From: Novosphingobium sp. KA1
GTDB taxonomy: Bacteria > Pseudomonadota > Alphaproteobacteria > Sphingomonadales > Sphingomonadaceae
Length of the DNA: 64,000 nt
NCBI RefSeq assembly: GCF_017309955.1
Contig: NZ_CP021248.1
Location: 496,001 to 560,000 of the forward strand
Direction: 5' to 3'
The notes under the pieces are model-generated. The model was not told where the DNA came from, searched no databases, and saw only the letters and a program-made list of their open reading frames with translations. Below, in pieces: positions 1-64,000 of the stretch. Position 1 is the stretch's first letter. Every line of letters begins with the position of its first letter. Made by a program: the position numbers and the translations under genes.

Positions 1-470
1 TTCTGCTCACCGCTTATGAGGGCGGGCGCCTGCATCGCGACGCGCTGGCGGCCGATCCGCTGTCCTACGATCCGGCGACGCGCGACCGACTGATTGCGGG
101 CGCGGCGCTGCCGGATGCCATATATGCGCAGGCCATGGCCTTCCGCAGCGTCTTTGCTGAGTATGTGGAGCGCGCGCTGGCTGACCATGATGTGCTGATC
201 GCGCCGGCCACCTTCGGCCCGGCGCCGCGTATCGACGATCCCACCATCCCCATCGATGGCGCGCCGCAACCGGCCCGCGCAAATCTGGGCCTCTACACGC
301 AGCCGATCAGCTTTCTGGGCCTGCCCGTGGTGGCCGCGCCCCTGCCGGTGGAGGGGCTGCCCATGGGGGTGCAACTGATCGCGGCGAAGGGCCGCGACAG
401 CGCCCTGATCGATTATGCGACCCTGCTGGAGGGCAGGGGCCTGATCGCGGCAAAAGGGGAAGGACGATGA
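1..470 (+). CDS. AtzE/HpxY-type amidase, C-terminal part (cut by window edge)
   Basis: The open frame enters from the left edge (first full codon at position 3) and ends at a TGA at 468-470. About 155 C-terminal residues of an amidase-signature enzyme are visible, with the typical closing core of GLPVVAAPLPVEGLPMG and VQLIAAKG. The Ser-Ser-Lys catalytic part lies outside the window. The next gene is an HpxZ/AtzH-like protein overlapping by ATGA, which is the arrangement of AtzE-family amidases acting on biuret- or oxalurate-type compounds. A role in hydrolysing a ureido or amide intermediate of purine or s-triazine-like breakdown is inferred from that pairing; the substrate cannot be read from sequence. 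Confidence 0.85.
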   Translation, partial: LLTAYEGGRLHRDALAADPLSYDPATRDRLIAGAALPDAIYAQAMAFRSVFAEYVERALADHDVLIAPATFGPAPRIDDPTIPIDGAPQPARANLGLYTQPISFLGLPVVAAPLPVEGLPMGVQLIAAKGRDSALIDYATLLEGRGLIAAKGEGR

Positions 471-847
471 CCATGAACGATGCAGGGGTTGTGGCGGAAG
501 TGACGGCGCAGTTGGACCGCTATGAACGCGCGCTGATGGCGGACGATCTGGCAGAGATGGACGCGCTGTTCCATGACGCGCCGACCACCGTGCGCTATGG
601 CGTGGGCGAAGTGCTGTACGGCATGGACGAGATTCGCGACTTCCGCAAAGGGCGTGGCGGTTCCCCCCCGCGCCGCGTCGGCCGGGTCGCGGTCGCTGCC
701 TTCGGTCCTGACGCCGCCATCGCAAATATCGAATTTTTCCGCGAAGGGTCCGACCGGCGCGGCCGCCAGAGCCAGACCTGGATCCGCTTCCCGGACGGGT
801 GGAAGATCGTGTCCGCCCATGTTTCCATCGAAGGCAGCGCCTCGTGA
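467..847 (+). CDS. hpxZ: HpxZ/AtzH-like protein (DUF3225, NTF2-like fold)
   Basis: A 126-aa protein starting MTMNDAG at the ATGA overlap with the amidase. Its pattern (RYERALMADDLAEMDALFHD, then VRYGVGEVLYG near residues 43-53 and a closing FPDGWKIVSAHVS) is that of the DUF3225 family, which includes HpxZ of oxalurate use and AtzH of cyanuric-acid breakdown. Family members are small NTF2-like proteins encoded with AtzE-type amidases; AtzH is an amidohydrolase on 1,3-dicarboxyurea, while HpxZ is less well defined. It ends in a GTGA overlap with the permease, so the three genes are probably translationally coupled. Confidence 0.8.
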   Translation: MTMNDAGVVAEVTAQLDRYERALMADDLAEMDALFHDAPTTVRYGVGEVLYGMDEIRDFRKGRGGSPPRRVGRVAVAAFGPDAAIANIEFFREGSDRRGRQSQTWIRFPDGWKIVSAHVSIEGSAS

Positions 848-1830
848 AAGCGCTGCTGGCACGGCTGAACATCGACAGCTATATCCTGCTGCTGCTCGGC
901 ATGGTGCTGCTGGCGTCCTTCCTGCCGGTGCGGGGGATGGCGGCGACGGTCGCGGAGGGCTGCGCCGACATCGGCATCGTCATCCTCTTCTTCATGCATG
1001 GCGCGCGCCTGTCGCGGCAGGCGGTGATCGACGGCGCGCGCCACTGGCGGCTGCACCTGACGGTGGCGCTGATTACCTTTGCGGTGTTCCCGCTGCTGGG
1101 CTTGGCCGTCCGGGCGATCCCGGGCATCGATCCCGCGCTGGGCACGGGCATGCTGTTCCTCACTCTACTGCCTTCCACCGTACAATCGTCCATCGCCTTC
1201 ACCGCCATGGCGCGGGGCAATGTCGCGGCGGCGGTGTGCAGCGCCTCCTTTTCCAACCTGGCGGGCATTTTCATCACCCCGCTGATGGTCGCCTTCCTCA
1301 TAACCGGGCGGCAGGGCGGCTTTTCCGGCGACGCGGTCGTGACCATCGCGGTCCAGTTGCTGCTGCCCTTTCTGGCGGGCCACTTCCTGCGGCCGTGGAT
1401 CGGCGCCTGGATCGCCCGGCAAAAGAAGCTGCTGACCATGGTTGATCGCGGATCGATCCTGCTGGTGGTCTATACCGCCTTCAGCGCGGCGGTGGTGGAG
1501 GGGCTGTGGAACCGCGTCACGCCGGGCGACCTTGCCCGGATTGCGGGGCTTTCCGTGCTGTTGCTGTCGGTCGTGCTGCTGCTCAGCCATGCGCTGGGCA
1601 AATGGCTGGGCTTCAACCGGGAAGACAGTATCGTGCTGCAATTTTGCGGCTCGAAAAAGAGCCTGGCGTCGGGCGTGCCGATGGCCGGCGTGCTGTTTTC
1701 CGCGTCGCAGGTGGGCGCGATCATCCTGCCGCTGATGTTCTTTCACCAGATCCAGCTGATGGTCTGCGCCGTGCTGGCCCGCCGCTATGCCGCCGCCGAT
1801 ACCGGGCAGGAGGCACTGGCCGGCGTATAG
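844..1830 (+). CDS. Bile acid:Na+ symporter (BASS/YfeH-type) permease
   Basis: A 328-aa integral membrane protein with about nine or ten hydrophobic segments (for example SYILLLLGMVLLASFLP at the N-terminus). Landmarks are FFMHGARLSRQA, TLLPSTVQSSIAFTAMARGN and the late CGSKKSLASGVPMA, all typical of the YfeH/SLC10A7-like branch of the bile acid:sodium symporter superfamily. I chose the GTG at 844 as start because it overlaps the hpxZ stop (GTGA); an ATG further upstream in frame lies deep inside hpxZ. It is probably the uptake system for the compound handled by the two preceding genes. The name reflects the family, not a bile acid substrate. Confidence 0.85.
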   Translation: MKALLARLNIDSYILLLLGMVLLASFLPVRGMAATVAEGCADIGIVILFFMHGARLSRQAVIDGARHWRLHLTVALITFAVFPLLGLAVRAIPGIDPALGTGMLFLTLLPSTVQSSIAFTAMARGNVAAAVCSASFSNLAGIFITPLMVAFLITGRQGGFSGDAVVTIAVQLLLPFLAGHFLRPWIGAWIARQKKLLTMVDRGSILLVVYTAFSAAVVEGLWNRVTPGDLARIAGLSVLLLSVVLLLSHALGKWLGFNREDSIVLQFCGSKKSLASGVPMAGVLFSASQVGAIILPLMFFHQIQLMVCAVLARRYAAADTGQEALAGV

Positions 1831-1847
1831 CCGGCCAGTCGCGCGCC

Positions 1848-2381
1848 CTACAGGCTCAGCCGCTCGGGATCCTCGCGCGCATCCTGTTCCTGCATGGCGC
1901 GGGTCGCCACCGACCCCCAAGGGAAGATGAACCACCGCTTGTCGACCCGCCGGTCGATATTGCGCGACGCATGGTCCACCGTCTCGCGCGAACGGACATT
2001 GTTGATCAGCACGGCAAAGCGCACATTGTCGGCCAACCCGCCATTGTCGATCAGCAGCGACCGGAAGCGGGCGATGGTCTTGCCGCTGTCGTTGATGTCG
2101 TCGACGAACAGATATTTCTCGCCCAGCTGGGTGCAAGCGGCCAGATGGACCAGCAGCGAATCCGAAAAGGCGTGCACCTTCGAACTATGGTCGATGGACA
2201 GCATGGCAATGCCCATGCGGTGCGACAGGAATGTCGCGGGGACCAGCCCGCCCCGGCCGATGCCGACGATATAGTCGGGCACCCACGGATCCCGTTCGAC
2301 CGCGCTGGCGATGGTTTCGACATCGGTCAGAAACTGGTCATAGGACATTTCGGAAAACTGGATATCTTGCGTCTGCGTCAT
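1848..2381 (-). CDS. Purine-type phosphoribosyltransferase
   Basis: A 177-aa PRTase-fold protein. Residues 38-49 (IVGIGRGGLVPA) form the pyrophosphate loop, and residues 90-102 (YLFVDDINDSGKT) form the PRPP-binding motif. Size and motifs resemble xanthine/guanine/hypoxanthine phosphoribosyltransferases, which convert a free base and PRPP to a nucleotide. It starts 9 bp after the stop of the LysR gene on the same strand, so it may be cotranscribed with it. Location beside an oxalurate-type amidase pair fits purine metabolism, but base specificity is not decidable by eye. Confidence 0.85.
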   Translation of the reverse strand: MTQTQDIQFSEMSYDQFLTDVETIASAVERDPWVPDYIVGIGRGGLVPATFLSHRMGIAMLSIDHSSKVHAFSDSLLVHLAACTQLGEKYLFVDDINDSGKTIARFRSLLIDNGGLADNVRFAVLINNVRSRETVDHASRNIDRRVDKRWFIFPWGSVATRAMQEQDAREDPERLSL

Positions 2382-2390
2382 GATGGGCTT

Positions 2391-3344
2391 TCAGGTGGAT
2401 GATGGGGGTGCGGCCGGTTCGGCTTCGCCTGCGACTGTCGCGCATCGGGCGAGCGCCGCGTTCAGCAGGTCCACCAGCGCATGGACAGCAATGGGCGGAT
2501 TGCGCGCGGACCGGACATAGATGCCCAGGTCGGCTTGAAGATAGGCGGGCCGGGCGATGGGAATATGGACCAGTTCGCCTCGCTCGATCTCATCCTCGAT
2601 GCCGATCCGCGTTTGGAAGGAAATGCCCAGCCCGCGCATCGTCAGCTGCTTGGCCAGTTCGACCGAGCTGGTCTCCACCGCGCCCTGGGGTAACTTGCCC
2701 AGCGCGCGTTGCAATTGCTGGCGGATCGATAGGTCCGCTTTGGGCAGGATCAGCGAATGGGACAGGCAGGTCGCCAGCGTTAGGCGTTTGTTGCCCGCGA
2801 GCGGATGGTCGCGCCGCATGGTCGCGCCGAGCGGCAGGCGGCTGTGCGACATCTGGCGCAAGTCGGACGTCCGATCCACGCCAAAGGCGATACCCATGTC
2901 CGCATCGCCGCCGATGACCGCGGCGGAAATAGCGGCCGACCCCAGCACGCTGACCCCCACGGTAATGCGCGGATGGCGTTCGCGCAGTTGCAGCAGCACG
3001 TCGGGGAGGAGGCCCGACGTCAGTGCCTCCACCGCTGCGATCTCGAGATGGCCCGACCGTAGGCCTTGCATCGCTTCCAGCTCCGACCGTACTCGTTCGG
3101 CGTCCTGCAGCACCTCAATCGCATGGCGGGCGAATGTCGCGCCTGCATGGGTGAGTTTCAGCCCGCTGGGCAGCCGGTCGAACAGCGGCGTGCCCAGTTC
3201 ATCCTCCAGCTTCAGCAATTGCCGGTTCACGGCCGAAGATGCGACGTTCAGTCGCCGTGCCGCCTCCCGAACCGAACCCGCACGGCGGATAGCGTCGAAA
3301 TAAACGATCATGGGGGCATGAAAACGATGGGCGCGGTTGGACAT
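2391..3344 (-). CDS. LysR-family transcriptional regulator
   Basis: A 317-aa protein with an N-terminal winged helix-turn-helix at about residues 12-70 (GSVREAARRLNVASSAVNRQLLKLEDELGTPLFDRL), followed by a substrate-binding effector domain. It is divergent from the 2-oxoglutarate oxygenase gene, with 136 bp between the two starts, which is the usual geometry for a LysR regulator and its target. The effector is unknown; a purine- or ureide-derived ligand would suit the neighbours. The last 20 or so residues are a Pro/Ser-rich tail. Confidence 0.92.
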   Translation of the reverse strand: MSNRAHRFHAPMIVYFDAIRRAGSVREAARRLNVASSAVNRQLLKLEDELGTPLFDRLPSGLKLTHAGATFARHAIEVLQDAERVRSELEAMQGLRSGHLEIAAVEALTSGLLPDVLLQLRERHPRITVGVSVLGSAAISAAVIGGDADMGIAFGVDRTSDLRQMSHSRLPLGATMRRDHPLAGNKRLTLATCLSHSLILPKADLSIRQQLQRALGKLPQGAVETSSVELAKQLTMRGLGISFQTRIGIEDEIERGELVHIPIARPAYLQADLGIYVRSARNPPIAVHALVDLLNAALARCATVAGEAEPAAPPSST

Positions 3345-3480
3345 GGCCGCTCGTGGGCCATAATCCTGATTCAGTCAACGTCCTCGTTTCGGCATCGGGG
3401 TGGGCTATAATCGATGCTTTTTTTCGAGCGACTAGACAGGAACAATGGCCGCCGATGTTTAACTCGAGTGAGGATATGAG

Positions 3481-4476
3481 ATGACGCTGACCCTAACAGG
3501 GGATACGATTGAGCGGGACGATGCGCTGACCCTGCCGACGGTGGATATTTCCAGCCTGCTTGGTTCGGACGCAGGCGCCCGTGCCGCCGTGGTGCAGGCG
3601 ATCCGCACCGCTTGCCTAGATAAGGGCTTTTTCTATTGCGTCGGCCATGGCATCGACCCGACGCTGCTGGCGCGGGTCTTCGCGCAGAGCGCGGCCTTCT
3701 TCGCTCAACCGATGGAGCGCAAGATGGAAGGGGCAATGACTCTTTCTAAAGCCAATCGCGGCTATGAACCGCTGCGTGGCCAGACGCTGGAACCGGATTC
3801 CCCGCCCGACCTCAAGGAGGGCTACTATATTGGCGCGGAAGTGGCGGCGGACGATGAACGGGCGCAGAAATTCTTCAACACCGGCCCCAATGTCTGGCCC
3901 GAAGACCTGCCCGACTTTCGCGCCACGATGGAGGAATATTATGCGACGATGCGCAACCTGATAGCAGTGCTGCTGGAAGGGCTGGCGCTGTCTCTGGGGC
4001 TGGACGCGGACTATTTCGCGGATTTCCAAGCATCCCCCATCGCGACGCTGCGGCTGCTCCATTATCCTGCGCAAGAAGCCAACCCGCATCCCGATGAAAA
4101 GGGCTGCGGCGCGCATACCGATTTCGGCGCCATCACGGTGCTGATGCAAGACGGGATCGGCGGGCTGGAAGTGTGGGACCATGACGGCGCGCGCTGGCTG
4201 GCAGCCCAGCCGCTGAACGGCTCCTTCATCATCAACCTGGGCGACATGATGGCACGCTGGACCAACGGCCGCTATCGCTCCACCATCCACCGTGTGATCA
4301 ACCGGTCAGGCCGGGAACGCTATTCAGTGCCCTTCTTCTTTTCTGGCAACCCTGAACATCGGATCGCGTGCATACCATCCTGCCTATCTGCGGGCGAAAC
4401 GCCACACTATGCTTCAATCACGGTCGAGGGGCATATGCGCGAACGCTATTCAGCGACTTACAAGAAGGATTTTTGA
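3481..4476 (+). CDS. 2-oxoglutarate/Fe(II) oxygenase, isopenicillin N synthase family
   Basis: A 331-aa soluble enzyme with an N-terminal DIOX_N region (PTVDISSLL, then GFFYCVGHGI at 49-58) and a double-stranded beta-helix core. Iron ligands are visible as H212 and D214 (GAHTDFGAITVL) and H270 (RSTIHRVIN); R280-Y-S282 is the RxS motif that binds the 2-oxoglutarate carboxylate. Members hydroxylate or oxidise diverse small molecules, so a substrate cannot be named. The purine/ureide-type neighbours make a nitrogen heterocycle possible. A purine-rich site (GAGTGAGG) precedes the ATG. Five bases after its stop the sequence switches to mobile-element debris. Confidence 0.88.
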   Translation: MTLTLTGDTIERDDALTLPTVDISSLLGSDAGARAAVVQAIRTACLDKGFFYCVGHGIDPTLLARVFAQSAAFFAQPMERKMEGAMTLSKANRGYEPLRGQTLEPDSPPDLKEGYYIGAEVAADDERAQKFFNTGPNVWPEDLPDFRATMEEYYATMRNLIAVLLEGLALSLGLDADYFADFQASPIATLRLLHYPAQEANPHPDEKGCGAHTDFGAITVLMQDGIGGLEVWDHDGARWLAAQPLNGSFIINLGDMMARWTNGRYRSTIHRVINRSGRERYSVPFFFSGNPEHRIACIPSCLSAGETPHYASITVEGHMRERYSATYKKDF

Positions 4477-4625
4477 TAAGCGTCTCGCAGGCGGCGGCGC
4501 TGATTGAGGTAGAACCGGATTTCCCAGATCTGTTTCGGTTTCAGGGCTCGCTTCGCACCCACGGCCCTTCCGGCGTTCCAAACCACGCGCTTAGTGACGG
4601 CGGATTCTGTTCCAAGCATTTCCAT
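4458..4625 (-). pseudogene. Tyrosine recombinase (site-specific integrase), N-terminal remnant
   Basis: From the ATG at 4625, preceded by AGGAGAAC, the reading frame gives TKRVVWNAGRAVGAKRALKP then KQIWEIRFYLNQRRRLRD. This is the conserved N-terminus of a widespread plasmid/ICE integrase family that normally continues into an xLFDLAIDSKLRGCDL segment. Here, after RLRD (codon at 4482-4484), the frame runs into unrelated codons and stops inside the oxygenase gene. All catalytic residues (R, H, R, Y) are missing. The break is about 5 bp beyond the oxygenase stop, so an insertion or deletion joined the two. Confidence 0.7.
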
Positions 4626-5129
4626 GATCGTTCTCCTATGGCCACATTGACCATCTGCAGAACGCTTGCCGATATGGATGCGCAGGAATTGCTCCAAGGC
4701 AACGCTGGACGTCGGCTCCTGGCAAGACTTGCCATTCTACACATTACCTAGGAACGGCAGAAATGTCCCAGGCTACGTCATAGCTGAAGGTCCGCTTCCA
4801 AGCGCAGCAACATCGCGATTGAACGACCGGCTTGGTGAAGGTTTTCGGGCGCTTGCGTACGAAAGCCTCCCATGCAGGAACCCGCGGGGCCGATAGGCTG
4901 GGCTATGGGGATTTGCGCTTTGGTGTGATCTGGCGGGGTGAAGTGCGCAGGTTGATGGACGCAGGACAGCAGCGCAGGGGCGGGTGTCTGGATGCGCCGG
5001 AGATGCGTTTTCCGGGCTGTCGACGTTGATACCAGGAGCGGACGTAGGCGCGGCGCGTGCCGGGGGCAGGTCGGCCCTCTGACCACCGCGCGCTCTGCGG
5101 GGCCATGGTGAGAGGCGGATCATGCCGGG
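4626..5129. other. Junction DNA between integrase remnant and IS91 transposase
   Basis: Nothing here codes convincingly; open frames are short or mirror the GC skew. The right portion (from roughly 4870) probably belongs to the non-coding end of the IS91-type element, because IS91 elements carry a few hundred bases beyond the transposase stop. I could not identify the terminal hairpin or the exact end. Confidence 0.4.
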
Positions 5130-6323
5130 TCATGCGGCGCGCTCCCGGATTGGCGGGCTGGGCCTGGGCGGCGCGCGGGGCTGGCTCCAGCGCGGGAAGG
5201 TTTCGATGACGATCATGAGCCCGCCGCAGCACGGGCATGGCGCACAGGTGTCGGGCTCGGCTTCGGGCTCTGGCGCCTCCGTCTCCGGGGTGACCGCAAG
5301 CAGGCGGCGGGCGAGCGCGAGATTGTCGTGGCGTGCGGCGCTGGCGAGCAGGCCGTAATGGCGGATGCGGTGGAAGCCGCGTGGCAGGACGTGGAGCAGG
5401 AAGCGGCGAATGAACTCGTTTGCGGTGAGCGTCATGACCCGCTGGCGATCGGGCCCATCGCGGCGATAGTCCTTGTAGCGCAAGGTCACGCCGTTCGCGT
5501 CGAAGGCGACGAGGCGCCGGTTCGAGATGGCAACGCGGTGCGTGTAGCGCGACAGGTAGGCGAGCACCGCTTCCGGCCCGGCAAAGGGCGGCTTGGCATA
5601 GACCACCCAGCGTTTCTTGCGCGCCGGGGCAAGGTGACGCTGGAAGGCCCGCCGCTCTGTCAGATCGGTCAGGGAGCCGAAGAAGGCGAGCTTGCCGGCA
5701 CCGTGCAGCGCGTTCAGCCGGGTGAGGAACAGTCGCCGGAACAGCGCTCCCAGCACGCGCACCGGCAGGAGAAAGGCCGGACGCGAGGAGATCCAGCGAC
5801 TTGCATCGGGCGCGATACCGCCGCCCGGCACGATCATGTGGACATGCGGATGGTGGGTCATTGCCGATCCCCAGGTGTGGAGGACGGCGGTGATCCCGAT
5901 CCGGGCGCCCAGATGGCGGGGGTCGGCGGCGATGGTCAGCATCGTGTGCGCGGCCGTCTTGAACAACAGATCGTAGACCAGCGCCTTGTTCTGCCACGCG
6001 ATGTCGGCGACCTCAGCGGGTAGCGTGAAGACGACATGGAAGTAGCCGACGGGAAGCAGGTCGGCCTCCCGTTCGGCCAGCCAGGTGCGCGCGGCGGCGC
6101 CCTGGCATTTTGGGCAATGCCGGTTGCGGCAGCTGTTGTAGGCGACCCGCCAGTGCCCGCAGTCCTGACAGGCCTCGACGTGTCCGCCCAGGGCTGCGGT
6201 CCGGCAGGTCTCGATCGCAGACATCACCTTGAGCTGAGTAAGGCTCAGGTGCCCGGCATGGCTCGCCCGGTAGGCCGGCCCGGCCGAACGGAAGATGTCC
6301 GCGACCTCGAGGTCGGCGCGCAC
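5130..6323 (-). CDS. IS91-family transposase (Y2 HUH rolling-circle type)
   Basis: A 397-aa transposase. Zinc-binding cysteines cluster at C52/C55, C65, C70 and C73 (CQDCGHWRVAYNSCRNRHCPKC). The HUH motif is H160-V-H162 (THHPHVHMIVPGGG), and the paired nicking tyrosines are Y256 and Y260 (AYLSRYTHRVAISNRR). Such enzymes move by single-strand nicking and rolling-circle replication, and can carry adjacent DNA with them. It starts at a GTG four bases after the stop of the recombinase gene. The C-terminal 60 residues are Pro/Glu-rich. The gene appears intact. Confidence 0.93.
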   Translation of the reverse strand: MRADLEVADIFRSAGPAYRASHAGHLSLTQLKVMSAIETCRTAALGGHVEACQDCGHWRVAYNSCRNRHCPKCQGAAARTWLAEREADLLPVGYFHVVFTLPAEVADIAWQNKALVYDLLFKTAAHTMLTIAADPRHLGARIGITAVLHTWGSAMTHHPHVHMIVPGGGIAPDASRWISSRPAFLLPVRVLGALFRRLFLTRLNALHGAGKLAFFGSLTDLTERRAFQRHLAPARKKRWVVYAKPPFAGPEAVLAYLSRYTHRVAISNRRLVAFDANGVTLRYKDYRRDGPDRQRVMTLTANEFIRRFLLHVLPRGFHRIRHYGLLASAARHDNLALARRLLAVTPETEAPEPEAEPDTCAPCPCCGGLMIVIETFPRWSQPRAPPRPSPPIRERAA

Positions 6324-6327
6324 CGGT

Positions 6328-7248
6328 TCAACCGGCGTCGGCTGACCCTGTGGGCGGCTTGCCCTCCATCAGCGCCATCAACTGGTCGAGCGGGCTCGAC
6401 ACGGCGTGGATCGTGCGGGTGGAGACCTTGGTGTAGAGCGCCGTGGTCTCCAGCTTGCTGTGGCCGAGCAGGACCTGGATCACGCGGATATCGACATCCT
6501 GCTCGAGCAGATGTGTGGCGAAGGAATGGCGCAGGGTGTGCGGACTGACGCGCTTGCGGATGCCCGCCACCTCGGCCGCCTCCTGAACCGCGCGGTGCAA
6601 CTGCCGGGTCGAGATCGGATCAGTGACGTTCTGGCCGGGAAACAGCCAGCCATGCGCGATCAGCACCCCGCGCTTCCTGCCCTCTCGCCACCACATCCGC
6701 AGCAGTTCGAGCAGTTGGGGCGAGAGCATCGCATTGCGATCCTTGCCGCCCTTGCCCTGTTCGACGCGGATCAGCATGCGCGTGCTGTCGATATCGTCGA
6801 CCTTGAGGTGGGCGACTTCCGACACGCGCAGGCCTGCGCCATAGGCCACGCCCAGCGCCGCCTTGTACTTCATGCCCGGCGCCGACTGCAGCAACCGTGC
6901 GGCTTCCTCGACGCTCAACACTTCGGGCAGCCGGGGCACGATGCGGGTGACGACCAGGGCCCGCGCCAGATCGCGGCGCTTGAGCGTGACGTTATACAGG
7001 AAGCGCAAGGCCGACACTGTGCCGTTGATGGTGCTCGGCCTGACCCCGCTCTCATGCTGCATGAGCTGAAAGCGGCGCAGATCCTCTTCCGTAGCCGTAT
7101 CGGGAGGGCGCCCGAGGAAGGCTGCAAGGCGCTTCACATGGCGCACGTAGTCCTGCTGGGTGTGGGGACCGAGCCCCCGCATCATCATGTCGTGCTGCAT
7201 CCGCTGGCGTAGCGGGCTGATCGGTGCGGTATTGATTGAGACAGTCAT
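6328..7248 (-). CDS. Tyrosine recombinase encoded by the IS91-type element
   Basis: A 306-aa XerC-like recombinase with a SAM-like N-terminal core-binding domain (residues 10-100) and a complete catalytic set: R141 (GAGLRVSE), H237/R240 (SPHTLRHSFATHLL), H263 (LGHSKLETT) and Y272 (ALYTKV). A subgroup of IS91 elements carries exactly this pair, recombinase first and Y2 transposase second, nearly touching (4-bp gap). A GAGAGGAA ribosome site lies 7 bp before the ATG. It belongs to the insertion element, not to the integrase system of the conjugative region. Confidence 0.9.
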   Translation of the reverse strand: MTVSINTAPISPLRQRMQHDMMMRGLGPHTQQDYVRHVKRLAAFLGRPPDTATEEDLRRFQLMQHESGVRPSTINGTVSALRFLYNVTLKRRDLARALVVTRIVPRLPEVLSVEEAARLLQSAPGMKYKAALGVAYGAGLRVSEVAHLKVDDIDSTRMLIRVEQGKGGKDRNAMLSPQLLELLRMWWREGRKRGVLIAHGWLFPGQNVTDPISTRQLHRAVQEAAEVAGIRKRVSPHTLRHSFATHLLEQDVDIRVIQVLLGHSKLETTALYTKVSTRTIHAVSSPLDQLMALMEGKPPTGSADAG

Positions 7249-7698
7249 GGCAAGTTCCTCTCCGTTAAAGGAACTGCCAGCCTCTCCCCGCTAAAGGCCT
7301 ACATATACCACGCTACGCCGCCCCACGCGCCCCTCCCGCGCGAGCGGGTTCGTGCAAGGGCGCGTAGCAGACACCTTCCTAATCTGAGAGCGCAATGCTC
7401 GACGGCGCATCGACGAGCCTCGAGTGCAACGGCGATTCAGTTTCGTTCGCTCTTCGGAGTCAGTCTCGATGCCGCCGCTAGGATGGCATGTGAACCGTGC
7501 GAATTGGATCCAGCAGGAAAAGGTTACCACCATTCTCTCGAACGATTATATCCAGATGCTAATGGGGCAATCTGGAACGTGAGCCCCATAGCCCAACTTG
7601 GCGAAAACCGATGAGATCACCTGTCGGAGACCTCACGGCACCCAGAAATATTGCTCAGCCGCACAACGGATTGACTTGCACCCCCACCGAACCCAGCC
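7249..7698. other. Non-coding or decayed DNA right of the IS91 element
   Basis: No reading frame here resembles a known protein. It probably starts with the recombinase leader (GAGAGGAA before the ATG at 7248) and the element's left end, then passes into degenerate chromosomal or plasmid DNA. No tRNA, direct repeat or attachment site was recognised. Confidence 0.35.
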
Positions 7699-7887
7699 CT
7701 AGGCAAGGTTCCCAGACCGTGCGCGTAGTTCCTCCACGACACAGGCGGCACGCGCGGGCAGGGACCACTCGGAACGATGAATCAGCCAGAGCATGTCGAC
7801 GACTCCAGGCGTGCCTTCAACTACCAGGATCTCTTCTGGGCGCCCGAAGGCGGCGCGGGCATAGCGGGGCAGCACCGTGAAGCCTCG
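7699..7887 (-). pseudogene. LysR-type regulator, C-terminal fragment
   Basis: On the - strand the frame reads RGFTVLPRYARAAFGRPEEI, then LVVEGTPGVVDMLWLIHRSE and WSLPARAACVVEELRARSG before a stop. This resembles the last 60 residues of a LysR effector domain: a 'xLLPxYA' strand, a 'DxLWLxxHR' strand and a final helix. Nothing homologous precedes it; at about 7888 the sequence turns into a fragment of another gene on the opposite strand. Identification rests on pattern only. Confidence 0.4.
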
Positions 7888-7982
7888 AGGCCGCGACACA
7901 GATTGCGTTCTATGCGGGATGGCCACCTGCGATGACCGCGCTGCCGATCATGAAAAAGGTCTTCGAGGAAGCAGGCGTCTGA
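7888..7982 (+). pseudogene. Carboxymuconolactone decarboxylase-like protein, C-terminal fragment
   Basis: The + strand reads TQIAFYAGWPPAMTALPIMK then KVFEEAGV and stops at 7980-7982. The FYAGWPxAMTA stretch is the characteristic C-terminal motif of the carboxymuconolactone decarboxylase/AhpD-like family. Everything upstream of about 7890 is a different gene fragment on the opposite strand, so only some 28 codons remain. There is no start codon or ribosome site in reach. Confidence 0.5.
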
Positions 7983-8080
7983 ACCACGGTACGCGACTCT
8001 CGTATTCGGCTGCGTAGGCAGTTCGATCGCGATATCGCCGTGATCCGCCATTGCGGAGGGCCAACCCCAGGCTTTCCTGG

Positions 8081-8143
8081 GACTGGTACTTGGAGAACCT
8101 TTCCCGCATCAAGGAGTTTGAAGACCGCTCTATCGAAAGGTAA
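8081..8143 (+). pseudogene. Unidentified gene tail
   Basis: A short frame on the + strand reads DWYLENLSRIKEFEDRSIER and then TAA. The even codon use and protein-like composition suggest the 3' end of a lost gene, similar to the fragments on its left. No family can be assigned, and it could be a chance open frame. Confidence 0.2.
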
Positions 8144-8252
8144 TCTGTGCCCCAATGAATACAGGATCCCGTGTTGTACTGCTGCGATCACTTCGCCGCA
8201 TGGCGAGCGAACCCTCTGCCGTCAGCGCACGTGGGTGCAATAGCGATCTGCC

Positions 8253-8613
8253 ATGACCGCCATTGACGATGATTTCGCCAATGCAAATTTCCTGCATGGC
8301 GGCGGAGACATGGGCCAACGTATCCGCGATCACGCTTGGGCCGACACGCCACTGGGGCCGATCGCGCAATGGCCGCAGTCGCTTCGTTCGGCGCTTGGCA
8401 TCTGCCTGCATTCAAGCTTTCCGACTGCGATCTACTGGAGCCCCGAGCTTCGCCTGCTTTACAACGATGCGTGGGCGCCAATCCCAGGAGATCGTCATCC
8501 GGGGGCCTTGGGCAGACCTGCGGCCGAAGTCTGGCCCGACATTTGGGAGATCATCGGCCCCCAATTCGAGCAGGTCATGGCGAATGGCGAAGGCTATTCG
8601 ACGTACGACCAGC
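8253..8613 (+). pseudogene. PAS-type sensor histidine kinase, N-terminal fragment cut by IS3 element
   Basis: From the ATG at 8253 the frame gives FLHGGGDMGQRIRDHAWADT, PLGPIAQWPQSLRSALGICL, IYWSPELRLLYNDAWAPI and WPDIWEIIGPQFEQVMANGE. This is the conserved N-terminal PAS-like domain of sphingomonad/rhizobial hybrid or HWE-type histidine kinases. After about 120 residues it is cut exactly at the left inverted repeat of the IS3 element (8614). The rest of the kinase is not found to the right of the element, so the insertion was accompanied or followed by a deletion. Non-functional. Confidence 0.75.
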
Positions 8614-8687
8614 TGTCCGTCGTCAGAACATTTGGCGCAACTTGCGGCGTAAATTAGCGGAGTGCGGGCCTCATCTGGGGGTTGATG

Positions 8688-9740
8688 TTAGGCGGCGAGC
8701 TTGCGGTGAAGCAAGCGCCGATGCTCGATGGTCTGTCGCTTGATCCTTTCGCGCTGTTTGATGATGGCCGGAGCCCTGCCGAAGTAGACGTCGGCGGGCG
8801 TCACATTGTTCAGGCTCTCGTGGTAGCGCTGGTGGTTGTAGTGCTCGACGAAGGCCTCGATCTGGGCCTCGAGGTCGCCGGGTAGGAAGTAGTTTTCCAG
8901 CAGGATGCGGTTCTTCAGGGTCTGGTGCCAGCGTTCGATCTTGCCCTGGGTTTGCGGATGGCACGGGGCGCCGCGCACATGGCTCATCTTTCGAGCTTCG
9001 ATGTATTCCGCGAGCTCCCCCGCGATGTAGCTGGGGCCATTATCCGACAGCAGCCTGGGCTTGTGCAGCACGGTGGCGTTGTCGCAGCCCGAAGCCTTGA
9101 GGGCGAGGTCCAGCGTGTCGGTGACATCCTCGGCCCGCATGTTGGTGCATAGCTTCCAGGCGATGATATAGCGCGAGAAGTCGTCGAGCACGGTTGACAG
9201 ATACATCCAGCCCCACCCGATGATCTTGAAGTAGGTGAAGTCGGTCTGCCACATCTCGTTCACCCGCGTGGTCCTGGTGTGGAACTGATCGGAGGCCTTG
9301 ATCACGACATAGGCCGGGCTGGTAATCAGGTCATGGGCCTTCAGCAGGCGGTAAACCGTGGCTTCCGACACGAAGTAGCGCTTCTCGTCGGTGAAGCGCA
9401 CCGCCAGTTCACGCGGTGACAACTCGCTGTGATCCAGCGCCATCTCGACGATCTGCTCCTGGATGTCCTCGCTGATGCGGTTCCACACCCGGCTCGGCGC
9501 CGATGGCCGATCTTCCAGCGCCTCCGGCCCGCCTTCCAGGAAGCGGTCATACCAGCGATAGAACGTCCGGCGGGAGACGCCGAGTTGATCCAGCGTGCGC
9601 TTGGCGGGCAAGTGCGACTGCTCGACGATCCGGATGATCTCGAGCTTCTCGGATGCGGGATACCTCATTCTTCGTCGCCCCCATCCGCGATCATGCTTTT
9701 TTTGAGCAACCGGTTTTCCAGCGTCAGGTCGGCCACGCAT
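8688..9740 (-). CDS. IS3-family transposase OrfB (DDE catalytic part)
   Basis: A 350-aa frame with an N-terminal HTH region (EIIRIVEQSHLPAKRTLDQL, then GVSRRTFYRWYDRF), an HTH_21-type segment and the rve integrase core. DDE residues are seen in WQTDFTYFKI, LLSDNGPSYIAGEL and GKIERWHQTLKN. It lies in the -1 frame relative to OrfA. It is normally made as an OrfAB fusion by frameshifting, so the ATG at 9740 may not be the main start. It cuts and joins the IS ends. Confidence 0.93.
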   Translation of the reverse strand: MRGRPDAGKPVAQKKHDRGWGRRRMRYPASEKLEIIRIVEQSHLPAKRTLDQLGVSRRTFYRWYDRFLEGGPEALEDRPSAPSRVWNRISEDIQEQIVEMALDHSELSPRELAVRFTDEKRYFVSEATVYRLLKAHDLITSPAYVVIKASDQFHTRTTRVNEMWQTDFTYFKIIGWGWMYLSTVLDDFSRYIIAWKLCTNMRAEDVTDTLDLALKASGCDNATVLHKPRLLSDNGPSYIAGELAEYIEARKMSHVRGAPCHPQTQGKIERWHQTLKNRILLENYFLPGDLEAQIEAFVEHYNHQRYHESLNNVTPADVYFGRAPAIIKQRERIKRQTIEHRRLLHRKLAA

Positions 9741-10051
9741 TCCTTCAGGGCACGGGCTTCGCGGCGCAGATCCTGCACCTCCCCGGTGGTCGCGGCACGG
9801 GCGGTGTCACCAGCCAAGCGCCGTTTGCCTGCCTCCATGAATTCCTTCGACCAGGTGTAATACAGACTCTGCGCGATGCCTTCCTTGCGGCACAGCTCGG
9901 CAATGCTGTCGTCGCCGCGCAGGCCTTCCAGTACGATCCGGATCTTGTCCTCGGCCGAGAAATGGCGTCGGGTCTGACGCCGGATGTCCTTCACTACCGC
10001 TTCCGCCGAAGCCTTCGTCGGCGATTTTCTTAAGGAGGGTTTGGGCTTCAT
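9665..10051 (-). CDS. IS3-family transposase OrfA (HTH and leucine zipper)
   Basis: A 128-aa protein with a helix-turn-helix (FSAEDKIRIVLEGLRGDDSI, then AELCRKEGIAQSLYYTWSKE) and a heptad-rich C-terminus (EVQDLRREARALKECVADLT). It recognises the IS ends. Its last codons cross a run of seven A on the coding strand (9697-9703). Slipping back one base there would join it to the OrfB frame, which is the usual way this family makes the OrfAB transposase. Confidence 0.9.
   Translation of the reverse strand: MKPKPSLRKSPTKASAEAVVKDIRRQTRRHFSAEDKIRIVLEGLRGDDSIAELCRKEGIAQSLYYTWSKEFMEAGKRRLAGDTARAATTGEVQDLRREARALKECVADLTLENRLLKKSMIADGGDEE
9697..9703 (-). promoter_or_regulatory. Likely -1 frameshift site of the IS3 transposase
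   Basis: Seven consecutive A residues on the - strand at the end of orfA. OrfB is in the -1 frame relative to OrfA, and the two frames overlap from 9665 to 9740, so this run is the natural slippage point for the OrfAB fusion. Confidence 0.6.
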
Positions 10052-10136
10052 CTTCGTTCCTTCGTCACTACGAAGAAGCCCAAACCCTCCTTAACTTACA
10101 ACCTCAAATCTGTGCCATTGGCGCTGACGACGGACA

Positions 10137-10400
10137 TTGTCGTGGACTGCTTTCACTTCAGCTACTCAAAATTTCGCGCTCGGCAAACATCCGTGCAGGA
10201 AAACCCATGCCGTACGACATTGATCTGCATTTCGTCTGGCTCGCAGGCGCGCATAGTGCCCTTGCCGCGATGAGTCATCATGACCGACCGGCCTTCGTCG
10301 CTGAACCGGGCAAAATCAGCGTTACACAGCGCTTCCGCCCATCCCCTACCTCCTGACAAGCAGCAACCGACCCTCCTGTTAGTGCATGCACCTAGCCCCA
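10137..10400. other. Intergenic DNA right of the IS3 element
   Basis: One 49-codon frame beginning MPYDIDLHFVWLAGAHS at 10207 (+) has protein-like composition but no recognisable family and no clear ribosome site. It may be the stump of a gene lost when the IS recombined. Otherwise nothing is seen. Confidence 0.3.
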
Positions 10401-10592
10401 TTAGGGCTGCTCCGGCGAATTATCCTTCTGTTCCCTCTGCCGGTTTCGCTCTTCGTGCAGTTCCCGCGCGATCTGGCGGCCAAGAAGCTCTGCCAGACGC
10501 ATGATGGCGGCCTCGGCTCGCGGCGACAGAGCGGGGCCAGGGTCTGACCGCTTGCCCTTCGTCACAGTGACCTCCGGGGCGGCAGCGGCCAT
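10401..10592 (-). CDS. Small hypothetical protein (63 aa)
   Basis: A short protein beginning MAAAAPEVTVTKGKRSDPGP, followed by a probable amphipathic helix (RAEAAIMRLAELLGRQIARE) and a charged Gln/Glu/Arg-rich tail. A GGCGAG stretch lies just upstream of the ATG. The helix resembles the start of small accessory proteins found beside recombinases in proteobacterial elements, but no partner recombinase follows it here. Function unknown; it could be the surviving part of a disrupted module. Confidence 0.4.
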   Translation of the reverse strand: MAAAAPEVTVTKGKRSDPGPALSPRAEAAIMRLAELLGRQIARELHEERNRQREQKDNSPEQP

Positions 10593-10759
10593 CTCGCCTG
10601 AAAATCAATCGGTGAGCATCGGCGTGGAGTGTGGGGAGGGAGGAAGGTGGGGTGGGGAAAGGCGGCGATGGTTCGCCTCGTCTTTTCCCTCGACCCACCG
10701 CGCCAGGTTTCTCTGCTGTGGGAACCTGTGCTATTCTCCTCTTCGGAAAGGCTCTGCAC

Positions 10760-11158
10760 ATGCAGGATGTTGATCACGTAGAACCGGCAGAAGAGGCGCC
10801 CCCACCATCGCCGCGCGCGGCCGATTGGTTCTGGCGCCCCTGGTACGCCAAGCTCTACCTGACCCTCGCGCTGCTTTACTGGATCGGCCTCGAGCTGATG
10901 ATCACCATCCCCTATGACCGGCTGAACATCTATCTCGCCAACACGATGGTCCTGCTGATCTTCGTGTTCAATCCCGTCACGGTGGTTGCGGTCCTGGGAT
11001 ATGGCTTCCTTAAAGCCAAGGTTGAATGCGGCGAATGGACGACGATCGCTAGCCAGCCTCTGCAACCTCCCAAATCGCTGATCGACCCCTATACGGATTC
11101 GTTCGATCTGCGGTCCGGTTTGAAGCATCTCCGCCATATTGGTGCGATCAAAGACTAG
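10760..11158 (+). CDS. Small membrane protein next to the tra operon
   Basis: A 132-aa protein with a short acidic/Pro-rich N-terminus (EPAEEAPPPSPRAADWFWRP) and two hydrophobic segments, YAKLYLTLALLYWIGLELM and NTMVLLIFVFNPVTVVAVLG. A GGAAAGG site lies about 8 bp before the ATG at 10760; longer upstream frames are unlikely. It ends 2 bp from the traG stop in convergent orientation. I do not recognise a family. Its fixed place at the end of the transfer operon suggests an accessory role in conjugation or entry exclusion, but that is speculation. Confidence 0.6.
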   Translation: MQDVDHVEPAEEAPPPSPRAADWFWRPWYAKLYLTLALLYWIGLELMITIPYDRLNIYLANTMVLLIFVFNPVTVVAVLGYGFLKAKVECGEWTTIASQPLQPPKSLIDPYTDSFDLRSGLKHLRHIGAIKD

Positions 11159-11160
11159 CC

Positions 11161-14100
11161 TCATTTGTCCCGCCGACTTTTGAAGCTTGATTCCCCATCG
11201 GCCCAACCATCGTCCCGGTCTGACATTAATCGACCCGACTTTAGGATCGAAGATTGTTCCAGCGAGGTGATTGGGCCAGTAACATCGACTGTGCCACGAC
11301 CGGAATCCGCCTGCTCCAGATACCGATTCCGCAACCCATCATTACCCAGAACTCTCTGGCTCAATTCCCGAGCAAATGCTTCTTCAGGTCTTGATGACTT
11401 GGCCGCAGTTCGTTCTGCTCCCGCGATCGCCTCACGAACATCATAGTTTACGATATCGATTGAGGATTGTGCGGCAACGGAGAACCCCCCGCGGTCCGTA
11501 ATCTCCGCGCCCAAGCTGGCAGCAGCAGTCCCCGAGACACTGCCACTCTTCCCGGCTTTACCGTCTTTGTCCTCTGCGCTTCCGGCGCTACGAGACGCTG
11601 AAGCAGTAATGTGGCCCGACAAGCTTTGGCTATCTACTGTGGAATGCTCCGCCGAACGTGACAGCGACCTTTGCCACCCCGTCTGCGCGATGATCGCGGT
11701 GACGTCGCGTTCCAGCGTATCGGCCACCTGGGGCTTCAGCCGCCAGTTGCCGCGCCGGTCCATCTCGAACCCGCCACGCAGCCAGTTGGCCATGGCGGCT
11801 TGCCCTTCCTTGCCGCTGCCCAGGAAGTGCTCGATCGTGTCGGGCCCTGCCTGCTTGCCGGCCTCGAAGCGCGTGCTGGTGTCATTGCGCGCGGACTGGC
11901 TGAACCCGGTACTGCTGGAAACGAGCAGATCGTTGTGCGCAAAACTGAAGCGCGCATGCCCGCCATTGGCGATGGCGCCGAGCTGGCTCTCGTTGATGAG
12001 ACCGCCGCGCCACATCTGCGCCGCGAGTTCCGGCGTCAGATTAAGACTGAGGTCTCCATTCTGGTCCATGGCGATCTGGCGCTTCGACATTGCGACACCA
12101 TGCGCGCGCAGCAGCGCCTGGGTGCGAGTAAGACGCTCCCGCTCGACAATCCCGGTCAGGCGCTCGTTTCGCGCGCGATCGGCGATACCTTCCGCGCCGC
12201 CCTCGGCCATGTCGACCTGGTTACCGGCGGTACCGGCAAGCGCGCGGATGAAGGAATCGAGACGCGCGGCTTCTCGCACGGAAACGCCCGCAGCCGCCGC
12301 TCCCCCAGCAAAGCCGGCATTGTCCGCCTGCCGCCGCTGTTCGCCGATCTGCGCATTGCTGCGAACCCCTTCGGGCCCGATCTCGCGCTGCGCGTCGAGC
12401 TTGCCCGACCGCTCGGCGAAGTCGTAGCCCGCGGCTTCGCGCGTGCGCCCATAGACACTCGTGCCCTCGCGGGCGGCCTCGGCGCTCGCACCATCGGCCG
12501 TTCCGACCTGGACCGCGGCATTGTAGTTTTCCAGCGCGCGCAGCACCTGCGCTTCGCTCCGCCCGGTCGCGCGGGAAAGCTGGCTGATCGCGCTCGATCG
12601 CGCCTCGCCCGAAAGGGCGTTGATGAAGCCGATGCGGCGACTGGTCTCGGTGACGGAGAGGCCGAGCGTGGCGGCTGCCTGGCGCTGGCCCTGGTTGCCG
12701 CCGGTCCGATGCGCCTGCTCGGTCGCGACATTGCCGCGCTCGACGGCAGCGACCCTGTCGCCTGCATAGTCGCGCCGACCCTCCATCGCGCCCACCTGCG
12801 TCTCAGCCGCAGTCAGGTCGTTGCGCAGCATCTGCTCCTGGTCGAACGCGTTGGCGGTCAGCTTGGCGAAGGTCGGATCGGCGCCTGCCTGCGCGATCAC
12901 GGTGGAGGCCTTCAGCGCCGCATCCTTCGCGTCATAGCCGCTGCGCTCAAAGTGCCGCTGCGCGCCCGACTGCATCATGTCGTAAACGCGTTGATCGCCG
13001 AACGCCTTCCACTGGACCATGTTCTGCGCGAAGGTCGCGAAAGCCCGCTCGCCCGATTGGCCTTCCCCGAAATACGTCGTGCCCAGCTTGCGCAAGGCAT
13101 CGCCCTGGGCGAAGTTATGGATCGCCGATGTGGCGGCGTTGGCGCGAACGGCGCGGGCCGTCGCCGGATCGCTGAGGTCCCGCCCGGCGAGAGCAGGGGA
13201 GAGACCACCCAGCTCGCGCGCGGCGTCGGTCCGGCCAAGACCGAACGCGGCGGTGCCGCTTGCGCCCCCGCCCTGTTCGCCGAGCACGGTGCCGGAGGAG
13301 GCGAATGCCCGGTCGAGACCGAAACTGCTTCGCTCGCCGAAGTCGCCGAACCCGGAGGACGCCGATCGCCGCGCAGCGGTGCCGCTCGCCGAAGCCTGGG
13401 CTTCAAGCGCCGAGGCGTAGCCCTCGTTGGTCCCGACCGTGGCGGCTGCCATGCTGCCCTGGCCCTGGACCCCGAGCATGCCCGAGGTGAAGGCGGTGAA
13501 CATGTTCCCCGAGAAGCGGAACACCGTGAACACGAACGCGCCCGCCAGGCCAGCAGCAGCGGTGCGGAACGAGCCGAAGATGGCGAGCGCCTTCATCGCC
13601 GATGATGGCGCCAGGATCCAGCTGTCGGCGGCAACGCTGGTCGCGCGCAGCTCGGCCAGCACGTCCATCGCCCGGCCCAGGGTAAGCTGGTAGATGCCGG
13701 CATCGATCACGCCCCACAGCGCGACGAAGACGAACAGGCCGAGCGCGAAGCTCGCGACCCTGAGGTTGATCGGCGTCAGGATGAAGAGGAGCGCGATCGG
13801 CATCATCATCAGCATGATCGCGAAGACCGAGGCGCGGATGGTCGGCATCCACTCGTTGGCCGTAGAGAGCGTGGCGAGGCCATTGGACTCAATCGCGCGG
13901 TTCGCCATCACCCGTGCGGTCGCCGCCGGCGAATCCTCGAAGAGCACGTCGCCGACGGTCTGGCCGAGCAGGATGTTGGTGAGGAACTTCTGCCGGTTCA
14001 TCGACTGGCCCAGCATCATATCGCCCAGGCCGTCGATCTGCTGGCGGCAGCGATCGCGCTGCGCCGTCTGGGTCACGTCGAAACCGGTGCGCGCGCAGAC

Positions 14101-14913
14101 CTGATCGCTGTAGGCATCGAACAGCGTGGAATCCGACAGACGCTCGGAAATGTGGTTCCATGCCGCCTCGCAGCTCACCGTCGTCCCCGCCTTGTCACTC
14201 GCCGTGAACACCGTCGAAAAGGTCGCAGGGCCTGCCATCGCCGCGAAGGACGCAGGAAGATCGGTGGAGGTTCGGAAGAGTTGATCGTCGTCGACACCGT
14301 AGGCCGGGGAGACGCGCGCCACAGGATAGCACTGGCGCACATAGTCCTTCACCGTCGCATCGAGGAAGGTATCGACCATCGGGCTGCGCGGAGACACCGC
14401 GTTCAGGAACAGGTCGAATGCGTGACCACCCGCTCCGAACTCGAGCTTGGCATTGGGATCGGTGGTGTTGTCGTCGATCGTCTCGGCAAGCGCCCGCTCC
14501 ATCAGGTTGGTGACGCCCGCGACCAGCACGATGAGATTGGGGACATCGCCCACCGGCTGGTAGGCGTTGCGCACCCGGTCGTAGACATGGACCGTGCCGG
14601 TCGTGGCGATCATCCCGGCGAACAGGCCGATGCCGACGAGCATCTGGAAGCCGAAGGCGACGAGACCCATGCCCGAGCCCCGGATGCTCGCGATCACCGC
14701 GCCGAAGGCGATGCCCGCCACCGCGATGATCACCACCAGCGTCTCGTAGCGCGGATCGCCGAAGATCATCGCGATCAGGTGAAACGCATCGACGGTCTCG
14801 GAAAAGCCGTCCCAGGTGTAATAGCTGGAATCGATCGCCAGCGCCGGCGTCGCGACAAGCGAGCCGGCGAGGGCAATCAGCAGGCGAAGAATGGAGCGCA
14901 TGGCGGGCCTCAC
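11161..14913 (-). CDS. traG: Conjugal transfer protein TraG (mating-pair stabilisation)
   Basis: A 1250-aa protein, the last of the transfer operon. A signal-like N-terminus is followed by several membrane segments in the first 500 residues (for example YETLVVIIAVAGIAFGAVIA and IRASVFAIMLMMMPIALLFI), the TraG_N domain. A long hydrophilic, Ala/Gly/Gln-rich periplasmic tail follows (about residues 520-1250). In the F system the N-terminal part takes part in pilus assembly and the C-terminal part in mating-aggregate stabilisation and entry exclusion. It overlaps the traH stop by ATGA. Length exceeds F TraG (938 aa), the excess being in the low-complexity tail. Confidence 0.92.
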   Translation of the reverse strand: MRPAMRSILRLLIALAGSLVATPALAIDSSYYTWDGFSETVDAFHLIAMIFGDPRYETLVVIIAVAGIAFGAVIASIRGSGMGLVAFGFQMLVGIGLFAGMIATTGTVHVYDRVRNAYQPVGDVPNLIVLVAGVTNLMERALAETIDDNTTDPNAKLEFGAGGHAFDLFLNAVSPRSPMVDTFLDATVKDYVRQCYPVARVSPAYGVDDDQLFRTSTDLPASFAAMAGPATFSTVFTASDKAGTTVSCEAAWNHISERLSDSTLFDAYSDQVCARTGFDVTQTAQRDRCRQQIDGLGDMMLGQSMNRQKFLTNILLGQTVGDVLFEDSPAATARVMANRAIESNGLATLSTANEWMPTIRASVFAIMLMMMPIALLFILTPINLRVASFALGLFVFVALWGVIDAGIYQLTLGRAMDVLAELRATSVAADSWILAPSSAMKALAIFGSFRTAAAGLAGAFVFTVFRFSGNMFTAFTSGMLGVQGQGSMAAATVGTNEGYASALEAQASASGTAARRSASSGFGDFGERSSFGLDRAFASSGTVLGEQGGGASGTAAFGLGRTDAARELGGLSPALAGRDLSDPATARAVRANAATSAIHNFAQGDALRKLGTTYFGEGQSGERAFATFAQNMVQWKAFGDQRVYDMMQSGAQRHFERSGYDAKDAALKASTVIAQAGADPTFAKLTANAFDQEQMLRNDLTAAETQVGAMEGRRDYAGDRVAAVERGNVATEQAHRTGGNQGQRQAAATLGLSVTETSRRIGFINALSGEARSSAISQLSRATGRSEAQVLRALENYNAAVQVGTADGASAEAAREGTSVYGRTREAAGYDFAERSGKLDAQREIGPEGVRSNAQIGEQRRQADNAGFAGGAAAAGVSVREAARLDSFIRALAGTAGNQVDMAEGGAEGIADRARNERLTGIVERERLTRTQALLRAHGVAMSKRQIAMDQNGDLSLNLTPELAAQMWRGGLINESQLGAIANGGHARFSFAHNDLLVSSSTGFSQSARNDTSTRFEAGKQAGPDTIEHFLGSGKEGQAAMANWLRGGFEMDRRGNWRLKPQVADTLERDVTAIIAQTGWQRSLSRSAEHSTVDSQSLSGHITASASRSAGSAEDKDGKAGKSGSVSGTAAASLGAEITDRGGFSVAAQSSIDIVNYDVREAIAGAERTAAKSSRPEEAFARELSQRVLGNDGLRNRYLEQADSGRGTVDVTGPITSLEQSSILKSGRLMSDRDDGWADGESSFKSRRDK

Positions 14914-16358
14914 CGGTTACGATTGGCGTTGGCGCCCGCGGCATCGCGGGCGTCGCGGTCACGCTGGCGCACGACCCCGGCATAGCTGGCGGAGAGGTTC
15001 GCCTGGTTCATCGCGGCCATGTAGGACTGGCGCATCTGCGCACGCTGGCGCAGAACTTCGTCCCGGAGCTCGCGAAGCTGCTCGATGCCTTTGGTCAGGA
15101 TGCGGGTCTGGCACACGTTCGTATTCGCCGAGTCCGCCGCGCTCGCTGTGGTGACGCCGCGCTCGGCGTTCTGGAGGGCGAAGTCGATCGAGCGGGTGAG
15201 GTCGTTGAGCATCTGGTAGGCGAGGGTGAGCGCCACCAGTTCGTCGGTGTCGGCGATCACGCTGTCGGTCAGGCCTTGGCGCACGCCCCATTCGAGCAGG
15301 CGATAGACCGGCAGGGTCCGCACGTTGGCGACGAACTGCTTCTCCTCGGTGGTCAGCGCCGAGCGGGTGCGGATCTTGGCGGCGACCGATTCCATCTTCT
15401 CGCGCGCCAGCACCAGAGCGCCGCGCCCGGCGCCGTTCACCGAGCAGTCCGAGGCAGTGGCGGGAATGTTGAGCGCACGGGTCGGTACACGCCCGGTCAG
15501 GAAATCGTCGGCGCTTTCGGTGTCCTGGTGCGGGCAGGCGGGGATGGCCGAGAAGATCGGTACCTTGTCGTTCGCATCCCAGCGCATGTAGACGTCGCCC
15601 ACCCTGGCCCGCATGACGCCCGCCCAATCCGAAGCGCCGACCCGGGCGGCGGCATGCGCGAGCAGCGAGCCGGTCTTGAAGATCTCGGTGACCTCGGCCG
15701 GGCAATTCTCGAGCGCGTCCTTCAGGTCCTCGGTCGGATTGCCCTTGTTCGCCTGGATCTTCTCGCGGCTCTGCTGCCAGCTGTTGGCATAACCCTCGCG
15801 GATCGACTTGTAGCCGGTCATCTCCTCGAGGATCCCCGACATGTTGTCGTCGCCCTTGGCGATCTGCACCATCCGGTTGGCGAGGCGGCAGTCATTCACC
15901 TGGATCGAGTTCAGGTAATTGGTCGCCGCCTCCATCTTCGAGATGATGTTACCCATCTTCTCGTCGAGGGTTTCCAGGAGATACTGGAAGGCGACCGCGG
16001 GCGCGGCCTGGAGGATCGTCTCCAGTTTCTCGACGAGATATTCCGGATCGAGGAACGACATACCGCCGAGGAACATGTCGATGCCGCCGCAGCCCGCCTT
16101 CACCTTGGGCAGCGTCAGGCTCATGAGATAGTCGTCATGGACATCGACCCGGCCCGACATCCCGCCCGCGGTCACATAGCCGCGGGTCTGGTCCTCGAAG
16201 CTTCCCGGCGACGTGTAGGTGACATTGTCGAACCAGCTCTCCGCCCAGCTCTGCGCATGGGCGGGGACCGCGTGGCCGCACGACGCGACCACCAGGAAGA
16301 GTACGAAGGCCGGAGCACGACGGTTCAGGCGGCGTGGATTACATTCCATGGCGGGCAT
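14910..16358 (-). CDS. traH: Conjugal transfer protein TraH (pilus assembly)
   Basis: A 482-aa protein with a signal peptide (AFVLFLVVASCGHAVPAHAQ). The TraH family pattern is clear: WFDNVTYTSPGSFEDQTRGY, then GCGGIDMFLGGMSFLDPEYL, FQYLLETLDEKM and later NDCRLANRMVQIAKGD. F TraH is a periplasmic/outer-membrane-associated factor needed for F pilus assembly and works with TraF, TraU, TraW and TrbI. It sits between a thioredoxin-like gene and traG, as in F. Confidence 0.95.
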   Translation of the reverse strand: MPAMECNPRRLNRRAPAFVLFLVVASCGHAVPAHAQSWAESWFDNVTYTSPGSFEDQTRGYVTAGGMSGRVDVHDDYLMSLTLPKVKAGCGGIDMFLGGMSFLDPEYLVEKLETILQAAPAVAFQYLLETLDEKMGNIISKMEAATNYLNSIQVNDCRLANRMVQIAKGDDNMSGILEEMTGYKSIREGYANSWQQSREKIQANKGNPTEDLKDALENCPAEVTEIFKTGSLLAHAAARVGASDWAGVMRARVGDVYMRWDANDKVPIFSAIPACPHQDTESADDFLTGRVPTRALNIPATASDCSVNGAGRGALVLAREKMESVAAKIRTRSALTTEEKQFVANVRTLPVYRLLEWGVRQGLTDSVIADTDELVALTLAYQMLNDLTRSIDFALQNAERGVTTASAADSANTNVCQTRILTKGIEQLRELRDEVLRQRAQMRQSYMAAMNQANLSASYAGVVRQRDRDARDAAGANANRNR

Positions 16359-16395
16359 CCCGGTGCAGTGGAAAGGTGACGCAGCCCCGCCATGA

Positions 16396-16998
16396 TCAGC
16401 GTCCCTTCGGGTTGGAGGAGGCCGGCGCCCTCACGCCGACGATCCCGGTGAATTTGGACATGGCGCGTACGCCGACGGCGGTCCGCGCCCCGGTCAGCAT
16501 CCGGGCCGCGAGCCAGGCGTTACGCGCGATGTTGGGTGCATGGTCCGTACCGATGGCGATGGGCACCATGCGGTTCGGGTCCGTGGCCGCGCGAACCCAA
16601 GCGACCGGGCTGCCAACCCAGGGAAGTCCCAGACGCCCTGAGCGCAGCATCGCCTCCTCGGCGCCGATGGTCCGCACCTGCCAGCCATAGCGGGCGCGGA
16701 ATGCGAGCAGCTTCGACCAGAGATCGGCACAGGGCAGGCAACCGGGTGCGGTGCTCATCTCGATCACATAGAGCGAGGCCTGGCCGCGCAGCATGGTCTC
16801 GAAGTCGGGAGGAAAGGCGCGCGTCACCGGAACGCGCGATAGCCACAGTCGAATGTCGGCGGCGGTCGATACCGGGTGAATGGCAGCCCGCCTGGCGATG
16901 TCCCTGTTCGCCTGCTGCGCGGCACCTTGGTTCGCCGCGCACAACCCTACGCCAATAAGCAGGGCGTATCCAAGGCGCACACTCCGCAAGCAAGTCAT
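16396..16998 (-). CDS. Thioredoxin-like conjugal transfer protein (TrbB position)
   Basis: A 200-aa protein starting MTCLRSVRLGYALLIGVGLC at 16998 in an ATGA overlap with traF. An N-terminal signal sequence is followed by a thioredoxin-like fold with C87-L-P-C90 (STAPGCLPCADLW). It lies between traF and traH, where F carries trbB, a periplasmic disulfide isomerase. It may help fold the cysteine-rich TraN, TraU and TraH. Sequence likeness to F TrbB itself cannot be judged by eye, so no symbol is given. Confidence 0.8.
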   Translation of the reverse strand: MTCLRSVRLGYALLIGVGLCAANQGAAQQANRDIARRAAIHPVSTAADIRLWLSRVPVTRAFPPDFETMLRGQASLYVIEMSTAPGCLPCADLWSKLLAFRARYGWQVRTIGAEEAMLRSGRLGLPWVGSPVAWVRAATDPNRMVPIAIGTDHAPNIARNAWLAARMLTGARTAVGVRAMSKFTGIVGVRAPASSNPKGR

Positions 16999-17882
16999 GG
17001 CCGCGGTTCCCGTGTATCGACGAGATCGCCGCCGATCACGCGCGGATCGGTCGAGGAGACCGGGCCATTGGCGAGCGCATCGAAGAAGCCGTCCTCCTCG
17101 CCCGCCGCGGTCAGCCACTGCTCGGGCCGGATATCGCCGCTGAGCAGCCGCACGGCCTGGTAGGCCATCTGCGCGATGTTGGGGTAGGTCTCGACCCCGG
17201 CGGCGATGACCATGCGCTGGGCGCTGTTCCGGCGAATGACCATGGTGGTTGGCGTCACCTCCACCCCGAAGCGCTGCCCAAGCTCAGGCTTGCGGTCGAG
17301 ATCCAGGAGGCTCACCTGCCAGCCCATCTCGTCCTGGAAGCGCTGGACGATCGGCCACTGCACGCGGCAGTAGCCGCAGGATGCGCGCGCGAACATGACC
17401 AGCGCGAATTCGCCCGCTTTCGAGCGCAGATACTGGCGGCGCAGCTGGTCCTTCTGCGCGCCGAGCACATCGCGCGCCTCGCCGACCATCGGGTTCGCCG
17501 CCCTCGCATTGAGCTCGGGATGCGTGAGCATGGCGAGCTGGGTGACGCCTGCGAAGGCGCGAGCCTTGCGCCGCGCAAAATCCTGCAGCCGCCAGAAGTC
17601 CGATACGGCCTCGACGGTAAGCACGGTCGCGGCATAGTCGCGCTGCTGTTCGATCAGCGTGCGGATCTTCGGCGGCGTCCAGGTCGCCAGCTCCGCCATC
17701 GGCGGGATCACCGGTTTCACCAGCGCGTCGGGATCGGGCTTCTCCTCCACAACCTTGGCCGGGGCCTGATACCACCAGTAGCCGCGTGCTCCGCTTTCCA
17801 TGGTGGCAGGGTCGTTTGCCTGGGCCAACGCTGCCTGGGTGGGGAGCAACAGGGCTGCGACGAGGGTCAAGCGCCGCCTCAC
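16995..17882 (-). CDS. traF: Conjugal transfer protein TraF (thioredoxin-fold pilus assembly protein)
   Basis: A 295-aa periplasmic protein with a signal peptide (LVAALLLPTQAALA), the TraF family opening (ARGYWWYQAP), a long helical middle and a C-terminal thioredoxin domain holding C169-G-Y-C172 (ASCGYCRVQWPIVQRF). F TraF lacks a redox CxxC; many chromosomal and IncA/C-type homologues keep it, as here. Its role is pilus assembly in the periplasm. It overlaps its neighbours on both sides by ATGA. Confidence 0.93.
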   Translation of the reverse strand: MRRRLTLVAALLLPTQAALAQANDPATMESGARGYWWYQAPAKVVEEKPDPDALVKPVIPPMAELATWTPPKIRTLIEQQRDYAATVLTVEAVSDFWRLQDFARRKARAFAGVTQLAMLTHPELNARAANPMVGEARDVLGAQKDQLRRQYLRSKAGEFALVMFARASCGYCRVQWPIVQRFQDEMGWQVSLLDLDRKPELGQRFGVEVTPTTMVIRRNSAQRMVIAAGVETYPNIAQMAYQAVRLLSGDIRPEQWLTAAGEEDGFFDALANGPVSSTDPRVIGGDLVDTREPRP

Positions 17883-18475
17883 AGCAGCTTCTCCATCCGC
17901 GTCAGACGATCGATTGCGACCGGCCCGTAATAGCGGCTGTCATATCCATCGGGATGTTTCGAGCCGACGAAGATCATGCCCTCGGGAATCTGCGTGATGC
18001 CCGGGTGCCAGTGCGTCAGCGCCTTGCCGCCGCGGCCGACCGGCTTGCTGACGCCCAGCAGGCGGCCGTTGCAATAGTACCAGCCATTGCCGGGCTGTCC
18101 GAAAAGGCCTGCCTTCTCGATCATGACGATCCGCTCGCCCGGCATGCACAGCGCATATTTGGTGACATTGACGGGCCTGGGACCAGCCACGGGGTCCGAC
18201 AGCATGAACGACACGAGATCGCCGCGCCCGATCGGGCCGGGCGCGCGATGCACCACCCAGGCATCGATCGACGGGGTCATCACCAGCGTCATATGGGGCA
18301 TCGCCCACCATGCGAAGAGGCCGATCGGGAGGACGATGCCGTAGGCCTTGAACAGCTGCGCGGGCCGCGCGGGCTGGCCAAGGCCACTGGCGCCGAGCGC
18401 CACGGCTGCGCGCAGCGGCAGATCCATGGCCTCGCGCCAGAGCCGCTTACCGGCGCGCCAGGCGAGCGAGAGCAT
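17879..18475 (-). CDS. S26-family signal peptidase of the conjugation system
   Basis: A 198-aa membrane protein beginning MLSLAWRAGKRLW. One hydrophobic segment (YGIVLPIGLFAWWAMPHM) precedes the catalytic part. TPSIDAWVV holds the probable catalytic Ser, and the segment NVTKYALCMPGERIVM holds the probable Lys, as in the TraF/TrhF peptidases of RP4- and H-plasmid systems. The C-terminus has the conserved GxxKPDGYDSRYYGPV-like block (GSKHPDGYDSRYYGPV). It probably processes the pilin or another exported component. It overlaps trbC by 29 bp. Confidence 0.88.
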   Translation of the reverse strand: MLSLAWRAGKRLWREAMDLPLRAAVALGASGLGQPARPAQLFKAYGIVLPIGLFAWWAMPHMTLVMTPSIDAWVVHRAPGPIGRGDLVSFMLSDPVAGPRPVNVTKYALCMPGERIVMIEKAGLFGQPGNGWYYCNGRLLGVSKPVGRGGKALTHWHPGITQIPEGMIFVGSKHPDGYDSRYYGPVAIDRLTRMEKLL

Positions 18476-19337
18476 CCCGCACCTCCTTTCCGCCGCCGAG
18501 GCGGCCATATTCCTCGAGCAGCCCGGTAAGCGCCGCGTCGCCGAACACGAGATGCGGCGCGCGCAGGAGCACTTCGTCGCGCTCGCAATAGGGCTGGGTA
18601 GGATCGCCGGGCACCATCGCCAGCGCGGGCACCCGGGTGACGCCATGCTGGCGGAAGACCAGCGGATCGACGATCAGCTGCACATCGCGCATGGCGCAGG
18701 CGGGACCGTCGCAGCCCGGATCGATGCGCAGGATCGCCGCCGACAGTTTCGCCATCGGCGCGACCTTCCGCATCCCGCCGGGCATTCCCCGAAACGCCAT
18801 GACGCCGCCGGCCAGCTCGAGTTGGCCCGCGTAGGTCCGCAGCGTCGCGACCGGCATCGCGGACGACACGAACAGCACCGGCACCCAGCGCTTCTCACTA
18901 CCAGCGGAGACCACGCCGGCCAGCGCCGCGGCTTCGGGCTGTTCCAGTCCCAGCGCCTGCGCGACCCGGCGACTGGCCGCTTCGCGCTCGGCGGCGAGCG
19001 CTTCGCCGGCTGCGGCGACATCCGCCTCCGCGCGTTTGACCACGGCGGGATCCGTCCTGCGGCGGCGCATCCCCTCGAACGCGCGGCGCTGCGTGGCCGT
19101 GTCCGGCTTCGCGGGCAGAACCGGTGAGGGGACGGTTGTGGCTTTCGCCTTGCCGGCGGCGCGTTTCACGCGTTCCATCGCTTCCGCGCCCTGTTCCTGG
19201 ATCCGCGTGCGGGCACTCTCCGGCTGTGCCTGCCCGGTCGGGGCCGGCGGCTCGCTTGCACCTGCCCCTATGGGGACACAGGCGAGGCAAGCCACGAGGA
19301 GGGCGCGCCTAGTTGCTGATCGTCTGCATATACGCAT
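18447..19337 (-). CDS. trbC: Type-F pilus assembly protein TrbC
   Basis: A 296-aa exported protein: an N-terminal hydrophobic stretch (RALLVACLACVPIGAGA), a long charged Ala-rich helical region (residues 60-130), then the TrbC_Ftype domain (VPVLFVSSAMPVATLRTYAG through TRVPALAMVPGD). F TrbC is a periplasmic protein required for pilus assembly and interacts with TraW. The start overlaps traN (C-part) by 29 bp; a start slightly further in is possible. Confidence 0.88.
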   Translation of the reverse strand: MRICRRSATRRALLVACLACVPIGAGASEPPAPTGQAQPESARTRIQEQGAEAMERVKRAAGKAKATTVPSPVLPAKPDTATQRRAFEGMRRRRTDPAVVKRAEADVAAAGEALAAEREAASRRVAQALGLEQPEAAALAGVVSAGSEKRWVPVLFVSSAMPVATLRTYAGQLELAGGVMAFRGMPGGMRKVAPMAKLSAAILRIDPGCDGPACAMRDVQLIVDPLVFRQHGVTRVPALAMVPGDPTQPYCERDEVLLRAPHLVFGDAALTGLLEEYGRLGGGKEVRDALARLARR

Positions 19338-20403
19338 CGATCTTGTCCTTCATGTCGATCTGGATTTCGCTCTGCGCGCGCGCTTCGATCTCCTCGTAAT
19401 ATTCCGAGAGATCCATCTTGCTGAAATCGAGCGCCTGGAATTCTTCCGCGGTGAACCCGCGGCAGTAAGGCTTCTTCGCCGTGCCCCAGCCCTTCGCGGC
19501 GAAGCTCTTGAGCTGCGGGCGCCCCTGTTCCTGGATGATGCGGCCGAGTTTGGTGTTGAAGCAGCAGTGGCCTTTCGCCTTCTGCACGCAGATGCCCAGG
19601 ATCTTCGACGAGCAATAGCTGCCGACCTCATGGCACATCCCCGAGCCGCGCAGCATGCCCACTTCCATGTCCTCCTGGTCGCAGCCCTGCAGCAGCACCT
19701 CGATCATGAAATTGACGGCCAGGCTGATCGCGATCGAGGTGGGATCGATGCCGACGATGATCGCATTGGCGCCCGCGCTTGCCGCCTGGCTCGCGGTCGC
19801 CCCCGCCTTGAAGGCGGTGTAGGCCGCTTTGAGCCCCGTGAAGACGCCCTTGGCGACGGCGATCTTGGTCGAGATCGACGAGATCGAACCGCCCATGCCG
19901 TCCTTGACGATCTTCCCCTTGTCCTTGCAGCAGTTCTGGAACGTGGTGCTGAGACCTGCGGGGCGACAGCGCGCGGCGCGCCCTGAAAAGATCTCGATCG
20001 TCCCCAGGCAATTGCCGTCGGCATCGACGTCGCCGTCGGCCTCGACCCCGGGATCGTCGAGCGCCGCTTCCTCCACGACGGGATTGGCGCTGGTGTCGAT
20101 GCAGGTGTTGGCCGAGCAGGCGGCCGCGCCGCCGCTCGCAGGAACCGAGCATGCGTATTGATCGCCGAGCGGGCAGTGGAGCGCGCCCGCCGCGTCCGCC
20201 TCGCACGTCGTCTGGCCGATCGGGCACATCCACCCACCCGAGGCGGTCAGATGGCAGGCAGCCGTCTCGCCTTCGTCGGCCGCATCGCCGTTGCCGTCGA
20301 GGTCGGCCGCGCAAAGCTGCTGCGCGGCCGCGCCAGTAGGAAACACCAGCGCGCTGGACATGAGCAGCATGGCCGCTGCAAGGAAAGACCGCGCGGTGCT
20401 CAT
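19309..20403 (-). CDS. traN: TraN-like protein, C-terminal part as separate exported protein
   Basis: A 364-aa cysteine-rich protein with its own signal peptide (FLAAAMLLMSSALVFPTGAAAQ). It carries the TraN C-terminal pattern: IEIFSGRAARCRPAGLSTTF, then QNCCKDKGKIVKDGMGGS, a GCDQEDMEVGML stretch and CCFNTKLGRIIQEQGRPQL. In F and its relatives this is the distal half of the outer-membrane mating-stabilisation protein TraN. Here it is a separate gene, ATGA-coupled to a second TraN-like gene upstream. Together they total about 1007 residues, close to the long TraN proteins of some other F-type systems. Confidence 0.88.
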   Translation of the reverse strand: MSTARSFLAAAMLLMSSALVFPTGAAAQQLCAADLDGNGDAADEGETAACHLTASGGWMCPIGQTTCEADAAGALHCPLGDQYACSVPASGGAAACSANTCIDTSANPVVEEAALDDPGVEADGDVDADGNCLGTIEIFSGRAARCRPAGLSTTFQNCCKDKGKIVKDGMGGSISSISTKIAVAKGVFTGLKAAYTAFKAGATASQAASAGANAIIVGIDPTSIAISLAVNFMIEVLLQGCDQEDMEVGMLRGSGMCHEVGSYCSSKILGICVQKAKGHCCFNTKLGRIIQEQGRPQLKSFAAKGWGTAKKPYCRGFTAEEFQALDFSKMDLSEYYEEIEARAQSEIQIDMKDKIDAYMQTISN

Positions 20404-22331
20404 CGCACGGTGCTCGTGCAGACCATGTCCGCCCCGCCAAGGCGTACCGTCTGCATCATCACCGCCGCTTCGGGAAAATCATCGAGACAGCCGCAGCCCT
20501 CGACAAGCTCCTCGCCGTCCCCGGCCGGACAGACATTGCTGTCCTGGCAGGTGCGGTAGTAATAGTCCCATCCTGTCGGATCGGTCTGCTTCGAGCCGGT
20601 CACGCCATCGGGAGCGACTGCCGTGTTCGCCTGGGCCTTGCGGGTCTTGCAGATCGGCTCGCAGGCGCTGACGCTGCCGCGATCGGGCATGGAGAAGCTG
20701 CGGGTGGTGAGGCTGTAGCTGCCGTCGGCGTTCGCCACCCGGTCGGCGAGCAGGGTCTCGGTCGAGTGATCGATGATATAGGCGCCGCGCGAGAGATCGG
20801 GCTCGGCCGATGTTCCCAGATCGACGGTGCACCGGTAGGTCCGCTCTCGCAGGAAGAAGTCGCGGTCGATCTGCGCGATACAGGCGCCGGTTCCCAACAC
20901 CCGCGTCTGGGGCAGGGGCGAGAGGCCGGTGTTGACGCCGCTGCGAAACGTCGTGACCCCGTCGACCACTTCATCCTGCAGCCGGCAGGCATCGTTCTCC
21001 CCATAGCCGGAACAAGTATCGACAAGCTGCTCGCTCGTCTTGCAGCCGGCATCGACGCTGGCATCGATCGCGGCATAGGCTTCGCCGCCCTCGGCCACCG
21101 CGACGCGCAGCCAGATGTTATGATCGCCCTGTGTCATCCGCGAGGTCAGATCGAGCGCGGGGTTCAGGTAGAAAGCGCCCTTCTTCTCGCATTTGCCCGG
21201 CGGTAATCCGGTGCCGGTCCAGGCCTGCGGCCCGGAACCCAGCAATTCGCCGTCGACGCGGATCTGGGCCCAGTCATCGGCGCCGAAGCGGGTGAGCACA
21301 ACCTTTCGCAGGCGATCCGTGTCTTTGACCCGCAGCGTCATGTGGAAATCGAAGATCGAGCAGGATCCGCCCGAGAGGCTGTTGTCGGACGGCGAGCCCA
21401 TGAGGAAGGTGACGTTCTGGGGGGCCGTGAAAGAGGTCGCATAGCCACCCGCGACCCGGTCGATGATCTTCTCGATGGTGATTTCTTCCTGGGTGATCTG
21501 CCGGGTCACGGTGCAGCTACGGCTGACCTCGGACGTGCCGGTCCCGGTCGAGGAGGCGGCGAGTGCCTGGAACACGCTGCTCGCCTGGGCGGCGGCGGAG
21601 GCGTCGCTCGAGATGGCACCCGGATTGCTCTTGTACGCGGTGGCGCCGACAGCGGACTGCGCTGTGCACGAGGTGGTCTGGGCGCCGGTGTAACGGATGA
21701 CCGGCCCGTCGATCGCCGCTTGCGAAATGGCGATGCGCGCGTCCGACGTGGTGAGCGCGCCGACGACGCCGCCCCCGAGGTCCTTCAGCACCGAGGCGAT
21801 GTTGCCCCACACCAGGTTGTTGCCGCAGCTGTTGTTGACGCAGTAACAGCGGGCAAGCTCGGTCAGCTCGACCTCGCTGAGCTTGAGCGCCCCCGACGTC
21901 GCGGTATCCCAGCGGAAGAACCGGCAGGCGTCCCACGTCCCCGGGTTGCACGAGATGATCCCGTTGGCGCAGATGCCCGATGTCACGACGGGCACCGTCA
22001 GCGCCTCGTCGAAGCTGCCGTCGAGATCGCTGTCCCGCGAAATGCTGAGCGTGCCGATATCGCCGGTGGCATTCGGCTGCGCGAGCAGTTCCAGATAGGT
22101 CGCGGTCTTCTGGCAGGAAAGATCGGGCGTGAACGCTTTGGATGAGTCTACCGTGGAGATGCTCCGGCCCGCCATGCCCGGCGTCACGTAGTTATCGAGC
22201 AGCGCATCGCTGTCCGCGCTTTTGGCGCGCGCGGCGGCGGCGGCGGCGCGGGCGCGGTCCTCCGGCGTCTGCGCGTACAGCGGCACGGACAGGCCGAGCA
22301 CCATGGCGAGGGAGAGGGCACGCGTCTTCAT
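20400..22331 (-). CDS. traN: TraN-like protein, N-terminal part
   Basis: A 643-aa exported protein starting MKTRALSLAMVLGLSVPLYA at 22331, overlapping the stop of the unknown gene before it (ATGA). It contains many cysteines, including CRFFRWDTATSGALKLSEVE, an ARCYCVNNSCGNN stretch and a closing CPAGDGEELVEGCGCLDDFP. These are features of the N-terminal and middle parts of long TraN proteins, which contact the recipient cell surface. The stop is real in sequence and the following gene has a signal peptide, so this is a gene split, not an obvious frameshift. Confidence 0.82.
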   Translation of the reverse strand: MKTRALSLAMVLGLSVPLYAQTPEDRARAAAAAARAKSADSDALLDNYVTPGMAGRSISTVDSSKAFTPDLSCQKTATYLELLAQPNATGDIGTLSISRDSDLDGSFDEALTVPVVTSGICANGIISCNPGTWDACRFFRWDTATSGALKLSEVELTELARCYCVNNSCGNNLVWGNIASVLKDLGGGVVGALTTSDARIAISQAAIDGPVIRYTGAQTTSCTAQSAVGATAYKSNPGAISSDASAAAQASSVFQALAASSTGTGTSEVSRSCTVTRQITQEEITIEKIIDRVAGGYATSFTAPQNVTFLMGSPSDNSLSGGSCSIFDFHMTLRVKDTDRLRKVVLTRFGADDWAQIRVDGELLGSGPQAWTGTGLPPGKCEKKGAFYLNPALDLTSRMTQGDHNIWLRVAVAEGGEAYAAIDASVDAGCKTSEQLVDTCSGYGENDACRLQDEVVDGVTTFRSGVNTGLSPLPQTRVLGTGACIAQIDRDFFLRERTYRCTVDLGTSAEPDLSRGAYIIDHSTETLLADRVANADGSYSLTTRSFSMPDRGSVSACEPICKTRKAQANTAVAPDGVTGSKQTDPTGWDYYYRTCQDSNVCPAGDGEELVEGCGCLDDFPEAAVMMQTVRLGGADMVCTSTVR

Positions 22332-22657
22332 GGCAGGATCTCGCCCGGAACCACGCCGCGCGAGCCGCGACACAAACGAAACAGCAGGACGCCGCCCTCG
22401 CTGTGCGACCTTTCGGCCCTGAACACGGCCTGCCCCTCGAAGACGGTCAGCGTGGCCACGACGACAGACGGCGAGGAGGGGCGCACCGCCTGTCCATCGT
22501 TTGCATTGGGGGCCACGCCGACCGCCCGGCCGACACCGCAGGGGGGAAACGGCGCCGGTCTGACCGCGATGGAAACGCCGGGTGTGATGGGCTGACGGGC
22601 AGGCCACCGGCTGATCCCGGGCGTTTTCACGCGGTTGTCGGAAGGCGACCTGCTCAC
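22328..22657 (-). CDS. Unknown protein between traU and traN (109 aa)
   Basis: A gene hidden inside a longer chance frame. It begins at a GTG at 22657 that overlaps the traU stop (GTGA) and ends in an ATGA overlap with traN; both couplings argue that it is real. The product begins VSRSPSDNRVKTPGISRWPA and is rich in Arg, Pro, Val and Gly. A beta-like middle reads SVVVATLTVFEGQAVFRAER, and the C-terminus GGVLLFRLCRGSRGVVPGEI. No signal peptide or membrane segment is visible and no family is recognised. Confidence 0.65.
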   Translation of the reverse strand: MSRSPSDNRVKTPGISRWPARQPITPGVSIAVRPAPFPPCGVGRAVGVAPNANDGQAVRPSSPSVVVATLTVFEGQAVFRAERSHSEGGVLLFRLCRGSRGVVPGEILP

Positions 22658-23667
22658 GGCGTCGATACCCCGGCGCAGCAGATCGTCTTTTCGAAGAGCA
22701 TGAACTGGGCGTTGTCCTTGCCGGGCGCATGCTTCGCGCTGGTCCAGAGCGCACCAGGCCGGCCGACATTGACGCAGCTGCCGCCCTTGACCGGCTCCAT
22801 CAGCTGGAACTTGTAGCGGCTCTTGGTCCACACAGGCTGGGGGATGAAGGAGCAGCCATCGGCCGAACTGATGGTGAGCGCGCCGAGCCGCCCCATCATG
22901 AAGAGGCCGCGTGCGGCAAGACCTGCCCAGGCCTCGACGCTGTCCCCGAAATGAATGTCGCCCGCAACCGGATAGGTCGCGCCCCACGAACCCATGCACC
23001 AGAACAGCGGATCGACGACCTTGCCCGCGGCTGCGGCGGCGCTGTCGGCCATGCAGGCAAGTCCCGCGGCCGGATTGCCGAACAGGATCGCCTCGGGCTG
23101 GATGATCGCGCCGAGCGTCGCCGATTGCCAGGTTGGCAGGACTTCGGTGATGAGGGCGACGTCGAAGCCGTCGTCCTCGATGCACGGCAGGTCGGTGAAC
23201 ATGTCGAGCATCTTCCAGACCGGCGAGATGTAGTAGTGCATCTGCGCGAACATCTTGCGCGTGTTGGTGCCGTCGGTGAGGCTGCTCTGGCTCCCCTGCA
23301 GCTTGCCGCCCGTCGGCATGATGTCCGCGCCGAGCGCCATCATGCAGCCCGGCTCGGTCACCACGTCGATCATCCTGTTCGGCGACCAGAAACTGACCTT
23401 CACCCCGAACCAGAAGGTCACGCCCTTGCGACAGGCGCAGAGCGGCTTGGACGCCGACTGGGCGTCGAGCGCCTTGCCGAGCGGTTCGCTGGGGCCGACC
23501 TTCACGCCGCCGATCGTGATCGGGAAGATGCAGTTCCAGCGCACCTTGGTGATCGGGTTGAACACTGTGCCCGCTTCGCATTTGGACGCATGGGCGGGAG
23601 CAGCGACCGCCAGTGCGGCAAAGCCGCAACCCAGCGCCAGCAATCTGCCAAGCGACAATAGTTTCAT
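22654..23667 (-). CDS. traU: Conjugal transfer protein TraU
   Basis: A 337-aa exported, cysteine-rich protein. The signal peptide (LLALGCGFAALAVAAPAHA) is followed by the TraU family blocks CEAGTVFNPITKVRWNCIFP, LCACRKGVTFWFGVKVSFW and EPGCMMALGADIMPTGGKLQ, and a closing KGGSCVNVGRPGALW. In F, TraU is periplasmic and needed for efficient DNA transfer and pilus assembly. It overlaps traW by ATGA. Confidence 0.95.
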   Translation of the reverse strand: MKLLSLGRLLALGCGFAALAVAAPAHASKCEAGTVFNPITKVRWNCIFPITIGGVKVGPSEPLGKALDAQSASKPLCACRKGVTFWFGVKVSFWSPNRMIDVVTEPGCMMALGADIMPTGGKLQGSQSSLTDGTNTRKMFAQMHYYISPVWKMLDMFTDLPCIEDDGFDVALITEVLPTWQSATLGAIIQPEAILFGNPAAGLACMADSAAAAAGKVVDPLFWCMGSWGATYPVAGDIHFGDSVEAWAGLAARGLFMMGRLGALTISSADGCSFIPQPVWTKSRYKFQLMEPVKGGSCVNVGRPGALWTSAKHAPGKDNAQFMLFEKTICCAGVSTP

Positions 23668-24302
23668 CGCACTGCCCTCCGGTCGGTTTTGCGCCTGTCG
23701 ACTTCGGTAAGCACGAGCTTCTGCCCGTCCTGCGCGACGATCACCGGCGCGACAGTCAAGCCGAGCCGCGCCTTGACCCGCTCCTCGAGCAGGAACAACG
23801 CGCGGCCGTGGCGTTCACCGAGCGTGATCGCATCGGCATCGCCAGGACTGCCGGCCGCGAGCACGATGAAATCGGCGGGTCTTGCGGTGCGCAGCGCCCA
23901 GTCGAGTTCGCGCGGATGCACGACGATTAGCCGCTGGGGCAGTGACACATAGGCGAGCGGATTGAAGCTGTAGCCCTTGGCATAGAGCAGCTTGCCCTCT
24001 GGTAGGCGGATATCCTGGTCGAGCGTATAGAAAGGCACCACCGTGCGGTTCCGATCCGCGTGGGCAACTCCGAGCGACGCCGCCTTCATCGCCGACCAGC
24101 GTTCGCGCGGCCCGAAGGCCTTCGTCATATCGGGAACGCGCGCCGCCTGGCCTTCGATCTCGCTCAGCGCGTCGGGTTCTGCGATCGGCCACGTACGACC
24201 GATGGTGCTGGTCGCTGCCAGAGTAACGCTCGACGCTGCCATGCCGGCGACATGCAATGCCAGTGCGCACAGCGCATGAGGATGCACCGACCTAGCGACC
24301 AT
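23664..24302 (-). CDS. traW: Type-F conjugative transfer protein TraW
   Basis: A 212-aa exported protein. The start at 24302 (MVARSVHPHALCALALHVAG) gives a signal sequence; a start at 24332 is also open. Family blocks include IGRTWPIAEPDALSEIEGQA and the conserved LLYAKGYSFNPLAYVSLPQR, followed by IVVHPRELDWAL. TraW is a periplasmic pilus-assembly factor that pairs with TrbC. It overlaps the preceding small gene by about 11 bp. Confidence 0.93.
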   Translation of the reverse strand: MVARSVHPHALCALALHVAGMAASSVTLAATSTIGRTWPIAEPDALSEIEGQAARVPDMTKAFGPRERWSAMKAASLGVAHADRNRTVVPFYTLDQDIRLPEGKLLYAKGYSFNPLAYVSLPQRLIVVHPRELDWALRTARPADFIVLAAGSPGDADAITLGERHGRALFLLEERVKARLGLTVAPVIVAQDGQKLVLTEVDRRKTDRRAVR

Positions 24303-24528
24303 GACGACGCCTCCATTCAGGCTGACCGCCATTGCGATCCTCGCCGATCGCCGCGCTGATCAGGGCGGCCATAGCGATGATCGCTGTGAGGACGACGAGC
24401 AGGCGGAACCGACCGGGCACGGCGGGCAACTGCCAGGCGATGCAGGACTGGACCAGCAGCAGGCCCTGGCTGCCGATGAGCAGGCGGATAGACCCCGGGG
24501 CTGGTGTCGCGGAGAAGATGCCGTTCAC
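24292..24528 (-). CDS. Small membrane protein in the tra operon (78 aa)
   Basis: It begins at a GTG at 24528 that overlaps the preceding gene's stop (GTGA) and reads VNGIFSATPAPGSIRLLIGS, then one clear membrane segment (RLLVVLTAIIAMAALISAAI), ending in a basic tail. Its place between traC and traW is where F carries trbI, but I see no likeness to TrbI. The coupling on its upstream side supports a real gene. Function unknown. Confidence 0.6.
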   Translation of the reverse strand: MNGIFSATPAPGSIRLLIGSQGLLLVQSCIAWQLPAVPGRFRLLVVLTAIIAMAALISAAIGEDRNGGQPEWRRRHGR

Positions 24529-24851
24529 CGCTCCCTCCGCCGCAGGTGCGACACCAGCTTCCCGCAGGCGCCGGAAAGACCGATCAGCAGCATGCCGCTC
24601 GCAAAGCAGGCGGCCGCGACGATGATCCCGGCGCGCAGCGCGGGCAGAACGGGCTGGCGAAGCGCGAGACCGGCGATCGTCACCAGCGCGCCCATCATGA
24701 AGGTTTCGATGGCGACAAGCCGCAACCGCCAGCGAAAGGCGGCCGCTTCCGCTCGCTGGGCGACGCGCGCTTCGATGGCGGCCTGCACGGCCGGGTCCTG
24801 CTCCCAGTCGAGCAGCAGCTGGTCGGGATGCGGGGAGGGCGCGCGCGTCAT
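24525..24851 (-). CDS. Small two-helix membrane protein in the tra operon (108 aa)
   Basis: It starts MTRAPSPHPDQLLLDWEQDP at 24851 in an ATGA overlap with the traC stop and ends in a GTGA overlap with the next gene. After an acidic N-terminus and a charged helix come two hydrophobic segments, LVAIETFMMGALVTIAGLAL and AGIIVAAACFASGMLLIGLS. No family is recognised. Like its neighbour it is tightly coupled within the operon, so a role in the transfer apparatus is likely but undefined. Confidence 0.65.
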   Translation of the reverse strand: MTRAPSPHPDQLLLDWEQDPAVQAAIEARVAQRAEAAAFRWRLRLVAIETFMMGALVTIAGLALRQPVLPALRAGIIVAAACFASGMLLIGLSGACGKLVSHLRRRER

Positions 24852-27394
24852 GCCGCGGCCCCATCCGATTGACCGTCCCACTGGTGCTCCCGGCCGCCTC
24901 CATCACCCAGGATCTGTACGGGGTCGACGCCGGCGAGTTCGCACACCGCTTCAAGCGGGCTGCGCCCGGCGCGCAGCAGCGCCTCGAAGGCGGCGACCTC
25001 TCCCGGCGCCGAGGTGTTGATCCAGTAGCTGAAGGGATCGACCACGAGCCTCGCGATGCCGAGGCCAAGCGGCGAATCTATGAACACCTCGGAATAGTTC
25101 GGCTTGGCGTTGCGGACCGATTTGAGGAGGTCAAGGACGAAGCCCGAATAGTCGAGGATCTTGTTGTCGACTGCCTTGTCGTAGGTCGAGCCCTGCAGCA
25201 GGAACTTCGTCGCCGCGTTCTCGAGGATCACCTGGCCGGTGCCGCCGAAGAGCGTCAGATCGTTCATGCTCTGAAGGACGATGCCGAAGCTGCCCTGGTA
25301 TTTGCGTGCCCGGCGATACCCCTGGCCGAAGGCCTCGGCGAGACGCGAGAGATCCTGCCCGTCGCTGCGTGTCATGAACTGCGCGGCCTCGTCGCACAGC
25401 ACGAAGCGGGGACGACCGCGATCGGAGAGGTAGAGCTCCTGGGTGACGGCGTTGACCACCACCATGACTATGACATTGAAGAGGTCCGGCAGTGCCTTGA
25501 GCCGTTCGAGCTCGAGCACGACGAACTCGTCGCTGCGGATATCGAACGTAGAGGGGCCGTTGAAGAAATGCCCATAGGCGCCTCCGGACCCGAAATCGCG
25601 CAGGTTGAAGGCGAGCTCGCGCGCGACGGGCACGAGATGCTCGACGCGGTCCAGATCCGACACGGCGTTCTCGGGATAGCGCCCCAGCCATTCGCGCACC
25701 GCATCGATGCCGTCCTCGCCGCGCCCGCCATCGACGGTCCACTGCACGGCCGACTTGAGGAGATTCCACTGCGAGGTGGTAACGGGTTTGCGGGTGGCGG
25801 CATTGGCCATTTCCGCGACGATCGCGACCGCCATGGCGATCGCCGACTGCTTGTCCTCGCCGTCGAGCGCGAGGCCCATGTCGAAGGGGTTGAGGACGAG
25901 CCGTTCCTCGCCGATGTCGATGTAGCGGCCCGAGCACAGGGTGCAGAGCTTGCGATAGCTGCCGCCGATATCGATGATCCGGATCAGCGCGCCTTGCGCA
26001 TAATATTGCTGGCACAGGTTGTTGAGCAGGAAGCTCTTGCCCGCACCAGACTCGGCCGAGACGATGAAGTTGTAGTTGTTGATCCTGGGATCGAAGAGGT
26101 CGAGCGTGATCAGCTGACCCTTGCGGCCGACGTAAAGCAGCGCCGGGCGCCCGCCCCCGCGAAAGTCAGTCTGCACCGGCGCCATCAGCGTCGCCGCCTT
26201 GACCGGCATCCGGAAGTCGCGCTCGAGCAGCTTCATCGTACGCTTTTCAGGGTAAAGCCCGAAAGGCAGGCTGGCGGCGAGCAGCACCGGTAGCAGATAG
26301 CTCTCCTCCTGGACCATGAACGGCAGCGGTTCGGACTCCCAAAGCCGCTTGGCACGCGCGGCCATGTCGCGCGCCTGGGCGCTGTCGCGGCCCAGCACCC
26401 ACATCGTCGGGATCACCGAGACGAACCGGCTGTTCGAAGCCTCGTCGAGGATCCAGCCGATCTCCTCGATCTGCTTGCCGACCTCGACCGCGAAGCTGCC
26501 CGCCGCCTTCTGCGCGGAAAGAATCTGCGCGCGCTTGTGAATCTCGAACTGCGAATGGTCGAACAATACCGAGAGACAGGAGAGGAACGGGCCACCGATC
26601 TGGTCGCTGTCCTCCGCGCTCCCGCGCATCCCGCCCATCAGCCGGTTGGCGCGCTCGGCGGTGATGCGCCGCGCGGGCGCCTTGGGCGTCAGGCAGCGTG
26701 CGACCTGGTTGCCGAGGAAAACTTCCGGCCCCTCGAAAAAGAGGTCCGGCCCCGCCTCGATGATCTGGCGGGCCACCGAGGGCGCGGGCATGCCGCCGAC
26801 GCCATCCTGCAGGAACACACCGGGCGCGGGCGCGAACACGCCGTTGAATATCCGGCGGTAGAAGCTGACGAGCTCGGATGGCGGCAGGCGGCGGATGCCC
26901 ATCTTCGCCAGTTGCTCCTCCACCTGACGGCGTAGGTCGGCGCCCAGCTTCACCCGCGTCTTCACCGCGAGGAACAGGCGAAAGTCACGCACCGGGATAC
27001 CGTGCAGGGAGTCGAGCCCGCGGGTGCCGGCGCGCAAATAGTCTGCGGTCCGCCGCGCCGAGGCCTGCACCAGCGGATCGGGTCGGACCTTGAGGTCGAG
27101 ATAGGCATCGAGCGCGGGGTCTATGAGCGGATCGGCGAAGGTGATGAGCTGCAGCACCGTGCCTTCGGGGAAGTGGATGTTGAGCAGGCCGAGCAGCGCC
27201 TGCTGGACATGGGCGAACATGTAGGCGGCGGGAACGAGCTCCCAGGCCTGGCCCCAGCCATCGTCGATGCACAGGAACGCCTCTTCCTTCTCGACCCAGG
27301 CCAGTATCGGCAGGAAGTCGGAATAGGCATCGCGCGTCACCGCCGCGCGCAGGCGCTGGTAGCTGAGGCCGCCCCGGTTATTTCGCGCGCTCAT
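24848..27394 (-). CDS. traC: Type IV secretion ATPase TraC (VirB4 family)
   Basis: An 848-aa cytoplasmic ATPase. The N-terminal TraC_F_IV domain (LPILAWVEKEEAFLCIDDGW) is followed by the P-loop SAESGAGKSFLLNNL near residue 450, and later a VLCDEAAQFM Walker B region with a conserved GxVLQSMNDLTLF-type block (GIVLQSMNDLTLFGG). It powers pilus assembly and substrate transport at the inner membrane. It overlaps traV and the following small gene by ATGA on both sides. Length matches the family. Confidence 0.96.
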   Translation of the reverse strand: MSARNNRGGLSYQRLRAAVTRDAYSDFLPILAWVEKEEAFLCIDDGWGQAWELVPAAYMFAHVQQALLGLLNIHFPEGTVLQLITFADPLIDPALDAYLDLKVRPDPLVQASARRTADYLRAGTRGLDSLHGIPVRDFRLFLAVKTRVKLGADLRRQVEEQLAKMGIRRLPPSELVSFYRRIFNGVFAPAPGVFLQDGVGGMPAPSVARQIIEAGPDLFFEGPEVFLGNQVARCLTPKAPARRITAERANRLMGGMRGSAEDSDQIGGPFLSCLSVLFDHSQFEIHKRAQILSAQKAAGSFAVEVGKQIEEIGWILDEASNSRFVSVIPTMWVLGRDSAQARDMAARAKRLWESEPLPFMVQEESYLLPVLLAASLPFGLYPEKRTMKLLERDFRMPVKAATLMAPVQTDFRGGGRPALLYVGRKGQLITLDLFDPRINNYNFIVSAESGAGKSFLLNNLCQQYYAQGALIRIIDIGGSYRKLCTLCSGRYIDIGEERLVLNPFDMGLALDGEDKQSAIAMAVAIVAEMANAATRKPVTTSQWNLLKSAVQWTVDGGRGEDGIDAVREWLGRYPENAVSDLDRVEHLVPVARELAFNLRDFGSGGAYGHFFNGPSTFDIRSDEFVVLELERLKALPDLFNVIVMVVVNAVTQELYLSDRGRPRFVLCDEAAQFMTRSDGQDLSRLAEAFGQGYRRARKYQGSFGIVLQSMNDLTLFGGTGQVILENAATKFLLQGSTYDKAVDNKILDYSGFVLDLLKSVRNAKPNYSEVFIDSPLGLGIARLVVDPFSYWINTSAPGEVAAFEALLRAGRSPLEAVCELAGVDPVQILGDGGGREHQWDGQSDGAAA

Positions 27395-27999
27395 GGCCGG
27401 CTCTCCGGTTCGAGGGCATCGTGGCTTGCACCGGCGGCCGGCTCAGCGGTTCCTGCCGGATCGCTCTCACGCGTGGTGCGCAGCACCGGCGGCGCGGGAA
27501 CCCGGCCGCCGGGTTCGACGAGATAGTCGCCGACGACCCATGCGGGCCTATCGACGATCGAATAGATGTAGCGCGGCATGTAGAGGCGACCCGGCCGATG
27601 CTTGTCCGCATAGGGCAGGATCAGCGTGCGCACCGTGCGCGAGGGCCGCAGCATCGGCGAGGACGGGCCCTCGACCACTGCGCCGATATTGGGCTGTGCG
27701 GGTTCGGCAAGGCCAGGATTCTTTGCATCGCGGCGCTTGGGCCCTGCTGCCCCTGGCGCTTTTCCCGTCCGGAGCAGCTTGCGATCGTTGGTGACGGCCG
27801 GATCCGATTTGGACGGCCTTCCGGCCAGCGCGTCGGCATAGGCCTGATCGGGATGGATGCACTGGCCATGGTCGCTGTTCTTGCAGGAGAACTTCTCGCT
27901 ATAGGGCGACATCACCGAGCCGACCGCCGCGCAGCCCGACAGGGACAGGCCAATGAGGGGGAAGGGGAGAGCCAGCAATGCGGGACGTGGCATGGTCAT
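27391..27999 (-). CDS. traV: Type IV conjugative transfer lipoprotein TraV
   Basis: A 202-aa outer-membrane lipoprotein. The lipobox LSLSGC lies near residue 18-23, followed by SPYSEKFSCKNSDHGQCIHP, the cysteine-bearing TraV core. The middle is Pro/Lys-rich and the C-terminal block (MPRYIYSIVDRPAWVVGDYL) is typical. TraV anchors the TraB/TraK core complex in the outer membrane (VirB7-like). Start ATG at 27999; a second ATG two codons in is equally possible. Confidence 0.92.
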   Translation of the reverse strand: MTMPRPALLALPFPLIGLSLSGCAAVGSVMSPYSEKFSCKNSDHGQCIHPDQAYADALAGRPSKSDPAVTNDRKLLRTGKAPGAAGPKRRDAKNPGLAEPAQPNIGAVVEGPSSPMLRPSRTVRTLILPYADKHRPGRLYMPRYIYSIVDRPAWVVGDYLVEPGGRVPAPPVLRTTRESDPAGTAEPAAGASHDALEPESRP

Positions 28000-28023
28000 G
28001 TTCCTGTCTCCGGTTGGCGAGGG

Positions 28024-29370
28024 TTAGAACTTGGCAGTGGCGCCGGGCTTGATCTCGAGGGTCACGCCCTCCTGGATCACCACGACGACGTCCTTGGCGG
28101 CGCCGACCTCAACGATGGGGCCCGCCTGCCGGGCGAGATCGAGATAGAAATCGGTGAGTTTGTCCGAAGACTTGGAAAGGCCCCCGGCGATGCCGGTCTT
28201 GGCGGCGTCCGCGGCATCGAGCGTGCGTACCGAACCCAGCGCGGAGGTCGACGTGCTGCCGAACGTACTTTCGACCGATTGCGAAATGCCGCTGATGGTG
28301 CCGGCGATGAAGGCACGGGCGAGCGTCGCGCCGGCGCGGGTCACGACCTTCCCCGACAGGCCCTTCTTGCCGTCGGTGTCGACGAAGAAGCCTTTGACGG
28401 GCTGATCGACCACCGAATGCTCGTCGAAATCGACACACGACAGCGAGACGAGCTGGATTTCCACCCGCTCCTTGGCGAGGCTGCCGGTGGCGTTGCCGAT
28501 GACGAAGCAGCCGGCAAGGTTGGCTTTGACCTCATTGGGCAGAACCGCGGGCGCCTGGACCCTCGCGATGATCGGCTCGGGATTGCTCGTGGCGTCCCGG
28601 CTGGCCAGCGCGTCGATCCCGGTCAGGAGCCGCGCCTTCATGAAACCAGGCGGTAAATAGATCGTCCGATTCTTTTTTTTGGACGAGGCCGAGACGTCGG
28701 CCACGCCCTGCGGCCCGCCCGTGCTTACGATCGCACCCGTCGCCGAGCCGATCGCGCCGATCGTCTTCTCGACCGGCGGGGCGGGCGGCGCCACAGATAC
28801 GGGACCGGTCGGCGGCGCGGGCAATCTGTCGGCATCCGCGGAAATGTCCCCGGTCTCGGGAGGATAGAGCAGGGCCGGGACGGTGTCCGGCAGCGCGGGC
28901 GGCAGATCGCCATCGCTGCCCTGGGCAGCCGCGGGCGACTTGCTGCCGGGAACCACCTTGCCTTCCTCGATGGCGCTCACCCGGTCCCCGAGCAGCTGCT
29001 GGCCATCGAGCACTTTCTTGAGGTCACCGCGCAGCTTCACCTCGAGACTGTCGCCGCGCAGGCCCGCGCCCATGTTGAGCGAGGCGGCGGGATCGGCACT
29101 CTTCACCTCTTCCTTGCGCCCGGAAGCCATATAGAGCGCAACCCCCAGTGCACCGACGGCAACGGCGACGGCGAGCTGGCGCGCGCGCAGCTTCTGCTTC
29201 GCGGACAACCGGTTCCACTGTGCTTTCCAGTCGGGGAAACCAAAGGGTGCGCCAATTCCAGCACGGCCCAGCACGTCCTCCCCTTCGCGCGCGGCCTGTT
29301 CGGCCAGGTGCGCCTGGTAGGCCGAACGCGGCTCAGGGGTGCCCGTGGCCTTGTCGTCCGGGCCGTTCAT
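28024..29370 (-). CDS. traB: Conjugal transfer core protein TraB (VirB10-like)
   Basis: A 448-aa protein with a cytoplasmic N-terminus, one membrane segment (QLAVAVAVGALGVALYMASG), a Pro-rich periplasmic stretch and a C-terminal VirB10/TraB beta-barrel region (residues 240-448, with IYLPPGFMKARLLTGIDALA and GCFVIGNATGSLAKERVEIQ). It spans both membranes and links the inner-membrane ATPases to the outer core. It overlaps traK by ATGA and lies 24 bp before traV. Confidence 0.94.
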   Translation of the reverse strand: MNGPDDKATGTPEPRSAYQAHLAEQAAREGEDVLGRAGIGAPFGFPDWKAQWNRLSAKQKLRARQLAVAVAVGALGVALYMASGRKEEVKSADPAASLNMGAGLRGDSLEVKLRGDLKKVLDGQQLLGDRVSAIEEGKVVPGSKSPAAAQGSDGDLPPALPDTVPALLYPPETGDISADADRLPAPPTGPVSVAPPAPPVEKTIGAIGSATGAIVSTGGPQGVADVSASSKKKNRTIYLPPGFMKARLLTGIDALASRDATSNPEPIIARVQAPAVLPNEVKANLAGCFVIGNATGSLAKERVEIQLVSLSCVDFDEHSVVDQPVKGFFVDTDGKKGLSGKVVTRAGATLARAFIAGTISGISQSVESTFGSTSTSALGSVRTLDAADAAKTGIAGGLSKSSDKLTDFYLDLARQAGPIVEVGAAKDVVVVIQEGVTLEIKPGATAKF

Positions 29371-30155
29371 TGCATTGCTCCCCGGCGCACGACTACGAGG
29401 CGGGCGGTTTCTCCGGCGGCCAGGCGCACCCGATCGAGGGTGATCGCGAAGATACGCTCACCGAGACCGGCATCGACCAGCTGGCGTTCGTCGAGTACGA
29501 TCGGCGCGGCGGCCTGTAGCCGGTATTCCGAAGCGGAAAGCCCGGTGCCTTCGATGGCGATCCGGCGCTGCTCGGTCAGCGAAAGGGCGGGCAGAGACGC
29601 AGGCCGTATCACCGTGTCCGATGGCGCGACTTCGCTGAAACTCGCCGGGACATGATCGTCGAGGAGCGCCATCGTCACCGAGACCGCGCGGTCCTCGTCG
29701 GCGAGCGCGGCGAGCAGATCGCTGTTCGCCTGCGCGCGCTGGCGGGCGCCCGGCACCAGCAGCACGGTCTGCGCCGGGATCTCGGCGGGTTCGGCATAGA
29801 GCGGATAGGTCGCGCCATTGCAGGTGACGAAGAATTCTGCAGGCTGGGTGACATAGGTCCGCGTGACCTGGCCGGCGTCGTCGGCCTCGCGGGTCAGGAA
29901 CTTGATCCAGGCGTCCGCGCCGCCCTTCTCGACGGCGAGACCCTTCTCGACCGAGAACTTGACGTCCTCGATCTCGCCGCCTTCGCAAACGACATGATTG
30001 ATGTCGCGGTTGGAGAGGCGGATATGGCTGGTCTGGTCCGGTAGGGCCTGGATACCCTGTGCCGATGCCGATGCTGATGCCGGCGCTGCCAGGAGCAGCA
30101 GGCAGAGCATCGGGGCGCGGCGCAACGACGCGCAGGGGTCAGCGTGTTTCGGCAT
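29367..30155 (-). CDS. traK: Conjugal transfer secretin-like protein TraK (VirB9-like)
   Basis: A 262-aa exported protein with a signal peptide (MLCLLLLAAPASASASA) and the TraK pattern: ALPDQTSHIRLSNRDINHVV, then CEGGEIEDVKFSVEKGLAVE, FFVTCNGATYPLYAEPAEIP and VLLVPG. It forms the outer-membrane core ring with TraV and TraB. The start overlaps traE by 17 bp. Confidence 0.93.
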   Translation of the reverse strand: MPKHADPCASLRRAPMLCLLLLAAPASASASAQGIQALPDQTSHIRLSNRDINHVVCEGGEIEDVKFSVEKGLAVEKGGADAWIKFLTREADDAGQVTRTYVTQPAEFFVTCNGATYPLYAEPAEIPAQTVLLVPGARQRAQANSDLLAALADEDRAVSVTMALLDDHVPASFSEVAPSDTVIRPASLPALSLTEQRRIAIEGTGLSASEYRLQAAAPIVLDERQLVDAGLGERIFAITLDRVRLAAGETARLVVVRRGAMQ

Positions 30156-30774
30156 CGAACTGCTCCTCGGAAAGGCGGGTCAGCCAGAAGCGGCCATTCT
30201 CGATCCGGTAGCCGATCCGCAGAACGCCCCGGAATTTGCGGATCACCCCGCCGATGACGCGGACTTTCTCCACCGGCACGAGGATCTCATGCGGCGTCCA
30301 GCGCACCGGCTGGTCACCCCGGATGTAGGTGGCGATCGACAGCGTTGGATTGTCGGCCAGTTCGTCGAGCACGCCGTTCAGGCTGTCGCGCATCGCGCCA
30401 TAGGCGGACGGATGGACAAGCCCGAGAAGCTCCTGGAACTGGCGGTCGGCCGAATAGGCCGACCATGTTCCCGACAGCGCGACGATGTTGCGCGTCATCG
30501 CGACGAGATAGGCTTCGGACGGCTTGCTGCCCGAGACGTAGAGATCGCCGGTGGCGCCGAAGGGCACGACCACGGTGCGCGCGTTCTGGTTGGTCGTGTA
30601 GATGACCGCTCCCAACACGAGCGTGACGCCGAACATGCCGGCCACCGCGACCTTGAGCAGCCGGTTCTCCTCGAAGAGGTTGGCCGAGCCCTGCAGATAG
30701 CGATGGATGCCGAAACTCGCCGGTTTGCCCAGCAGCGGATCTTCGGCCTTTCGCTTGCGTGAGAGGATACCCAT
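30139..30774 (-). CDS. traE: Conjugal transfer protein TraE (VirB5/8-like inner membrane)
   Basis: A 211-aa protein starting MGILSRKRKAEDPLLGKPAS. The cytoplasmic N-terminus is followed by one membrane segment (VAVAGMFGVTLVLGAVIYTT) and a periplasmic domain ending FRGVLRIGYRIENGRFWLTR. This is the TraE family of F-type systems, an essential pilus-assembly component. The frame is open far upstream, but this start gives the normal length and lies 5 bp after the traL stop. Confidence 0.93.
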   Translation of the reverse strand: MGILSRKRKAEDPLLGKPASFGIHRYLQGSANLFEENRLLKVAVAGMFGVTLVLGAVIYTTNQNARTVVVPFGATGDLYVSGSKPSEAYLVAMTRNIVALSGTWSAYSADRQFQELLGLVHPSAYGAMRDSLNGVLDELADNPTLSIATYIRGDQPVRWTPHEILVPVEKVRVIGGVIRKFRGVLRIGYRIENGRFWLTRLSEEQFDAETR

Positions 30775-30779
30775 CGCGC

Positions 30780-31046
30780 CTACTCGAAGAAGCGGGTCTG
30801 CGTCGGACCCGGATAATGGGGGAAGGAGACCAGGCCCCAGCGCCAGGCCAGATGGGACAGGTAGCCCCTGGGCTTGCTTCGCTTCCATGGGATGAAAAGG
30901 AGAAGGGCGGCGATGAGCGCCCAGCCGACAAATCCGCCCACGATCGCGGCCACGAAGACGCTCGAGGTCGCGAGCAGGAACTCGTCCGATCCGAACCACA
31001 GGATCTGGACCGGCCGATGCAGATATTGCGGAAGGCGCTCGTCCAT
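30780..31046 (-). CDS. traL: Type IV conjugative transfer protein TraL (VirB3-like)
   Basis: An 88-aa protein starting MDERLPQYLHRPVQILWFGS at 31046, with a purine-rich AGGAGAAGGG site just upstream. It has a membrane hairpin (LLATSSVFVAAIVGGFVGWA, then LIAALLLFIPW) and the YLSHLAWRWG block typical of TraL. It works with TraE in pilin assembly at the inner membrane. Confidence 0.93.
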   Translation of the reverse strand: MDERLPQYLHRPVQILWFGSDEFLLATSSVFVAAIVGGFVGWALIAALLLFIPWKRSKPRGYLSHLAWRWGLVSFPHYPGPTQTRFFE

Positions 31047-31069
31047 GTGCCCTTCTCCTCCTGCTTCAT

Positions 31070-31114
31070 GACACCTTGCGAAGGTGTCGGTTTCCGAGGG
31101 CCGACCATCGGCCC
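31070..31114. promoter_or_regulatory. Two hairpins between traA and traL
   Basis: Two perfect inverted repeats lie in the 132-bp traA-traL gap: GACACCTT-GCG-AAGGTGTC at 31070-31088 and GGGCCGA-CCA-TCGGCCC at 31098-31114. Neither has a clean T-tract on the - strand. They may stabilise the pilin message or partly stop transcription, giving more TraA than downstream proteins. Confidence 0.5.
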
Positions 31115-31178
31115 CCAGCACGGTGCCGGCGCGGGACGGACCTGGCGGATCAGCCAGGTGCGCTCCGCGCCCTGCGTC

Positions 31179-31493
31179 TCAGACGACCATCCCGAAAGTC
31201 TGGAGGATGGAATCCGCCTTGATCAGGCAGACGGCCGCGACGATGGTCGGGATGCCGATCATGATGTTCGAGAAGAGGCGCGAGACGCCGAACAGGAAGG
31301 CGGCGACGCCGCCCACGAAGCCCAGCGGGCCCTTCACGCCCTTGTTCACGACGATATCGTAGATGTCGTAGCCGAGATCGCCCTGGGCCGGCGCCGAGAA
31401 GGCATGGGCCGGGCCGGCAATCAGGGCCATCACGCCCAAAGGGAGGCCGATATTCGCAGCCGCGAGAGCCTTTTTACCGAATGTACGCATCAT
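31179..31493 (-). CDS. traA: Pilin precursor TraA (VirB2-like)
   Basis: A 104-aa precursor starting MMRTFGKKALAAANIGLPLG. The long leader ends near AGPAHA. The mature part (from about FSAPAQGDLGYDIYDIVVNK) has two hydrophobic segments, GPLGFVGGVAAFLFGVSRLF and IMIGIPTIVAAVCLIKADSI, the usual pilin hairpin. It polymerises into the conjugative pilus. A second in-frame ATG is one codon in. The neighbouring S26 peptidase may process it. Confidence 0.88.
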   Translation of the reverse strand: MMRTFGKKALAAANIGLPLGVMALIAGPAHAFSAPAQGDLGYDIYDIVVNKGVKGPLGFVGGVAAFLFGVSRLFSNIMIGIPTIVAAVCLIKADSILQTFGMVV

Positions 31494-31509
31494 GGCATTG
31501 CTCCAAGAA

Positions 31510-31581
31510 GGAGCCGTCCGGACATTCGCCTGCCGGCATCGACTGGGATCGGTGTCGGCCGGGGCGTCGGTGGACGGCTCC
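31510..31581. promoter_or_regulatory. Long-range inverted repeat in the traA leader
   Basis: GGAGCCGTCC at 31510-31519 pairs perfectly with GGACGGCTCC at 31572-31581, 52 bases apart, in the gap between dsbC and traA. On the transcribed strand the distal arm is followed by TTCTTGGAGC, which runs into the traA ribosome site. It could form an attenuator or translation switch for the pilin gene. Confidence 0.4.
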
Positions 31582-31689
31582 ATGAGCCCGCCGCCGCCGG
31601 CATCCTGGTTCATCCGCCGGGCCGGGATCGGCGCAGGCTGGATGCCCTCCGGAAAGAGATCGTCGCTTCGCCCGACGGTGCGCGAGAGC

Positions 31690-32640
31690 TCAGCGCGGCG
31701 CATCGGTGGCGATCTTCGCCAGGGCGGGCTTCGCGTGCCGGTCGAGAAACGCCTCGAGCTCGGCCTGCTGGAAGCCCGAGATGAGCTTGCCGTCCGCAAT
31801 GAGGGTCGGCGTTCCCGAGATACCCACCCTGGCGACCAGTTCGGCATCGGCGGCGACCTTGTCGTGGCCGGCCGCGCACTGGCGAAGGGTCGGCGGGGTC
31901 TGGCCCGAATAGGCGGCCCTGAACGCTGCCTCGCGATCGGGCGAGCACAGGATATGCTCTGCCTTGGCCGCTGCGGTCGGGTGGATGCCGCTCACGAAGA
32001 AGATGAGGCGCCGGACCGGCTTACCCTCCGCCCCCTTGGCGTTCCAGTAGCGGTCGAGCGCCTGGCAGTAGGGGCAGTCGGGGTCGGTGAACTCGATCAC
32101 CGTCGGCGCATCGACCGGACCGATCGCCAGGGCCTTGGCTGGATCGATCGCCTTTAGGCGCCGGCTTGCGCCCTGTTCCTGGGCACGCGCCGTCAGGTTC
32201 ACGCCATTACGATCGTAGACCGTGGCAAACAGCAGGTGTTCGCTCTGCGGTGCGAAATAGATGATCTTGCCGCCCGCCGTGGCCTGATAGAGAGGCCCTT
32301 CGACCGGGGCGGGACCGAAGTCCTCGAAGCGCAGGTTGGTGAAGGTCTGGTGCAACTGCTGCTCGGCTTCAGCCTTTGCATCTCCCAGCAAATCTCCCTT
32401 CGTCGGACCTTGGGCCGCGACTACGGGCTGGTTCGATGCCTGATCCGGCTCACCGGCATGGGCGGAGACAGCCGACATGAGCGCCAGCCCTGCGGCACCA
32501 GCCACGCTTGGAAATAAACCCGGCCGCTTCGGCCATGTTGATTTCGCGAGCAGGCCTTCCCGTTGCGCCGTAGCGTGCCCGGTTCCGAGGACAGGAGCTA
32601 ACTTGGCGGTCATCGCCAATTCACGAGGATTGTGGAACAT
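31690..32640 (-). CDS. dsbC: DsbC-family thiol:disulfide interchange protein
   Basis: A 316-aa protein, first gene of the transfer operon. I chose the ATG at 32640 because a strong AAGGAGG site (32650-32656) lies 9 bp upstream. Residues 45-62 (SVAGAAGLALMSAVSAHA) look like a signal segment, preceded by an unusually long basic N-terminus. The DsbC dimerisation region is followed by a thioredoxin fold with C189-P-Y-C192 (FTDPDCPYCQALDRYW) and a cis-Pro region SGTPTLIADGKLISGF. It isomerises disulfides in the periplasm, probably for TraN, TraU and TraH. Confidence 0.92.
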   Translation of the reverse strand: MFHNPRELAMTAKLAPVLGTGHATAQREGLLAKSTWPKRPGLFPSVAGAAGLALMSAVSAHAGEPDQASNQPVVAAQGPTKGDLLGDAKAEAEQQLHQTFTNLRFEDFGPAPVEGPLYQATAGGKIIYFAPQSEHLLFATVYDRNGVNLTARAQEQGASRRLKAIDPAKALAIGPVDAPTVIEFTDPDCPYCQALDRYWNAKGAEGKPVRRLIFFVSGIHPTAAAKAEHILCSPDREAAFRAAYSGQTPPTLRQCAAGHDKVAADAELVARVGISGTPTLIADGKLISGFQQAELEAFLDRHAKPALAKIATDAPR

Positions 32641-32649
32641 TGGCACACG

Positions 32650-32656
32650 CCTCCTT
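32650..32656 (-). promoter_or_regulatory. Strong ribosome-binding site deciding the dsbC start
   Basis: AAGGAGG on the - strand, 9 bases before the ATG at 32640 and only 3 before a GTG at 32646. The spacing favours the ATG. Confidence 0.7.
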
Positions 32657-32947
32657 CTTCCGGCGCGTGCGATTCCGCGCGCCGGCTTTCGTCATGCGGT
32701 TCTGGCTGGGAGCGTGGTTTGGGCTGCGCTCGCCTTCCCCGTGGTGATCGGATGGATGAAGGATGAAGCGAAGAAATAACCCGCACAATAGGCAGGGTAC
32801 TGAGATGCCGGTTCGGAAATACAGTGCCGGAATCGGCACGTCAGTTCCGCTTTTCGTGCCCTGCGACGTCGATTTTACCGTCTTGTCTGTCGGAGCGCTG
32901 TCGCACGACGGTTCGCTTCGATTGCGAATCAGCCAGGGAGCCTCGGC
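32657..32947. other. Divergent promoter region between the tra operon and the XRE/lasso side
   Basis: About 290 bp without a convincing gene. One + frame ending at 32779 reads a hydrophobic HAVLAGSVVWAALAFPVVIG segment, but no start codon or ribosome site fits it. The stretch probably holds the promoter for the whole transfer operon on the - strand and one for the small + strand gene at 32948. I could not pick out -35/-10 boxes with confidence. Confidence 0.4.
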
Positions 32948-33370
32948 ATGAGGACTTCGAGAACATACAAGCTGCAGCTCTCAGGGCAGGGCATCGATCA
33001 GTTCCTCGCCTGCCATTGCCGGGTTGCGCGCCTGGCGAAGGAATTCATCCCCTATGGCATGACCCTCTATGTCGCCATGAGCCTGCTCGAAGCGAGCGAC
33101 CCGGCCGATATCGCTGCCGAGCTGGAATCCCCGGTGTGCAATGCGCTCGGTGGTTCCTCGAACCGCTTCGTGGGGACGACGTCACACCTTGCCGATCTAG
33201 TTGAGCAGGTTGGCGCGCGCCTCGCCGATAGTGGCCACTGTGGTCGATCCATAGCGACATGGCGCCTTTATAATGTCGGGCTCAGTCTGCTGCTGAGTTC
33301 CGAGGACGGGGAGCTACAGGCCGCCTATCGAAGAGCCGCCCAGACCATTCCGGTCCGGCGATCGCGCTGA
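32948..33370 (+). CDS. Unknown protein beside the transfer operon (140 aa)
   Basis: It begins MRTSRTYKLQLSGQGIDQFL and has a Cys/His patch (LACHCRVARLAKEF), a central acidic helix region and a closing basic tail. It has no signal peptide or membrane segment and no family is recognised. It lies divergent from dsbC and upstream of the XRE gene on the same strand. A role in control of the transfer region is possible from position only. Confidence 0.55.
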   Translation: MRTSRTYKLQLSGQGIDQFLACHCRVARLAKEFIPYGMTLYVAMSLLEASDPADIAAELESPVCNALGGSSNRFVGTTSHLADLVEQVGARLADSGHCGRSIATWRLYNVGLSLLLSSEDGELQAAYRRAAQTIPVRRSR

Positions 33371-33402
33371 TACCGACTATCCGTAGGGATTATTTGAATA
33401 AT

Positions 33403-33419
33403 GCTTTCACCATGAAAGC
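33403..33419. promoter_or_regulatory. Palindromic operator candidate, copy 1 (upstream of XRE gene)
   Basis: GCTTTCA-CCA-TGAAAGC, a perfect 7-bp inverted repeat with a 3-base centre, extendable to 10 bp with one mismatch. Its core TTTCACCATGAAAGC (33405-33419) recurs base for base upstream of the lasso precursor gene at 34631-34645. It ends 92 bp before the XRE start. Confidence 0.7.
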
Positions 33420-33511
33420 GTTACCGGATTGACGTTTGGCGTAACGAACAACATTTTCTCCGAACTGGGCTGTGCACGGGAGCTTTGAGCCATTGGCAGG
33501 GAGATCTTGTC

Positions 33512-33922
33512 ATGCCGCTTCAGGCGATGCCCACTGCACGCGATCCCTCGGTGCTTGCGACGATCAAGCTGATGTCGGGGAGACGGATAGAAATGCAACG
33601 GCGTACCGAAAAGATTACGCAGGAAGACTTCGCCGCTCGTGTCGGAATCGGCGCGCGCTGGCTGCGCGAGATCGAGGCCGGCAACCCCAAGTCGCGGCTC
33701 GACGATCACTTCCGCTGCGCGCATGCCCTGGGGCTTTCGACCGGGCATCTCGTCATTCCGCTGCTGTTCATGGAACATCAGCGGGTCTTTCCCCGCGGCT
33801 TACTCGAAGGAGACCTCTCGAAGCTCGAAACCGTCTGCATAGATGCCATTGCCCGGCATAACCTCGACACGCTCTCGCACCAGCTCTTCGCACGCGATGC
33901 CGACCACACGCCCGACGACTGA
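33512..33922 (+). CDS. XRE-family helix-turn-helix regulator
   Basis: A 136-aa regulator starting MPLQAMPTARDPSVLATIKL at 33512, with AGGGAG 9-10 bp upstream; the frame is open to an upstream TTG. The HTH spans about residues 30-70 (KITQEDFAARVGIGARWLRE, IEAGNPKSRLDDHF). The remaining C-terminus is short and helical. It lies 3 bp before the GntR gene, so the pair is cotranscribed. A palindrome shared with the lasso promoter precedes it, suggesting that it or GntR binds both sites. Confidence 0.85.
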   Translation: MPLQAMPTARDPSVLATIKLMSGRRIEMQRRTEKITQEDFAARVGIGARWLREIEAGNPKSRLDDHFRCAHALGLSTGHLVIPLLFMEHQRVFPRGLLEGDLSKLETVCIDAIARHNLDTLSHQLFARDADHTPDD

Positions 33923-33925
33923 ACG

Positions 33926-34558
33926 ATGATGTCGCCGGGAACCCGCCAGGGTGAGAAAGTCTATGCGGACCTTAAGGAAGCCGTGCTTTCGGGGCGCTAT
34001 GCGTCCGACACGGAGCTGTCTATTGCGGCTATCGCCGAGGATATCGGGGCCAGCGGCTCACCGGTCCGCGATGGTCTTCATCGCCTTTACGGCGAGCGGC
34101 TCCTGCAGATGGGCCCGCATCGAGGATTTAGAGTGCCCAGCTGGAGTGCCGATGCGCTCAGAGATTGCTACACATGGCATGGTCATCTCATGCGCATGGC
34201 CATCAAGGCGATCGGACCAAAGGCGCTCCGCGAACCGGTGGCGCCCGAGGGATGGCTGACCGATTACAGCACTCCCGATCGCATCGTCGCGACCGCGGAG
34301 CGCATGTTTCTCACGCTGGCGAACAGGTCCTCTTCCAACGAGCTCGTGGCCGCTGTCGTCAATGCGGGCGAGCGTTTGCGCACTATCCGACTCGTCGAAA
34401 CAGAACGCTGGTCGGACTGCGGCGACGAGCTTGTCTCTGCCAATGTATTGGCAAGATTTGAGCCCGGAAGCAGGCTACTGGAGGCTATCTGGAACTACCA
34501 CCGTCGCCGAATTCGGGCTGCGAATATGCTTTCTGAATCGCTAAAATCGCGGTTATAA
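33926..34558 (+). CDS. GntR-family regulator of the lasso-peptide locus
   Basis: A 210-aa protein with an N-terminal winged helix of the GntR type (GEKVYADLKEAVLSGRYASD, then AAIAEDIGASGSPVRDGLHR and LYGERLLQMGPHRGFRV) and a small helical C-terminal domain resembling a shortened FCD domain. GntR genes are known beside some alphaproteobacterial lasso-peptide clusters. It ends 166 bp before the precursor gene, with the shared palindrome in between. Likely controls the precursor and B/C genes; its ligand is unknown. Confidence 0.82.
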   Translation: MMSPGTRQGEKVYADLKEAVLSGRYASDTELSIAAIAEDIGASGSPVRDGLHRLYGERLLQMGPHRGFRVPSWSADALRDCYTWHGHLMRMAIKAIGPKALREPVAPEGWLTDYSTPDRIVATAERMFLTLANRSSSNELVAAVVNAGERLRTIRLVETERWSDCGDELVSANVLARFEPGSRLLEAIWNYHRRRIRAANMLSESLKSRL

Positions 34559-34630
34559 AGCTGAAATCACTACATTAAATGACGGCCAATGCGTGCGAAA
34601 GATTATTTCGCAATATTGGTCGTTTATTAG

Positions 34631-34645
34631 TTTCACCATGAAAGC
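34631..34645. promoter_or_regulatory. Palindromic operator candidate, copy 2 (lasso promoter)
   Basis: TTTCACCATGAAAGC, identical over 15 bases to 33405-33419. The symmetric part is TTTCA-CCA-TGAAA. It lies about 80 bp before the precursor start and a short way upstream of an AT-rich TATATT stretch (about 34659) that could be a -10 box. Confidence 0.7.
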
Positions 34646-34687
34646 AAAAGAGGCTGAATATATTAGGGTTCCGGCATAGCCTTTCTG

Positions 34688-34708
34688 TCGCCACGAACAG
34701 TGTGGCGA
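34688..34708 (+). promoter_or_regulatory. Stem-loop in the leader of the lasso precursor gene
   Basis: TCGCCAC at 34688-34694 and GTGGCGA at 34702-34708 form a 7-bp stem with a 7-base loop. It sits directly before the strong AAGGAGG ribosome site (34713-34719) of the precursor gene, leaving that site free. It may protect the message end. Confidence 0.45.
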
Positions 34709-34724
34709 ATAGAAGGAGGTAAGT

Positions 34725-34859
34725 ATGGAACGCGAATACGAAGCCACCGATGATGGTGTCGTCGAACTGGGTGTCGGCTCCGAACTGACGAACGGAGTTG
34801 GTCGAGGCGGTATCGACTCTCCGGATCGGCAGCCGCTGACCGGGCTGCTCGACGACTGA
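34725..34859 (+). CDS. Lasso peptide precursor (sphingonodin-like)
   Basis: A 44-residue precursor. The leader, MEREYEATDDGVVELGVG then SELTN (23 aa), has the conserved Thr at the second-last position. The predicted core of 21 residues is GVGRGGID (macrolactam ring, Gly1 amine to Asp8 side chain) followed by the tail SPDRQPLTGLLDD. The GxGxGxxD ring and Asp-Asp end resemble sphingonodin II of other sphingomonads. AAGGAGG lies 5 bp before the ATG. The B and C genes follow in the same direction. Cleavage and ring closure are inferred from the family; the gene is too short for normal gene finders. Confidence 0.9.
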   Translation: MEREYEATDDGVVELGVGSELTNGVGRGGIDSPDRQPLTGLLDD

Positions 34860-34867
34860 AGCATCTG

Positions 34868-34896
34868 CCTGGCCCGACCGATTAGGCCGGGCCAGG
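34868..34896 (+). terminator. Hairpin between lasso precursor and B gene (attenuator candidate)
   Basis: CCTGGCCCG at 34868-34876 and CGGGCCAGG at 34888-34896 form a perfect 9-bp GC-rich stem with an 11-base loop. No T-tract follows (TATTCC), so it should be a partial stop or an RNA-stability element. It would give more precursor than enzyme, as is common between A and B genes of proteobacterial lasso loci. Confidence 0.65.
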
Positions 34897-34917
34897 TATT
34901 CCGTATCAGGTGAAGAA

Positions 34918-35589
34918 ATGCCGAGTGTTAGATTGAAAACTGACGTGGGTTATTGCGACAGCGGCGGGAAGATGATTTTCCTGGATGCGCTCCACGACCG
35001 ATATTTCTCAGTCACTCCCGCAATTGCGACGTTAGTTCGAAGCGTTTCATCAGGCGACGTTTTGAATGTCGCACAGCAGAACCTCCTGCTTCGTACGGGC
35101 CTATTTGAGATCGGCGAAACCGCGCAGGCAAGCAATTGTGCGCCATGTAATGTTGGCGTCGTCAGCGTGATGAGTGCCGCTCAGCATGTGGCAAAGCCGC
35201 GCCTGCGAAATGGCGTGAACTGGACGCTCGCGACCCTATCCTTGGCGTTATTTCATAACGTAGCGAGGCGGCTGCCTCTGCGTAGATCTCTGGCATTGGC
35301 AAAGGCATTGTCCCGCAGTTCGCTCGCGCGCCTGCTGCTTAAAGACCCGAACAGCATCCTGGTAGCATTCGACCGCGCGCTCCTTCTATTCCCCAGAAAG
35401 GATCGATGCCTGCCGGACGCTCTCGCCTTGTACCCACTGCTTAAATGTCAGAACCCGGCCACTCGAATAGTCTTCGGTGTGCGGACAGATCCCTTCCAGG
35501 CGCATTGCTGGGTTCAGATAGGCGCCATAGCAATCCAGCAAGACATCGAAGTCGTTCGGTCGTTCCAACCGATACTGGCCATCGCATGA
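34918..35589 (+). CDS. Lasso peptide B enzyme: RRE domain fused to leader peptidase
   Basis: A 223-aa protein. Residues 1-75 form a PqqD-like RiPP recognition element (LKTDVGYCDSGGKMIFLDAL, then HDRYFSVTP) that binds the leader. The C-terminal half is the transglutaminase-like cysteine protease, with Cys164 (KDRCLPDALALYPLL), His196 (FQAHCWVQIG) and a probable Asp209. It cuts the precursor so that Gly1 is freed for cyclisation. AGGTGAAG precedes the ATG, and its stop overlaps the C gene by ATGA. Single-chain B proteins are the rule in proteobacteria. Confidence 0.92.
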   Translation: MPSVRLKTDVGYCDSGGKMIFLDALHDRYFSVTPAIATLVRSVSSGDVLNVAQQNLLLRTGLFEIGETAQASNCAPCNVGVVSVMSAAQHVAKPRLRNGVNWTLATLSLALFHNVARRLPLRRSLALAKALSRSSLARLLLKDPNSILVAFDRALLLFPRKDRCLPDALALYPLLKCQNPATRIVFGVRTDPFQAHCWVQIGAIAIQQDIEVVRSFQPILAIA

Positions 35590-37271
35590 ACACCTCCTTT
35601 TCCTTCTGCCGTCGTCTGGGCGCGGATACGTCGGGAGGCGAAATGCACTCTGCGGACGCGCCGTCTCTAGAGGGAATAGACCATAGTTCTGATATTCGAG
35701 TCTGCGTCTTGGGGCGTGGGAATTGTGTAGTAGTCGGAGATTGTTTCCCGGACGTCCTCGATACGTCGGACGTCTGTCACGATCCGGTCCAAAAGGTGAA
35801 AGCGTTGGCCGGTCAACATTGGGGTCGCTTCGTTGTCATCGCGTATAGCTCTTGCACAAGATCGCTTGTAATATATCGCGACCCATCGGGAATGGTGCCT
35901 TGCTACTATAAAATTTTTCAAGACTATGTGATGCTGAGTTCAGCAATTCCAAAATCTCCGCGATCAAGCGCCGGCCGTCTATCCCTCAACTGGAATGCCA
36001 TAGCTCATCATCTCGTGTTTCCGCATTTACCCCAGCGGCAAACATGCCTGGACGGTATATGCGAGGTTTTGCCAGGAGAACTGGTAATTATCCGCGATGA
36101 AGCCGCGCACCATGAGTTGATTTGGAAGCCCTCTCACTATGTCGGAGACAATCGCTCCTGCAATGTCTCAGAAGCGCGGGACAAGTTAGGCGCCGTCCTC
36201 AAGGATACGTTGGAAACATGGTGCAGTCGGTATCCTTGTCCTTTGATATCTGCGTCTGGTGGCTTCGATTCTTCAACGGTCGCCAGTCTCGCCAGAAGCT
36301 TTGGTTCCATCAAGCTCATAAACTTCTACACGGAATCGCTCAGGGGGGACGAGAGAGCCTATGCATCCACGCTTGCAGACTATCTTGGTGAAGACCTCAA
36401 TACTGCGATTTGCCGGGCTGACGATGTTGAGGTTCAGAAGAACCTTTCGGCCTTTCGTCCGTGCCCTTCAGCCCGCACTTTTACGCAGACTTTTGACAAA
36501 GCAGCGAGGGCCTATGCCGACGCGGTCAACGCCAGCGCCCACTTTTCTGGTGGGGGTGGAGATAACGTCTTTGGAAAACTGCATTCGGCCTACCCCCTCG
36601 CGGATCTCTTTAAACAAAAGGGATTCTGTAAGGATCTCTGGCCGACTTTGCTCGATATCTGTCATGTCACCGGCGCACCGCTGACGGGGGCCCTTCGTCA
36701 GGTTGTAGGTTCGTTGACTGGCGTCAGGAGCCCGTCGTCCTGGACCATGCACCCCGAGTTATTGAGAGCCGATATTGTCTCTTCGATATCAGAGAATCTG
36801 CATCCCTGGGTTACAGACGTCGCCAGCGAAGCTCCCGGTAAGCGGCAACTTGTCAGAAATATAGCGCGCGCAACCGCGCTCACGGGCTATCTTAATATTC
36901 TTGACGATCGACCAACAGTTTATCCGCTTTTATCGCAACCCATCATCGAACTATCCTTGTCATTCCCGACTTGGCTGTGGGTCGCCGGGGGGGCTGACCG
37001 AGCCATCGCGCGCATGGCGATGCGCTCTTCCTTGCCGGCCCAAATCCTTGATCGGAAGGGGAAGGGCGCTTTTGATGGGTTGGTCTACCAAATCTTGAGC
37101 CAAAACTGGGACCAAATTTTTGATGACCTCGAAGGTGGCCTACTCGCCGATCACGGGTTACTTGACATTGAGGAAATGAGGGCCATTCGTCGCAATCGGC
37201 TCGAAGCCAAATTCATGTCGAACATTCTTCATATCCATGAGACAGAAGTCTGGTGCAGATCCTGGGCGTGA
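35586..37271 (+). CDS. Lasso peptide macrolactam synthetase (C enzyme, Asn-synthetase-like)
   Basis: A 561-aa protein starting MNTSFSFCRRLG at the ATGA overlap with B. The N-terminal glutaminase-like domain (residues 30-190) lacks the N-terminal catalytic Cys. The C-terminal synthetase domain has the pyrophosphate loop SASGGFDSS (222-230) and a second motif SGGGGDNVF (321-329). It adenylates the Asp8 side chain of the core so that the Gly1 amine can close the ring. It is likely to work in a complex with B. Its stop codon lies in a hairpin shared with the convergent isopeptidase gene. Confidence 0.93.
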   Translation: MNTSFSFCRRLGADTSGGEMHSADAPSLEGIDHSSDIRVCVLGRGNCVVVGDCFPDVLDTSDVCHDPVQKVKALAGQHWGRFVVIAYSSCTRSLVIYRDPSGMVPCYYKIFQDYVMLSSAIPKSPRSSAGRLSLNWNAIAHHLVFPHLPQRQTCLDGICEVLPGELVIIRDEAAHHELIWKPSHYVGDNRSCNVSEARDKLGAVLKDTLETWCSRYPCPLISASGGFDSSTVASLARSFGSIKLINFYTESLRGDERAYASTLADYLGEDLNTAICRADDVEVQKNLSAFRPCPSARTFTQTFDKAARAYADAVNASAHFSGGGGDNVFGKLHSAYPLADLFKQKGFCKDLWPTLLDICHVTGAPLTGALRQVVGSLTGVRSPSSWTMHPELLRADIVSSISENLHPWVTDVASEAPGKRQLVRNIARATALTGYLNILDDRPTVYPLLSQPIIELSLSFPTWLWVAGGADRAIARMAMRSSLPAQILDRKGKGAFDGLVYQILSQNWDQIFDDLEGGLLADHGLLDIEEMRAIRRNRLEAKFMSNILHIHETEVWCRSWA

Positions 37272-37291
37272 AATGAGGTCGCCATTTCACG
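37267..37291. terminator. Bidirectional terminator between the C gene and the isopeptidase gene
   Basis: CGTGAAATG at 37267-37275 and CATTTCACG at 37283-37291 make a perfect 9-bp stem with a 7-base loop. The stop codons of both convergent genes (37269-37271 and 37287-37289) are inside the stem, and a T-containing GCTTTAATT follows on the + strand. This compact arrangement can stop transcripts from both sides. Confidence 0.65.
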
Positions 37292-39320
37292 GCTTTAATT
37301 GCAGCTCGAGCCATTCGACGTTGCGATTGTAGATCGATTGGCGATGGCTGGGCCAAATTTTGATGTGGCCTTCATCCGGGTAGACAAACATGTCGACCGG
37401 CCATCCACGATGACGCAACTCTCGATAAGTACCCAACGCCATCCGATATTCCGCAGCGGACGCCTGGATGAGAATCGGGAGAATCTTGGGATTCAGAGCA
37501 TTGGCGAGGGATCCGGAGCGCCAGAAGGCCGCGCCGTTGGCGTTCGTGGCTGGATACCCCGCCTGTACATAATAGTCGTCCAGTGCAGATCCGGCGATTT
37601 CGAGCGCAAAAGGCCCTTCGCAACATGTACTGAGGATCGCAGCCGAAAACAGGGTGGAATGCGAGAGAGCAAATGTAGCGGTCACTGCGCCGTCGCTGAG
37701 ACCCGTAATGGCGACCTTCGTTGGATCGATGATTTTCTCGACGTCGAGCTGATGGATTATTCGCTCGAGGGAAGAGAGGTTACTGCGTCTGTCGGCAAAG
37801 TTGCGTAGGTTGAATTGGTTGAATTCATCCTCGCTACGTGGCGCCATGGTGTAGGCGAACCATGGAGGTCTGTTGAAACTCAACACGGCGAAACCACGCG
37901 CAGCCAGAGCCTGAATCGGATACTCATCACCAGTCCCACCACGTAGGAAGCCCTTCGAATCATATTGGACGATTACCAGTGGGAGGCGCCGATCCCCTTG
38001 ATATCCCGGCGGAAGGACGAGATCGCCAAAGGTGGAAATCCCAAAATCATTCGACCACTCCAGCCTGCGGACTGTACCCAGCGAGAATCTCTCGAAATCC
38101 GGATTGGGGTCGAAGATGCGGTGTCGAGCCCCATTTCGCGTCGAGATGGCGACCAGGGTGCGCGGCTTGGTGGCAGTCTCTTCCGCGCAAAGAAGGTCGC
38201 TATCGGCTAATTTGCATCCAAAGATCGAGTCTGCCGTGGCAAGCAATAACCGCGGGCTTCCGCGTCGGGGCATCCAGGCGTAGAACTCCGTCCGCCCGTC
38301 CGCCACACCGGCTCGGCGTTCGAAGTAAAGCGTTTGCCCATCCTTTGACCACCAGAGTCCTTGAACGTTCGAACATTTCGCCTGTGAACATGGCACTATT
38401 TGACCGTCCACACGAAGCGCCAGTGTTGGCTTCTCGCCGAAGATCTGACCAGACGAGGCAGACCAGGCGACGCTGTCGCCCGACGCGGAGACCGCATAGG
38501 CGACAGCTCCCTCCGGCCAGGTAGACCAAGGCCACAGTAATTGGACACTTTCCTTCGGCGGCGCAACTTCCGTTCCGTCCGCTGATCTGATCGCTTTGTG
38601 AACAAGAGGAACATCCGCCGAAATCAAGGGGCGGTCGCTGTATAGCGGTCGGAAGCGACTATCGTAGTGATATCCCTCACGACTCTCAGCCTCGATAGCT
38701 TTACGGGCGGCTGTTCTATCTGGACGACTCGAATAGAGAATTGTTGAGCCATCCAGCGCCCAGGCCAGCTCTTCAATATCGACATCAGACGTGGCCAAGC
38801 GATGCGTTGACCGATCTGCTAGGTCAAATCGCCAGATTTCTGAGCGGTCCAGGAAGTTTTTCGTGTAGGCGAGATTGGCGCCATCGGGCGACCATCTTAT
38901 CAAAATATTCTTGGGTATGCCTTTGGGGACCTCGGCTGCTCCATATGCGGTGCTGTAAGCCCCAACGATCTTTCCGCCATCATCAATGACAGTAGGAAAT
39001 CCGCCCCGCCTCGCAGGTGCAAGCACAATGGCCGTGCAATAGTCGTTCGTCGTTGAATCAGCTTGGCGAATTTGCAAGGCGATCCATTTTCCGTCGGAGG
39101 ATAGTTCAAAAGGTTCGGAAGTGATTCCTACCCCCAACTCGCCAAAATCCCGCAGACGAAGGAGATCATCCGAATTGATGGCGCGATGTTCCGAAGCTTC
39201 GGCTGCGGCTGGTCTTGGCAGCGTACAAGGCGTTACCTGGGCCTTGGCTTGGGAAATGTGGGCGCATGATGCGAGCGCCAAGACGCAACTCGCGTGGGCT
39301 GCGAAACGAGACCGTGTCAT
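37287..39320 (-). CDS. Lasso peptide isopeptidase (AtxE2 family, prolyl-oligopeptidase fold)
   Basis: A 677-aa exported protein (signal peptide ending near ISQAKAQ). A beta-propeller region (residues 80-400) is followed by an alpha/beta-hydrolase domain. Catalytic Ser542 lies in TGLSDGAVTA and His652 in YPDEGHIKIW. Glu624 (IQASAAEYRMAL) sits at almost the same spacing as the third residue of AtxE2's Ser-Glu-His triad. Such enzymes open the isopeptide bond of the threaded peptide after import. The gene lies 43 bp after the TonB receptor and is probably cotranscribed with it. It should act in the periplasm. Confidence 0.92.
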   Translation of the reverse strand: MTRSRFAAHASCVLALASCAHISQAKAQVTPCTLPRPAAAEASEHRAINSDDLLRLRDFGELGVGITSEPFELSSDGKWIALQIRQADSTTNDYCTAIVLAPARRGGFPTVIDDGGKIVGAYSTAYGAAEVPKGIPKNILIRWSPDGANLAYTKNFLDRSEIWRFDLADRSTHRLATSDVDIEELAWALDGSTILYSSRPDRTAARKAIEAESREGYHYDSRFRPLYSDRPLISADVPLVHKAIRSADGTEVAPPKESVQLLWPWSTWPEGAVAYAVSASGDSVAWSASSGQIFGEKPTLALRVDGQIVPCSQAKCSNVQGLWWSKDGQTLYFERRAGVADGRTEFYAWMPRRGSPRLLLATADSIFGCKLADSDLLCAEETATKPRTLVAISTRNGARHRIFDPNPDFERFSLGTVRRLEWSNDFGISTFGDLVLPPGYQGDRRLPLVIVQYDSKGFLRGGTGDEYPIQALAARGFAVLSFNRPPWFAYTMAPRSEDEFNQFNLRNFADRRSNLSSLERIIHQLDVEKIIDPTKVAITGLSDGAVTATFALSHSTLFSAAILSTCCEGPFALEIAGSALDDYYVQAGYPATNANGAAFWRSGSLANALNPKILPILIQASAAEYRMALGTYRELRHRGWPVDMFVYPDEGHIKIWPSHRQSIYNRNVEWLELQLKP

Positions 39321-39363
39321 GATGAAACTTTCGGGAGAGTGAGCGACCTGCCGGACTTGTTCG

Positions 39364-41925
39364 TTACCAGTCCTTCGAGAGTGTCAGGCTTATGAAGCGA
39401 CCAATGGCCGAGAAATTGGTCGAATCGTAGTTCACATAATCGAGGTAGCCGCTCGTCGGCGCCGCATAGGGCGGGCGCTGATTAAATATGTTCTGCACGC
39501 TGAGAAGAGCGCTCACGCCGTGGAATGGTCCTGCGGGGGTGGGAAGCTCATATCTGATCGATCCGTCAAATGTCGTTTGCGAGGAAATCTTGGCGACCGT
39601 CGTGGACCGCGTATCCTTCAGGCTGCTGATGTGATTGACATAAAGCATCGATGTGAAATTACCGTCGGTCCATCCGATGCTTCCGCGCGCCTTGAATCTT
39701 GGAGGATTAAAGATAATGCCCGCCATATCCAGCGCTGTGCTTTCGCTGGTCAATTTCTGTTTCGACCAGAGCCAGGCTCCATTGGCGTTCAGCAGCATTG
39801 CTGACTGAGTGCCAATATCGATCCGATAATCGGCGGTCAGGTCGATGCCATCGATTTTCTGTTTTGCAGCATTCACGTAGCGATTATTAAGGATCGCGAC
39901 GACATTATTCAGGCCATCGAGCGTCGTATAATTATAGAATAGGTCTGCATTGGCGATTGTTTGATCAACCAGCGTCTGACTGGGGTCATAGGTGACATAT
40001 TGCTCGTAATCCGGGTTAGACAGCGCCTGATAGACAGCCGTACCTGCTACTGGCTGCACGACGCGGTCCTTATACTGCACGTTGAAGTAGCTGACCTGAA
40101 GGTTGAAGCCCTTGATCCACTCTGGATGCACTGCGATGGAAGCAGACCAGGAAGTGGCTTTCTCAGGCTTTAGGTCCGCGTTGCCGCCAGACTCTATGAG
40201 CATTGTCGATCCGACGGGAAAGCGCGCTCCTCCAAATGTATCGGCAGTGTACAACTGGGCGTAAGTTGCAGCCCGAAGATCATTCAAGAGCGGGGCCTTG
40301 AATGATTTTCCCCATGACGTCTTTATGTCGATGGATGGGGAAACTCCATATACGACGCCAAACTTCGGCACGGCGACATTGGCAATGCCCGGATACCGTT
40401 CGTATCGCACGGCGGCGTTTGCTGAAAGGCTATGAAGGAGAAGGCCGCCTTGACCGGGCTCAACGAATGGCAACGACAGCTCAGAAAACGCATAATAGCT
40501 TTTGACCGACCCAGCGGAGTCGGCTCTCGATGCGGAGTACCGCGTGGAGGTATAATGATTATAGCGATAACCTCCACCCACAACGATGCCGATAGGATTA
40601 GCGATAATTCCCGGTATTCGCCCCGATACAAAGCCCTCGATATTGGCCAACTCGTTACAATAGCAGCCACGGATGCGGCTCGTCTGCGTGCCCTCGTACA
40701 GTCCTATTTGGTCGAACTTTGTGTCGCTCCGCCCATAGGTTCCCCCAAAGCTAAAATGCCAGTCGGGTGCTATTTTGATTTTAAGCGACGGGGATATCGA
40801 GTAGGACTCGGTTTCTGGAGAGTTCTGGTAAATATCCCCGTAAACCAATTCCTCCTGTTGAAACGACGTTCTGCGGCTGTAGGTGGCGTCGATTGAAATA
40901 TCGGCAATCGATCCAATTGACTGATGGCCGGATATGATTGCATTTGTTTGCTTGATTTCGGGATACAGGGTGGTCCCCTGCGGCATATACTGCGTGAAGC
41001 TGCGATCATGGCTGTATATTGCGGAATTATAGTCATGGCTGACAGCAGCCAGTACTGCGCCCGTTTGCCATGTCTTTCCTATCACGGCACTGTATTGCTG
41101 CTGAACATCGCCCCCCGATGTTGCTGCGCCTAGTCTTGCTACCAGGGTCGCTCCATCGAAATTACGCTTCAGTACGACATTCACCACACCGCCTACGGCA
41201 TCCGAACCATAAATGGCTGAAGCGCCGTCCGCGACGATATCGACGTGGTCAATAGCGGCAAGAGGAATGGTACTGACGTCTACGGCTTGTACCCTTGCAC
41301 CGTACGAAAGCCGATGACCGTTCATCAATGTGAGCGTTGCATCGCCTCCCAATCCTCGAAGATTGGGAGAAGAGCCGGAGCTCACATTGCCGTTACCGCT
41401 GCCGGTAGTGCCACTCATGACACCGGGGTTCTGGCCGCCGCTGAAATTTTGTGGGAGCGAACGCATCGCTTCACCCACGTCGGCTTGTCCTGCCAGCTTG
41501 ATCGTATCAGCGTCGAGTTTGATGGTAGGAGAGGAGGATTCCTCCGACGACAAGCGCGATCCGGTAACGATGATGTCATCACCGTTTCCCAATGTGCTCG
41601 TGGCTGTCGAGACTCTTCCCACACTGATGATTAATGCGCCGTCGATAACTTCGGCAGTCAGGGTGGAGCCTTTCAGCAATTGCTTTGCTGCCTGTGCCGG
41701 TGAAAATTGCCCCCTGAGTGGCTTTGAGGTCTTTCCCCGCAGTGGGTCGGCTGGAGCAGAAAATTCCAACCCACTTTGGCGGGCAATCGCTCGCAATGCC
41801 TCGGTGAGCGACTGCGCGGGTAAATCGAAATTCCGAACCTGATCGGCTTGCGCCATTGCAGATGTAGCGCCGATCAACGCATATGCGCAAACACCGACGA
41901 AAAAGCCGTTACGAACCACTCGCAT
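39364..41925 (-). CDS. TonB-dependent receptor/transducer with STN domain
   Basis: An 853-aa outer-membrane receptor. I chose the ATG at 41925 (MRVVRNGFFVGVCAYAL) because a GGGGGAT site precedes it and it gives a clean signal peptide. Residues about 30-105 form the STN signalling domain (FDLPAQSLTEALRAIARQSG), which contacts FecR. The plug domain follows (IIVTGSRLSSEESS, SPNLRGLGGDATLTLMNGHR, DGASAIYGSDAVGGVVNVVL) and then a beta-barrel ending in ISLTLSKDW. It probably imports the lasso peptide and signals its presence inwards. Confidence 0.93.
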   Translation of the reverse strand: MRVVRNGFFVGVCAYALIGATSAMAQADQVRNFDLPAQSLTEALRAIARQSGLEFSAPADPLRGKTSKPLRGQFSPAQAAKQLLKGSTLTAEVIDGALIISVGRVSTATSTLGNGDDIIVTGSRLSSEESSSPTIKLDADTIKLAGQADVGEAMRSLPQNFSGGQNPGVMSGTTGSGNGNVSSGSSPNLRGLGGDATLTLMNGHRLSYGARVQAVDVSTIPLAAIDHVDIVADGASAIYGSDAVGGVVNVVLKRNFDGATLVARLGAATSGGDVQQQYSAVIGKTWQTGAVLAAVSHDYNSAIYSHDRSFTQYMPQGTTLYPEIKQTNAIISGHQSIGSIADISIDATYSRRTSFQQEELVYGDIYQNSPETESYSISPSLKIKIAPDWHFSFGGTYGRSDTKFDQIGLYEGTQTSRIRGCYCNELANIEGFVSGRIPGIIANPIGIVVGGGYRYNHYTSTRYSASRADSAGSVKSYYAFSELSLPFVEPGQGGLLLHSLSANAAVRYERYPGIANVAVPKFGVVYGVSPSIDIKTSWGKSFKAPLLNDLRAATYAQLYTADTFGGARFPVGSTMLIESGGNADLKPEKATSWSASIAVHPEWIKGFNLQVSYFNVQYKDRVVQPVAGTAVYQALSNPDYEQYVTYDPSQTLVDQTIANADLFYNYTTLDGLNNVVAILNNRYVNAAKQKIDGIDLTADYRIDIGTQSAMLLNANGAWLWSKQKLTSESTALDMAGIIFNPPRFKARGSIGWTDGNFTSMLYVNHISSLKDTRSTTVAKISSQTTFDGSIRYELPTPAGPFHGVSALLSVQNIFNQRPPYAAPTSGYLDYVNYDSTNFSAIGRFISLTLSKDW

Positions 41926-42010
41926 TTCATCCCCCAATGCCTGGATGGCGCGTTGCGTGACGCGCATACAAAGCTTGACGGGAGAAATTCAGTGACGAGC
42001 ATTGCGACGA

Positions 42011-43048
42011 TTATTTCGTCAGTACGAGCCTGTCTGATCCTTGATTTTCAACAATAAGACCGAGCGCGCGGGCAAGATGCTTCGCCACACTTTCGGGGTT
42101 GCGGATATGCAGCTCCGCACTCACCCGCATTGCGGCAACTTCTGGAGAAGCTGCCACCAGCTTGACGTCGGAATAGAGGTTCACCTCGGCGAGGATCACA
42201 CTAACGGCCTCATCGTCATAGCTCTTCACGCCGATTGTCCATTGCTCGTCGTTGGCCGGTGCCGGTTCGGTGATAGCATTGCCGGTTACCGTGGGTGTGC
42301 CAGAGTAGCGTATACGTTCGCCTGGTTGAAGGTAGCTCTTCGCTACCGGCGCCGAGGGCTTGCGTGTCTCGCATGGCGGAGTGACTGCGACACGCCCTTC
42401 GTACAATACCACATTCATCTGGCAATGCGCGCGTCGTTCCACACCGAACCGCGTGCCGAGCGCTGTGGTAGTGCCGCCATCCGCAGTGACAGTGAAAGGG
42501 CGCGAAGCGTCATGAGCAACAGCGAAGATGGCGCGGCCATGATCGAGCGTAACGTCCCGGCGCTCTTCATGCATCCAGACAAGCAAGCGGCTATCGGTAT
42601 CGAGTGTTACGACCGACCCATCGGCAAGCGTAATCGTCCTCACCTCGCCTTTCCGGGTGGTAAAGATCTGTGGCGCATCCTCGGTTTTCGCGCCTGACGA
42701 TGCAATTGGTGGCAGAGTGGAGGGCGAACGCACATTCTGCCCCAGCACGAAATGCGCTCCCAAAAGCAGGATGGCGGCCAGCGAAGCTGCGATCGCCAAC
42801 TTTGCCCAGGGCACGCGTGGGCGGCTCTCTCGTGGACTGCTGTTGTGCCGCTCGTGAACGTTCACGGATGCGGGATCAACGACGTTCGAGATCGCGGCAT
42901 AGGCAATGTCGAATTCCGCCTGATGTTCGGGCGACTGAGCGCACCAATGCATTGCGGCGGAGCGCAGCGCGGGATCCATGTGAACCTCCATCGCCCAGCG
43001 CCGAGCCTGTTGCTTGACAGTGAGCGAGCCCGGCTCTTCGTCGGTCAT
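42011..43048 (-). CDS. fecR: FecR-family anti-sigma/signal transducer
   Basis: A 345-aa inner-membrane protein starting MTDEEPGSLTVKQQARRWAM in an ATGA overlap with the sigma gene. The DUF4880-type N-terminus (WAMEVHMDPALRSAAMHWCA) is followed by one membrane segment (LAIAASLAAILLLGAHFVLG) and a periplasmic FecR domain (VRTITLADGSVVTLDTDSRL). A C-terminal secretin-like segment (ILAEVNLYSDVKLVAASPEV) contacts the receptor's STN domain. It passes the receptor signal to the FecI-type sigma factor. Confidence 0.92.
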   Translation of the reverse strand: MTDEEPGSLTVKQQARRWAMEVHMDPALRSAAMHWCAQSPEHQAEFDIAYAAISNVVDPASVNVHERHNSSPRESRPRVPWAKLAIAASLAAILLLGAHFVLGQNVRSPSTLPPIASSGAKTEDAPQIFTTRKGEVRTITLADGSVVTLDTDSRLLVWMHEERRDVTLDHGRAIFAVAHDASRPFTVTADGGTTTALGTRFGVERRAHCQMNVVLYEGRVAVTPPCETRKPSAPVAKSYLQPGERIRYSGTPTVTGNAITEPAPANDEQWTIGVKSYDDEAVSVILAEVNLYSDVKLVAASPEVAAMRVSAELHIRNPESVAKHLARALGLIVENQGSDRLVLTK

Positions 43049-43605
43049 CGGCTTTCCATCCTGTCCAGCAGATGGTCCAGCACCTTGAATATCTTCCTCT
43101 TCACCGCCCACTCATTCAGTCCCTTAAGCCGACCGATTTCGCGAAAGCTATATCCTTCCACACGGTTTAGCAGAAATAGTTCGCGGTCGAAGGGGTCCAG
43201 TGCTTCCAGCAATTGCTCGCAAAAGGCGATGTCGTCACGCGCTGTGAGGATGCGGAGCGGGTCGAACGGGGTCGGGAGATCTTCAGCATCCGACAAGGGG
43301 CTTTTCAGATTATCGACGCGCGTTGACGACAGATCGGCCCGGTCGCGCAGCAAGTTCGTGGCGATCCGGCGTAGGTAGGCCTGCGGTGTCGTAAGCATTT
43401 TTGCCGTGCCGCTCCGGAGGAAACGGAAGAAGGTTTCCTGAGCGAGCTCGTCCGCTTCTGCATGGGGAACCGAGTTGCGGTGGAAATAGCGGACCAGCCA
43501 CCGGGTCTCCTCGCGGTACAGCCGGACGATCACATCATCGCCGCGATCTTCGAATTCCTGACCCGCATCGGTAGCGGCGTGGCCTTCACCGGGCATGACG
43601 GCCAT
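43045..43605 (-). CDS. fecI: FecI-type ECF sigma factor
   Basis: A 186-aa sigma factor with region 2 (RYFHRNSVPHAEADELAQET, FFRFLRSG) and region 4 (LFLLNRVEGYSFREIGRLKG, then LNEWAVKRKIFKVLDHL). It is the first gene of a fecI-fecR-receptor-isopeptidase transcript. Activation by the periplasmic signal should raise receptor and isopeptidase levels. A start three codons later (MPGEGHAAT) is also possible. Confidence 0.92.
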   Translation of the reverse strand: MAVMPGEGHAATDAGQEFEDRGDDVIVRLYREETRWLVRYFHRNSVPHAEADELAQETFFRFLRSGTAKMLTTPQAYLRRIATNLLRDRADLSSTRVDNLKSPLSDAEDLPTPFDPLRILTARDDIAFCEQLLEALDPFDRELFLLNRVEGYSFREIGRLKGLNEWAVKRKIFKVLDHLLDRMESR

Positions 43606-44171
43606 TTCGGTTCGAGAGACCGCGCCGATTGCCGGTCGAATAAGGGGGCGTTGCCAGCGCGGCGCTTGCGCCGCTGTGTTTTCCCGTCTGTCGTCTTGGC
43701 TCCATGCGTCGCACCTATGTCCACTCGGGGCGACGGCCGAAGCCGGATGTTGGAAACCTGCTTAGAGACAGGCGCATGCGCCTTTACCGTTGCCGGCTGG
43801 ACATACGCACATGCCACCCGGCCGTAAAAATCCGACCGAGTTCCTCTAAGTTGGGGTTTCCACGCCCCACTCCCGGCTTTTACGAGAGCAACCTCATTTG
43901 CACATGGAAGCCGTTGAGTGGCAAGAGGGAATTGACACCAGGTGCAATCAACAACGCCCTGCGCAGGGATCGAACGCCCGTCCGGCTGGCAGTTGGCGAT
44001 CTATCCGTGAACGAGGATCACACGTTCGCACGTTCATGCGCAGCGGACCTCAGCAAGCGATGTGCGTCGGTATACGGCAGTGCAGAACGGTGGGAATGAA
44101 TGCCAGGAGAACACACGATAATCAGTGGAGCTCTCACTGATCCTGGCGTGAATGCGGTGTCGGGAAGCTCG
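43606..44171. other. 566-bp gap between fecI and the quorum-sensing operon
   Basis: No convincing gene. It should hold the fecI promoter. Structured elements include GCGGCGC-TT-GCGCCGC at 43659-43674 followed by TGTGTTTT (a possible + strand terminator) and the nested repeat at 44102-44147 described separately. The two open frames of about 80-130 codons here have no protein-like pattern. Confidence 0.45.
44102..44147 (-). terminator. Nested inverted repeat after the luxI-phyH-wHTH operon
   Basis: ATCAGTG (44121-44127) and CACTGAT (44135-44141) form a 7-bp stem around GAGCTCT. GCCAGGA (44102-44108) and TCCTGGC (44141-44147) form an outer pair. It lies just past the last gene of the operon on the - strand. 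No clean U-run follows, so termination is likely but unproven. Confidence 0.5.
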
Positions 44172-44516
44172 TCAGTTTTTCAAAATATCTCCCAGCTCAT
44201 CCATAATGTGATCCATCCGGCACCGGGTCCTGTCCGATAGCGAAACAAGGCTTCGCCTCCGGTCCTCTGGATCGGCCTTACGGTCCAACATGCCCGCATC
44301 GATCATCTCCACTGTGCGGCGGAAGGCCGTCGCGGTTGAGAGCCCGGATGTCGCGGCGAGTGCCTTGAACCCCTCTCTCATCCCCTGCTCCCTCGCACGA
44401 TAGAGATCGATCACCATGAGCCATTCGGGCCATTGCCGCCTTTCGAGCCCGAGCTTGAGCTCGGCCAGGCGGTGCTGCTGCTTGAGCGCTTCGCAGATGC
44501 GCTGTCGCTGATCCAT
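44172..44516 (-). CDS. Winged-helix regulator (MarR-like), last gene of luxI operon
   Basis: A 114-aa protein with a central winged HTH (REGFKALAATSGLSTATAFR, RTVEMIDAGMLDRKADPEDR) and a wing ending RRRSLVSLSDRTR, as in MarR-type regulators. It starts 5 bp after the phyH stop, so it belongs to the luxI-phyH transcript. It may fine-tune the quorum-sensing output. Confidence 0.75.
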   Translation of the reverse strand: MDQRQRICEALKQQHRLAELKLGLERRQWPEWLMVIDLYRAREQGMREGFKALAATSGLSTATAFRRTVEMIDAGMLDRKADPEDRRRSLVSLSDRTRCRMDHIMDELGDILKN

Positions 44517-44521
44517 GGCGC

Positions 44522-45442
44522 TTACCCAGCCCTGGTCCGAAGTGGGGCGGGGGCAACCGGCAGGAGCCCCGACCGATAGTCGGCGATCAGCGCCTCCTGA
44601 TCCGGGCGAAGCATGTCGATTGCGCCGATCGGGCCGTTCTGCGCTTCATCCAGCAGCAGCGAGGGGCAGCGGCCCTCATAAGTGCCGAGGTTAGGCCGAT
44701 GGGCGCGGTAGCCGGCAAGGCCCATCACATCGCGCGGCAGTGTGCGAGCGACATGTGGCGGATAGGCAAGCCACGGCAGTTCGTAAGGCTTGAGCCACCC
44801 GAGGCTGTAACTGATGATCATCCCGCGTCGCGGCGTCGCAGTCACGTTGGCCCCGCCTGCATGCAGGGTGGATCCGAGGAACAGCAGGGCATCACCTGGC
44901 TCCATTTCTGCAGGAACAGCTCCCTCCATGCCGATGAAGATTTCGTCCTGGCGCCGATGACTGCCCGGCCAGACCAGCGTTGCGCCATTCTCGGCTGTAT
45001 AAGCAGAAAAAGGCCACATCACGTTGAGCAGATATTCAACGCCTGGCACATGGATAGGCCACATGTCCTGGTCTCGGTGTGGCGGCTGGGCAAGACCGCC
45101 CGGTTCAATCTCGATCGCCTGGGTGAGGTTGAGCTGGATCATATCGCACCAGGGCCGGAGAATTCGCTCGGCAAGACCGTGGATAAGCGGATCGAGAACG
45201 AAACCGGGAGTGCGCGGCGAGCGGTGCAGAAGCCCATGAAACCGCCGCGTCGTGTCGCCGTAGAAGGGCCCCTGCGAGAGCGGTGTGGTTTCGAAACCGG
45301 CCCGCAGATCATCGCCCAGCTTTTCGACCAGAAGCCGCGGCGCGGCACCGCGAACGATGCAATAGCCGTCCCGGTCGAGTTGATCGCCATAGTGCTCGAT
45401 GTCCCGCTGCAGGCCGTCGATAGCAATGAGGGTCATGGCCAT
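44522..45442 (-). CDS. Phytanoyl-CoA dioxygenase family (PhyH) enzyme
   Basis: A 306-aa 2-oxoglutarate/Fe(II) oxygenase. Iron ligands are H122 and D124 (QPPHRDQDMWPIHVPG) and H194 (GSTLHAGGANVT); R205/R206 (TPRRGMIISYSLGWLK) supplies the 2-oxoglutarate-binding Arg. A GGGAG site precedes the start, and it follows luxI by 6 bp. PhyH genes are a recurrent companion of luxI in sphingomonads. It may modify the signal or make a signal-controlled metabolite; neither is shown. Confidence 0.88.
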   Translation of the reverse strand: MAMTLIAIDGLQRDIEHYGDQLDRDGYCIVRGAAPRLLVEKLGDDLRAGFETTPLSQGPFYGDTTRRFHGLLHRSPRTPGFVLDPLIHGLAERILRPWCDMIQLNLTQAIEIEPGGLAQPPHRDQDMWPIHVPGVEYLLNVMWPFSAYTAENGATLVWPGSHRRQDEIFIGMEGAVPAEMEPGDALLFLGSTLHAGGANVTATPRRGMIISYSLGWLKPYELPWLAYPPHVARTLPRDVMGLAGYRAHRPNLGTYEGRCPSLLLDEAQNGPIGAIDMLRPDQEALIADYRSGLLPVAPAPLRTRAG

Positions 45443-45448
45443 CTCCCT

Positions 45449-46075
45449 TCAGGCGGCTTCGCGATCGATCGCGGCGGTGGGGAGGATGCGCATCGGAACG
45501 TGGGTTCCGGCCGCCCGCAACTTGGCAGGCGTGTCGGCATCGATTTCGATGAGGAGGGCGCCGGTCGGCAGACCCGCGATCATCTGCGGTATGCCCAGTG
45601 GCCGAACCGTCCAGCCCAGCGAGAGGATCTGGCTGAGCCAGCTGGAATCGGCAACGCAGCTATACCCGGCGATGCCGCGCTGGAGGGCGAACTGAACCAC
45701 TGCTGTCGCGAGCGCATTGCGGACTTCCAGCCTCCTGGCGGCCCGCAGGCCGCGCGAAAGGCATAGCCGGCTCAGTTCGAAGATTTGCGGGCCAACGGGC
45801 ACGCTTGCGTCGCATAGCGAAGGGAAGATCGTCCCCAGCACATGCGGACGGTTGCTGGGTAACAGGCGGATGGATCCCTCATGGGCGCCGCTGTCGTCGC
45901 TGGCGACGATGTAGATCGCGTGGTCATCATCGAACTGGTCGATTTCGAACGCTTCGGCGACCACCGGGACGTCCCAGCCTAGCAGGTCCACGAACACCCG
46001 CTTGCGCGCATGATGCATGGCGTCGAGAACCGGGTTGGCGCCCGGTGGTTCGTGTCCTTCGAATATCCGGATCAT
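45449..46075 (-). CDS. Acyl-homoserine-lactone synthase (LuxI family)
   Basis: A 208-aa synthase starting MIRIFEGHEPPGANPVLDAM at 46075. The family's invariant residues are all present at the usual numbers: R24, F28, W34, E44, D46, D49, R70, E100 and R103 (IFELSRLCLSRG). It makes an N-acyl-homoserine lactone from SAM and an acyl carrier protein. Its ribosome site (GGGAG) lies inside a 12-bp inverted repeat. A longer frame upstream is open, but that would place the repeat inside the gene. Confidence 0.93.
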   Translation of the reverse strand: MIRIFEGHEPPGANPVLDAMHHARKRVFVDLLGWDVPVVAEAFEIDQFDDDHAIYIVASDDSGAHEGSIRLLPSNRPHVLGTIFPSLCDASVPVGPQIFELSRLCLSRGLRAARRLEVRNALATAVVQFALQRGIAGYSCVADSSWLSQILSLGWTVRPLGIPQMIAGLPTGALLIEIDADTPAKLRAAGTHVPMRILPTAAIDREAA

Positions 46076-46077
46076 GG

Positions 46078-46116
46078 TGATGCTCCCTGTCTGGCCGGAA
46101 TCGGCAGGGAGCATCA
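46078..46116 (-). promoter_or_regulatory. Inverted repeat covering the luxI ribosome-binding site
   Basis: On the + strand TGATGCTCCCTG at 46078-46089 and CAGGGAGCATCA at 46105-46116 are perfect 12-bp reverse complements with a 15-base loop. In the luxI message the 3' arm contains the GGGAG ribosome site and ends two bases before the ATG. Folding would hide that site. The arm spacing does not fit a normal lux box. Confidence 0.7.
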
Positions 46117-46162
46117 TCGGTGTGAGGGACACCGCGAGTCTGTACCCGGAACTGGGACTTGA

Positions 46163-46918
46163 TCAGTGCATCGAGAGCAACTCGGGGTACGTGACGATGC
46201 CGTCGAACAGGGCGCGTGCTATCAGATTGTTGCGCTGGATATTTCCATAGGCCCGCATGATCCGCTTGGCATATTCATGCGTCGTATGTTCCGAGAGGTG
46301 CAGGATGTCCGCGATCTCGCCATAGGTCTTGCCGCGCCCGAGCAGGATCAACACTTCTCGCTCTCGGGGTTTGAGCTTGGGCGGCGCTGGAAGTTCAAGA
46401 CCTGCCCGGAGCCTTACGACGCGCCGCATCGCCTCAAAGGCAAAGGACACCGCGAAGAAGGCGGCGGGCATCGCCTCGGATAGCACGGTTTCGAGGCGTG
46501 AGGTGGCGAAAGTGCAGCTTCCGGCATATTCGCCGGGGAGGTGCATCGGTACCGTGTAACCACCGCGCAAGTTCCGCTTCGCACCCTGTTCGAAGATGTA
46601 GCGCTGACGCGGCGTGAGCGTTTCCAGCATCCGGGGGTTGGGCCAGAGGAAGCCGGTGTTCCGCCCGTCGCACGAGATCTGGACCGGGTCATCAAGGAAA
46701 TATTGCCCGCTTATGATCTCATTCAGCCAGTCGCTGTCGTAATTGGTGAGGCCATAAGCGCCGATCGGCGGGTGTAGCAGATCGACATGATGGCTGATCG
46801 CGAACCGGTCGAATCCCAAAACGAATGTCAGGCGATCAAGGGCCTCATAGACCCGGTTATCGTCTGACGTCTCCCCCAGAATACTGACTACCTGTTTGTA
46901 GTCGTCCCTGTCGAACAT
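46163..46918 (-). CDS. LuxR-family quorum-sensing regulator
   Basis: A 251-aa protein with an N-terminal autoinducer-binding domain (LGFDRFAISHHVDLLHPPIG, NYDSDWLNEIISGQYFLDDP) and a C-terminal GerE HTH (LKPREREVLILLGRGKTYGE, IADILHLSEHTTHEYAKRIM). It starts after AAGGAG at 7 bp. It precedes luxI on the same strand with 87 bp between them and is the likely receptor of the signal made by it. Confidence 0.92.
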   Translation of the reverse strand: MFDRDDYKQVVSILGETSDDNRVYEALDRLTFVLGFDRFAISHHVDLLHPPIGAYGLTNYDSDWLNEIISGQYFLDDPVQISCDGRNTGFLWPNPRMLETLTPRQRYIFEQGAKRNLRGGYTVPMHLPGEYAGSCTFATSRLETVLSEAMPAAFFAVSFAFEAMRRVVRLRAGLELPAPPKLKPREREVLILLGRGKTYGEIADILHLSEHTTHEYAKRIMRAYGNIQRNNLIARALFDGIVTYPELLSMH

Positions 46919-47092
46919 CGTATGTCTCCTTAATTCATGTTCGGAAATTTCCTTTCAACGCATCCATTGGTCGCGTCATGTTCGGCGTTATGTTTGAGGG
47001 CGAACGTCATATTTTCGGCGTCTCGCGAAGTGGAGCGGGAGGAGGAAGGCAGATGATCTGTAGTTTTCCTCAATTTCAGCGTGGAACCCGCC

Positions 47093-47371
47093 ATGCCCAC
47101 AAAAAAAGTCCTGACCGCGTTTCGCGAACTTCTTCGTCGTGCGTGTGGTGCGCATACCCGTTGGCAACGCAAACGGCAGCTTGCGCGCCATACCCGCAAG
47201 CTTGAAGCGATACTGCGCGAAGAGCCGCCCTATGTCGCCGAGGCCGTCGACCTCTTTTTCCGCCAGAAACAGCCTGTCCCCGTCATTGCGGCGACACTCG
47301 GCATCGACGCCGAAGAGGTCCGGGACGCGCTTCTTCGTATTGTCGAACACTTCGAAGAGGACGTGCATTGA
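47093..47371 (+). CDS. Small sigma-like HTH protein (92 aa)
   Basis: Starting MPTKKVLTAFRELLRRACGA; a GTG at 47081 would add four residues. The second half (EAVDLFFRQKQPVPVIAATL, GIDAEEVRDALLRIVEHFEE) looks like a sigma region-4-type helix-turn-helix. The N-terminus is basic. It is divergent from luxR, with about 175 bp between starts. Probably a DNA-binding accessory regulator of the quorum-sensing locus; no named family is recognised. Confidence 0.6.
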   Translation: MPTKKVLTAFRELLRRACGAHTRWQRKRQLARHTRKLEAILREEPPYVAEAVDLFFRQKQPVPVIAATLGIDAEEVRDALLRIVEHFEEDVH

Positions 47372-47508
47372 TATGTCCATCTGCCTTCCGGGTTCTGGAG
47401 CAAGGCTCAGCCAATCCGCCGGACCAGCGTATCGCGCAGCGCAGCCCCTGATTGTGGATTGTCCAGCCCCCGGCCCGCAGAGCGCGCAGCGGATTGGAGA
47501 GATGAGCA

Positions 47509-48141
47509 TCATTTCAGCCACCCCGCCTCGCGAAAGCTCACAATCCCGCGGCGCGCGACGACGAGATGATCATGCACGACGATGCCGAAACACCGGGCGG
47601 CGCTCGCTATCTTCTCCGTAAGATCCCGATCCGACCGCGACGGTGCGGGCGATCCTGACGGATGATTATGCGCGAGAAGGATGGCCGTGGCGTCCAGCTC
47701 AAGGCATCGCTTGAGGATTTCACGTGGCCAGACCTGAACACCGGAAACAGACCCGATCCCCATGACCTCGTCGGCGATCAGTTCGTTACCTGCGTTCAAA
47801 AACAACACGCGAAAATGCTCGACCCGCTCATAGGCCATGTTGCCGCGCAGATAGTCGTGAAGGGTCTGATCGCTCGACAATATCGGTCGCCGGATCAGGG
47901 CGGACCACAGCATCTGCTTCAGCACGCGCTGGAAGCAGCGGAATGTTCGCTCGACATCCATGGCGTGGTCGAGCAACTCGATCCGCTCGGCCGGACACGC
48001 CGCCAGCGCGCCACCCAGTGACCCGAACCGGGTGAAGAGGCGATCGGCCAGTTCGCGGGCCCGGTTCGGGCGGGTGAGCTCGATCAGCTCTTCCAGGGCG
48101 CGTCGGCACCCCGGCGCTTCAGCCGGTCCTGATGACGCCAT
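47509..48141 (-). CDS. radC: RadC-like JAB/MPN domain protein
   Basis: A 210-aa protein starting MASSGPAEAPGCRRALEELI at 48141. The N-terminal helical part (HhH-like, FTRFGSLGGALAACPAERIE) is followed by the JAB/MPN domain with the metal motif HNHPSGSPAPSRSD and a C-terminal FGIVVHDHLVVARRGIVSFR. RadC-like proteins are common on mobile elements; despite the name, no repair role is established. It overlaps the membrane-protein gene upstream by 58 bp. Confidence 0.9.
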   Translation of the reverse strand: MASSGPAEAPGCRRALEELIELTRPNRARELADRLFTRFGSLGGALAACPAERIELLDHAMDVERTFRCFQRVLKQMLWSALIRRPILSSDQTLHDYLRGNMAYERVEHFRVLFLNAGNELIADEVMGIGSVSGVQVWPREILKRCLELDATAILLAHNHPSGSPAPSRSDRDLTEKIASAARCFGIVVHDHLVVARRGIVSFREAGWLK

Positions 48142-48539
48142 GTCGCGGCGATCAGCACGATCTGCGCCAGCCAGCTCCATACCGCTATCGCATGCATGTA
48201 AGCGCGCGGCACAACATTCGGCACTGTCTGCAGCATGACATGGAGGATGACCTCGTCCGCCAGCATGGCTGCGACCCACATCGGCCAGAAGCGATTGCTC
48301 CGAAGGGATAGCCATAGGAATATTCCCAGGATAGCCAGGTCGGTCAGAAGAATACCTGTCTCGACGTGCTCGAAGCGGTGAATAGCGGGCGATGCAGCCA
48401 GAACGCTGAGACCGGCGCCTCCAAGCAGGGTCGCCGCCCCGATCTGCTCGGGACGGCCCCCTTTCACGAACGCATAGCCGCTGCTGACGACCAGCAGAGC
48501 GGAGAACAGGATTTGTCTCGTCATGACCCATGGCAACAT
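48084..48539 (-). CDS. Predicted integral membrane protein
   Basis: About 151 aa from MLPWVMTRQILFSALLVVSS, with four or five hydrophobic segments (ILFSALLVVSSGYAFVKGG; ATLLGGAGLSVLAASP; GILLTDLAILGIFLWLSLRS; MWVAAMLADEVILHVMLQTV; IAVWSWLAQIVLIAATWRHQ). A start five codons later (MTRQ) is also possible and no strong ribosome site helps. No family is recognised. It shares sequence with radC over 58 bp. Confidence 0.6.
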   Translation of the reverse strand: MLPWVMTRQILFSALLVVSSGYAFVKGGRPEQIGAATLLGGAGLSVLAASPAIHRFEHVETGILLTDLAILGIFLWLSLRSNRFWPMWVAAMLADEVILHVMLQTVPNVVPRAYMHAIAVWSWLAQIVLIAATWRHQDRLKRRGADAPWKS

Positions 48540-48576
48540 GATTCGTGAAAGCTCGTCAATCACGAGACGCGGGCGA

Positions 48577-48921
48577 TCAAACCGCCCGCAGGTGCTGGCC
48601 GGCGGGCTCCGAGATAGCGCCCCTGACCTTGAGCAGGTCACCATAGCTCACCTCGGTCAGGCCCATGTCGTCGCTGGCCTGCTTGAGATTGGCGTGGGTC
48701 GCGACGATCCGTTCGCGCGTTTCGGCCACGAGCACCATGGCCGAGGCGGAACTGGCAAAGGCGTCCTGGCCGATGGCCGCCGAGAGACGGGCGTCCAGGC
48801 GAGCCAGGGGAAGGGCCGCATTCAGTTCGGCGATCCGGGCGGCGGCGATATCGAGGGCCGCTTCAGCGGCGAAGAGACGTTCAGCGACGTTTCGGGCGAT
48901 GGTTTGGCGTTGAGCGCGCAT
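48577..48921 (-). CDS. Unknown Ala-rich helical protein (114 aa)
   Basis: It begins MRAQRQTIARNVAERLFAAE and consists almost entirely of predicted amphipathic helix with Ala repeats (AALDIAAARIAELNAALPLA), then a short C-terminal region. A good GGAAGGAG site lies 5 bp before the ATG, so expression is likely. It looks cytoplasmic; no family is recognised. Confidence 0.6.
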   Translation of the reverse strand: MRAQRQTIARNVAERLFAAEAALDIAAARIAELNAALPLARLDARLSAAIGQDAFASSASAMVLVAETRERIVATHANLKQASDDMGLTEVSYGDLLKVRGAISEPAGQHLRAV

Positions 48922-48983
48922 GTTTGCTCCTTCCCATCCTCACGGACAGGTTCAAGAATAGGGGTTTTGGGATAGTTGCTGCC

Positions 48984-49559
48984 CTACTGGCTCACGAGAG
49001 TGTTGAGCGCCGAGAGCAGCGACACTGCGGATCCTATGATGACGAGCAACGCCGCCATCAGGAACACAAAGATGATCAGCGTATATGATCCGGTCAGGTC
49101 ATTGTCTTGCCTCCCTGCTGTACGGACGGGAGCCAGATCACGCAGGGCGCGTAACGAGCGAGCGCGGTTTCCATTGGCCAACGGCCGTTGTTCCTCCGCG
49201 AAGCTGTCGACTGCCTGCGCTACCTCGGTCTGTGTGTCCGTGGGTTCGTCAACACGGACATCAGGGCAGGAATCGCGGTTCTCGCCTAGGGGCAATAAAT
49301 GAGGGGGCAAAAAATGTTGGAATTCTGATGGGGCATTTTGTGCCTCCCAGGCCACGAACATCTGGGCTGCGACCCTGCGGGAAACCCCGCCCAATATCTG
49401 GCGCGCCTCGAATATGAGATTGTTCACGGTGCTGGGCGACAGACCCAGAATCAGGCCGATTTCCTTGGCGGAATAGCTTTTTGCCGCTTCGCGCAGGCAG
49501 TCGCCATGCCGCCGGCTGAGAAGCTTCATCTTGTCCGAATGGTCTGTAACCAAGGGCAT
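48984..49559 (-). CDS. Tail-anchored LuxR-type HTH regulator
   Basis: A 191-aa protein starting MPLVTDHSDKMKLLSRRHGD. The N-terminus is a GerE-type HTH (CLREAAKSYSAKEIGLILGL, SPSTVNNLIFEARQIL), followed by about 90 disordered, charged residues. A single C-terminal membrane segment (YTLIIFVFLMAALLVIIGSA) lies about 13 residues from the end. This puts the DNA-binding domain at the inner face of the membrane. It has no autoinducer or receiver domain, so how it senses is unknown. Confidence 0.78.
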   Translation of the reverse strand: MPLVTDHSDKMKLLSRRHGDCLREAAKSYSAKEIGLILGLSPSTVNNLIFEARQILGGVSRRVAAQMFVAWEAQNAPSEFQHFLPPHLLPLGENRDSCPDVRVDEPTDTQTEVAQAVDSFAEEQRPLANGNRARSLRALRDLAPVRTAGRQDNDLTGSYTLIIFVFLMAALLVIIGSAVSLLSALNTLVSQ

Positions 49560-49735
49560 TTCCCGTCGCCCTCCTCGGGCAATATGAAGTCGCACCTTTC
49601 CTGCTGCGCGTCGTATCCGATCTTCCGGCTATGCCTGCCGGTAACGGTGTCGAATTCGATCACATGCCGCTTCAGACTATACCTCTCCGATCCGCCTGGT
49701 GACAGGTCAAACAGGCGATTGGTCAAGGGAATCAA
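49526..49735 (-). CDS. Doubtful small protein upstream of the tail-anchored regulator (69 aa)
   Basis: A frame starting MIPLTNRLFDLSPGGSERYS with mixed composition, overlapping the start of the next gene by 34 bp. There is no clear ribosome site and no family. It may be chance. Confidence 0.25.
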   Translation of the reverse strand: MIPLTNRLFDLSPGGSERYSLKRHVIEFDTVTGRHSRKIGYDAQQERCDFILPEEGDGKCPWLQTIRTR

Positions 49736-49952
49736 CGATATGTAGCCTTAAGGCAACGGTAGACGGTTAAAATCTATTAACCCGGTTCGTACGGGCGACG
49801 ACTCGCTTTTTACGCCGACGTCAATTCGAGTCGGGCGCGAGCGGGATGCGGCGAAAGGGAGGGGGAGGGCGAATGGCGCACGAAACGAGGTATCGTCATG
49901 CGAAGCTCCCACTGGATGTCACCCGTTGCCGACATCCGCATATCCCCCGCCC
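49736..49952. other. Promoter region with purine tract before the toprim gene
   Basis: About 220 bp without a gene. It includes purine tract copy A (49851-49870), and is otherwise featureless to the eye. Confidence 0.4.
49851..49870 (+). repeat. Purine tract motif, copy A
   Basis: GCGAAAGGGAGGGGGAGGGC, 82 bp before the toprim gene start. Near-identical tracts precede parB, the strawberry-notch gene and the 161-aa gene. Confidence 0.6.
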
Positions 49953-50849
49953 ATGCAGGAAGCGAGCATCGTGGCCCCACCACCTGACCTCGAGATCGAG
50001 GGTGAACGGCTGTGCCGGCGGCTCGGCGGCAGATGGACCACCGGGCAGGGGCTCTGTCTGTGTCCCGCCCATGACGACCATCATCCAAGCCTGTCCATTC
50101 GCGTCGGCCGCCGCGCCCTGCTGTTCAAATGCTTCGCCGGCTGTGACACAATGGCTGTCCTCCAAGCGATCCGTCGGCTGCATCTGCCTCTTCCCCGCCC
50201 GGCTCCCGATGTTCCGTTACCGCGCTCGAACCAGACCGCTACGCGACCGGGGCCAGCCTTGCGCCTCTGGGAGGCATCTGTTCCGCCCACCGAGACGGCC
50301 GCCGAAGCCTACCTGTCCGGGCGCCTGCTCCGGCCGCCGTGGCATGACCTGCGCTATAATGCGCGCACACCGCTCGGACGCGGTCGCGACGTGGTATTCC
50401 GCCCGGCGCTGATCGCTGCGGTGCGCGAAAGGCACCGGATCGTCGCTGTCCATCGGTCCTTCCTCGATCCGGTGTCATTCACTCTCGCGAACGACTTGAC
50501 CGATCCTCGCATGATGCTGGGACGTCCCGGTCGCGGCGCGGTCCAGCTTGCCCCCGCAAACGATATTCTGGGTCTCGCCGAAGGGATCGAGACCGCGCTT
50601 GCTGCCATGCGGCTGCACCGGCTTCCGGTCTGGGCCACGCTGGGCGCCGAGCGCGCCGCGCATATCCTCCTGCCCGACAGTCTCGAACGGCTGGTGCTCC
50701 TGTTCGACAGGGATGCGGCCGGGTGGTCCGCGCACCAGCGCGCACTGGAAGCTTATGCTCGGCCCGGCCTGGAGATCCGCAGCGCCTGGCCGCCTGCAGG
50801 GCATAATGACTGGGCCGATGTGCTCGCCACTCAGCTGCGCGCGGCCTGA
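49953..50849 (+). CDS. CHC2 zinc-finger/toprim domain protein (primase-like)
   Basis: A 298-aa protein starting MQEASIVAPPPDLEIEGERL. A CHC2-type zinc finger spans about residues 38-66 (CLCPAHDDHHPSLSIRVG ... FKCFAGC). The toprim core follows (GLAEGIETALAAMRLHRLPV and LVLLFDRDAAGWSAHQ), with the Glu and DxD-like acidic residues that bind metal. Such proteins act as primases or helicase-loading factors on plasmids and integrative elements. The upstream TTG extension is not needed. Confidence 0.85.
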   Translation: MQEASIVAPPPDLEIEGERLCRRLGGRWTTGQGLCLCPAHDDHHPSLSIRVGRRALLFKCFAGCDTMAVLQAIRRLHLPLPRPAPDVPLPRSNQTATRPGPALRLWEASVPPTETAAEAYLSGRLLRPPWHDLRYNARTPLGRGRDVVFRPALIAAVRERHRIVAVHRSFLDPVSFTLANDLTDPRMMLGRPGRGAVQLAPANDILGLAEGIETALAAMRLHRLPVWATLGAERAAHILLPDSLERLVLLFDRDAAGWSAHQRALEAYARPGLEIRSAWPPAGHNDWADVLATQLRAA

Positions 50850-50906
50850 TGAGAGGCCAACGAGAGGAGGCTGCCCCGCACCGCGAGACGCGGGGCAGCG
50901 AACCCA

Positions 50907-51182
50907 TCAGCCGTTGAGGCGCTCCTTCACCGCCTTGGCCGGAGCGAAGCTCAGCTTCTTCGAGGCCTTGATCGCGATGGTCTCGCCGGTCGCCGGATTG
51001 CGGCCCTCGCGCGCCGGGGAATCCTTGACCTTGAACTTGCCGAAGCCGTTCAGCGAAATCTCCTCGCCCTTCGCGGCGGCATCGGTGATCAGATCGAAGA
51101 CGCTGTCGACGGCCTGGCGCGCATCGGTTTTCGTGAGGCCGAGCGCCGCCGCCAGCGCTTCTGCGAGTTCGGAATTGTTCAT
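50907..51182 (-). CDS. HU-family nucleoid protein
   Basis: A 91-aa DNA-binding protein with the full HU pattern: MNNSELAEALAAALGLTKTD, the VFDLITDAAAKGEEISLNGF helix-strand, the GFGKFKV core and the signature GRNPATGETIAIKASKKLSF. It bends DNA and organises the element or host chromosome. It is divergent from parB, with about 150 bp between starts. Confidence 0.96.
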   Translation of the reverse strand: MNNSELAEALAAALGLTKTDARQAVDSVFDLITDAAAKGEEISLNGFGKFKVKDSPAREGRNPATGETIAIKASKKLSFAPAKAVKERLNG

Positions 51183-51260
51183 GAAGATACTCCTGGAAAA
51201 CGGCGAAGCCCGTGTCCTTAGCCGCGCAGTAGCCCATGGTCACGACCCAAAAAGGCGCGA

Positions 51261-51284
51261 CCGGAAAGGAGAGGGGGAAAGGGG
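51261..51284 (+). repeat. Purine tract motif, copy B
   Basis: Purine-rich stretch reading CCGGAAAGGAGAGGGGGAAA then GGGG, about 50 bp before parB. Same type as copies A, C and D. Confidence 0.55.
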
Positions 51285-51335
51285 CAGCGCGCGCGGCCTG
51301 ATTGTGCGGGCCGCCGCTCCTCCAGGAGTTATCCT

Positions 51336-53378
51336 ATGATCAAACCAGCCCTCCTCATCCCCGCGAGCCATCTCACCAAGTCGCCCATCAACGTGCGCAA
51401 GCGGACCGATCCGCGCGCCGATGCCGAGCTGGAAGCCAGCATCGCCGCGCACGGCCTCCTTCAGAACCTCGTCGGCGTGCCGGTGTCCCGAAAGAAGGGA
51501 CATTACCGTATCACTGCCGGCGGCCGGCGCCTCGACGCGATCCACCGCCTGATCGACAAGGGCCGGCTGCGGCCCGATCATGAAGTGCCTGTGCTGGTCC
51601 TTTCCAATACGAAGGACGGTCGCGAGGTCAGCCTGGTTGAGAATTTTGAACGGGCGCCGCTTTCTCCCGCCGAAGATTGCCTCGCTTTCCGCGACCTCAT
51701 CGAGGTCGAAAAGCTCAGCCCCGCGGACATCGCCCGGCGCTTCGGCATTGAGGAGCGCTTTGTGCTCGGCCGTCTGCGTCTGGCCAATCTCGCCGATCCG
51801 ATCTTCGCCGCGCTCGAAGGGGACGAGATCACGCTCGACGTCGCCAAGGCCTATGCCACGACCGCGGACACGGGCCGGCAGATGGCGGTGTGGGAATCGC
51901 TTCGGACCGGCTATTCGCGCGATAACGTCAACGAGATCCGGCGGGCACTCAAGACCTACAGCTACCGCGCCGATGATCCCAGGGCACTTCTGGTCGGGCG
52001 CGACGCCTATATCGCCGCCGGTGGGCGGGTCGAAGACCAGGATCTGTTTTCCACCGCTACCGATGAGCGCTGGATCGATACCCATATCCTCGACGACCTG
52101 GCCGCAGAAAAGCTCGCCGCGCAGGCCGAGGCAATCCGTCAGCGTGAAGGGCTGGGCGAAATTCGCGTCGTAGCCGCCGAGCACGTTCCCTACATGGCGA
52201 CCTTCGCGCTGCAACCGCTCACCGGAACTGCCGAGCCCCTCACCGGGGACCAGGAAGCGCGTAAACAGGAGATCGAAGCGGAAATCGCCGGGATCGACCT
52301 TCGCGCGGGAGATGAAACCTATGAGCCGGAAGGCGATGAGGCGCAGCGCTACGCCGACCTCCATGCTGAGCTGGATGCGATCACCGAACGTGAACCCGTG
52401 ATCGATGCCGAGCAGAAAGCCTCCGCGCTCGGCTATGTGGTGTTGAAACCCGATGGAACCCCGCAGATCCATCATCAGCTCTACGTCGCACCCGCTGCCG
52501 ACACGGATCCTGAAGAGAGCGATGGCGAAGACGTCGAACCTGCCGACGGGCTCAGTGGGTCCGTCGCGGCGATCGATACCGCGCCCGCCATGAGCCAGCG
52601 CCTGCGGGAGATGCTGGCGATGATGAAGACCGAGCTCCTGGCCGTCCATGTCTCCAACGACCCGGCATTCGCGCTCGATCTCGGCACCTTCCTTATGATC
52701 GAGCGGGAGTGCCGGCATATGCCCTGCATCGTGCCGAGCGATCTATCTGCCACGGCGCCCCAACCGCTGCTTGCCGATTTCAAGCCCGAGACCGCGGCCG
52801 CGGCAGAATGGCGCAGGTTCGAAGACGCGCTCGATCGTAGCTGGAGCGGCTACTCAGGGCTTGAAGAGCGTTACGATGCCTTCTGCGCGCTTGGCGATGA
52901 GGCGCGGGCGGCCTGGCTCGGATGGGCGATCGCGCGCACACTCCATGCGGTTCCCGATGGCCGCGAGGGCACCGACTTCCTCAACCATCTCGGTCGCAAG
53001 CTCGGCATCGATGTCGCGGCCTGGTGGCGCCCCACCGCCCTGACCTTCTTCGACAAGCTGACCAGGCCCGGCATCCTGGCTCTCTTCGAGGAGATCGGCG
53101 GCGAGGAATTGCGCGTGCGCTATGCGGGTTCGAAGAAGCACGACCTTGCCGCATCGGCCGAGCGGCTGTTTGGCGGCGACGTGATCATCGAGCCCGAGAT
53201 CCAGGAACGGGCACTCGCCTGGCTGCCCGACCAGATGCGATTTGGCCCTGCCAAAGGGGAAGCCGAAGCCGATGCCGATGCCGATGATAAAGTGGCGAAT
53301 GCCGATGCGGACATGCCCGTCCGGTCGATCGACGCATCCGATAACACAACAGGCGAAACTCTGACGCGCGCCGCGTGA
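51336..53378 (+). CDS. parB: ParB/RepB/Spo0J-family partition protein, long form
   Basis: A 680-aa protein. The N-terminal ParB nuclease-like (CTPase) domain covers about residues 5-110 (IPASHLTKSPINVRKRTDPR, GHYRITAGGRRLDAIHRLI, LVENFERAPLSPAEDCLAF). A KorB-like HTH follows (LSPADIARRFGIEERFVLGR). The C-terminal 450 residues are acidic and specific to element-borne forms. No parA is adjacent, so a role other than classical partition is possible. GGAGTTATCCT precedes the ATG. The C-terminal ADADADDK-type repeat is low complexity. Confidence 0.9.
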   Translation: MIKPALLIPASHLTKSPINVRKRTDPRADAELEASIAAHGLLQNLVGVPVSRKKGHYRITAGGRRLDAIHRLIDKGRLRPDHEVPVLVLSNTKDGREVSLVENFERAPLSPAEDCLAFRDLIEVEKLSPADIARRFGIEERFVLGRLRLANLADPIFAALEGDEITLDVAKAYATTADTGRQMAVWESLRTGYSRDNVNEIRRALKTYSYRADDPRALLVGRDAYIAAGGRVEDQDLFSTATDERWIDTHILDDLAAEKLAAQAEAIRQREGLGEIRVVAAEHVPYMATFALQPLTGTAEPLTGDQEARKQEIEAEIAGIDLRAGDETYEPEGDEAQRYADLHAELDAITEREPVIDAEQKASALGYVVLKPDGTPQIHHQLYVAPAADTDPEESDGEDVEPADGLSGSVAAIDTAPAMSQRLREMLAMMKTELLAVHVSNDPAFALDLGTFLMIERECRHMPCIVPSDLSATAPQPLLADFKPETAAAAEWRRFEDALDRSWSGYSGLEERYDAFCALGDEARAAWLGWAIARTLHAVPDGREGTDFLNHLGRKLGIDVAAWWRPTALTFFDKLTRPGILALFEEIGGEELRVRYAGSKKHDLAASAERLFGGDVIIEPEIQERALAWLPDQMRFGPAKGEAEADADADDKVANADADMPVRSIDASDNTTGETLTRAA

Positions 53379-53420
53379 AGATCGCAGGGACCGGGCCTGT
53401 CCCGGTCCCGGCTTGTCCCC

Positions 53421-54086
53421 TCAGTTCAGGCCACAGCATTTTTTGTACTTGCGCCCCGACCCACAGGGGCAGGGGTCGTTTCGGCCAATCTTCTGGCGTT
53501 TGATGCTGGACGGCCGGTGCGGATCATTCTCCAGCCGCCATTGATGGAGCATCTCCACCCAGATCGGGATCAGGTCGGGCGCCTCGGTATCCCAGCGATC
53601 CTCCTCGGCGCGCGTGAGCTTCTGCGTCCCGTCGGCAAAGGCGCGCAATGTCCGGATGCCCTCGATCGCCACCCGGCATCCGGCGTCATCGTCGGCTAGA
53701 ACCCGTAGCCATCCGGCAGGCGCAAGATCCATCGCCTGCCCGAACCCCTCGATCCACATCTCCCAGAGCGTCTCGTCGGTCCGGGTATCGATTTCCAGCA
53801 CCGGCTCGAACGTGCCGGGTCGTGCGAGCGATGCGAGGATCTCATGATAGCGATGCATCACCAGATCGATGAAATGCTGCATGCCGCCGGCATCGGCGAA
53901 CGTGGGGATGCCCCCGCCGTCGTCTCCTGCCCAGATCGTCTTCAGCCATTGGCTGGGCACGATCAGGTCCGGGCTAACGATGACGCCGGTGAGGAAGCCG
54001 TCGAGCTGGGTGAGCAGCATGCAGTCGTCGCCCTGCGCGAGCAGCAGCTGATCGAGCTCATCGAGATAGTCGAACGAGAAAGCCAT
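53421..54086 (-). CDS. YecA/UPF0149-family protein with SEC-C zinc motif
   Basis: A 221-aa protein with the UPF0149 domain ([40 protein letters not shown]) and a C-terminal SEC-C zinc-binding motif ([18 protein letters not shown]). Such proteins are soluble; SEC-C is the metal-binding module also found at the end of SecA. It is convergent with parB. Its role is not well established. Confidence 0.92.
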
Positions 54087-54175
54087 TTCCCTTCCTAGCG
54101 CGCCTTCGCCCGCTCGTCATCGCCGAGGAGGTCCCCGCAATTCCTCGCATCCGCACCGGGACCAGCGCCCGAGGA

Positions 54176-54196
54176 GCGAAGGGAGGGGGGAAGGGA
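54176..54196 (+). repeat. Purine tract motif, copy C
   Basis: GCGAAGGGAGGGGGGAAGGG then A, about 41 bp before the strawberry-notch gene start. Same type as copies A, B and D. Confidence 0.6.
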
Positions 54197-54237
54197 GCGA
54201 TGAATGATCCCGTAGCCTGCCGGAGGTTTCCCTGAAT

Positions 54238-57200
54238 ATGTCCCAGCTCGCTTTCTCGACGATGGATGCCCGAGCATCCCTGCATTGCATCGCCATCTCG
54301 ATCGCCCAGCACATGCGCCGCGGCGCGCAGATTACACGACAGGCTCTCAAGCGCTTCATGCTGGAGGCATTCGCGGCCGACGACGCCGATGGCGCCTGGA
54401 CCATGCGCGATGCCTACGATGCACTCGAAGCCGCGCAGGTGATGCTGCTGCAGGACGCCGACTGCCCGCTCTTGCAGGGAGAGCCTCACAAGATATTCGC
54501 GGCACTGCGGGGATTCGAACATGCGCTCCCGACCCAGACCTATCGTTCGGAGCGGCAGATTGAATTTCAGCAGTTCAGCACGCCGCTGAGCCTCGCCTGG
54601 CTCGCAGGCCTTGCCGGGCAGATCCGGCAGGATGACCTCGTGCTCGAGCCGTCGGCGGGCACGGGGATGCTCGCGGTCCATGCATGGCGAGCGGGTGCGT
54701 GCCTGCAACTCAATGAATTAGATCCGAAACGGGCCGATCTGCTTGCTCGGACTTTCGATCGCACCGTCACCCGCCATGACGGTGAACATATCGGCGATCT
54801 GCTCGCGGGCGCTCCGAGGCCGACGCTGGTGTTGGTCAATCCACCCTTCAGCCGCAGTGCCGGGCGCGGTGTCGATCGCCACGCCGGCGCCCGCCATCTG
54901 CGCGCCGCGCTGACCCGCCTCGCTCCTGGCGGCCGCTGCGTGGCGATCATGCCGCCGAACTTCGCGGCGGATGGCACGGCCTCGCTCGGCTACACTGCCG
55001 TTGCCGAGATGGCGCCGCCGCGCGCCGAGATCACCATCCGCGGTAACCCCTATGCCAAGCATGGCACCGGTATCGATGTCCGCCTCCTCGTTTACGACAA
55101 GGGATGGACGGGAGAAGCCCAGCGTCATGTCGCGGACACGATTGAGGCAACTCTCGATATCGTGCTTGCTCTTCCCTCCCGGCTCGATCCCTTCGATCCG
55201 CCCCCGGCGCCCGCACCGATGGCCAGGCCCTGTCCCGCCCCGGAACCCAAACTACCCCTGACCGCTGCGCTGATAGCGCGACCTTCACGGAAAGTAGCGC
55301 CGCCAGTCCGCATTCCCGCGAGCGAACCGCCCGAACTGGTATCGTATAACGTACGCAATACACCGCTCGCACCGGGACAGGCGATCGGCATCTATTCCCG
55401 GTGGCAACCTGCTCGGCTTGTGATCGACGACGCCTGCGCGCATCCGGACGAACTTGTCGAATCCATAGCGATGGCATCCGTCTCGCTTCCGGCGCCTCGC
55501 TACCACCCCCGTCTCCAGAAGCGTGCCTTCAAGGCGCTCTCCGACGCGCAGCTTGAGACCATCATCCATGCAGGCGAAGCGCACGAACGCGATCTTCCCG
55601 GGCGCTTCTCGGCCAATCTGGCTGGGGATCGCCTGCTCGAGGACGAGGAGGGCTGCACCTACCGGACCGGCTTCTTCGTTGCCGATGGAACCGGCGTCGG
55701 GAAAGGGCGCGAGGCCGCAGGCATCATTCTCGATCAGTGGAACCGCGGCAATCGCCGCACGATCTGGATTTCGCTGGCCGATCTCATTGAGGACGCGCGC
55801 CGCGACTGGACAGCGCTTGGCGGGCTGGCCATCGATATTCAGCCGATCGCGAACTTTGCGCTGGGCACGCCGATCACGATGGAAAGTGGCATCGTCTTCC
55901 TGACCTACGCTGCGCTGCGCTCGAGCCGCCATGATACGGCATCGCGCCTGCAGCAGCTGCTGGACTGGGCCGGCGAGGATTTCTCCGGCGTGATCGTTTT
56001 CGACGAATCTCATGCCATGGCCCATGCCGCCGGGACCGAGACGGATTTCGGGAAGGCGCACGGCTCGGAACAGGGTCTCGCCGGCGTCCGCCTGCAAAAT
56101 GCGCTCCCACGCGCCCGCATCCTCTACATGTCGGCGACCGGCGCCGCGCGGCCCGAAAACCTCGCCTATGCCGTTCGACTCGGGCTATGGGGAGCGGGTC
56201 CGGCCTTCGCCACGCGCGATATGTTCATGAAGGCCATGGAAGAAGGCGGCATCGCGGCGCTCGAAGTCGTGTGCCGCGATCTCAAGGCGATGGGGCTCTA
56301 CACGGCCCGCGCCTTGAGCTTCGCCGGCGTTGAATATGAACCGCTGGAACATGCGCTCACGCCGGACCAGATCTCGGTATACGATGCCTACGCGGACAGT
56401 TGGGGGATCATCCATCGAGGCCTGCGAGACGTGCTCGCCGAGATCGGCGTGGTCGATCGGATTTCCGGCAAGACCCAGAACGGCCAGGCGCGCGGGTCAG
56501 CGCTCAGTTCCTTCGAGGGGGCCAAGTTGCGCTTCTTCTCCAGCCTGCTCGTGGGCCTGAAGATCCCAACGCTCGTCGCGGCCATCGAGCAGGAACTGGC
56601 GGCCGGCAATGCCGTGCTGGTACAGCTGGCGAGCACGGGCGAAGCCATCATGGACCGGCGATTGTCCGAACTCTCGCCGGAGGAACGCGCTACGATGGAT
56701 GTCCAGGTCTCTCCCAAGGAGACCCTCGTCGATTATTTGAAAAATGCCTTCCCGGTGCGCCAGATGCGGGTGTTTCGCGCCGATGACGGCACGGTTCGTT
56801 CGGAACCGATGAGTGACGCCCAAGGTAATCCCGTACTTTGCAGGCAGGCGATCGCCGCTCGCGACGAACTGATCGAGGATCTGTGCGCCCTGCCGGCCAT
56901 TCCGACCGCGCTTGACGCGCTGATCGCACATTTTGGTACAGAGCGGGTCGCCGAGATCACCGGCCGTTCCCTGCGCATCGTCACCGACAGTACGGGCCGA
57001 CAGAAAATCGAGAGGCGCGGGGCCCGCGCCAATGTCCTCGAGGTCCAGGCGTTTCAGAATGGCAGCAAGCAGATCGCTGCCTTTTCTCTCGCGGGCAGCA
57101 CCGGCCGGTCCATGCATGCGGACCGAAACAGTCCGACCGCCCATTGCCGCCGGACGCATTTTCTCCTCGAACTGGGATTCCGCATCCTTTCGGCGGTACA

Positions 57201-58500
57201 GGGCTTCGGTCGCAGCCATCGCACCAACCAGGCGACGCCGCCGGTCTATCGCCCGCTGACGACGGACTGTCGCGGCGAGCGCCGGTTCCTCAGCACGATT
57301 ATCCGGGGCCTCGAAGCGCTTGGCGCGCTGACCCGCGGCCAACGTCAGGCCGGATCGCAGAATCTCTTCGATCCATCCGACAGTCTGGAATCCGAGTTCG
57401 CGCGCGAGGCGCTCGTCCAGTGGTTTCATCTTCTTTATGAGGGCAAGCTGCGCAGCGTGACGCTCGCCGATTTCCAGGAGATCACGGGCCTGGAACTGTG
57501 CGACGAGGGCGGGGAACTGAAGGAGCGCCTGCCGCCGATCCACCGCTGGCTCAATCGCATCCTCGCCCTGCGCATTGCCACGCAGAACCGCATCTTCGAA
57601 GAATTCCTGGGACTGGTCGAGGATCGCGTCGAGGCGGCGCGTGCCGCTGGAACGCTTGATCTGGGAATCGAGACGATCCGCGCCGAACGCGTGCATGTGC
57701 TGTCCGACCAGCTCCTGCGCGCCGACCCAGTGACGGGCGCCGAAACGAGGCTGTTACGGCTCGAACTTCATCGAAGACCGCCGGTCACCAGTTGGGCCGC
57801 GTTGCAGTACGAGTTGCGCTGTTCGGGCGAGGTGCGGTGGCTGCACAATACGCGCTCGGGTCGGGTGGCCCTCTATGTGCCGACATGGCCGGGGCAGGAC
57901 GAGGACGGCCAATGGATCGAACGCTGTTATCTCATACGCCCTGGTGGCCGGGCGCGAATGGACGTCGCGGCGCTTCCCGGCAGTCACTGGGAGGAGATCG
58001 AGCGCGACAGCTTCCAGGCGCTCTGGGACGCGGAGGCCCGCGAAGCCGGAGAAAAGCTTGTGGTCGAAACGATCACGCTGGCGACGGGCCTGCTCCTGCC
58101 CGTGTGGAACAGGCTTCCCGCCGATGACGTGCGCGTATGGCGGATCGACGACGGCACCGGCATATCCATCCTCGGGCGTATCATCCATCCTGGCGCGATC
58201 GAACGGCTCGAACAGGCATTCGGGCTTGCCGGCGGCGTAATTCTCGGGCCTGACGAGATCATGGCCGGCGCGCGCATGGCCGGCGGCGTAGCGATCCCGG
58301 GCCTGGGCCCAGCCAGGCTGGTTCGGGTCCAGGTCAACGATAGTCCTCGCATCGAAATTCGCGATTACCGGCCGGAGGATCGCACCTGGCTCAAGTCCTG
58401 CGGGGCATTCTCGGAGGTCTTGAGCTTCAGGACCAGGCTGTTTCTGCCACCCGATCGCGCATGCGACATATTGACGAGGATCATCGAAGATCGGAGTTGA
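54238..58500 (+). CDS. Methyltransferase/strawberry-notch helicase-like protein
   Basis: A 1420-aa protein starting after GGAGG. Residues 115-300 look like an adenine-type methyltransferase: motif I EPSAGTGML (137-145) and NPPF (201-204). A superfamily-2 helicase-like part follows, with DGTGVGKG (483-490) as the P-loop region and DESH (589-592) as Walker B. Near residue 1000 comes the strawberry-notch C domain (GFGRSHRTNQATPPVYRPLT). Homologues are carried on large plasmids, phages and integrative elements; their role may be DNA modification or defence-related. The fusion appears intact. Confidence 0.88.
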   Translation: MSQLAFSTMDARASLHCIAISIAQHMRRGAQITRQALKRFMLEAFAADDADGAWTMRDAYDALEAAQVMLLQDADCPLLQGEPHKIFAALRGFEHALPTQTYRSERQIEFQQFSTPLSLAWLAGLAGQIRQDDLVLEPSAGTGMLAVHAWRAGACLQLNELDPKRADLLARTFDRTVTRHDGEHIGDLLAGAPRPTLVLVNPPFSRSAGRGVDRHAGARHLRAALTRLAPGGRCVAIMPPNFAADGTASLGYTAVAEMAPPRAEITIRGNPYAKHGTGIDVRLLVYDKGWTGEAQRHVADTIEATLDIVLALPSRLDPFDPPPAPAPMARPCPAPEPKLPLTAALIARPSRKVAPPVRIPASEPPELVSYNVRNTPLAPGQAIGIYSRWQPARLVIDDACAHPDELVESIAMASVSLPAPRYHPRLQKRAFKALSDAQLETIIHAGEAHERDLPGRFSANLAGDRLLEDEEGCTYRTGFFVADGTGVGKGREAAGIILDQWNRGNRRTIWISLADLIEDARRDWTALGGLAIDIQPIANFALGTPITMESGIVFLTYAALRSSRHDTASRLQQLLDWAGEDFSGVIVFDESHAMAHAAGTETDFGKAHGSEQGLAGVRLQNALPRARILYMSATGAARPENLAYAVRLGLWGAGPAFATRDMFMKAMEEGGIAALEVVCRDLKAMGLYTARALSFAGVEYEPLEHALTPDQISVYDAYADSWGIIHRGLRDVLAEIGVVDRISGKTQNGQARGSALSSFEGAKLRFFSSLLVGLKIPTLVAAIEQELAAGNAVLVQLASTGEAIMDRRLSELSPEERATMDVQVSPKETLVDYLKNAFPVRQMRVFRADDGTVRSEPMSDAQGNPVLCRQAIAARDELIEDLCALPAIPTALDALIAHFGTERVAEITGRSLRIVTDSTGRQKIERRGARANVLEVQAFQNGSKQIAAFSLAGSTGRSMHADRNSPTAHCRRTHFLLELGFRILSAVQGFGRSHRTNQATPPVYRPLTTDCRGERRFLSTIIRGLEALGALTRGQRQAGSQNLFDPSDSLESEFAREALVQWFHLLYEGKLRSVTLADFQEITGLELCDEGGELKERLPPIHRWLNRILALRIATQNRIFEEFLGLVEDRVEAARAAGTLDLGIETIRAERVHVLSDQLLRADPVTGAETRLLRLELHRRPPVTSWAALQYELRCSGEVRWLHNTRSGRVALYVPTWPGQDEDGQWIERCYLIRPGGRARMDVAALPGSHWEEIERDSFQALWDAEAREAGEKLVVETITLATGLLLPVWNRLPADDVRVWRIDDGTGISILGRIIHPGAIERLEQAFGLAGGVILGPDEIMAGARMAGGVAIPGLGPARLVRVQVNDSPRIEIRDYRPEDRTWLKSCGAFSEVLSFRTRLFLPPDRACDILTRIIEDRS

Positions 58501-58571
58501 TCACCGCAAGTGCTCCGACTGCAGAAGGAAGAGTTTGAAGCGCGACGGCATCGCACTTCACCCTCTTCTAA

Positions 58572-59630
58572 TCATTCCGGGGATGCCGGTGTATCAACCT
58601 TCGCTGCATCTTTCTTAACGGCATTCGTACGCTTGCTGGGAGTCTTGGTTTTCGGCGATGCGGCGGACTTAGCGCCAGTGACGATCCCGAGCTTCTTCTT
58701 CTTGGGGACAGGCGCGGACGATTCCGTTTTCGCCGCTTCAGGAGTCAGGGTTTCCGGAGTGGTCGACGGGGCGGCAGCTTCCTTGGCAGCGGCGGGCTTC
58801 TTCGCACCGCTGGACGTTTTCGGGGATGCCTTCTTCGCCGCCGGTTTCTTTGCGACAGACTTTGTGGCTGCACCCTTCGCCTTTCTGGGCGCGGGTGCTG
58901 GCACAGGCGCTGACGCGGCCGCATCCGAGACGGTCGGTGTGGCCGATGCCATGGGTGCGGCTTCCGGCGTCTCGACGGCGATCACGGGAGCCTCGCTGGC
59001 CGACTTGGTGTTAGCCCCCTTTGCGCGCGAGCGCTTGGGCTTTTCCGGCGCCGCTGCAGGCGCTGCTTCCGGCGTTTGCCCGGATGTAACACCAAGGGCC
59101 TCGTCACCCTGCTTTACCGCACTGGCCTTGCCGGGCGTGCGCTTCGGCTTCTCTTCCTTCACCGGGGCGGGCGTCGGAGCGGCTTCCTGTACGGCCTGTT
59201 CGGCGACGGGCGCCTCCTTCTGTGCCGTTTCGCTCGCCTTTCTTCCAAGGCCCAGCTTTGCAGCGACGGCACGGCGGTGCTCGGAATAGGCGGGCGCCAC
59301 CATCGGATAGTCCCGCGGGAGCTTATAGCGCTCGCGATACTCGGCCGGGGTCAGCCCGTTGGTCGCCAGATGCCGCTTGAGCGTCTTGTACGGCTTTCCG
59401 TCGAGCATGCTAATGATGTGCTCGCGAGAACCCAGGCTCTTGCGCACCGATACGGCAGGAACATGCTCGACTGGCGCGGGAGTTTCGGCTTCGCCCTTTC
59501 CTTCAAGCGCGCCGCGTGTCGCTTCGATGATCCCGGCGATGTCGCCGGCCGGCACCTGGTTGTTTGAGAAATAGGCGCTCAGTAACTGCACGGTCATTGC
59601 AGTGAGATCGGGCTGCTCGGTATCGGCCAC
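58572..59630 (-). CDS. MucR-family regulator with histone H1-like tail
   Basis: A 352-aa protein. Residues 1-130 are MucR/Ros-like (TAMTVQLLSAYFSNNQVPAG; KPYKTLKRHLATNGLTPAEY; DYPMVAPAYSEHRRAVAAKL) but lack the two zinc-binding cysteines, as in several MucR relatives. Residues 135-352 form a long Ala/Lys/Pro/Thr-rich tail with KPAAKKASPK-type repeats like histone H1. Typical MucR is about 140-150 aa. The basic tail should add non-specific DNA binding. It is convergent with the helicase gene. Confidence 0.85.
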   Translation of the reverse strand: MADTEQPDLTAMTVQLLSAYFSNNQVPAGDIAGIIEATRGALEGKGEAETPAPVEHVPAVSVRKSLGSREHIISMLDGKPYKTLKRHLATNGLTPAEYRERYKLPRDYPMVAPAYSEHRRAVAAKLGLGRKASETAQKEAPVAEQAVQEAAPTPAPVKEEKPKRTPGKASAVKQGDEALGVTSGQTPEAAPAAAPEKPKRSRAKGANTKSASEAPVIAVETPEAAPMASATPTVSDAAASAPVPAPAPRKAKGAATKSVAKKPAAKKASPKTSSGAKKPAAAKEAAAPSTTPETLTPEAAKTESSAPVPKKKKLGIVTGAKSAASPKTKTPSKRTNAVKKDAAKVDTPASPE

Positions 59631-59753
59631 GCAAAAACTCCAGGCTAAGGGAAGGCAATAGGGAAGTTGGCTCTTGCCGAAAAAGAATTGCCGAAGAGCT
59701 AAGCCTGTTCCCGCGTCTCATGCAAGTCGTCAGTGAAACAAGCCCGTCAGTCC

Positions 59754-59773
59754 GCGGAAAGGGGAGGGGGAGG
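59754..59773 (+). repeat. Purine tract motif, copy D
   Basis: GCGGAAAGGGGAGGGGGAGG, 49 bp before the start of the 161-aa gene. Same type as copies A, B and C. Confidence 0.6.
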
Positions 59774-59822
59774 AGTAGAGCAGAAGGCCAGTTGGAGGTC
59801 TCGCTATTCCATGAGGAGCAAC

Positions 59823-60308
59823 ATGGCGAACTGCGTATCCGCGGACATCCCGATCGGCGGCAGACTTGCCCGATCCTGCTATTCCGAACTGATCGAGGCG
59901 ATCAGAAATGACGATCCGGCTGTCGATTGGGACGGCACGCCGTTCGATCCCGGCGATATCCCGGTCGGTAAACCGCTCGCGCTGATGGATCATGATGTCG
60001 CCAATGGCTGTTTTGAAGAGATCGAGGAAATTTGTCGCCGGCACGGTCTCCACTATGTTCGCTGGTCTGGCGCTTCTCCCGGAAGCTTCCCGTCGGTTCG
60101 CATCGTTTACACGGGTAACGGCGAACCACAGCAATTTCTGACGACCGAGGAAGACGAGCAGGTCTTCTCCATCGAACGCATCCGGGAACTGGGAAGCATC
60201 GAAACAATCGAAGCGGACTATCAGCGCGCGCGCAGGAATCCGCCTCCTCTGGTGATCGTGGACGACGAGCCCATCGATGTCGTCATCTCGGAGATCACCG
60301 ATGGCTGA
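59823..60308 (+). CDS. Unknown element-borne protein (161 aa)
   Basis: Starting MANCVSADIPIGGRLARSCY at 59823, with GAGGAGC just upstream; an ATG at 59811 is also in frame. An acidic soluble protein with a YSELIEAIRNDDPAVDWDGT stretch and mixed alpha/beta composition. It overlaps the next gene by 8 bp, so the two are coupled. No family is recognised. Confidence 0.6.
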   Translation: MANCVSADIPIGGRLARSCYSELIEAIRNDDPAVDWDGTPFDPGDIPVGKPLALMDHDVANGCFEEIEEICRRHGLHYVRWSGASPGSFPSVRIVYTGNGEPQQFLTTEEDEQVFSIERIRELGSIETIEADYQRARRNPPPLVIVDDEPIDVVISEITDG

Positions 60309-60915
60309 TCACTATGTTCAGGGCTCGGTCGTATTCACCTGTACAGCGCGGGAAGCCGCACTGGTCGAAGAGGCGTGGCAGCATGCCGCTGACCTCGACA
60401 ACGAGCTGGCGCCAGGCGACCCGAGCGCAGAATTCCTCGCGGCTTTCCCGCCGGTCGAACTGGGCAACCCTTTCAATGGCCTGCTGGCGATCTTCGATGA
60501 TCCGCGGTTTCCTCAGTTCGGCGCCGAGCTCCGGGTCACCGGAGCCGATCCGAGCAGGGTGTCGATCTATGGTGACAGCGATTTTCAACCGGACGCCATC
60601 GCCGCGCTGATCCAGCGCTGCTGCCGGCAGACGCTGGGTGAAGCGCCGATCCGCTTTACGTGGAGCTATGGCTCCTCGCGTCCCCGGCCCGAGGATACGG
60701 GCGGCGGATGGTGTGCCATCTTCGCCGACCGGATCGAATTCGGCGACGCTGCCGAGGGACTGTCGAAAGCGCTGCAGCCCGCTGCCGATCCCTGGACCGA
60801 TCACCCGCTCCATCCCGTGTCCGACTGGAAAACCGAAGTCGCCAATGACGAGACCCGCCTCGGCTATCTCGACTGGATCGCCGCACGGCAAAGCTCGGCC
60901 GGTGCGGCACCTTAA
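60301..60915 (+). CDS. Unknown element-borne protein (204 aa)
   Basis: Starting MADHYVQGSVVFTCTAREAA at 60301, inside the end of the preceding gene. Acidic, soluble, with a repeated WSYGSSRPRPEDTGGGWCAI-type Gly/aromatic patch and a strand-helix pattern. No family is recognised; the pair is likely cotranscribed and may act together. Confidence 0.6.
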   Translation: MADHYVQGSVVFTCTAREAALVEEAWQHAADLDNELAPGDPSAEFLAAFPPVELGNPFNGLLAIFDDPRFPQFGAELRVTGADPSRVSIYGDSDFQPDAIAALIQRCCRQTLGEAPIRFTWSYGSSRPRPEDTGGGWCAIFADRIEFGDAAEGLSKALQPAADPWTDHPLHPVSDWKTEVANDETRLGYLDWIAARQSSAGAAP

Positions 60916-61013
60916 ACCCGATCGCCTCGTCATCCGCATGACGTGAAGCGACCGGCAGCGAGGACGCCGCCGCGTCCCGTCGCGCCATTCTTCCGCAAAA
61001 CAAGGACAGACCC

Positions 61014-61472
61014 ATGACCGACGTCACCGCGCCGGGTGCATCCGTGCGCCTCTATAGCCAGACCGATTACGACGAACGCGGCAATTTCCAGTACCAAGGC
61101 GATCTGTACCGCTCGCGCGAGGATTTGCCTTCTCTTGCGTCACGGATAGGCCGGCATCTCGCCGACCATTTCATCCTCACGCGCTTCGCGATCAGCACGA
61201 GTAAATTTGCGGGCGGCCGCAAGGTTACCGCCGAAATCCTCGATACGCCTGCCGACCTTACCGACCGCGATAGGCCTAACGCGTTCATCGTCGAAGTGCG
61301 CGACCAGATGGAGCGGTTCGGTTTCACGTGCGCCAATGCGCTCCAGGGATTTCACAGTTGCTCCTTCTTCTGCGAAGCGCGGATCGGGCGGGCCTACTGG
61401 GCGGCGCTCGCGAAGAGGCGCGGTCCCAGAAATCCGGTCGAAGCGCTGGTGTCGCTTGCCGCGTTCAAGTAG
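61014..61472 (+). CDS. Unknown element-borne protein (152 aa)
   Basis: Begins MTDVTAPGASVRLYSQTDYD. It contains YRSREDLPSLASRIGRHLAD and the Cys-bearing FTCANALQGFHSCSFFCEAR, and ends in a basic patch. Soluble, no signal. It is the first of three tightly spaced genes with a methylase-like gene at the end. Function unknown. Confidence 0.6.
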   Translation: MTDVTAPGASVRLYSQTDYDERGNFQYQGDLYRSREDLPSLASRIGRHLADHFILTRFAISTSKFAGGRKVTAEILDTPADLTDRDRPNAFIVEVRDQMERFGFTCANALQGFHSCSFFCEARIGRAYWAALAKRRGPRNPVEALVSLAAFK

Positions 61473-61475
61473 CGG

Positions 61476-61712
61476 GTGAAGCCGGGCGACAGCCTGAAAC
61501 TCATCGATGCGCCGGCGGGCCACCGATCACTGGGAACGACCCGCACGATCACGAAGGTACGATCGGGCGATCTCATCCTCGAAGGCAGGAGCCATCTCGA
61601 TTTCCCACGCGCCACTGCCTTCGCCTGCGACGGCAAGCTGGTGCGCATTTCCATCGGCTCGGATCACGACCCGGATGCCCATCTGCTGTATGAATGGCGA
61701 GCAGCGGCCTGA
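61476..61712 (+). CDS. Small unknown protein (78 aa)
   Basis: A GTG start at 61476, four bases after the preceding stop, reading VKPGDSLKLIDAPAGHRSLG. It appears to be mostly beta strands (RTITKVRSGDLILEGRSHLD) and ends 3 bp before the methylase-like gene. Its position supports a real gene within the operon. Confidence 0.55.
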   Translation: MKPGDSLKLIDAPAGHRSLGTTRTITKVRSGDLILEGRSHLDFPRATAFACDGKLVRISIGSDHDPDAHLLYEWRAAA

Positions 61713-61715
61713 GCG

Positions 61716-62561
61716 ATGGCCGCCCCACCCCTCGCTGCGGACGAGTCCGCAGCCCATGCCCCGCATCTCAAGGCCATGCGGAAGCTCCTCGAGCGCTGCC
61801 AGCCGCGCCACGATATCTACACGGTGTTCGGGCACTGCATGGAGGCGATAGCGATCGCGATCGCCAACAGCGTCGACCTGCGCGCGCGTGCGCGCCGCGA
61901 AGCACGTTACCTCGACATCGTCGGGCGCTACGGCACCGACGTCGTCGAAAGCTTCCCACGGGTCATGGCCGAACTCGCCCGGGCGCTGGAAGCGGGGATG
62001 GGCGATGTGCTCGGCGCGCTGTTCCATGATCTCGAACTGCACAGCAAGGCGAAGGGCCAGTTCTTCACGCCCTATTCGCTCAGCAGGGCGATGGCGGACA
62101 TGCTGATCGGCGATACTGCTACCGTTCGGGAAACCATAGAAAGTCGAGGGCATCTTACCGCCATGGAGCCGGCATGCGGTTCCGGCAGCATGGTCATCGC
62201 GCTTGCCGACGCCCTGCGGTCCCAGGGCATCAATTATCAGCGCCACCTCCATGTGACCGCGATCGACATCGATCCCCGCGCAGTCCACATGGCCTATGCG
62301 CAATTGTCGCTGCTGCATATTCCCGCGCGCCTGATCGTCGGCAATGCCCTTTCCGGTGAAATCCGCGAACAGTGGTTCACACCGGCCCATATCCTTGGCG
62401 GTTGGACGGCCCGGCTTGCGTCAGCGCCGCAGGACAAGACTGCGATCGAAACGATCCCTCCTGTTGTGGCTGCCAAATCGGCCTGCTCGTACAAGGAGAC
62501 CAACACGGCCTCCGACTACAACAGGCCTCCGACGCTACCGCGTCAGCTCAGCCTCTTCTGA
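61716..62561 (+). CDS. N6-adenine methylase-like protein (HsdM type) lacking catalytic motif
   Basis: A 281-aa protein. FFTPYSLSRAMADML (116-130) and motif I EPACGSGSM (151-159) match type I HsdM-like N6 methylases and show a SAM-binding fold, with DIDPRAV at 184-190. The expected catalytic NPPY/F motif is not present after the LIVGNALS strand; the protein instead ends in a variable tail. It may bind SAM or DNA without methylating, or work with a partner. No restriction or specificity subunit is adjacent. Confidence 0.75.
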   Translation: MAAPPLAADESAAHAPHLKAMRKLLERCQPRHDIYTVFGHCMEAIAIAIANSVDLRARARREARYLDIVGRYGTDVVESFPRVMAELARALEAGMGDVLGALFHDLELHSKAKGQFFTPYSLSRAMADMLIGDTATVRETIESRGHLTAMEPACGSGSMVIALADALRSQGINYQRHLHVTAIDIDPRAVHMAYAQLSLLHIPARLIVGNALSGEIREQWFTPAHILGGWTARLASAPQDKTAIETIPPVVAAKSACSYKETNTASDYNRPPTLPRQLSLF

Positions 62562-64000
62562 TCCGCCTGTTGATCATCGGAGCATATTGCCGAGCGTTCA
62601 TCCCACCACAATTTCCGGTACGTTCGGTGACAATCCATAAGCTCCGGATGCGTGCCGCAGCCTGCCAGGCGTCCGCCCTCCATGAACAGGACCTGGTCTG
62701 CGGCCTGCGCCGTCGCCAATCGATGCGTGATCATGATGAGCGTGGTTGCCCCGCCGGCTCTGCTCCGCAATTTCGTGATCGCGTTCGCCTCGCTACGCGT
62801 ATCGAGCGCGGAGGTGCTTTCATCGAGGATGAGAACCGGCACATCCACGCCTGCCAGCCGCGCGAGCTCCAGCTTCTGGACCTGGCCTCCCGAAAGACGC
62901 TCGCCCTGTTCTCCCAGTTCCATCTCGAAGTCGATCGGCCTGCCTGGTTCATGAAACCGCCAAAGGTGCAGCAATTCCTCGACATCGCCGATCGCCTGGT
63001 TCGCCGGGGGATAAAGGATGTTCTCGCGCAGCGACCGGTTGAACAGACCGATGAACTGCGGCGCATAGAGGATGTAACGATGCCGCTCGGCCCAGGGGAT
63101 CGTCGCGATATCTGTCCCACCCACCGCGATCCTGCCGGAAGAGTGTTCAAGTACGCCTGCGAGAAGCTGGGCGAGCGTGGATTTGCCCGAACCGTTGGGA
63201 CCAACGATCGCGACGAAAGAACCAGCCGGCACATGCACAGATATCCCGGCCACGCCGGGCATGCCCTCGCCGTAGCGGAAGCTGACGTTCTCAACTGAGA
63301 GATCGGCCCGATCTGTGGGATGGGGCTTTGAGGCGGTCTCCATTGCATCGACTGTCGAAAACGTCAGGACATCGCGAATATTGGCGATCGCCACCCCCGC
63401 CTGCGCGAGGATATACCCGAGCGAACTGAGCGGCACGGTCAGCCGGAAGGCGTACGTCTGGAGCAGGACGAAATCGCCCGCACTCATGCGACCCTGGCCG
63501 ACATCGAGACCGGCGAGTAACAGTAGCGCCACGAGACCAAGCCCGACCACACAGAACTGCAGCGCGGCCATGATCGTGAGCGAACGGTACATGCCGGCCG
63601 CCGCGTGCCGTTTCGAACCGAGGGCAGCGCCGGTATGCCGCAGTTCACGGTCGAGCGCGCCATTCAGCACCACGCGGCGGGCATTGCGCACGATATCGCC
63701 AATCGTGCGCGAGACATGCGATGCCGCCGCATTCGTCGCCTCGGCGTGAACGCGGTGACGCCTGGCTCCGAACCAGGTCGCGGCGAGAAATCCCACCAGC
63801 GTCAGCGCCAGGATCAGGACATAACGCGGCCGGATCAGGCCGGCGATCACCACGAGACTGGCCAGGGCCTGGAGGATCACCGGCCCGAGCCGCCAGATCA
63901 GACCCTCGACGACCAGCGTCAGGCTATAAGGCAGGCGCTCCAGCATGCCGGGAACGCGGCCGCTGCGGCTATCGCGCGACGCGGTGATCTCGGGCAGGGC
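62543..64000 (-). CDS. ABC exporter (fused membrane and ATP-binding), cut by window edge
   Basis: The frame is open past 63946 to the edge at 64000, so the N-terminus is missing. The visible part has membrane helices (VILQALASLVVIAGLI; YVLILALTLVGFLAATWFGA; LQFCVVGLGLVALLLLAGLD). The ATPase domain carries Walker A GPNGSGKST, the signature LSGGQ, Walker B VLILDEST and the H-loop MITHRLA. Type I exporters of this build export lipids, peptides or drugs. It overlaps the methylase-like gene by 19 bp on the opposite strand. It is too far from the lasso genes to be assigned as their exporter. Confidence 0.9.
   Translation of the reverse strand, partial: ALPEITASRDSRSGRVPGMLERLPYSLTLVVEGLIWRLGPVILQALASLVVIAGLIRPRYVLILALTLVGFLAATWFGARRHRVHAEATNAAASHVSRTIGDIVRNARRVVLNGALDRELRHTGAALGSKRHAAAGMYRSLTIMAALQFCVVGLGLVALLLLAGLDVGQGRMSAGDFVLLQTYAFRLTVPLSSLGYILAQAGVAIANIRDVLTFSTVDAMETASKPHPTDRADLSVENVSFRYGEGMPGVAGISVHVPAGSFVAIVGPNGSGKSTLAQLLAGVLEHSSGRIAVGGTDIATIPWAERHRYILYAPQFIGLFNRSLRENILYPPANQAIGDVEELLHLWRFHEPGRPIDFEMELGEQGERLSGGQVQKLELARLAGVDVPVLILDESTSALDTRSEANAITKLRSRAGGATTLIMITHRLATAQAADQVLFMEGGRLAGCGTHPELMDCHRTYRKLWWDERSAICSDDQQADQKRLS

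Follow-up and report, generated by a model that had tools for sequence, protein, structure and literature searches.

The 64,000-nucleotide stretch of Novosphingobium sp. KA1 DNA analyzed here, which we call the window, very probably carries an isopeptidase-type lasso peptide cluster at a fixed backbone place of one sphingomonad lineage of F-type conjugative elements, where the part of the cluster that touches the peptide forms a cassette in which a deeply diverged allele has replaced the earlier one. The initial annotation had read the locus as that of a lasso peptide. The peptide and its isopeptidase-type cluster were confirmed, but the exchangeable cassette in a conjugative backbone had been missed.

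The precursor and the genes around it

The lasso cluster comprises the following features.

33926-34558, + strand: GntR-family regulator (PF00392, 41.2 bits versus a cut-off of 27; 95% identical in genomes G414 and G434)
34713-34720, + strand: Shine-Dalgarno sequence AAGGAGGT, read from the sequence, 4 nt 5' of the precursor ATG
34725-34859, + strand: precursor ORF, 44 aa, encoding MEREYEATDDGVVELGVGSELTN followed by GVGRGGIDSPDRQPLTGLLDD; stop codon 34857-34859
34725-34793, + strand: leader peptide, 23 aa, Thr at -2; contains the final conserved bases ahead of the cassette break
34794-34856, + strand: core peptide GVGRGGIDSPDRQPLTGLLDD, predicted ring Gly1-Asp8 (translation and ring-acid rule)
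34866-34898, + strand: A/B intergenic hairpin (RNA fold)
34918-35589, + strand: lasso B protein, leader-peptide protease, 223 aa (NF033537, 63 bits versus 33; PF13471, 63.9 versus 26)
35586-37271, + strand: lasso C macrolactam synthetase, 561 aa (PF00733, 62.8 bits versus 21; SGGFDSS motif)
37287-39320, - strand: Atxe2-type lasso isopeptidase (NF033523, 690.6 bits versus a cut-off of 400)
39364-41967, - strand: TonB-dependent receptor with N-terminal STN (PF00593, PF07715, PF07660; STN match just below cut-off)
42011-43111, - strand: FecR-type anti-sigma regulator (PF04773; 98% identical in G414)
43045-43605, - strand: ECF-type sigma factor (Sigma70_r2 and r4_2; 98% identical in G414)

The 44-residue precursor proposed by the initial annotation proved real, with a strong ribosome-binding site, profile matches and relatives at the same place. 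Residue T22 occupies position -2, and the core opens with G24. Since Asp8 is the sole acid at core positions 7-9, an 8-residue ring is the only standard choice, in agreement with the earlier prediction of a Thr at leader position -2 and a core starting with GVGRGGID closed from Gly1 to Asp8. PMC7549694 states a role for the conserved leader Thr, and a table there gives sphingonodin II and syanodin I as neither heat-stable nor resistant to carboxypeptidase Y. The predicted product is a threaded peptide with a Gly1-Asp8 isopeptide bond. Its computed monoisotopic mass as a lasso (minus one water) is 2119.0657 Da, with [M+H]+ at 2120.073, matching the values of about 2119.07 and 2120.07 given before. 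The doubly charged ion would lie at m/z 1060.540, and forms shortened by one or both terminal Asp residues at 2005.046 and 1890.019. Downstream of the precursor, the region 34856-34917 folds at -31.2 kcal/mol, versus -17.5 +/- 2.9 for shuffled sequences (z -4.7).

The precursor matched NF033522 (benenodin) at E 1.7e-6, with 27.8 bits in one search and 25.9 in another. Because these scores are below the cut-off of 33 bits, we kept it out of this family, though it would work like a member. PF24178 (Subterisin) was matched at E 1.3e-5 with 25.5 bits versus a gathering threshold of 27, and the protein database lists a precomputed PF24178.2 match for the same sequence. These two matches, together with same-leader relatives at the same place beside B and C genes, show that the ORF is more than chance. 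As judged from its profile matches and neighbors, the precursor adds a member to a known kind, the isopeptidase-type lasso peptides. The expectation that gene finders would skip the ORF found no support, since the identical protein is already listed on seven contigs in the protein database.

A protein-database search at E <= 0.01 returned, besides the precursor itself, one relative, 66% identical and with a different core; this search had limited reach, and relatives that it missed were recovered by genome searches. The string GVGRGGID did not occur in the open-licence literature searched, and the core matched no PDB chain at E <= 10. Thus, the earlier description of the core as undescribed stands for the open-licence literature, the PDB and the protein database searched, and is limited by that open-licence scope. 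A tblastn search of plasmid records with the precursor gave no match; a 44-aa query is insensitive there, because even the known relatives were missed. A search of phage records gave nothing useful.

The B, C, GntR and isopeptidase genes placed around the precursor by the initial annotation were all found by profile matches. In the B protein, Cys164, His196 and Asp209 lie within the expected motifs. The C start overlaps the B stop (ATGA), and every NCBIfam match of the C protein was under its cut-off. Judged by eye, the isopeptidase N-terminus looks like a secretion signal. With GntR before the precursor and with TonB and sigma/anti-sigma after the isopeptidase, the cluster fits the isopeptidase-type layout, which the part of PMC9266682 available describes as near-constant. 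It shares with the benenodin/subterisin type (NF033522, PF24178) the precursor length, the leader LG...T-x-G and the isopeptidase/GntR/TonB/FecR/sigma cluster. In contrast to this type, its precursor scores under both curated cut-offs, and its cassette appears exchangeable and lies in a conjugative backbone.

A fixed place beside one T4SS lineage

The conjugative backbone and the other genes flanking the cluster are listed below.

11161-32646, - strand: F-type (MPF_F) type IV secretion system (T4SS) operon, including TraG, TraH and others (Pfam TraG_N, TraH, TraU, TraC_F_IV, TrbI, TraK, TraE, TraL, DsbC_N)
22654-23667, - strand: TraU
24848-27394, - strand: TraC
28024-29370, - strand: TrbI/TraB-like protein
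29367-30155, - strand: TraK
~30139-30759, - strand: TraE
30780-31121, - strand: TraL
31690-32646, - strand: DsbC
32948-33370, + strand: 140-aa protein (hyp140), family-less (no match in Pfam or NCBIfam)
33485-33922, + strand: XRE-type HTH regulator (TIGR03070, HTH_31/HTH_3, all below cut-offs)
44522-46918, - strand: PhyH, LuxI-like protein (45449-46132) and LuxR, right of the cluster (PF05721, PF03472)
51336-53378, + strand: ParB-like protein (annotated as ParB at the corresponding site of pBSY17_1 and pCHQ1)
54238-58500, + strand: strawberry-notch-type helicase (PF13872/PF13871; annotated likewise on pBSY17_1 and pCHQ1)

The TraL/E/K/B/C/U/H/G set identifies the T4SS of the window as F-type (MPF_F), and the same gene order is annotated on pCHQ1, pBSY17_1, pHR1a and pSA2. 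At its left end (window positions 5130-9740), an IS91-type transposase, a phage-type integrase and an rve-core transposase were seen; on pHR1a, an integrase is annotated together with IS91 at a comparable position.

We surveyed 397 genomes of the family, 66 of which match NF033522 at E <= 0.001 and 93 of which have TraU. The joined lists held 92 precursor rows and 127 TraU rows, the latter split by score into 24 of the window's lineage, 97 other full-length ones and 6 that are partial or at a contig edge. The lineage, first chosen by TraU score, was afterwards confirmed by identity: TraU of its 24 members is 82-100% identical to that of the window, versus 31-36% for 15 sampled others. These 15 control loci (L090-L104) were drawn from the 97, and one is only 918 bases long. 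One locus, L089 of G201, lacks similarity to the window T4SS and was counted among the six partial ones. A precursor was found within 13 kb of traU in 9 of the 24 lineage loci, versus none of the 97 and none of the 6 (Fisher p 1e-7, a statistic that ignores relatedness). Within 30 kb of TraU the counts were 12/24, 0/97 and 0/6, and within 60 kb 13/24, 1/97 and 1/6. The 15 remaining lineage loci have no precursor match at the site, although three have one 20-26 kb off in another arrangement and one has one 50 kb off. The conserved order at the site is dsbC, then hyp140-XRE-GntR-A-B-C, then isopeptidase-TonB.

Plasmid records showed the same association. TraU was matched at E <= 1e-60 by 57 records, nine of which are at least 80% identical; all nine are from sphingomonads. 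Seven carry a lasso cluster at the site (pCHQ1, KACC 22771, N. humi, pBSY17_1, Sphingobium sp. V4, pHR1a and pSA2), with pSA2 and pHR1a nearly alike (99% throughout), whereas pDC02 and pMSHV showed no lasso gene within the 40 kb examined. MOB-suite typed pCHQ1, V4, pSA2 and pHR1a as conjugative and pBSY17_1, KACC 22771 and N. humi as non-mobilizable. On pSA2 and pHR1a, a second small precursor-like ORF, MGVNKASANEIIELGSVIACTK followed by GPPGPFIEFVGTGYPYGMHDD and annotated as a hypothetical protein, adjoins the annotated benenodin-family precursor. Among the titles of the open-licence literature searched, we found no paper on a link between lasso clusters and conjugative elements.

The two genes between DsbC and GntR go with the T4SS lineage. 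Of the eight lineage loci that bear a lasso cluster and extend beyond the site, seven have hyp140, as does the clipped locus L084; among 15 lineage loci lacking a lasso cluster at the site, one has it (L069). XRE is present in 11 of those 15 loci (two of which are clipped), arguing that XRE at least is part of the element. None of 57 lasso clusters away from this T4SS had either gene; several of those stretches lack a detected B or end early. To the right, ParB-like and strawberry-notch genes also lie beyond the cluster in G144, G164, G287 and pBSY17_1 and are annotated on pCHQ1; the second locus of the KA1 genome has ParB alone within its stretch, and the stretches examined in G171 and G011 showed neither gene.

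The PhyH, LuxI-like and LuxR genes of the window sit between the lasso cluster and RadC. They also occur near the cluster in G144, and an AHL synthase and PhyH lie near that of pCHQ1. The LuxI reading comes from this annotated pair on pCHQ1 and from the sequence itself, not from a family search. PhyH was considered as a possible lasso-tailoring enzyme. According to two luxI papers (PMC4288048, PMC3704786), PhyH adjoining luxI is an ordinary sphingomonad arrangement; the word lasso appears in neither paper.

The KA1 genome has three lasso clusters, all on the 1.8-Mb contig C2, two of which adjoin two separate T4SS of the lineage. The second cluster (845524-850327; L065, L002) has two precursors, with cores GPPLPVAVDIQGAFGTEGLNDE and GAPLPVDVELQGSFAPSGLSDE, so that one replicon bears two T4SS-lasso modules. 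The third (358638-363267; L133, L003, L023; core GPVGNNPDVGLGQIDAGLAED) has no TraU match nearby; PhyH, LuxI-like and LuxR-like genes lie upstream of its GntR gene, and the window cluster has relatives of all three on its other side. Elsewhere in the family, four loci (L113 in G163, L118 in G110, L150 in G245 and L154 in G164) have an isopeptidase and a TonB receptor without B or C detected in the surrounding 14 kb by models built from three sequences; these are possible receiver-only loci or split clusters.

The divergent cassette

Among 195 genomes searched within the genus, six, including that of KA1, match the precursor at E <= 0.001; G473, which belongs to the KA1 species, had no match at this threshold. 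Three of the five others (G414, G434 and G474) have the lineage T4SS beside the cluster, and G444 and G452 showed no tra gene in the 20 kb around it. The cores of the latter two, GIAGGQVDLPAGQGHAGILDD (L189) and GIVGNPVDAPAGQGLAGILDD (L190), are presumably close to syanodin I.

Comparison with G414 and G434 revealed a sharp step, which delimits one further feature.

34794-41880: divergent "allotype" cassette, containing the precursor core, B, C, the isopeptidase and all of TonB except roughly its first 30 residues; the right edge is an estimate that comes from G414 only

Window positions 10416-64000 align with positions 35046-89111 of G414 contig C13 at 91-94%, except from 34795 to about 41.9 kb. 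DNA identity over the left backbone is about 93-94% to both genomes, and in G414 it holds at about 94% up to 34795, where the core starts at 34794. The G434 alignment extends to 34897, beyond the hairpin, with lower identity across the core. The two genomes also part from each other at position 12789 of L186, where the core begins at 12787. Their leaders are nearly the same as that of the window and their rings also close at Asp8, but their cores differ (GFGGSGADNPDQQPNPGILEG and GSGDFLTDNPQGRQQPGILED).

Proteins outside the cassette are almost unchanged. TraU is 99%, XRE 100% and GntR 95% identical in G414 and G434, and on the right flank identity to G414 is 98% for FecR, sigma, LuxI and LuxR, 93% for ParB and 95% for strawberry-notch. 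Inside it, identity to G414 and G434 falls to 44 and 40% for B, 50 and 43% for C and 63 and 55% for the isopeptidase; TonB is 72% identical in G414. At fourfold sites of unchanged residues, identity to G414 is 37% for B, 29% for C, 32% for the isopeptidase and 34% for TonB, versus 78-94% for 15 flanking genes. The corresponding values against G434 are 32, 24 and 31% for B, C and the isopeptidase, versus 82-95% for eight left-flank genes. Since silent sites escape selection on protein sequence, the cassette alleles are far older than the flanks.

Silent sites also located the right edge. Silent identity of TonB to G414 is 94% over residues 1-30, 40% over residues 31-60 and 25-47% beyond (7 to 106 sites per bin), and this drop past the first 30 residues places the edge near the TonB start. 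An edge at residues 84-100 was rejected: residues 61-84 are 100% identical as protein, but their silent sites are only 27% identical, and the edge lies within the first 30-60 residues. The clean step rests on two genomes, both drafts, and the G434 contig stops before the right edge. Thus, a divergent block of signal, maker and receptor genes between conserved regulators was observed with both edges against G414 and with the left edge against G434. The replaced block consists of the genes that must recognise the peptide.

It is possible, though we consider it the less probable account, that selection on the TonB receptor through phage or bacteriocin entry or cheating diversifies the cassette and drags the peptide genes along, the peptide being of a scavenging or nutrient type, as in siderophore-receptor pairs. 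TonB receptors are known entry points, and the silent sites of TonB are as saturated as those of the peptide genes. The TonB-FecR-sigma layout moreover resembles siderophore systems, according to the available part of PMC9266682. However, TonB is not the most divergent part of the cassette, because protein identity to G414 is lower for B (44%) and C (50%) than for TonB (72%).

It is unlikely that an ordinary lasso cluster merely rides on the plasmid and that low identity reflects an intrinsically fast rate everywhere, with no exchange. Lasso clusters are indeed frequent in the family, as the 66 of 397 genomes matching NF033522 illustrate, and two pairs with TraC at about 95%, window/G144 and G164/G287, have closely similar protein identities (XRE 85 and 85%, GntR 62 and 62%, B 36 and 37%, C 44 and 45%). 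Silent identity in these pairs declines by degrees, from 60 and 56% for TraC through 61 and 48% for XRE and 44 and 35% for GntR to 28-36% in the cassette. Because this fall is gradual, without a clean edge, rate and exchange are indistinguishable in these two pairs. Against G414 and G434, in contrast, the cassette silent sites are near random between flanks at 78-95%, which selection on amino acids alone is insufficient to explain, and the left break falls at the leader/core junction. For this set, the idea that lasso genes just evolve fast was rejected on the silent sites. A control pair with related cores, KACC 22771 and N. humi, showed no step, its silent identity being 42-69% from hyp140 to TonB, although at the DNA level identity is 84% in the T4SS and 78% beginning with XRE.

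Cassette replacement is also indicated by G057, whose partners differ for the regulators and for B and C. Silent identity of G057 to G164 is 51% for hyp140, 65% for XRE and 60% for GntR, but 32% for B and 37% for C; to G287, B and C reach 46 and 45%, and the cores are one residue apart. By these values, G057 is a further cassette swap. In its stretch (L078), the precursor core GNSGGLGDTVIQRQLTGIGLEDD and B are kept, the C match is weak only, and the isopeptidase and TonB were not found; this element is perhaps decaying. An initial impression that G057 lacks a recognisable precursor was rejected: the pattern search had missed it, and a profile match and re-check found it.

Tree conflicts likewise argue against a uniform fast rate. 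In the TraC tree, 15 lasso-bearing elements are scattered among 14 others, which takes no fewer than 2 to 4 changes, and the T4SS-linked set forms three well-supported groups plus V4. The isopeptidase tree conflicts with it: RAC03 and V4 fall with G164, G287 and G331, and the second KA1 locus falls with KACC 22771 and N. humi. In AU tests, whose p-values are to be taken loosely because the groups were named once the trees had been seen, two TraC groups were rejected by the isopeptidase (p 4e-65 and 1e-73), TonB (4e-4 and 7e-5) and C (0.002 and 0.004); lasB gave weak conflict or none (0.08 and 0.03). XRE, hyp140 and GntR recovered one TraC group at support 100 and did not reject the other (p 0.48, 0.58 and 0.125). 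The TraC tree in turn rejected the isopeptidase groups. A single origin of the sampled T4SS-linked isopeptidases was also rejected (AU p 0.0003; 14 versus 57 others, 71 isopeptidases in all). G011c9 and G331c17, which are among these 14, are presumed to be T4SS-linked from the fit of their contig ends, and G287 was used once. The isopeptidase scan kept the best three candidates per genome and gave at least 82 rows, of which 60 were taken. Five of the other 22 were already in other loci, and 17, some of them full-length, were left out, near-copies and lower-scoring rows among them. Rows of 560 aa or less were excluded from the isopeptidase trees.

We also consider it improbable that the locus simply encodes a sphingonodin-like lasso peptide at an unremarkable place. 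The likeness claimed by the initial annotation holds for the GxGxGxxD motif of the ring and for the terminal Asp-Asp, which recur in the core of pCHQ1 from Sphingobium indicum UT26S (GMGSGSTDQNGQPKNLIGGISDD), which we take to be sphingonodin II. The pCHQ1 cluster also has the same gene order, with the T4SS on its left and ParB/strawberry-notch on its right; the literature consulted makes no comment on this position beside the T4SS. The likeness does not extend to the cluster as a whole: despite a TraC identity of 82%, the pCHQ1 isopeptidase, B and C are 36, 29 and 31% identical to those of the window, and its core differs. Isopeptidase identity is 63% for G414, 55% for G434 and 56% for G144, and by such comparisons the window cluster as a whole is nearer to these three than to pCHQ1. 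G144 shares the leader start MEREYE, a TraC of 94% and an XRE of 85% identity, and an identical order, but differs in its core (GAGQLRIDNPQGQPSFGTLDD) and in B (36%), C (44%) and the isopeptidase. The place beside the T4SS lineage and the cassette structure further speak against this explanation.

That the locus is silent or decaying and yields no peptide is very improbable, for although the precursor scores are below the curated cut-offs and the relative G057 shows neither isopeptidase nor TonB in its stretch, the A, B, C and isopeptidase frames of the window are open with the expected motifs, the ribosome site is strong, B and C overlap at ATGA and the leaders are conserved in relatives.

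A proposed matched set and its meaning

The sequences themselves show the content and place of the cluster between the T4SS and the ParB/helicase module, the identity step, the near-random silent sites and the tree conflict. The preferred reading is that of a replaced cassette at a fixed site. The cassette of core, B, C, isopeptidase and TonB would have been swapped, most simply through recombination in the conserved flanks, while XRE, GntR, FecR, sigma and the leader would remain with the backbone. Going by their families, B would bind the leader and cut after Asn23, and C would join Gly1 to Asp8 around the threaded tail. The TonB receptor would import the cognate peptide and the isopeptidase would open it, with TonB-FecR-sigma feeding back to raise expression.

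Because peptide, maker, opener and receptor must match, whole sets would be exchanged, as in pheromone-type loci, and by this analogy the need for a matched set is the most likely cause of the swap. The agr, ComQXP and pyoverdine/FpvA specificity loci have a divergent block of signal, maker and receptor between conserved parts. They resemble the window cluster in working only; the chemistry and the genes are unrelated. Extending the analogy, lasso peptides might be allotype-specific signals of conjugative elements, with matched sets swapped and with uptake of the own peptide through TonB-FecR-sigma sensing whether neighbors have that element too, so that transfer or competition could be adjusted. 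We regard this extension as doubtful.

In the available part of PMC9266682, known isopeptidase-type lasso peptides lack antimicrobial activity, astexin-1 excepted. The cassette bears on the role of these peptides. That peptide, enzymes and receptor are replaced en bloc, with the left break between leader and core, while the regulators on either side are conserved, speaks for selection on peptide-receptor matching. It also gives a mining rule for further clusters, namely, to search between dsbC/XRE/GntR and FecR/sigma of the lineage T4SS. That the cluster is one of several interchangeable versions at one fixed place beside the transfer genes suggests that a matched signal-and-receptor set may be traded between plasmids. 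If true, the allotype-signal reading would supply a function for these lasso peptides, described as lacking antimicrobial activity apart from astexin-1.
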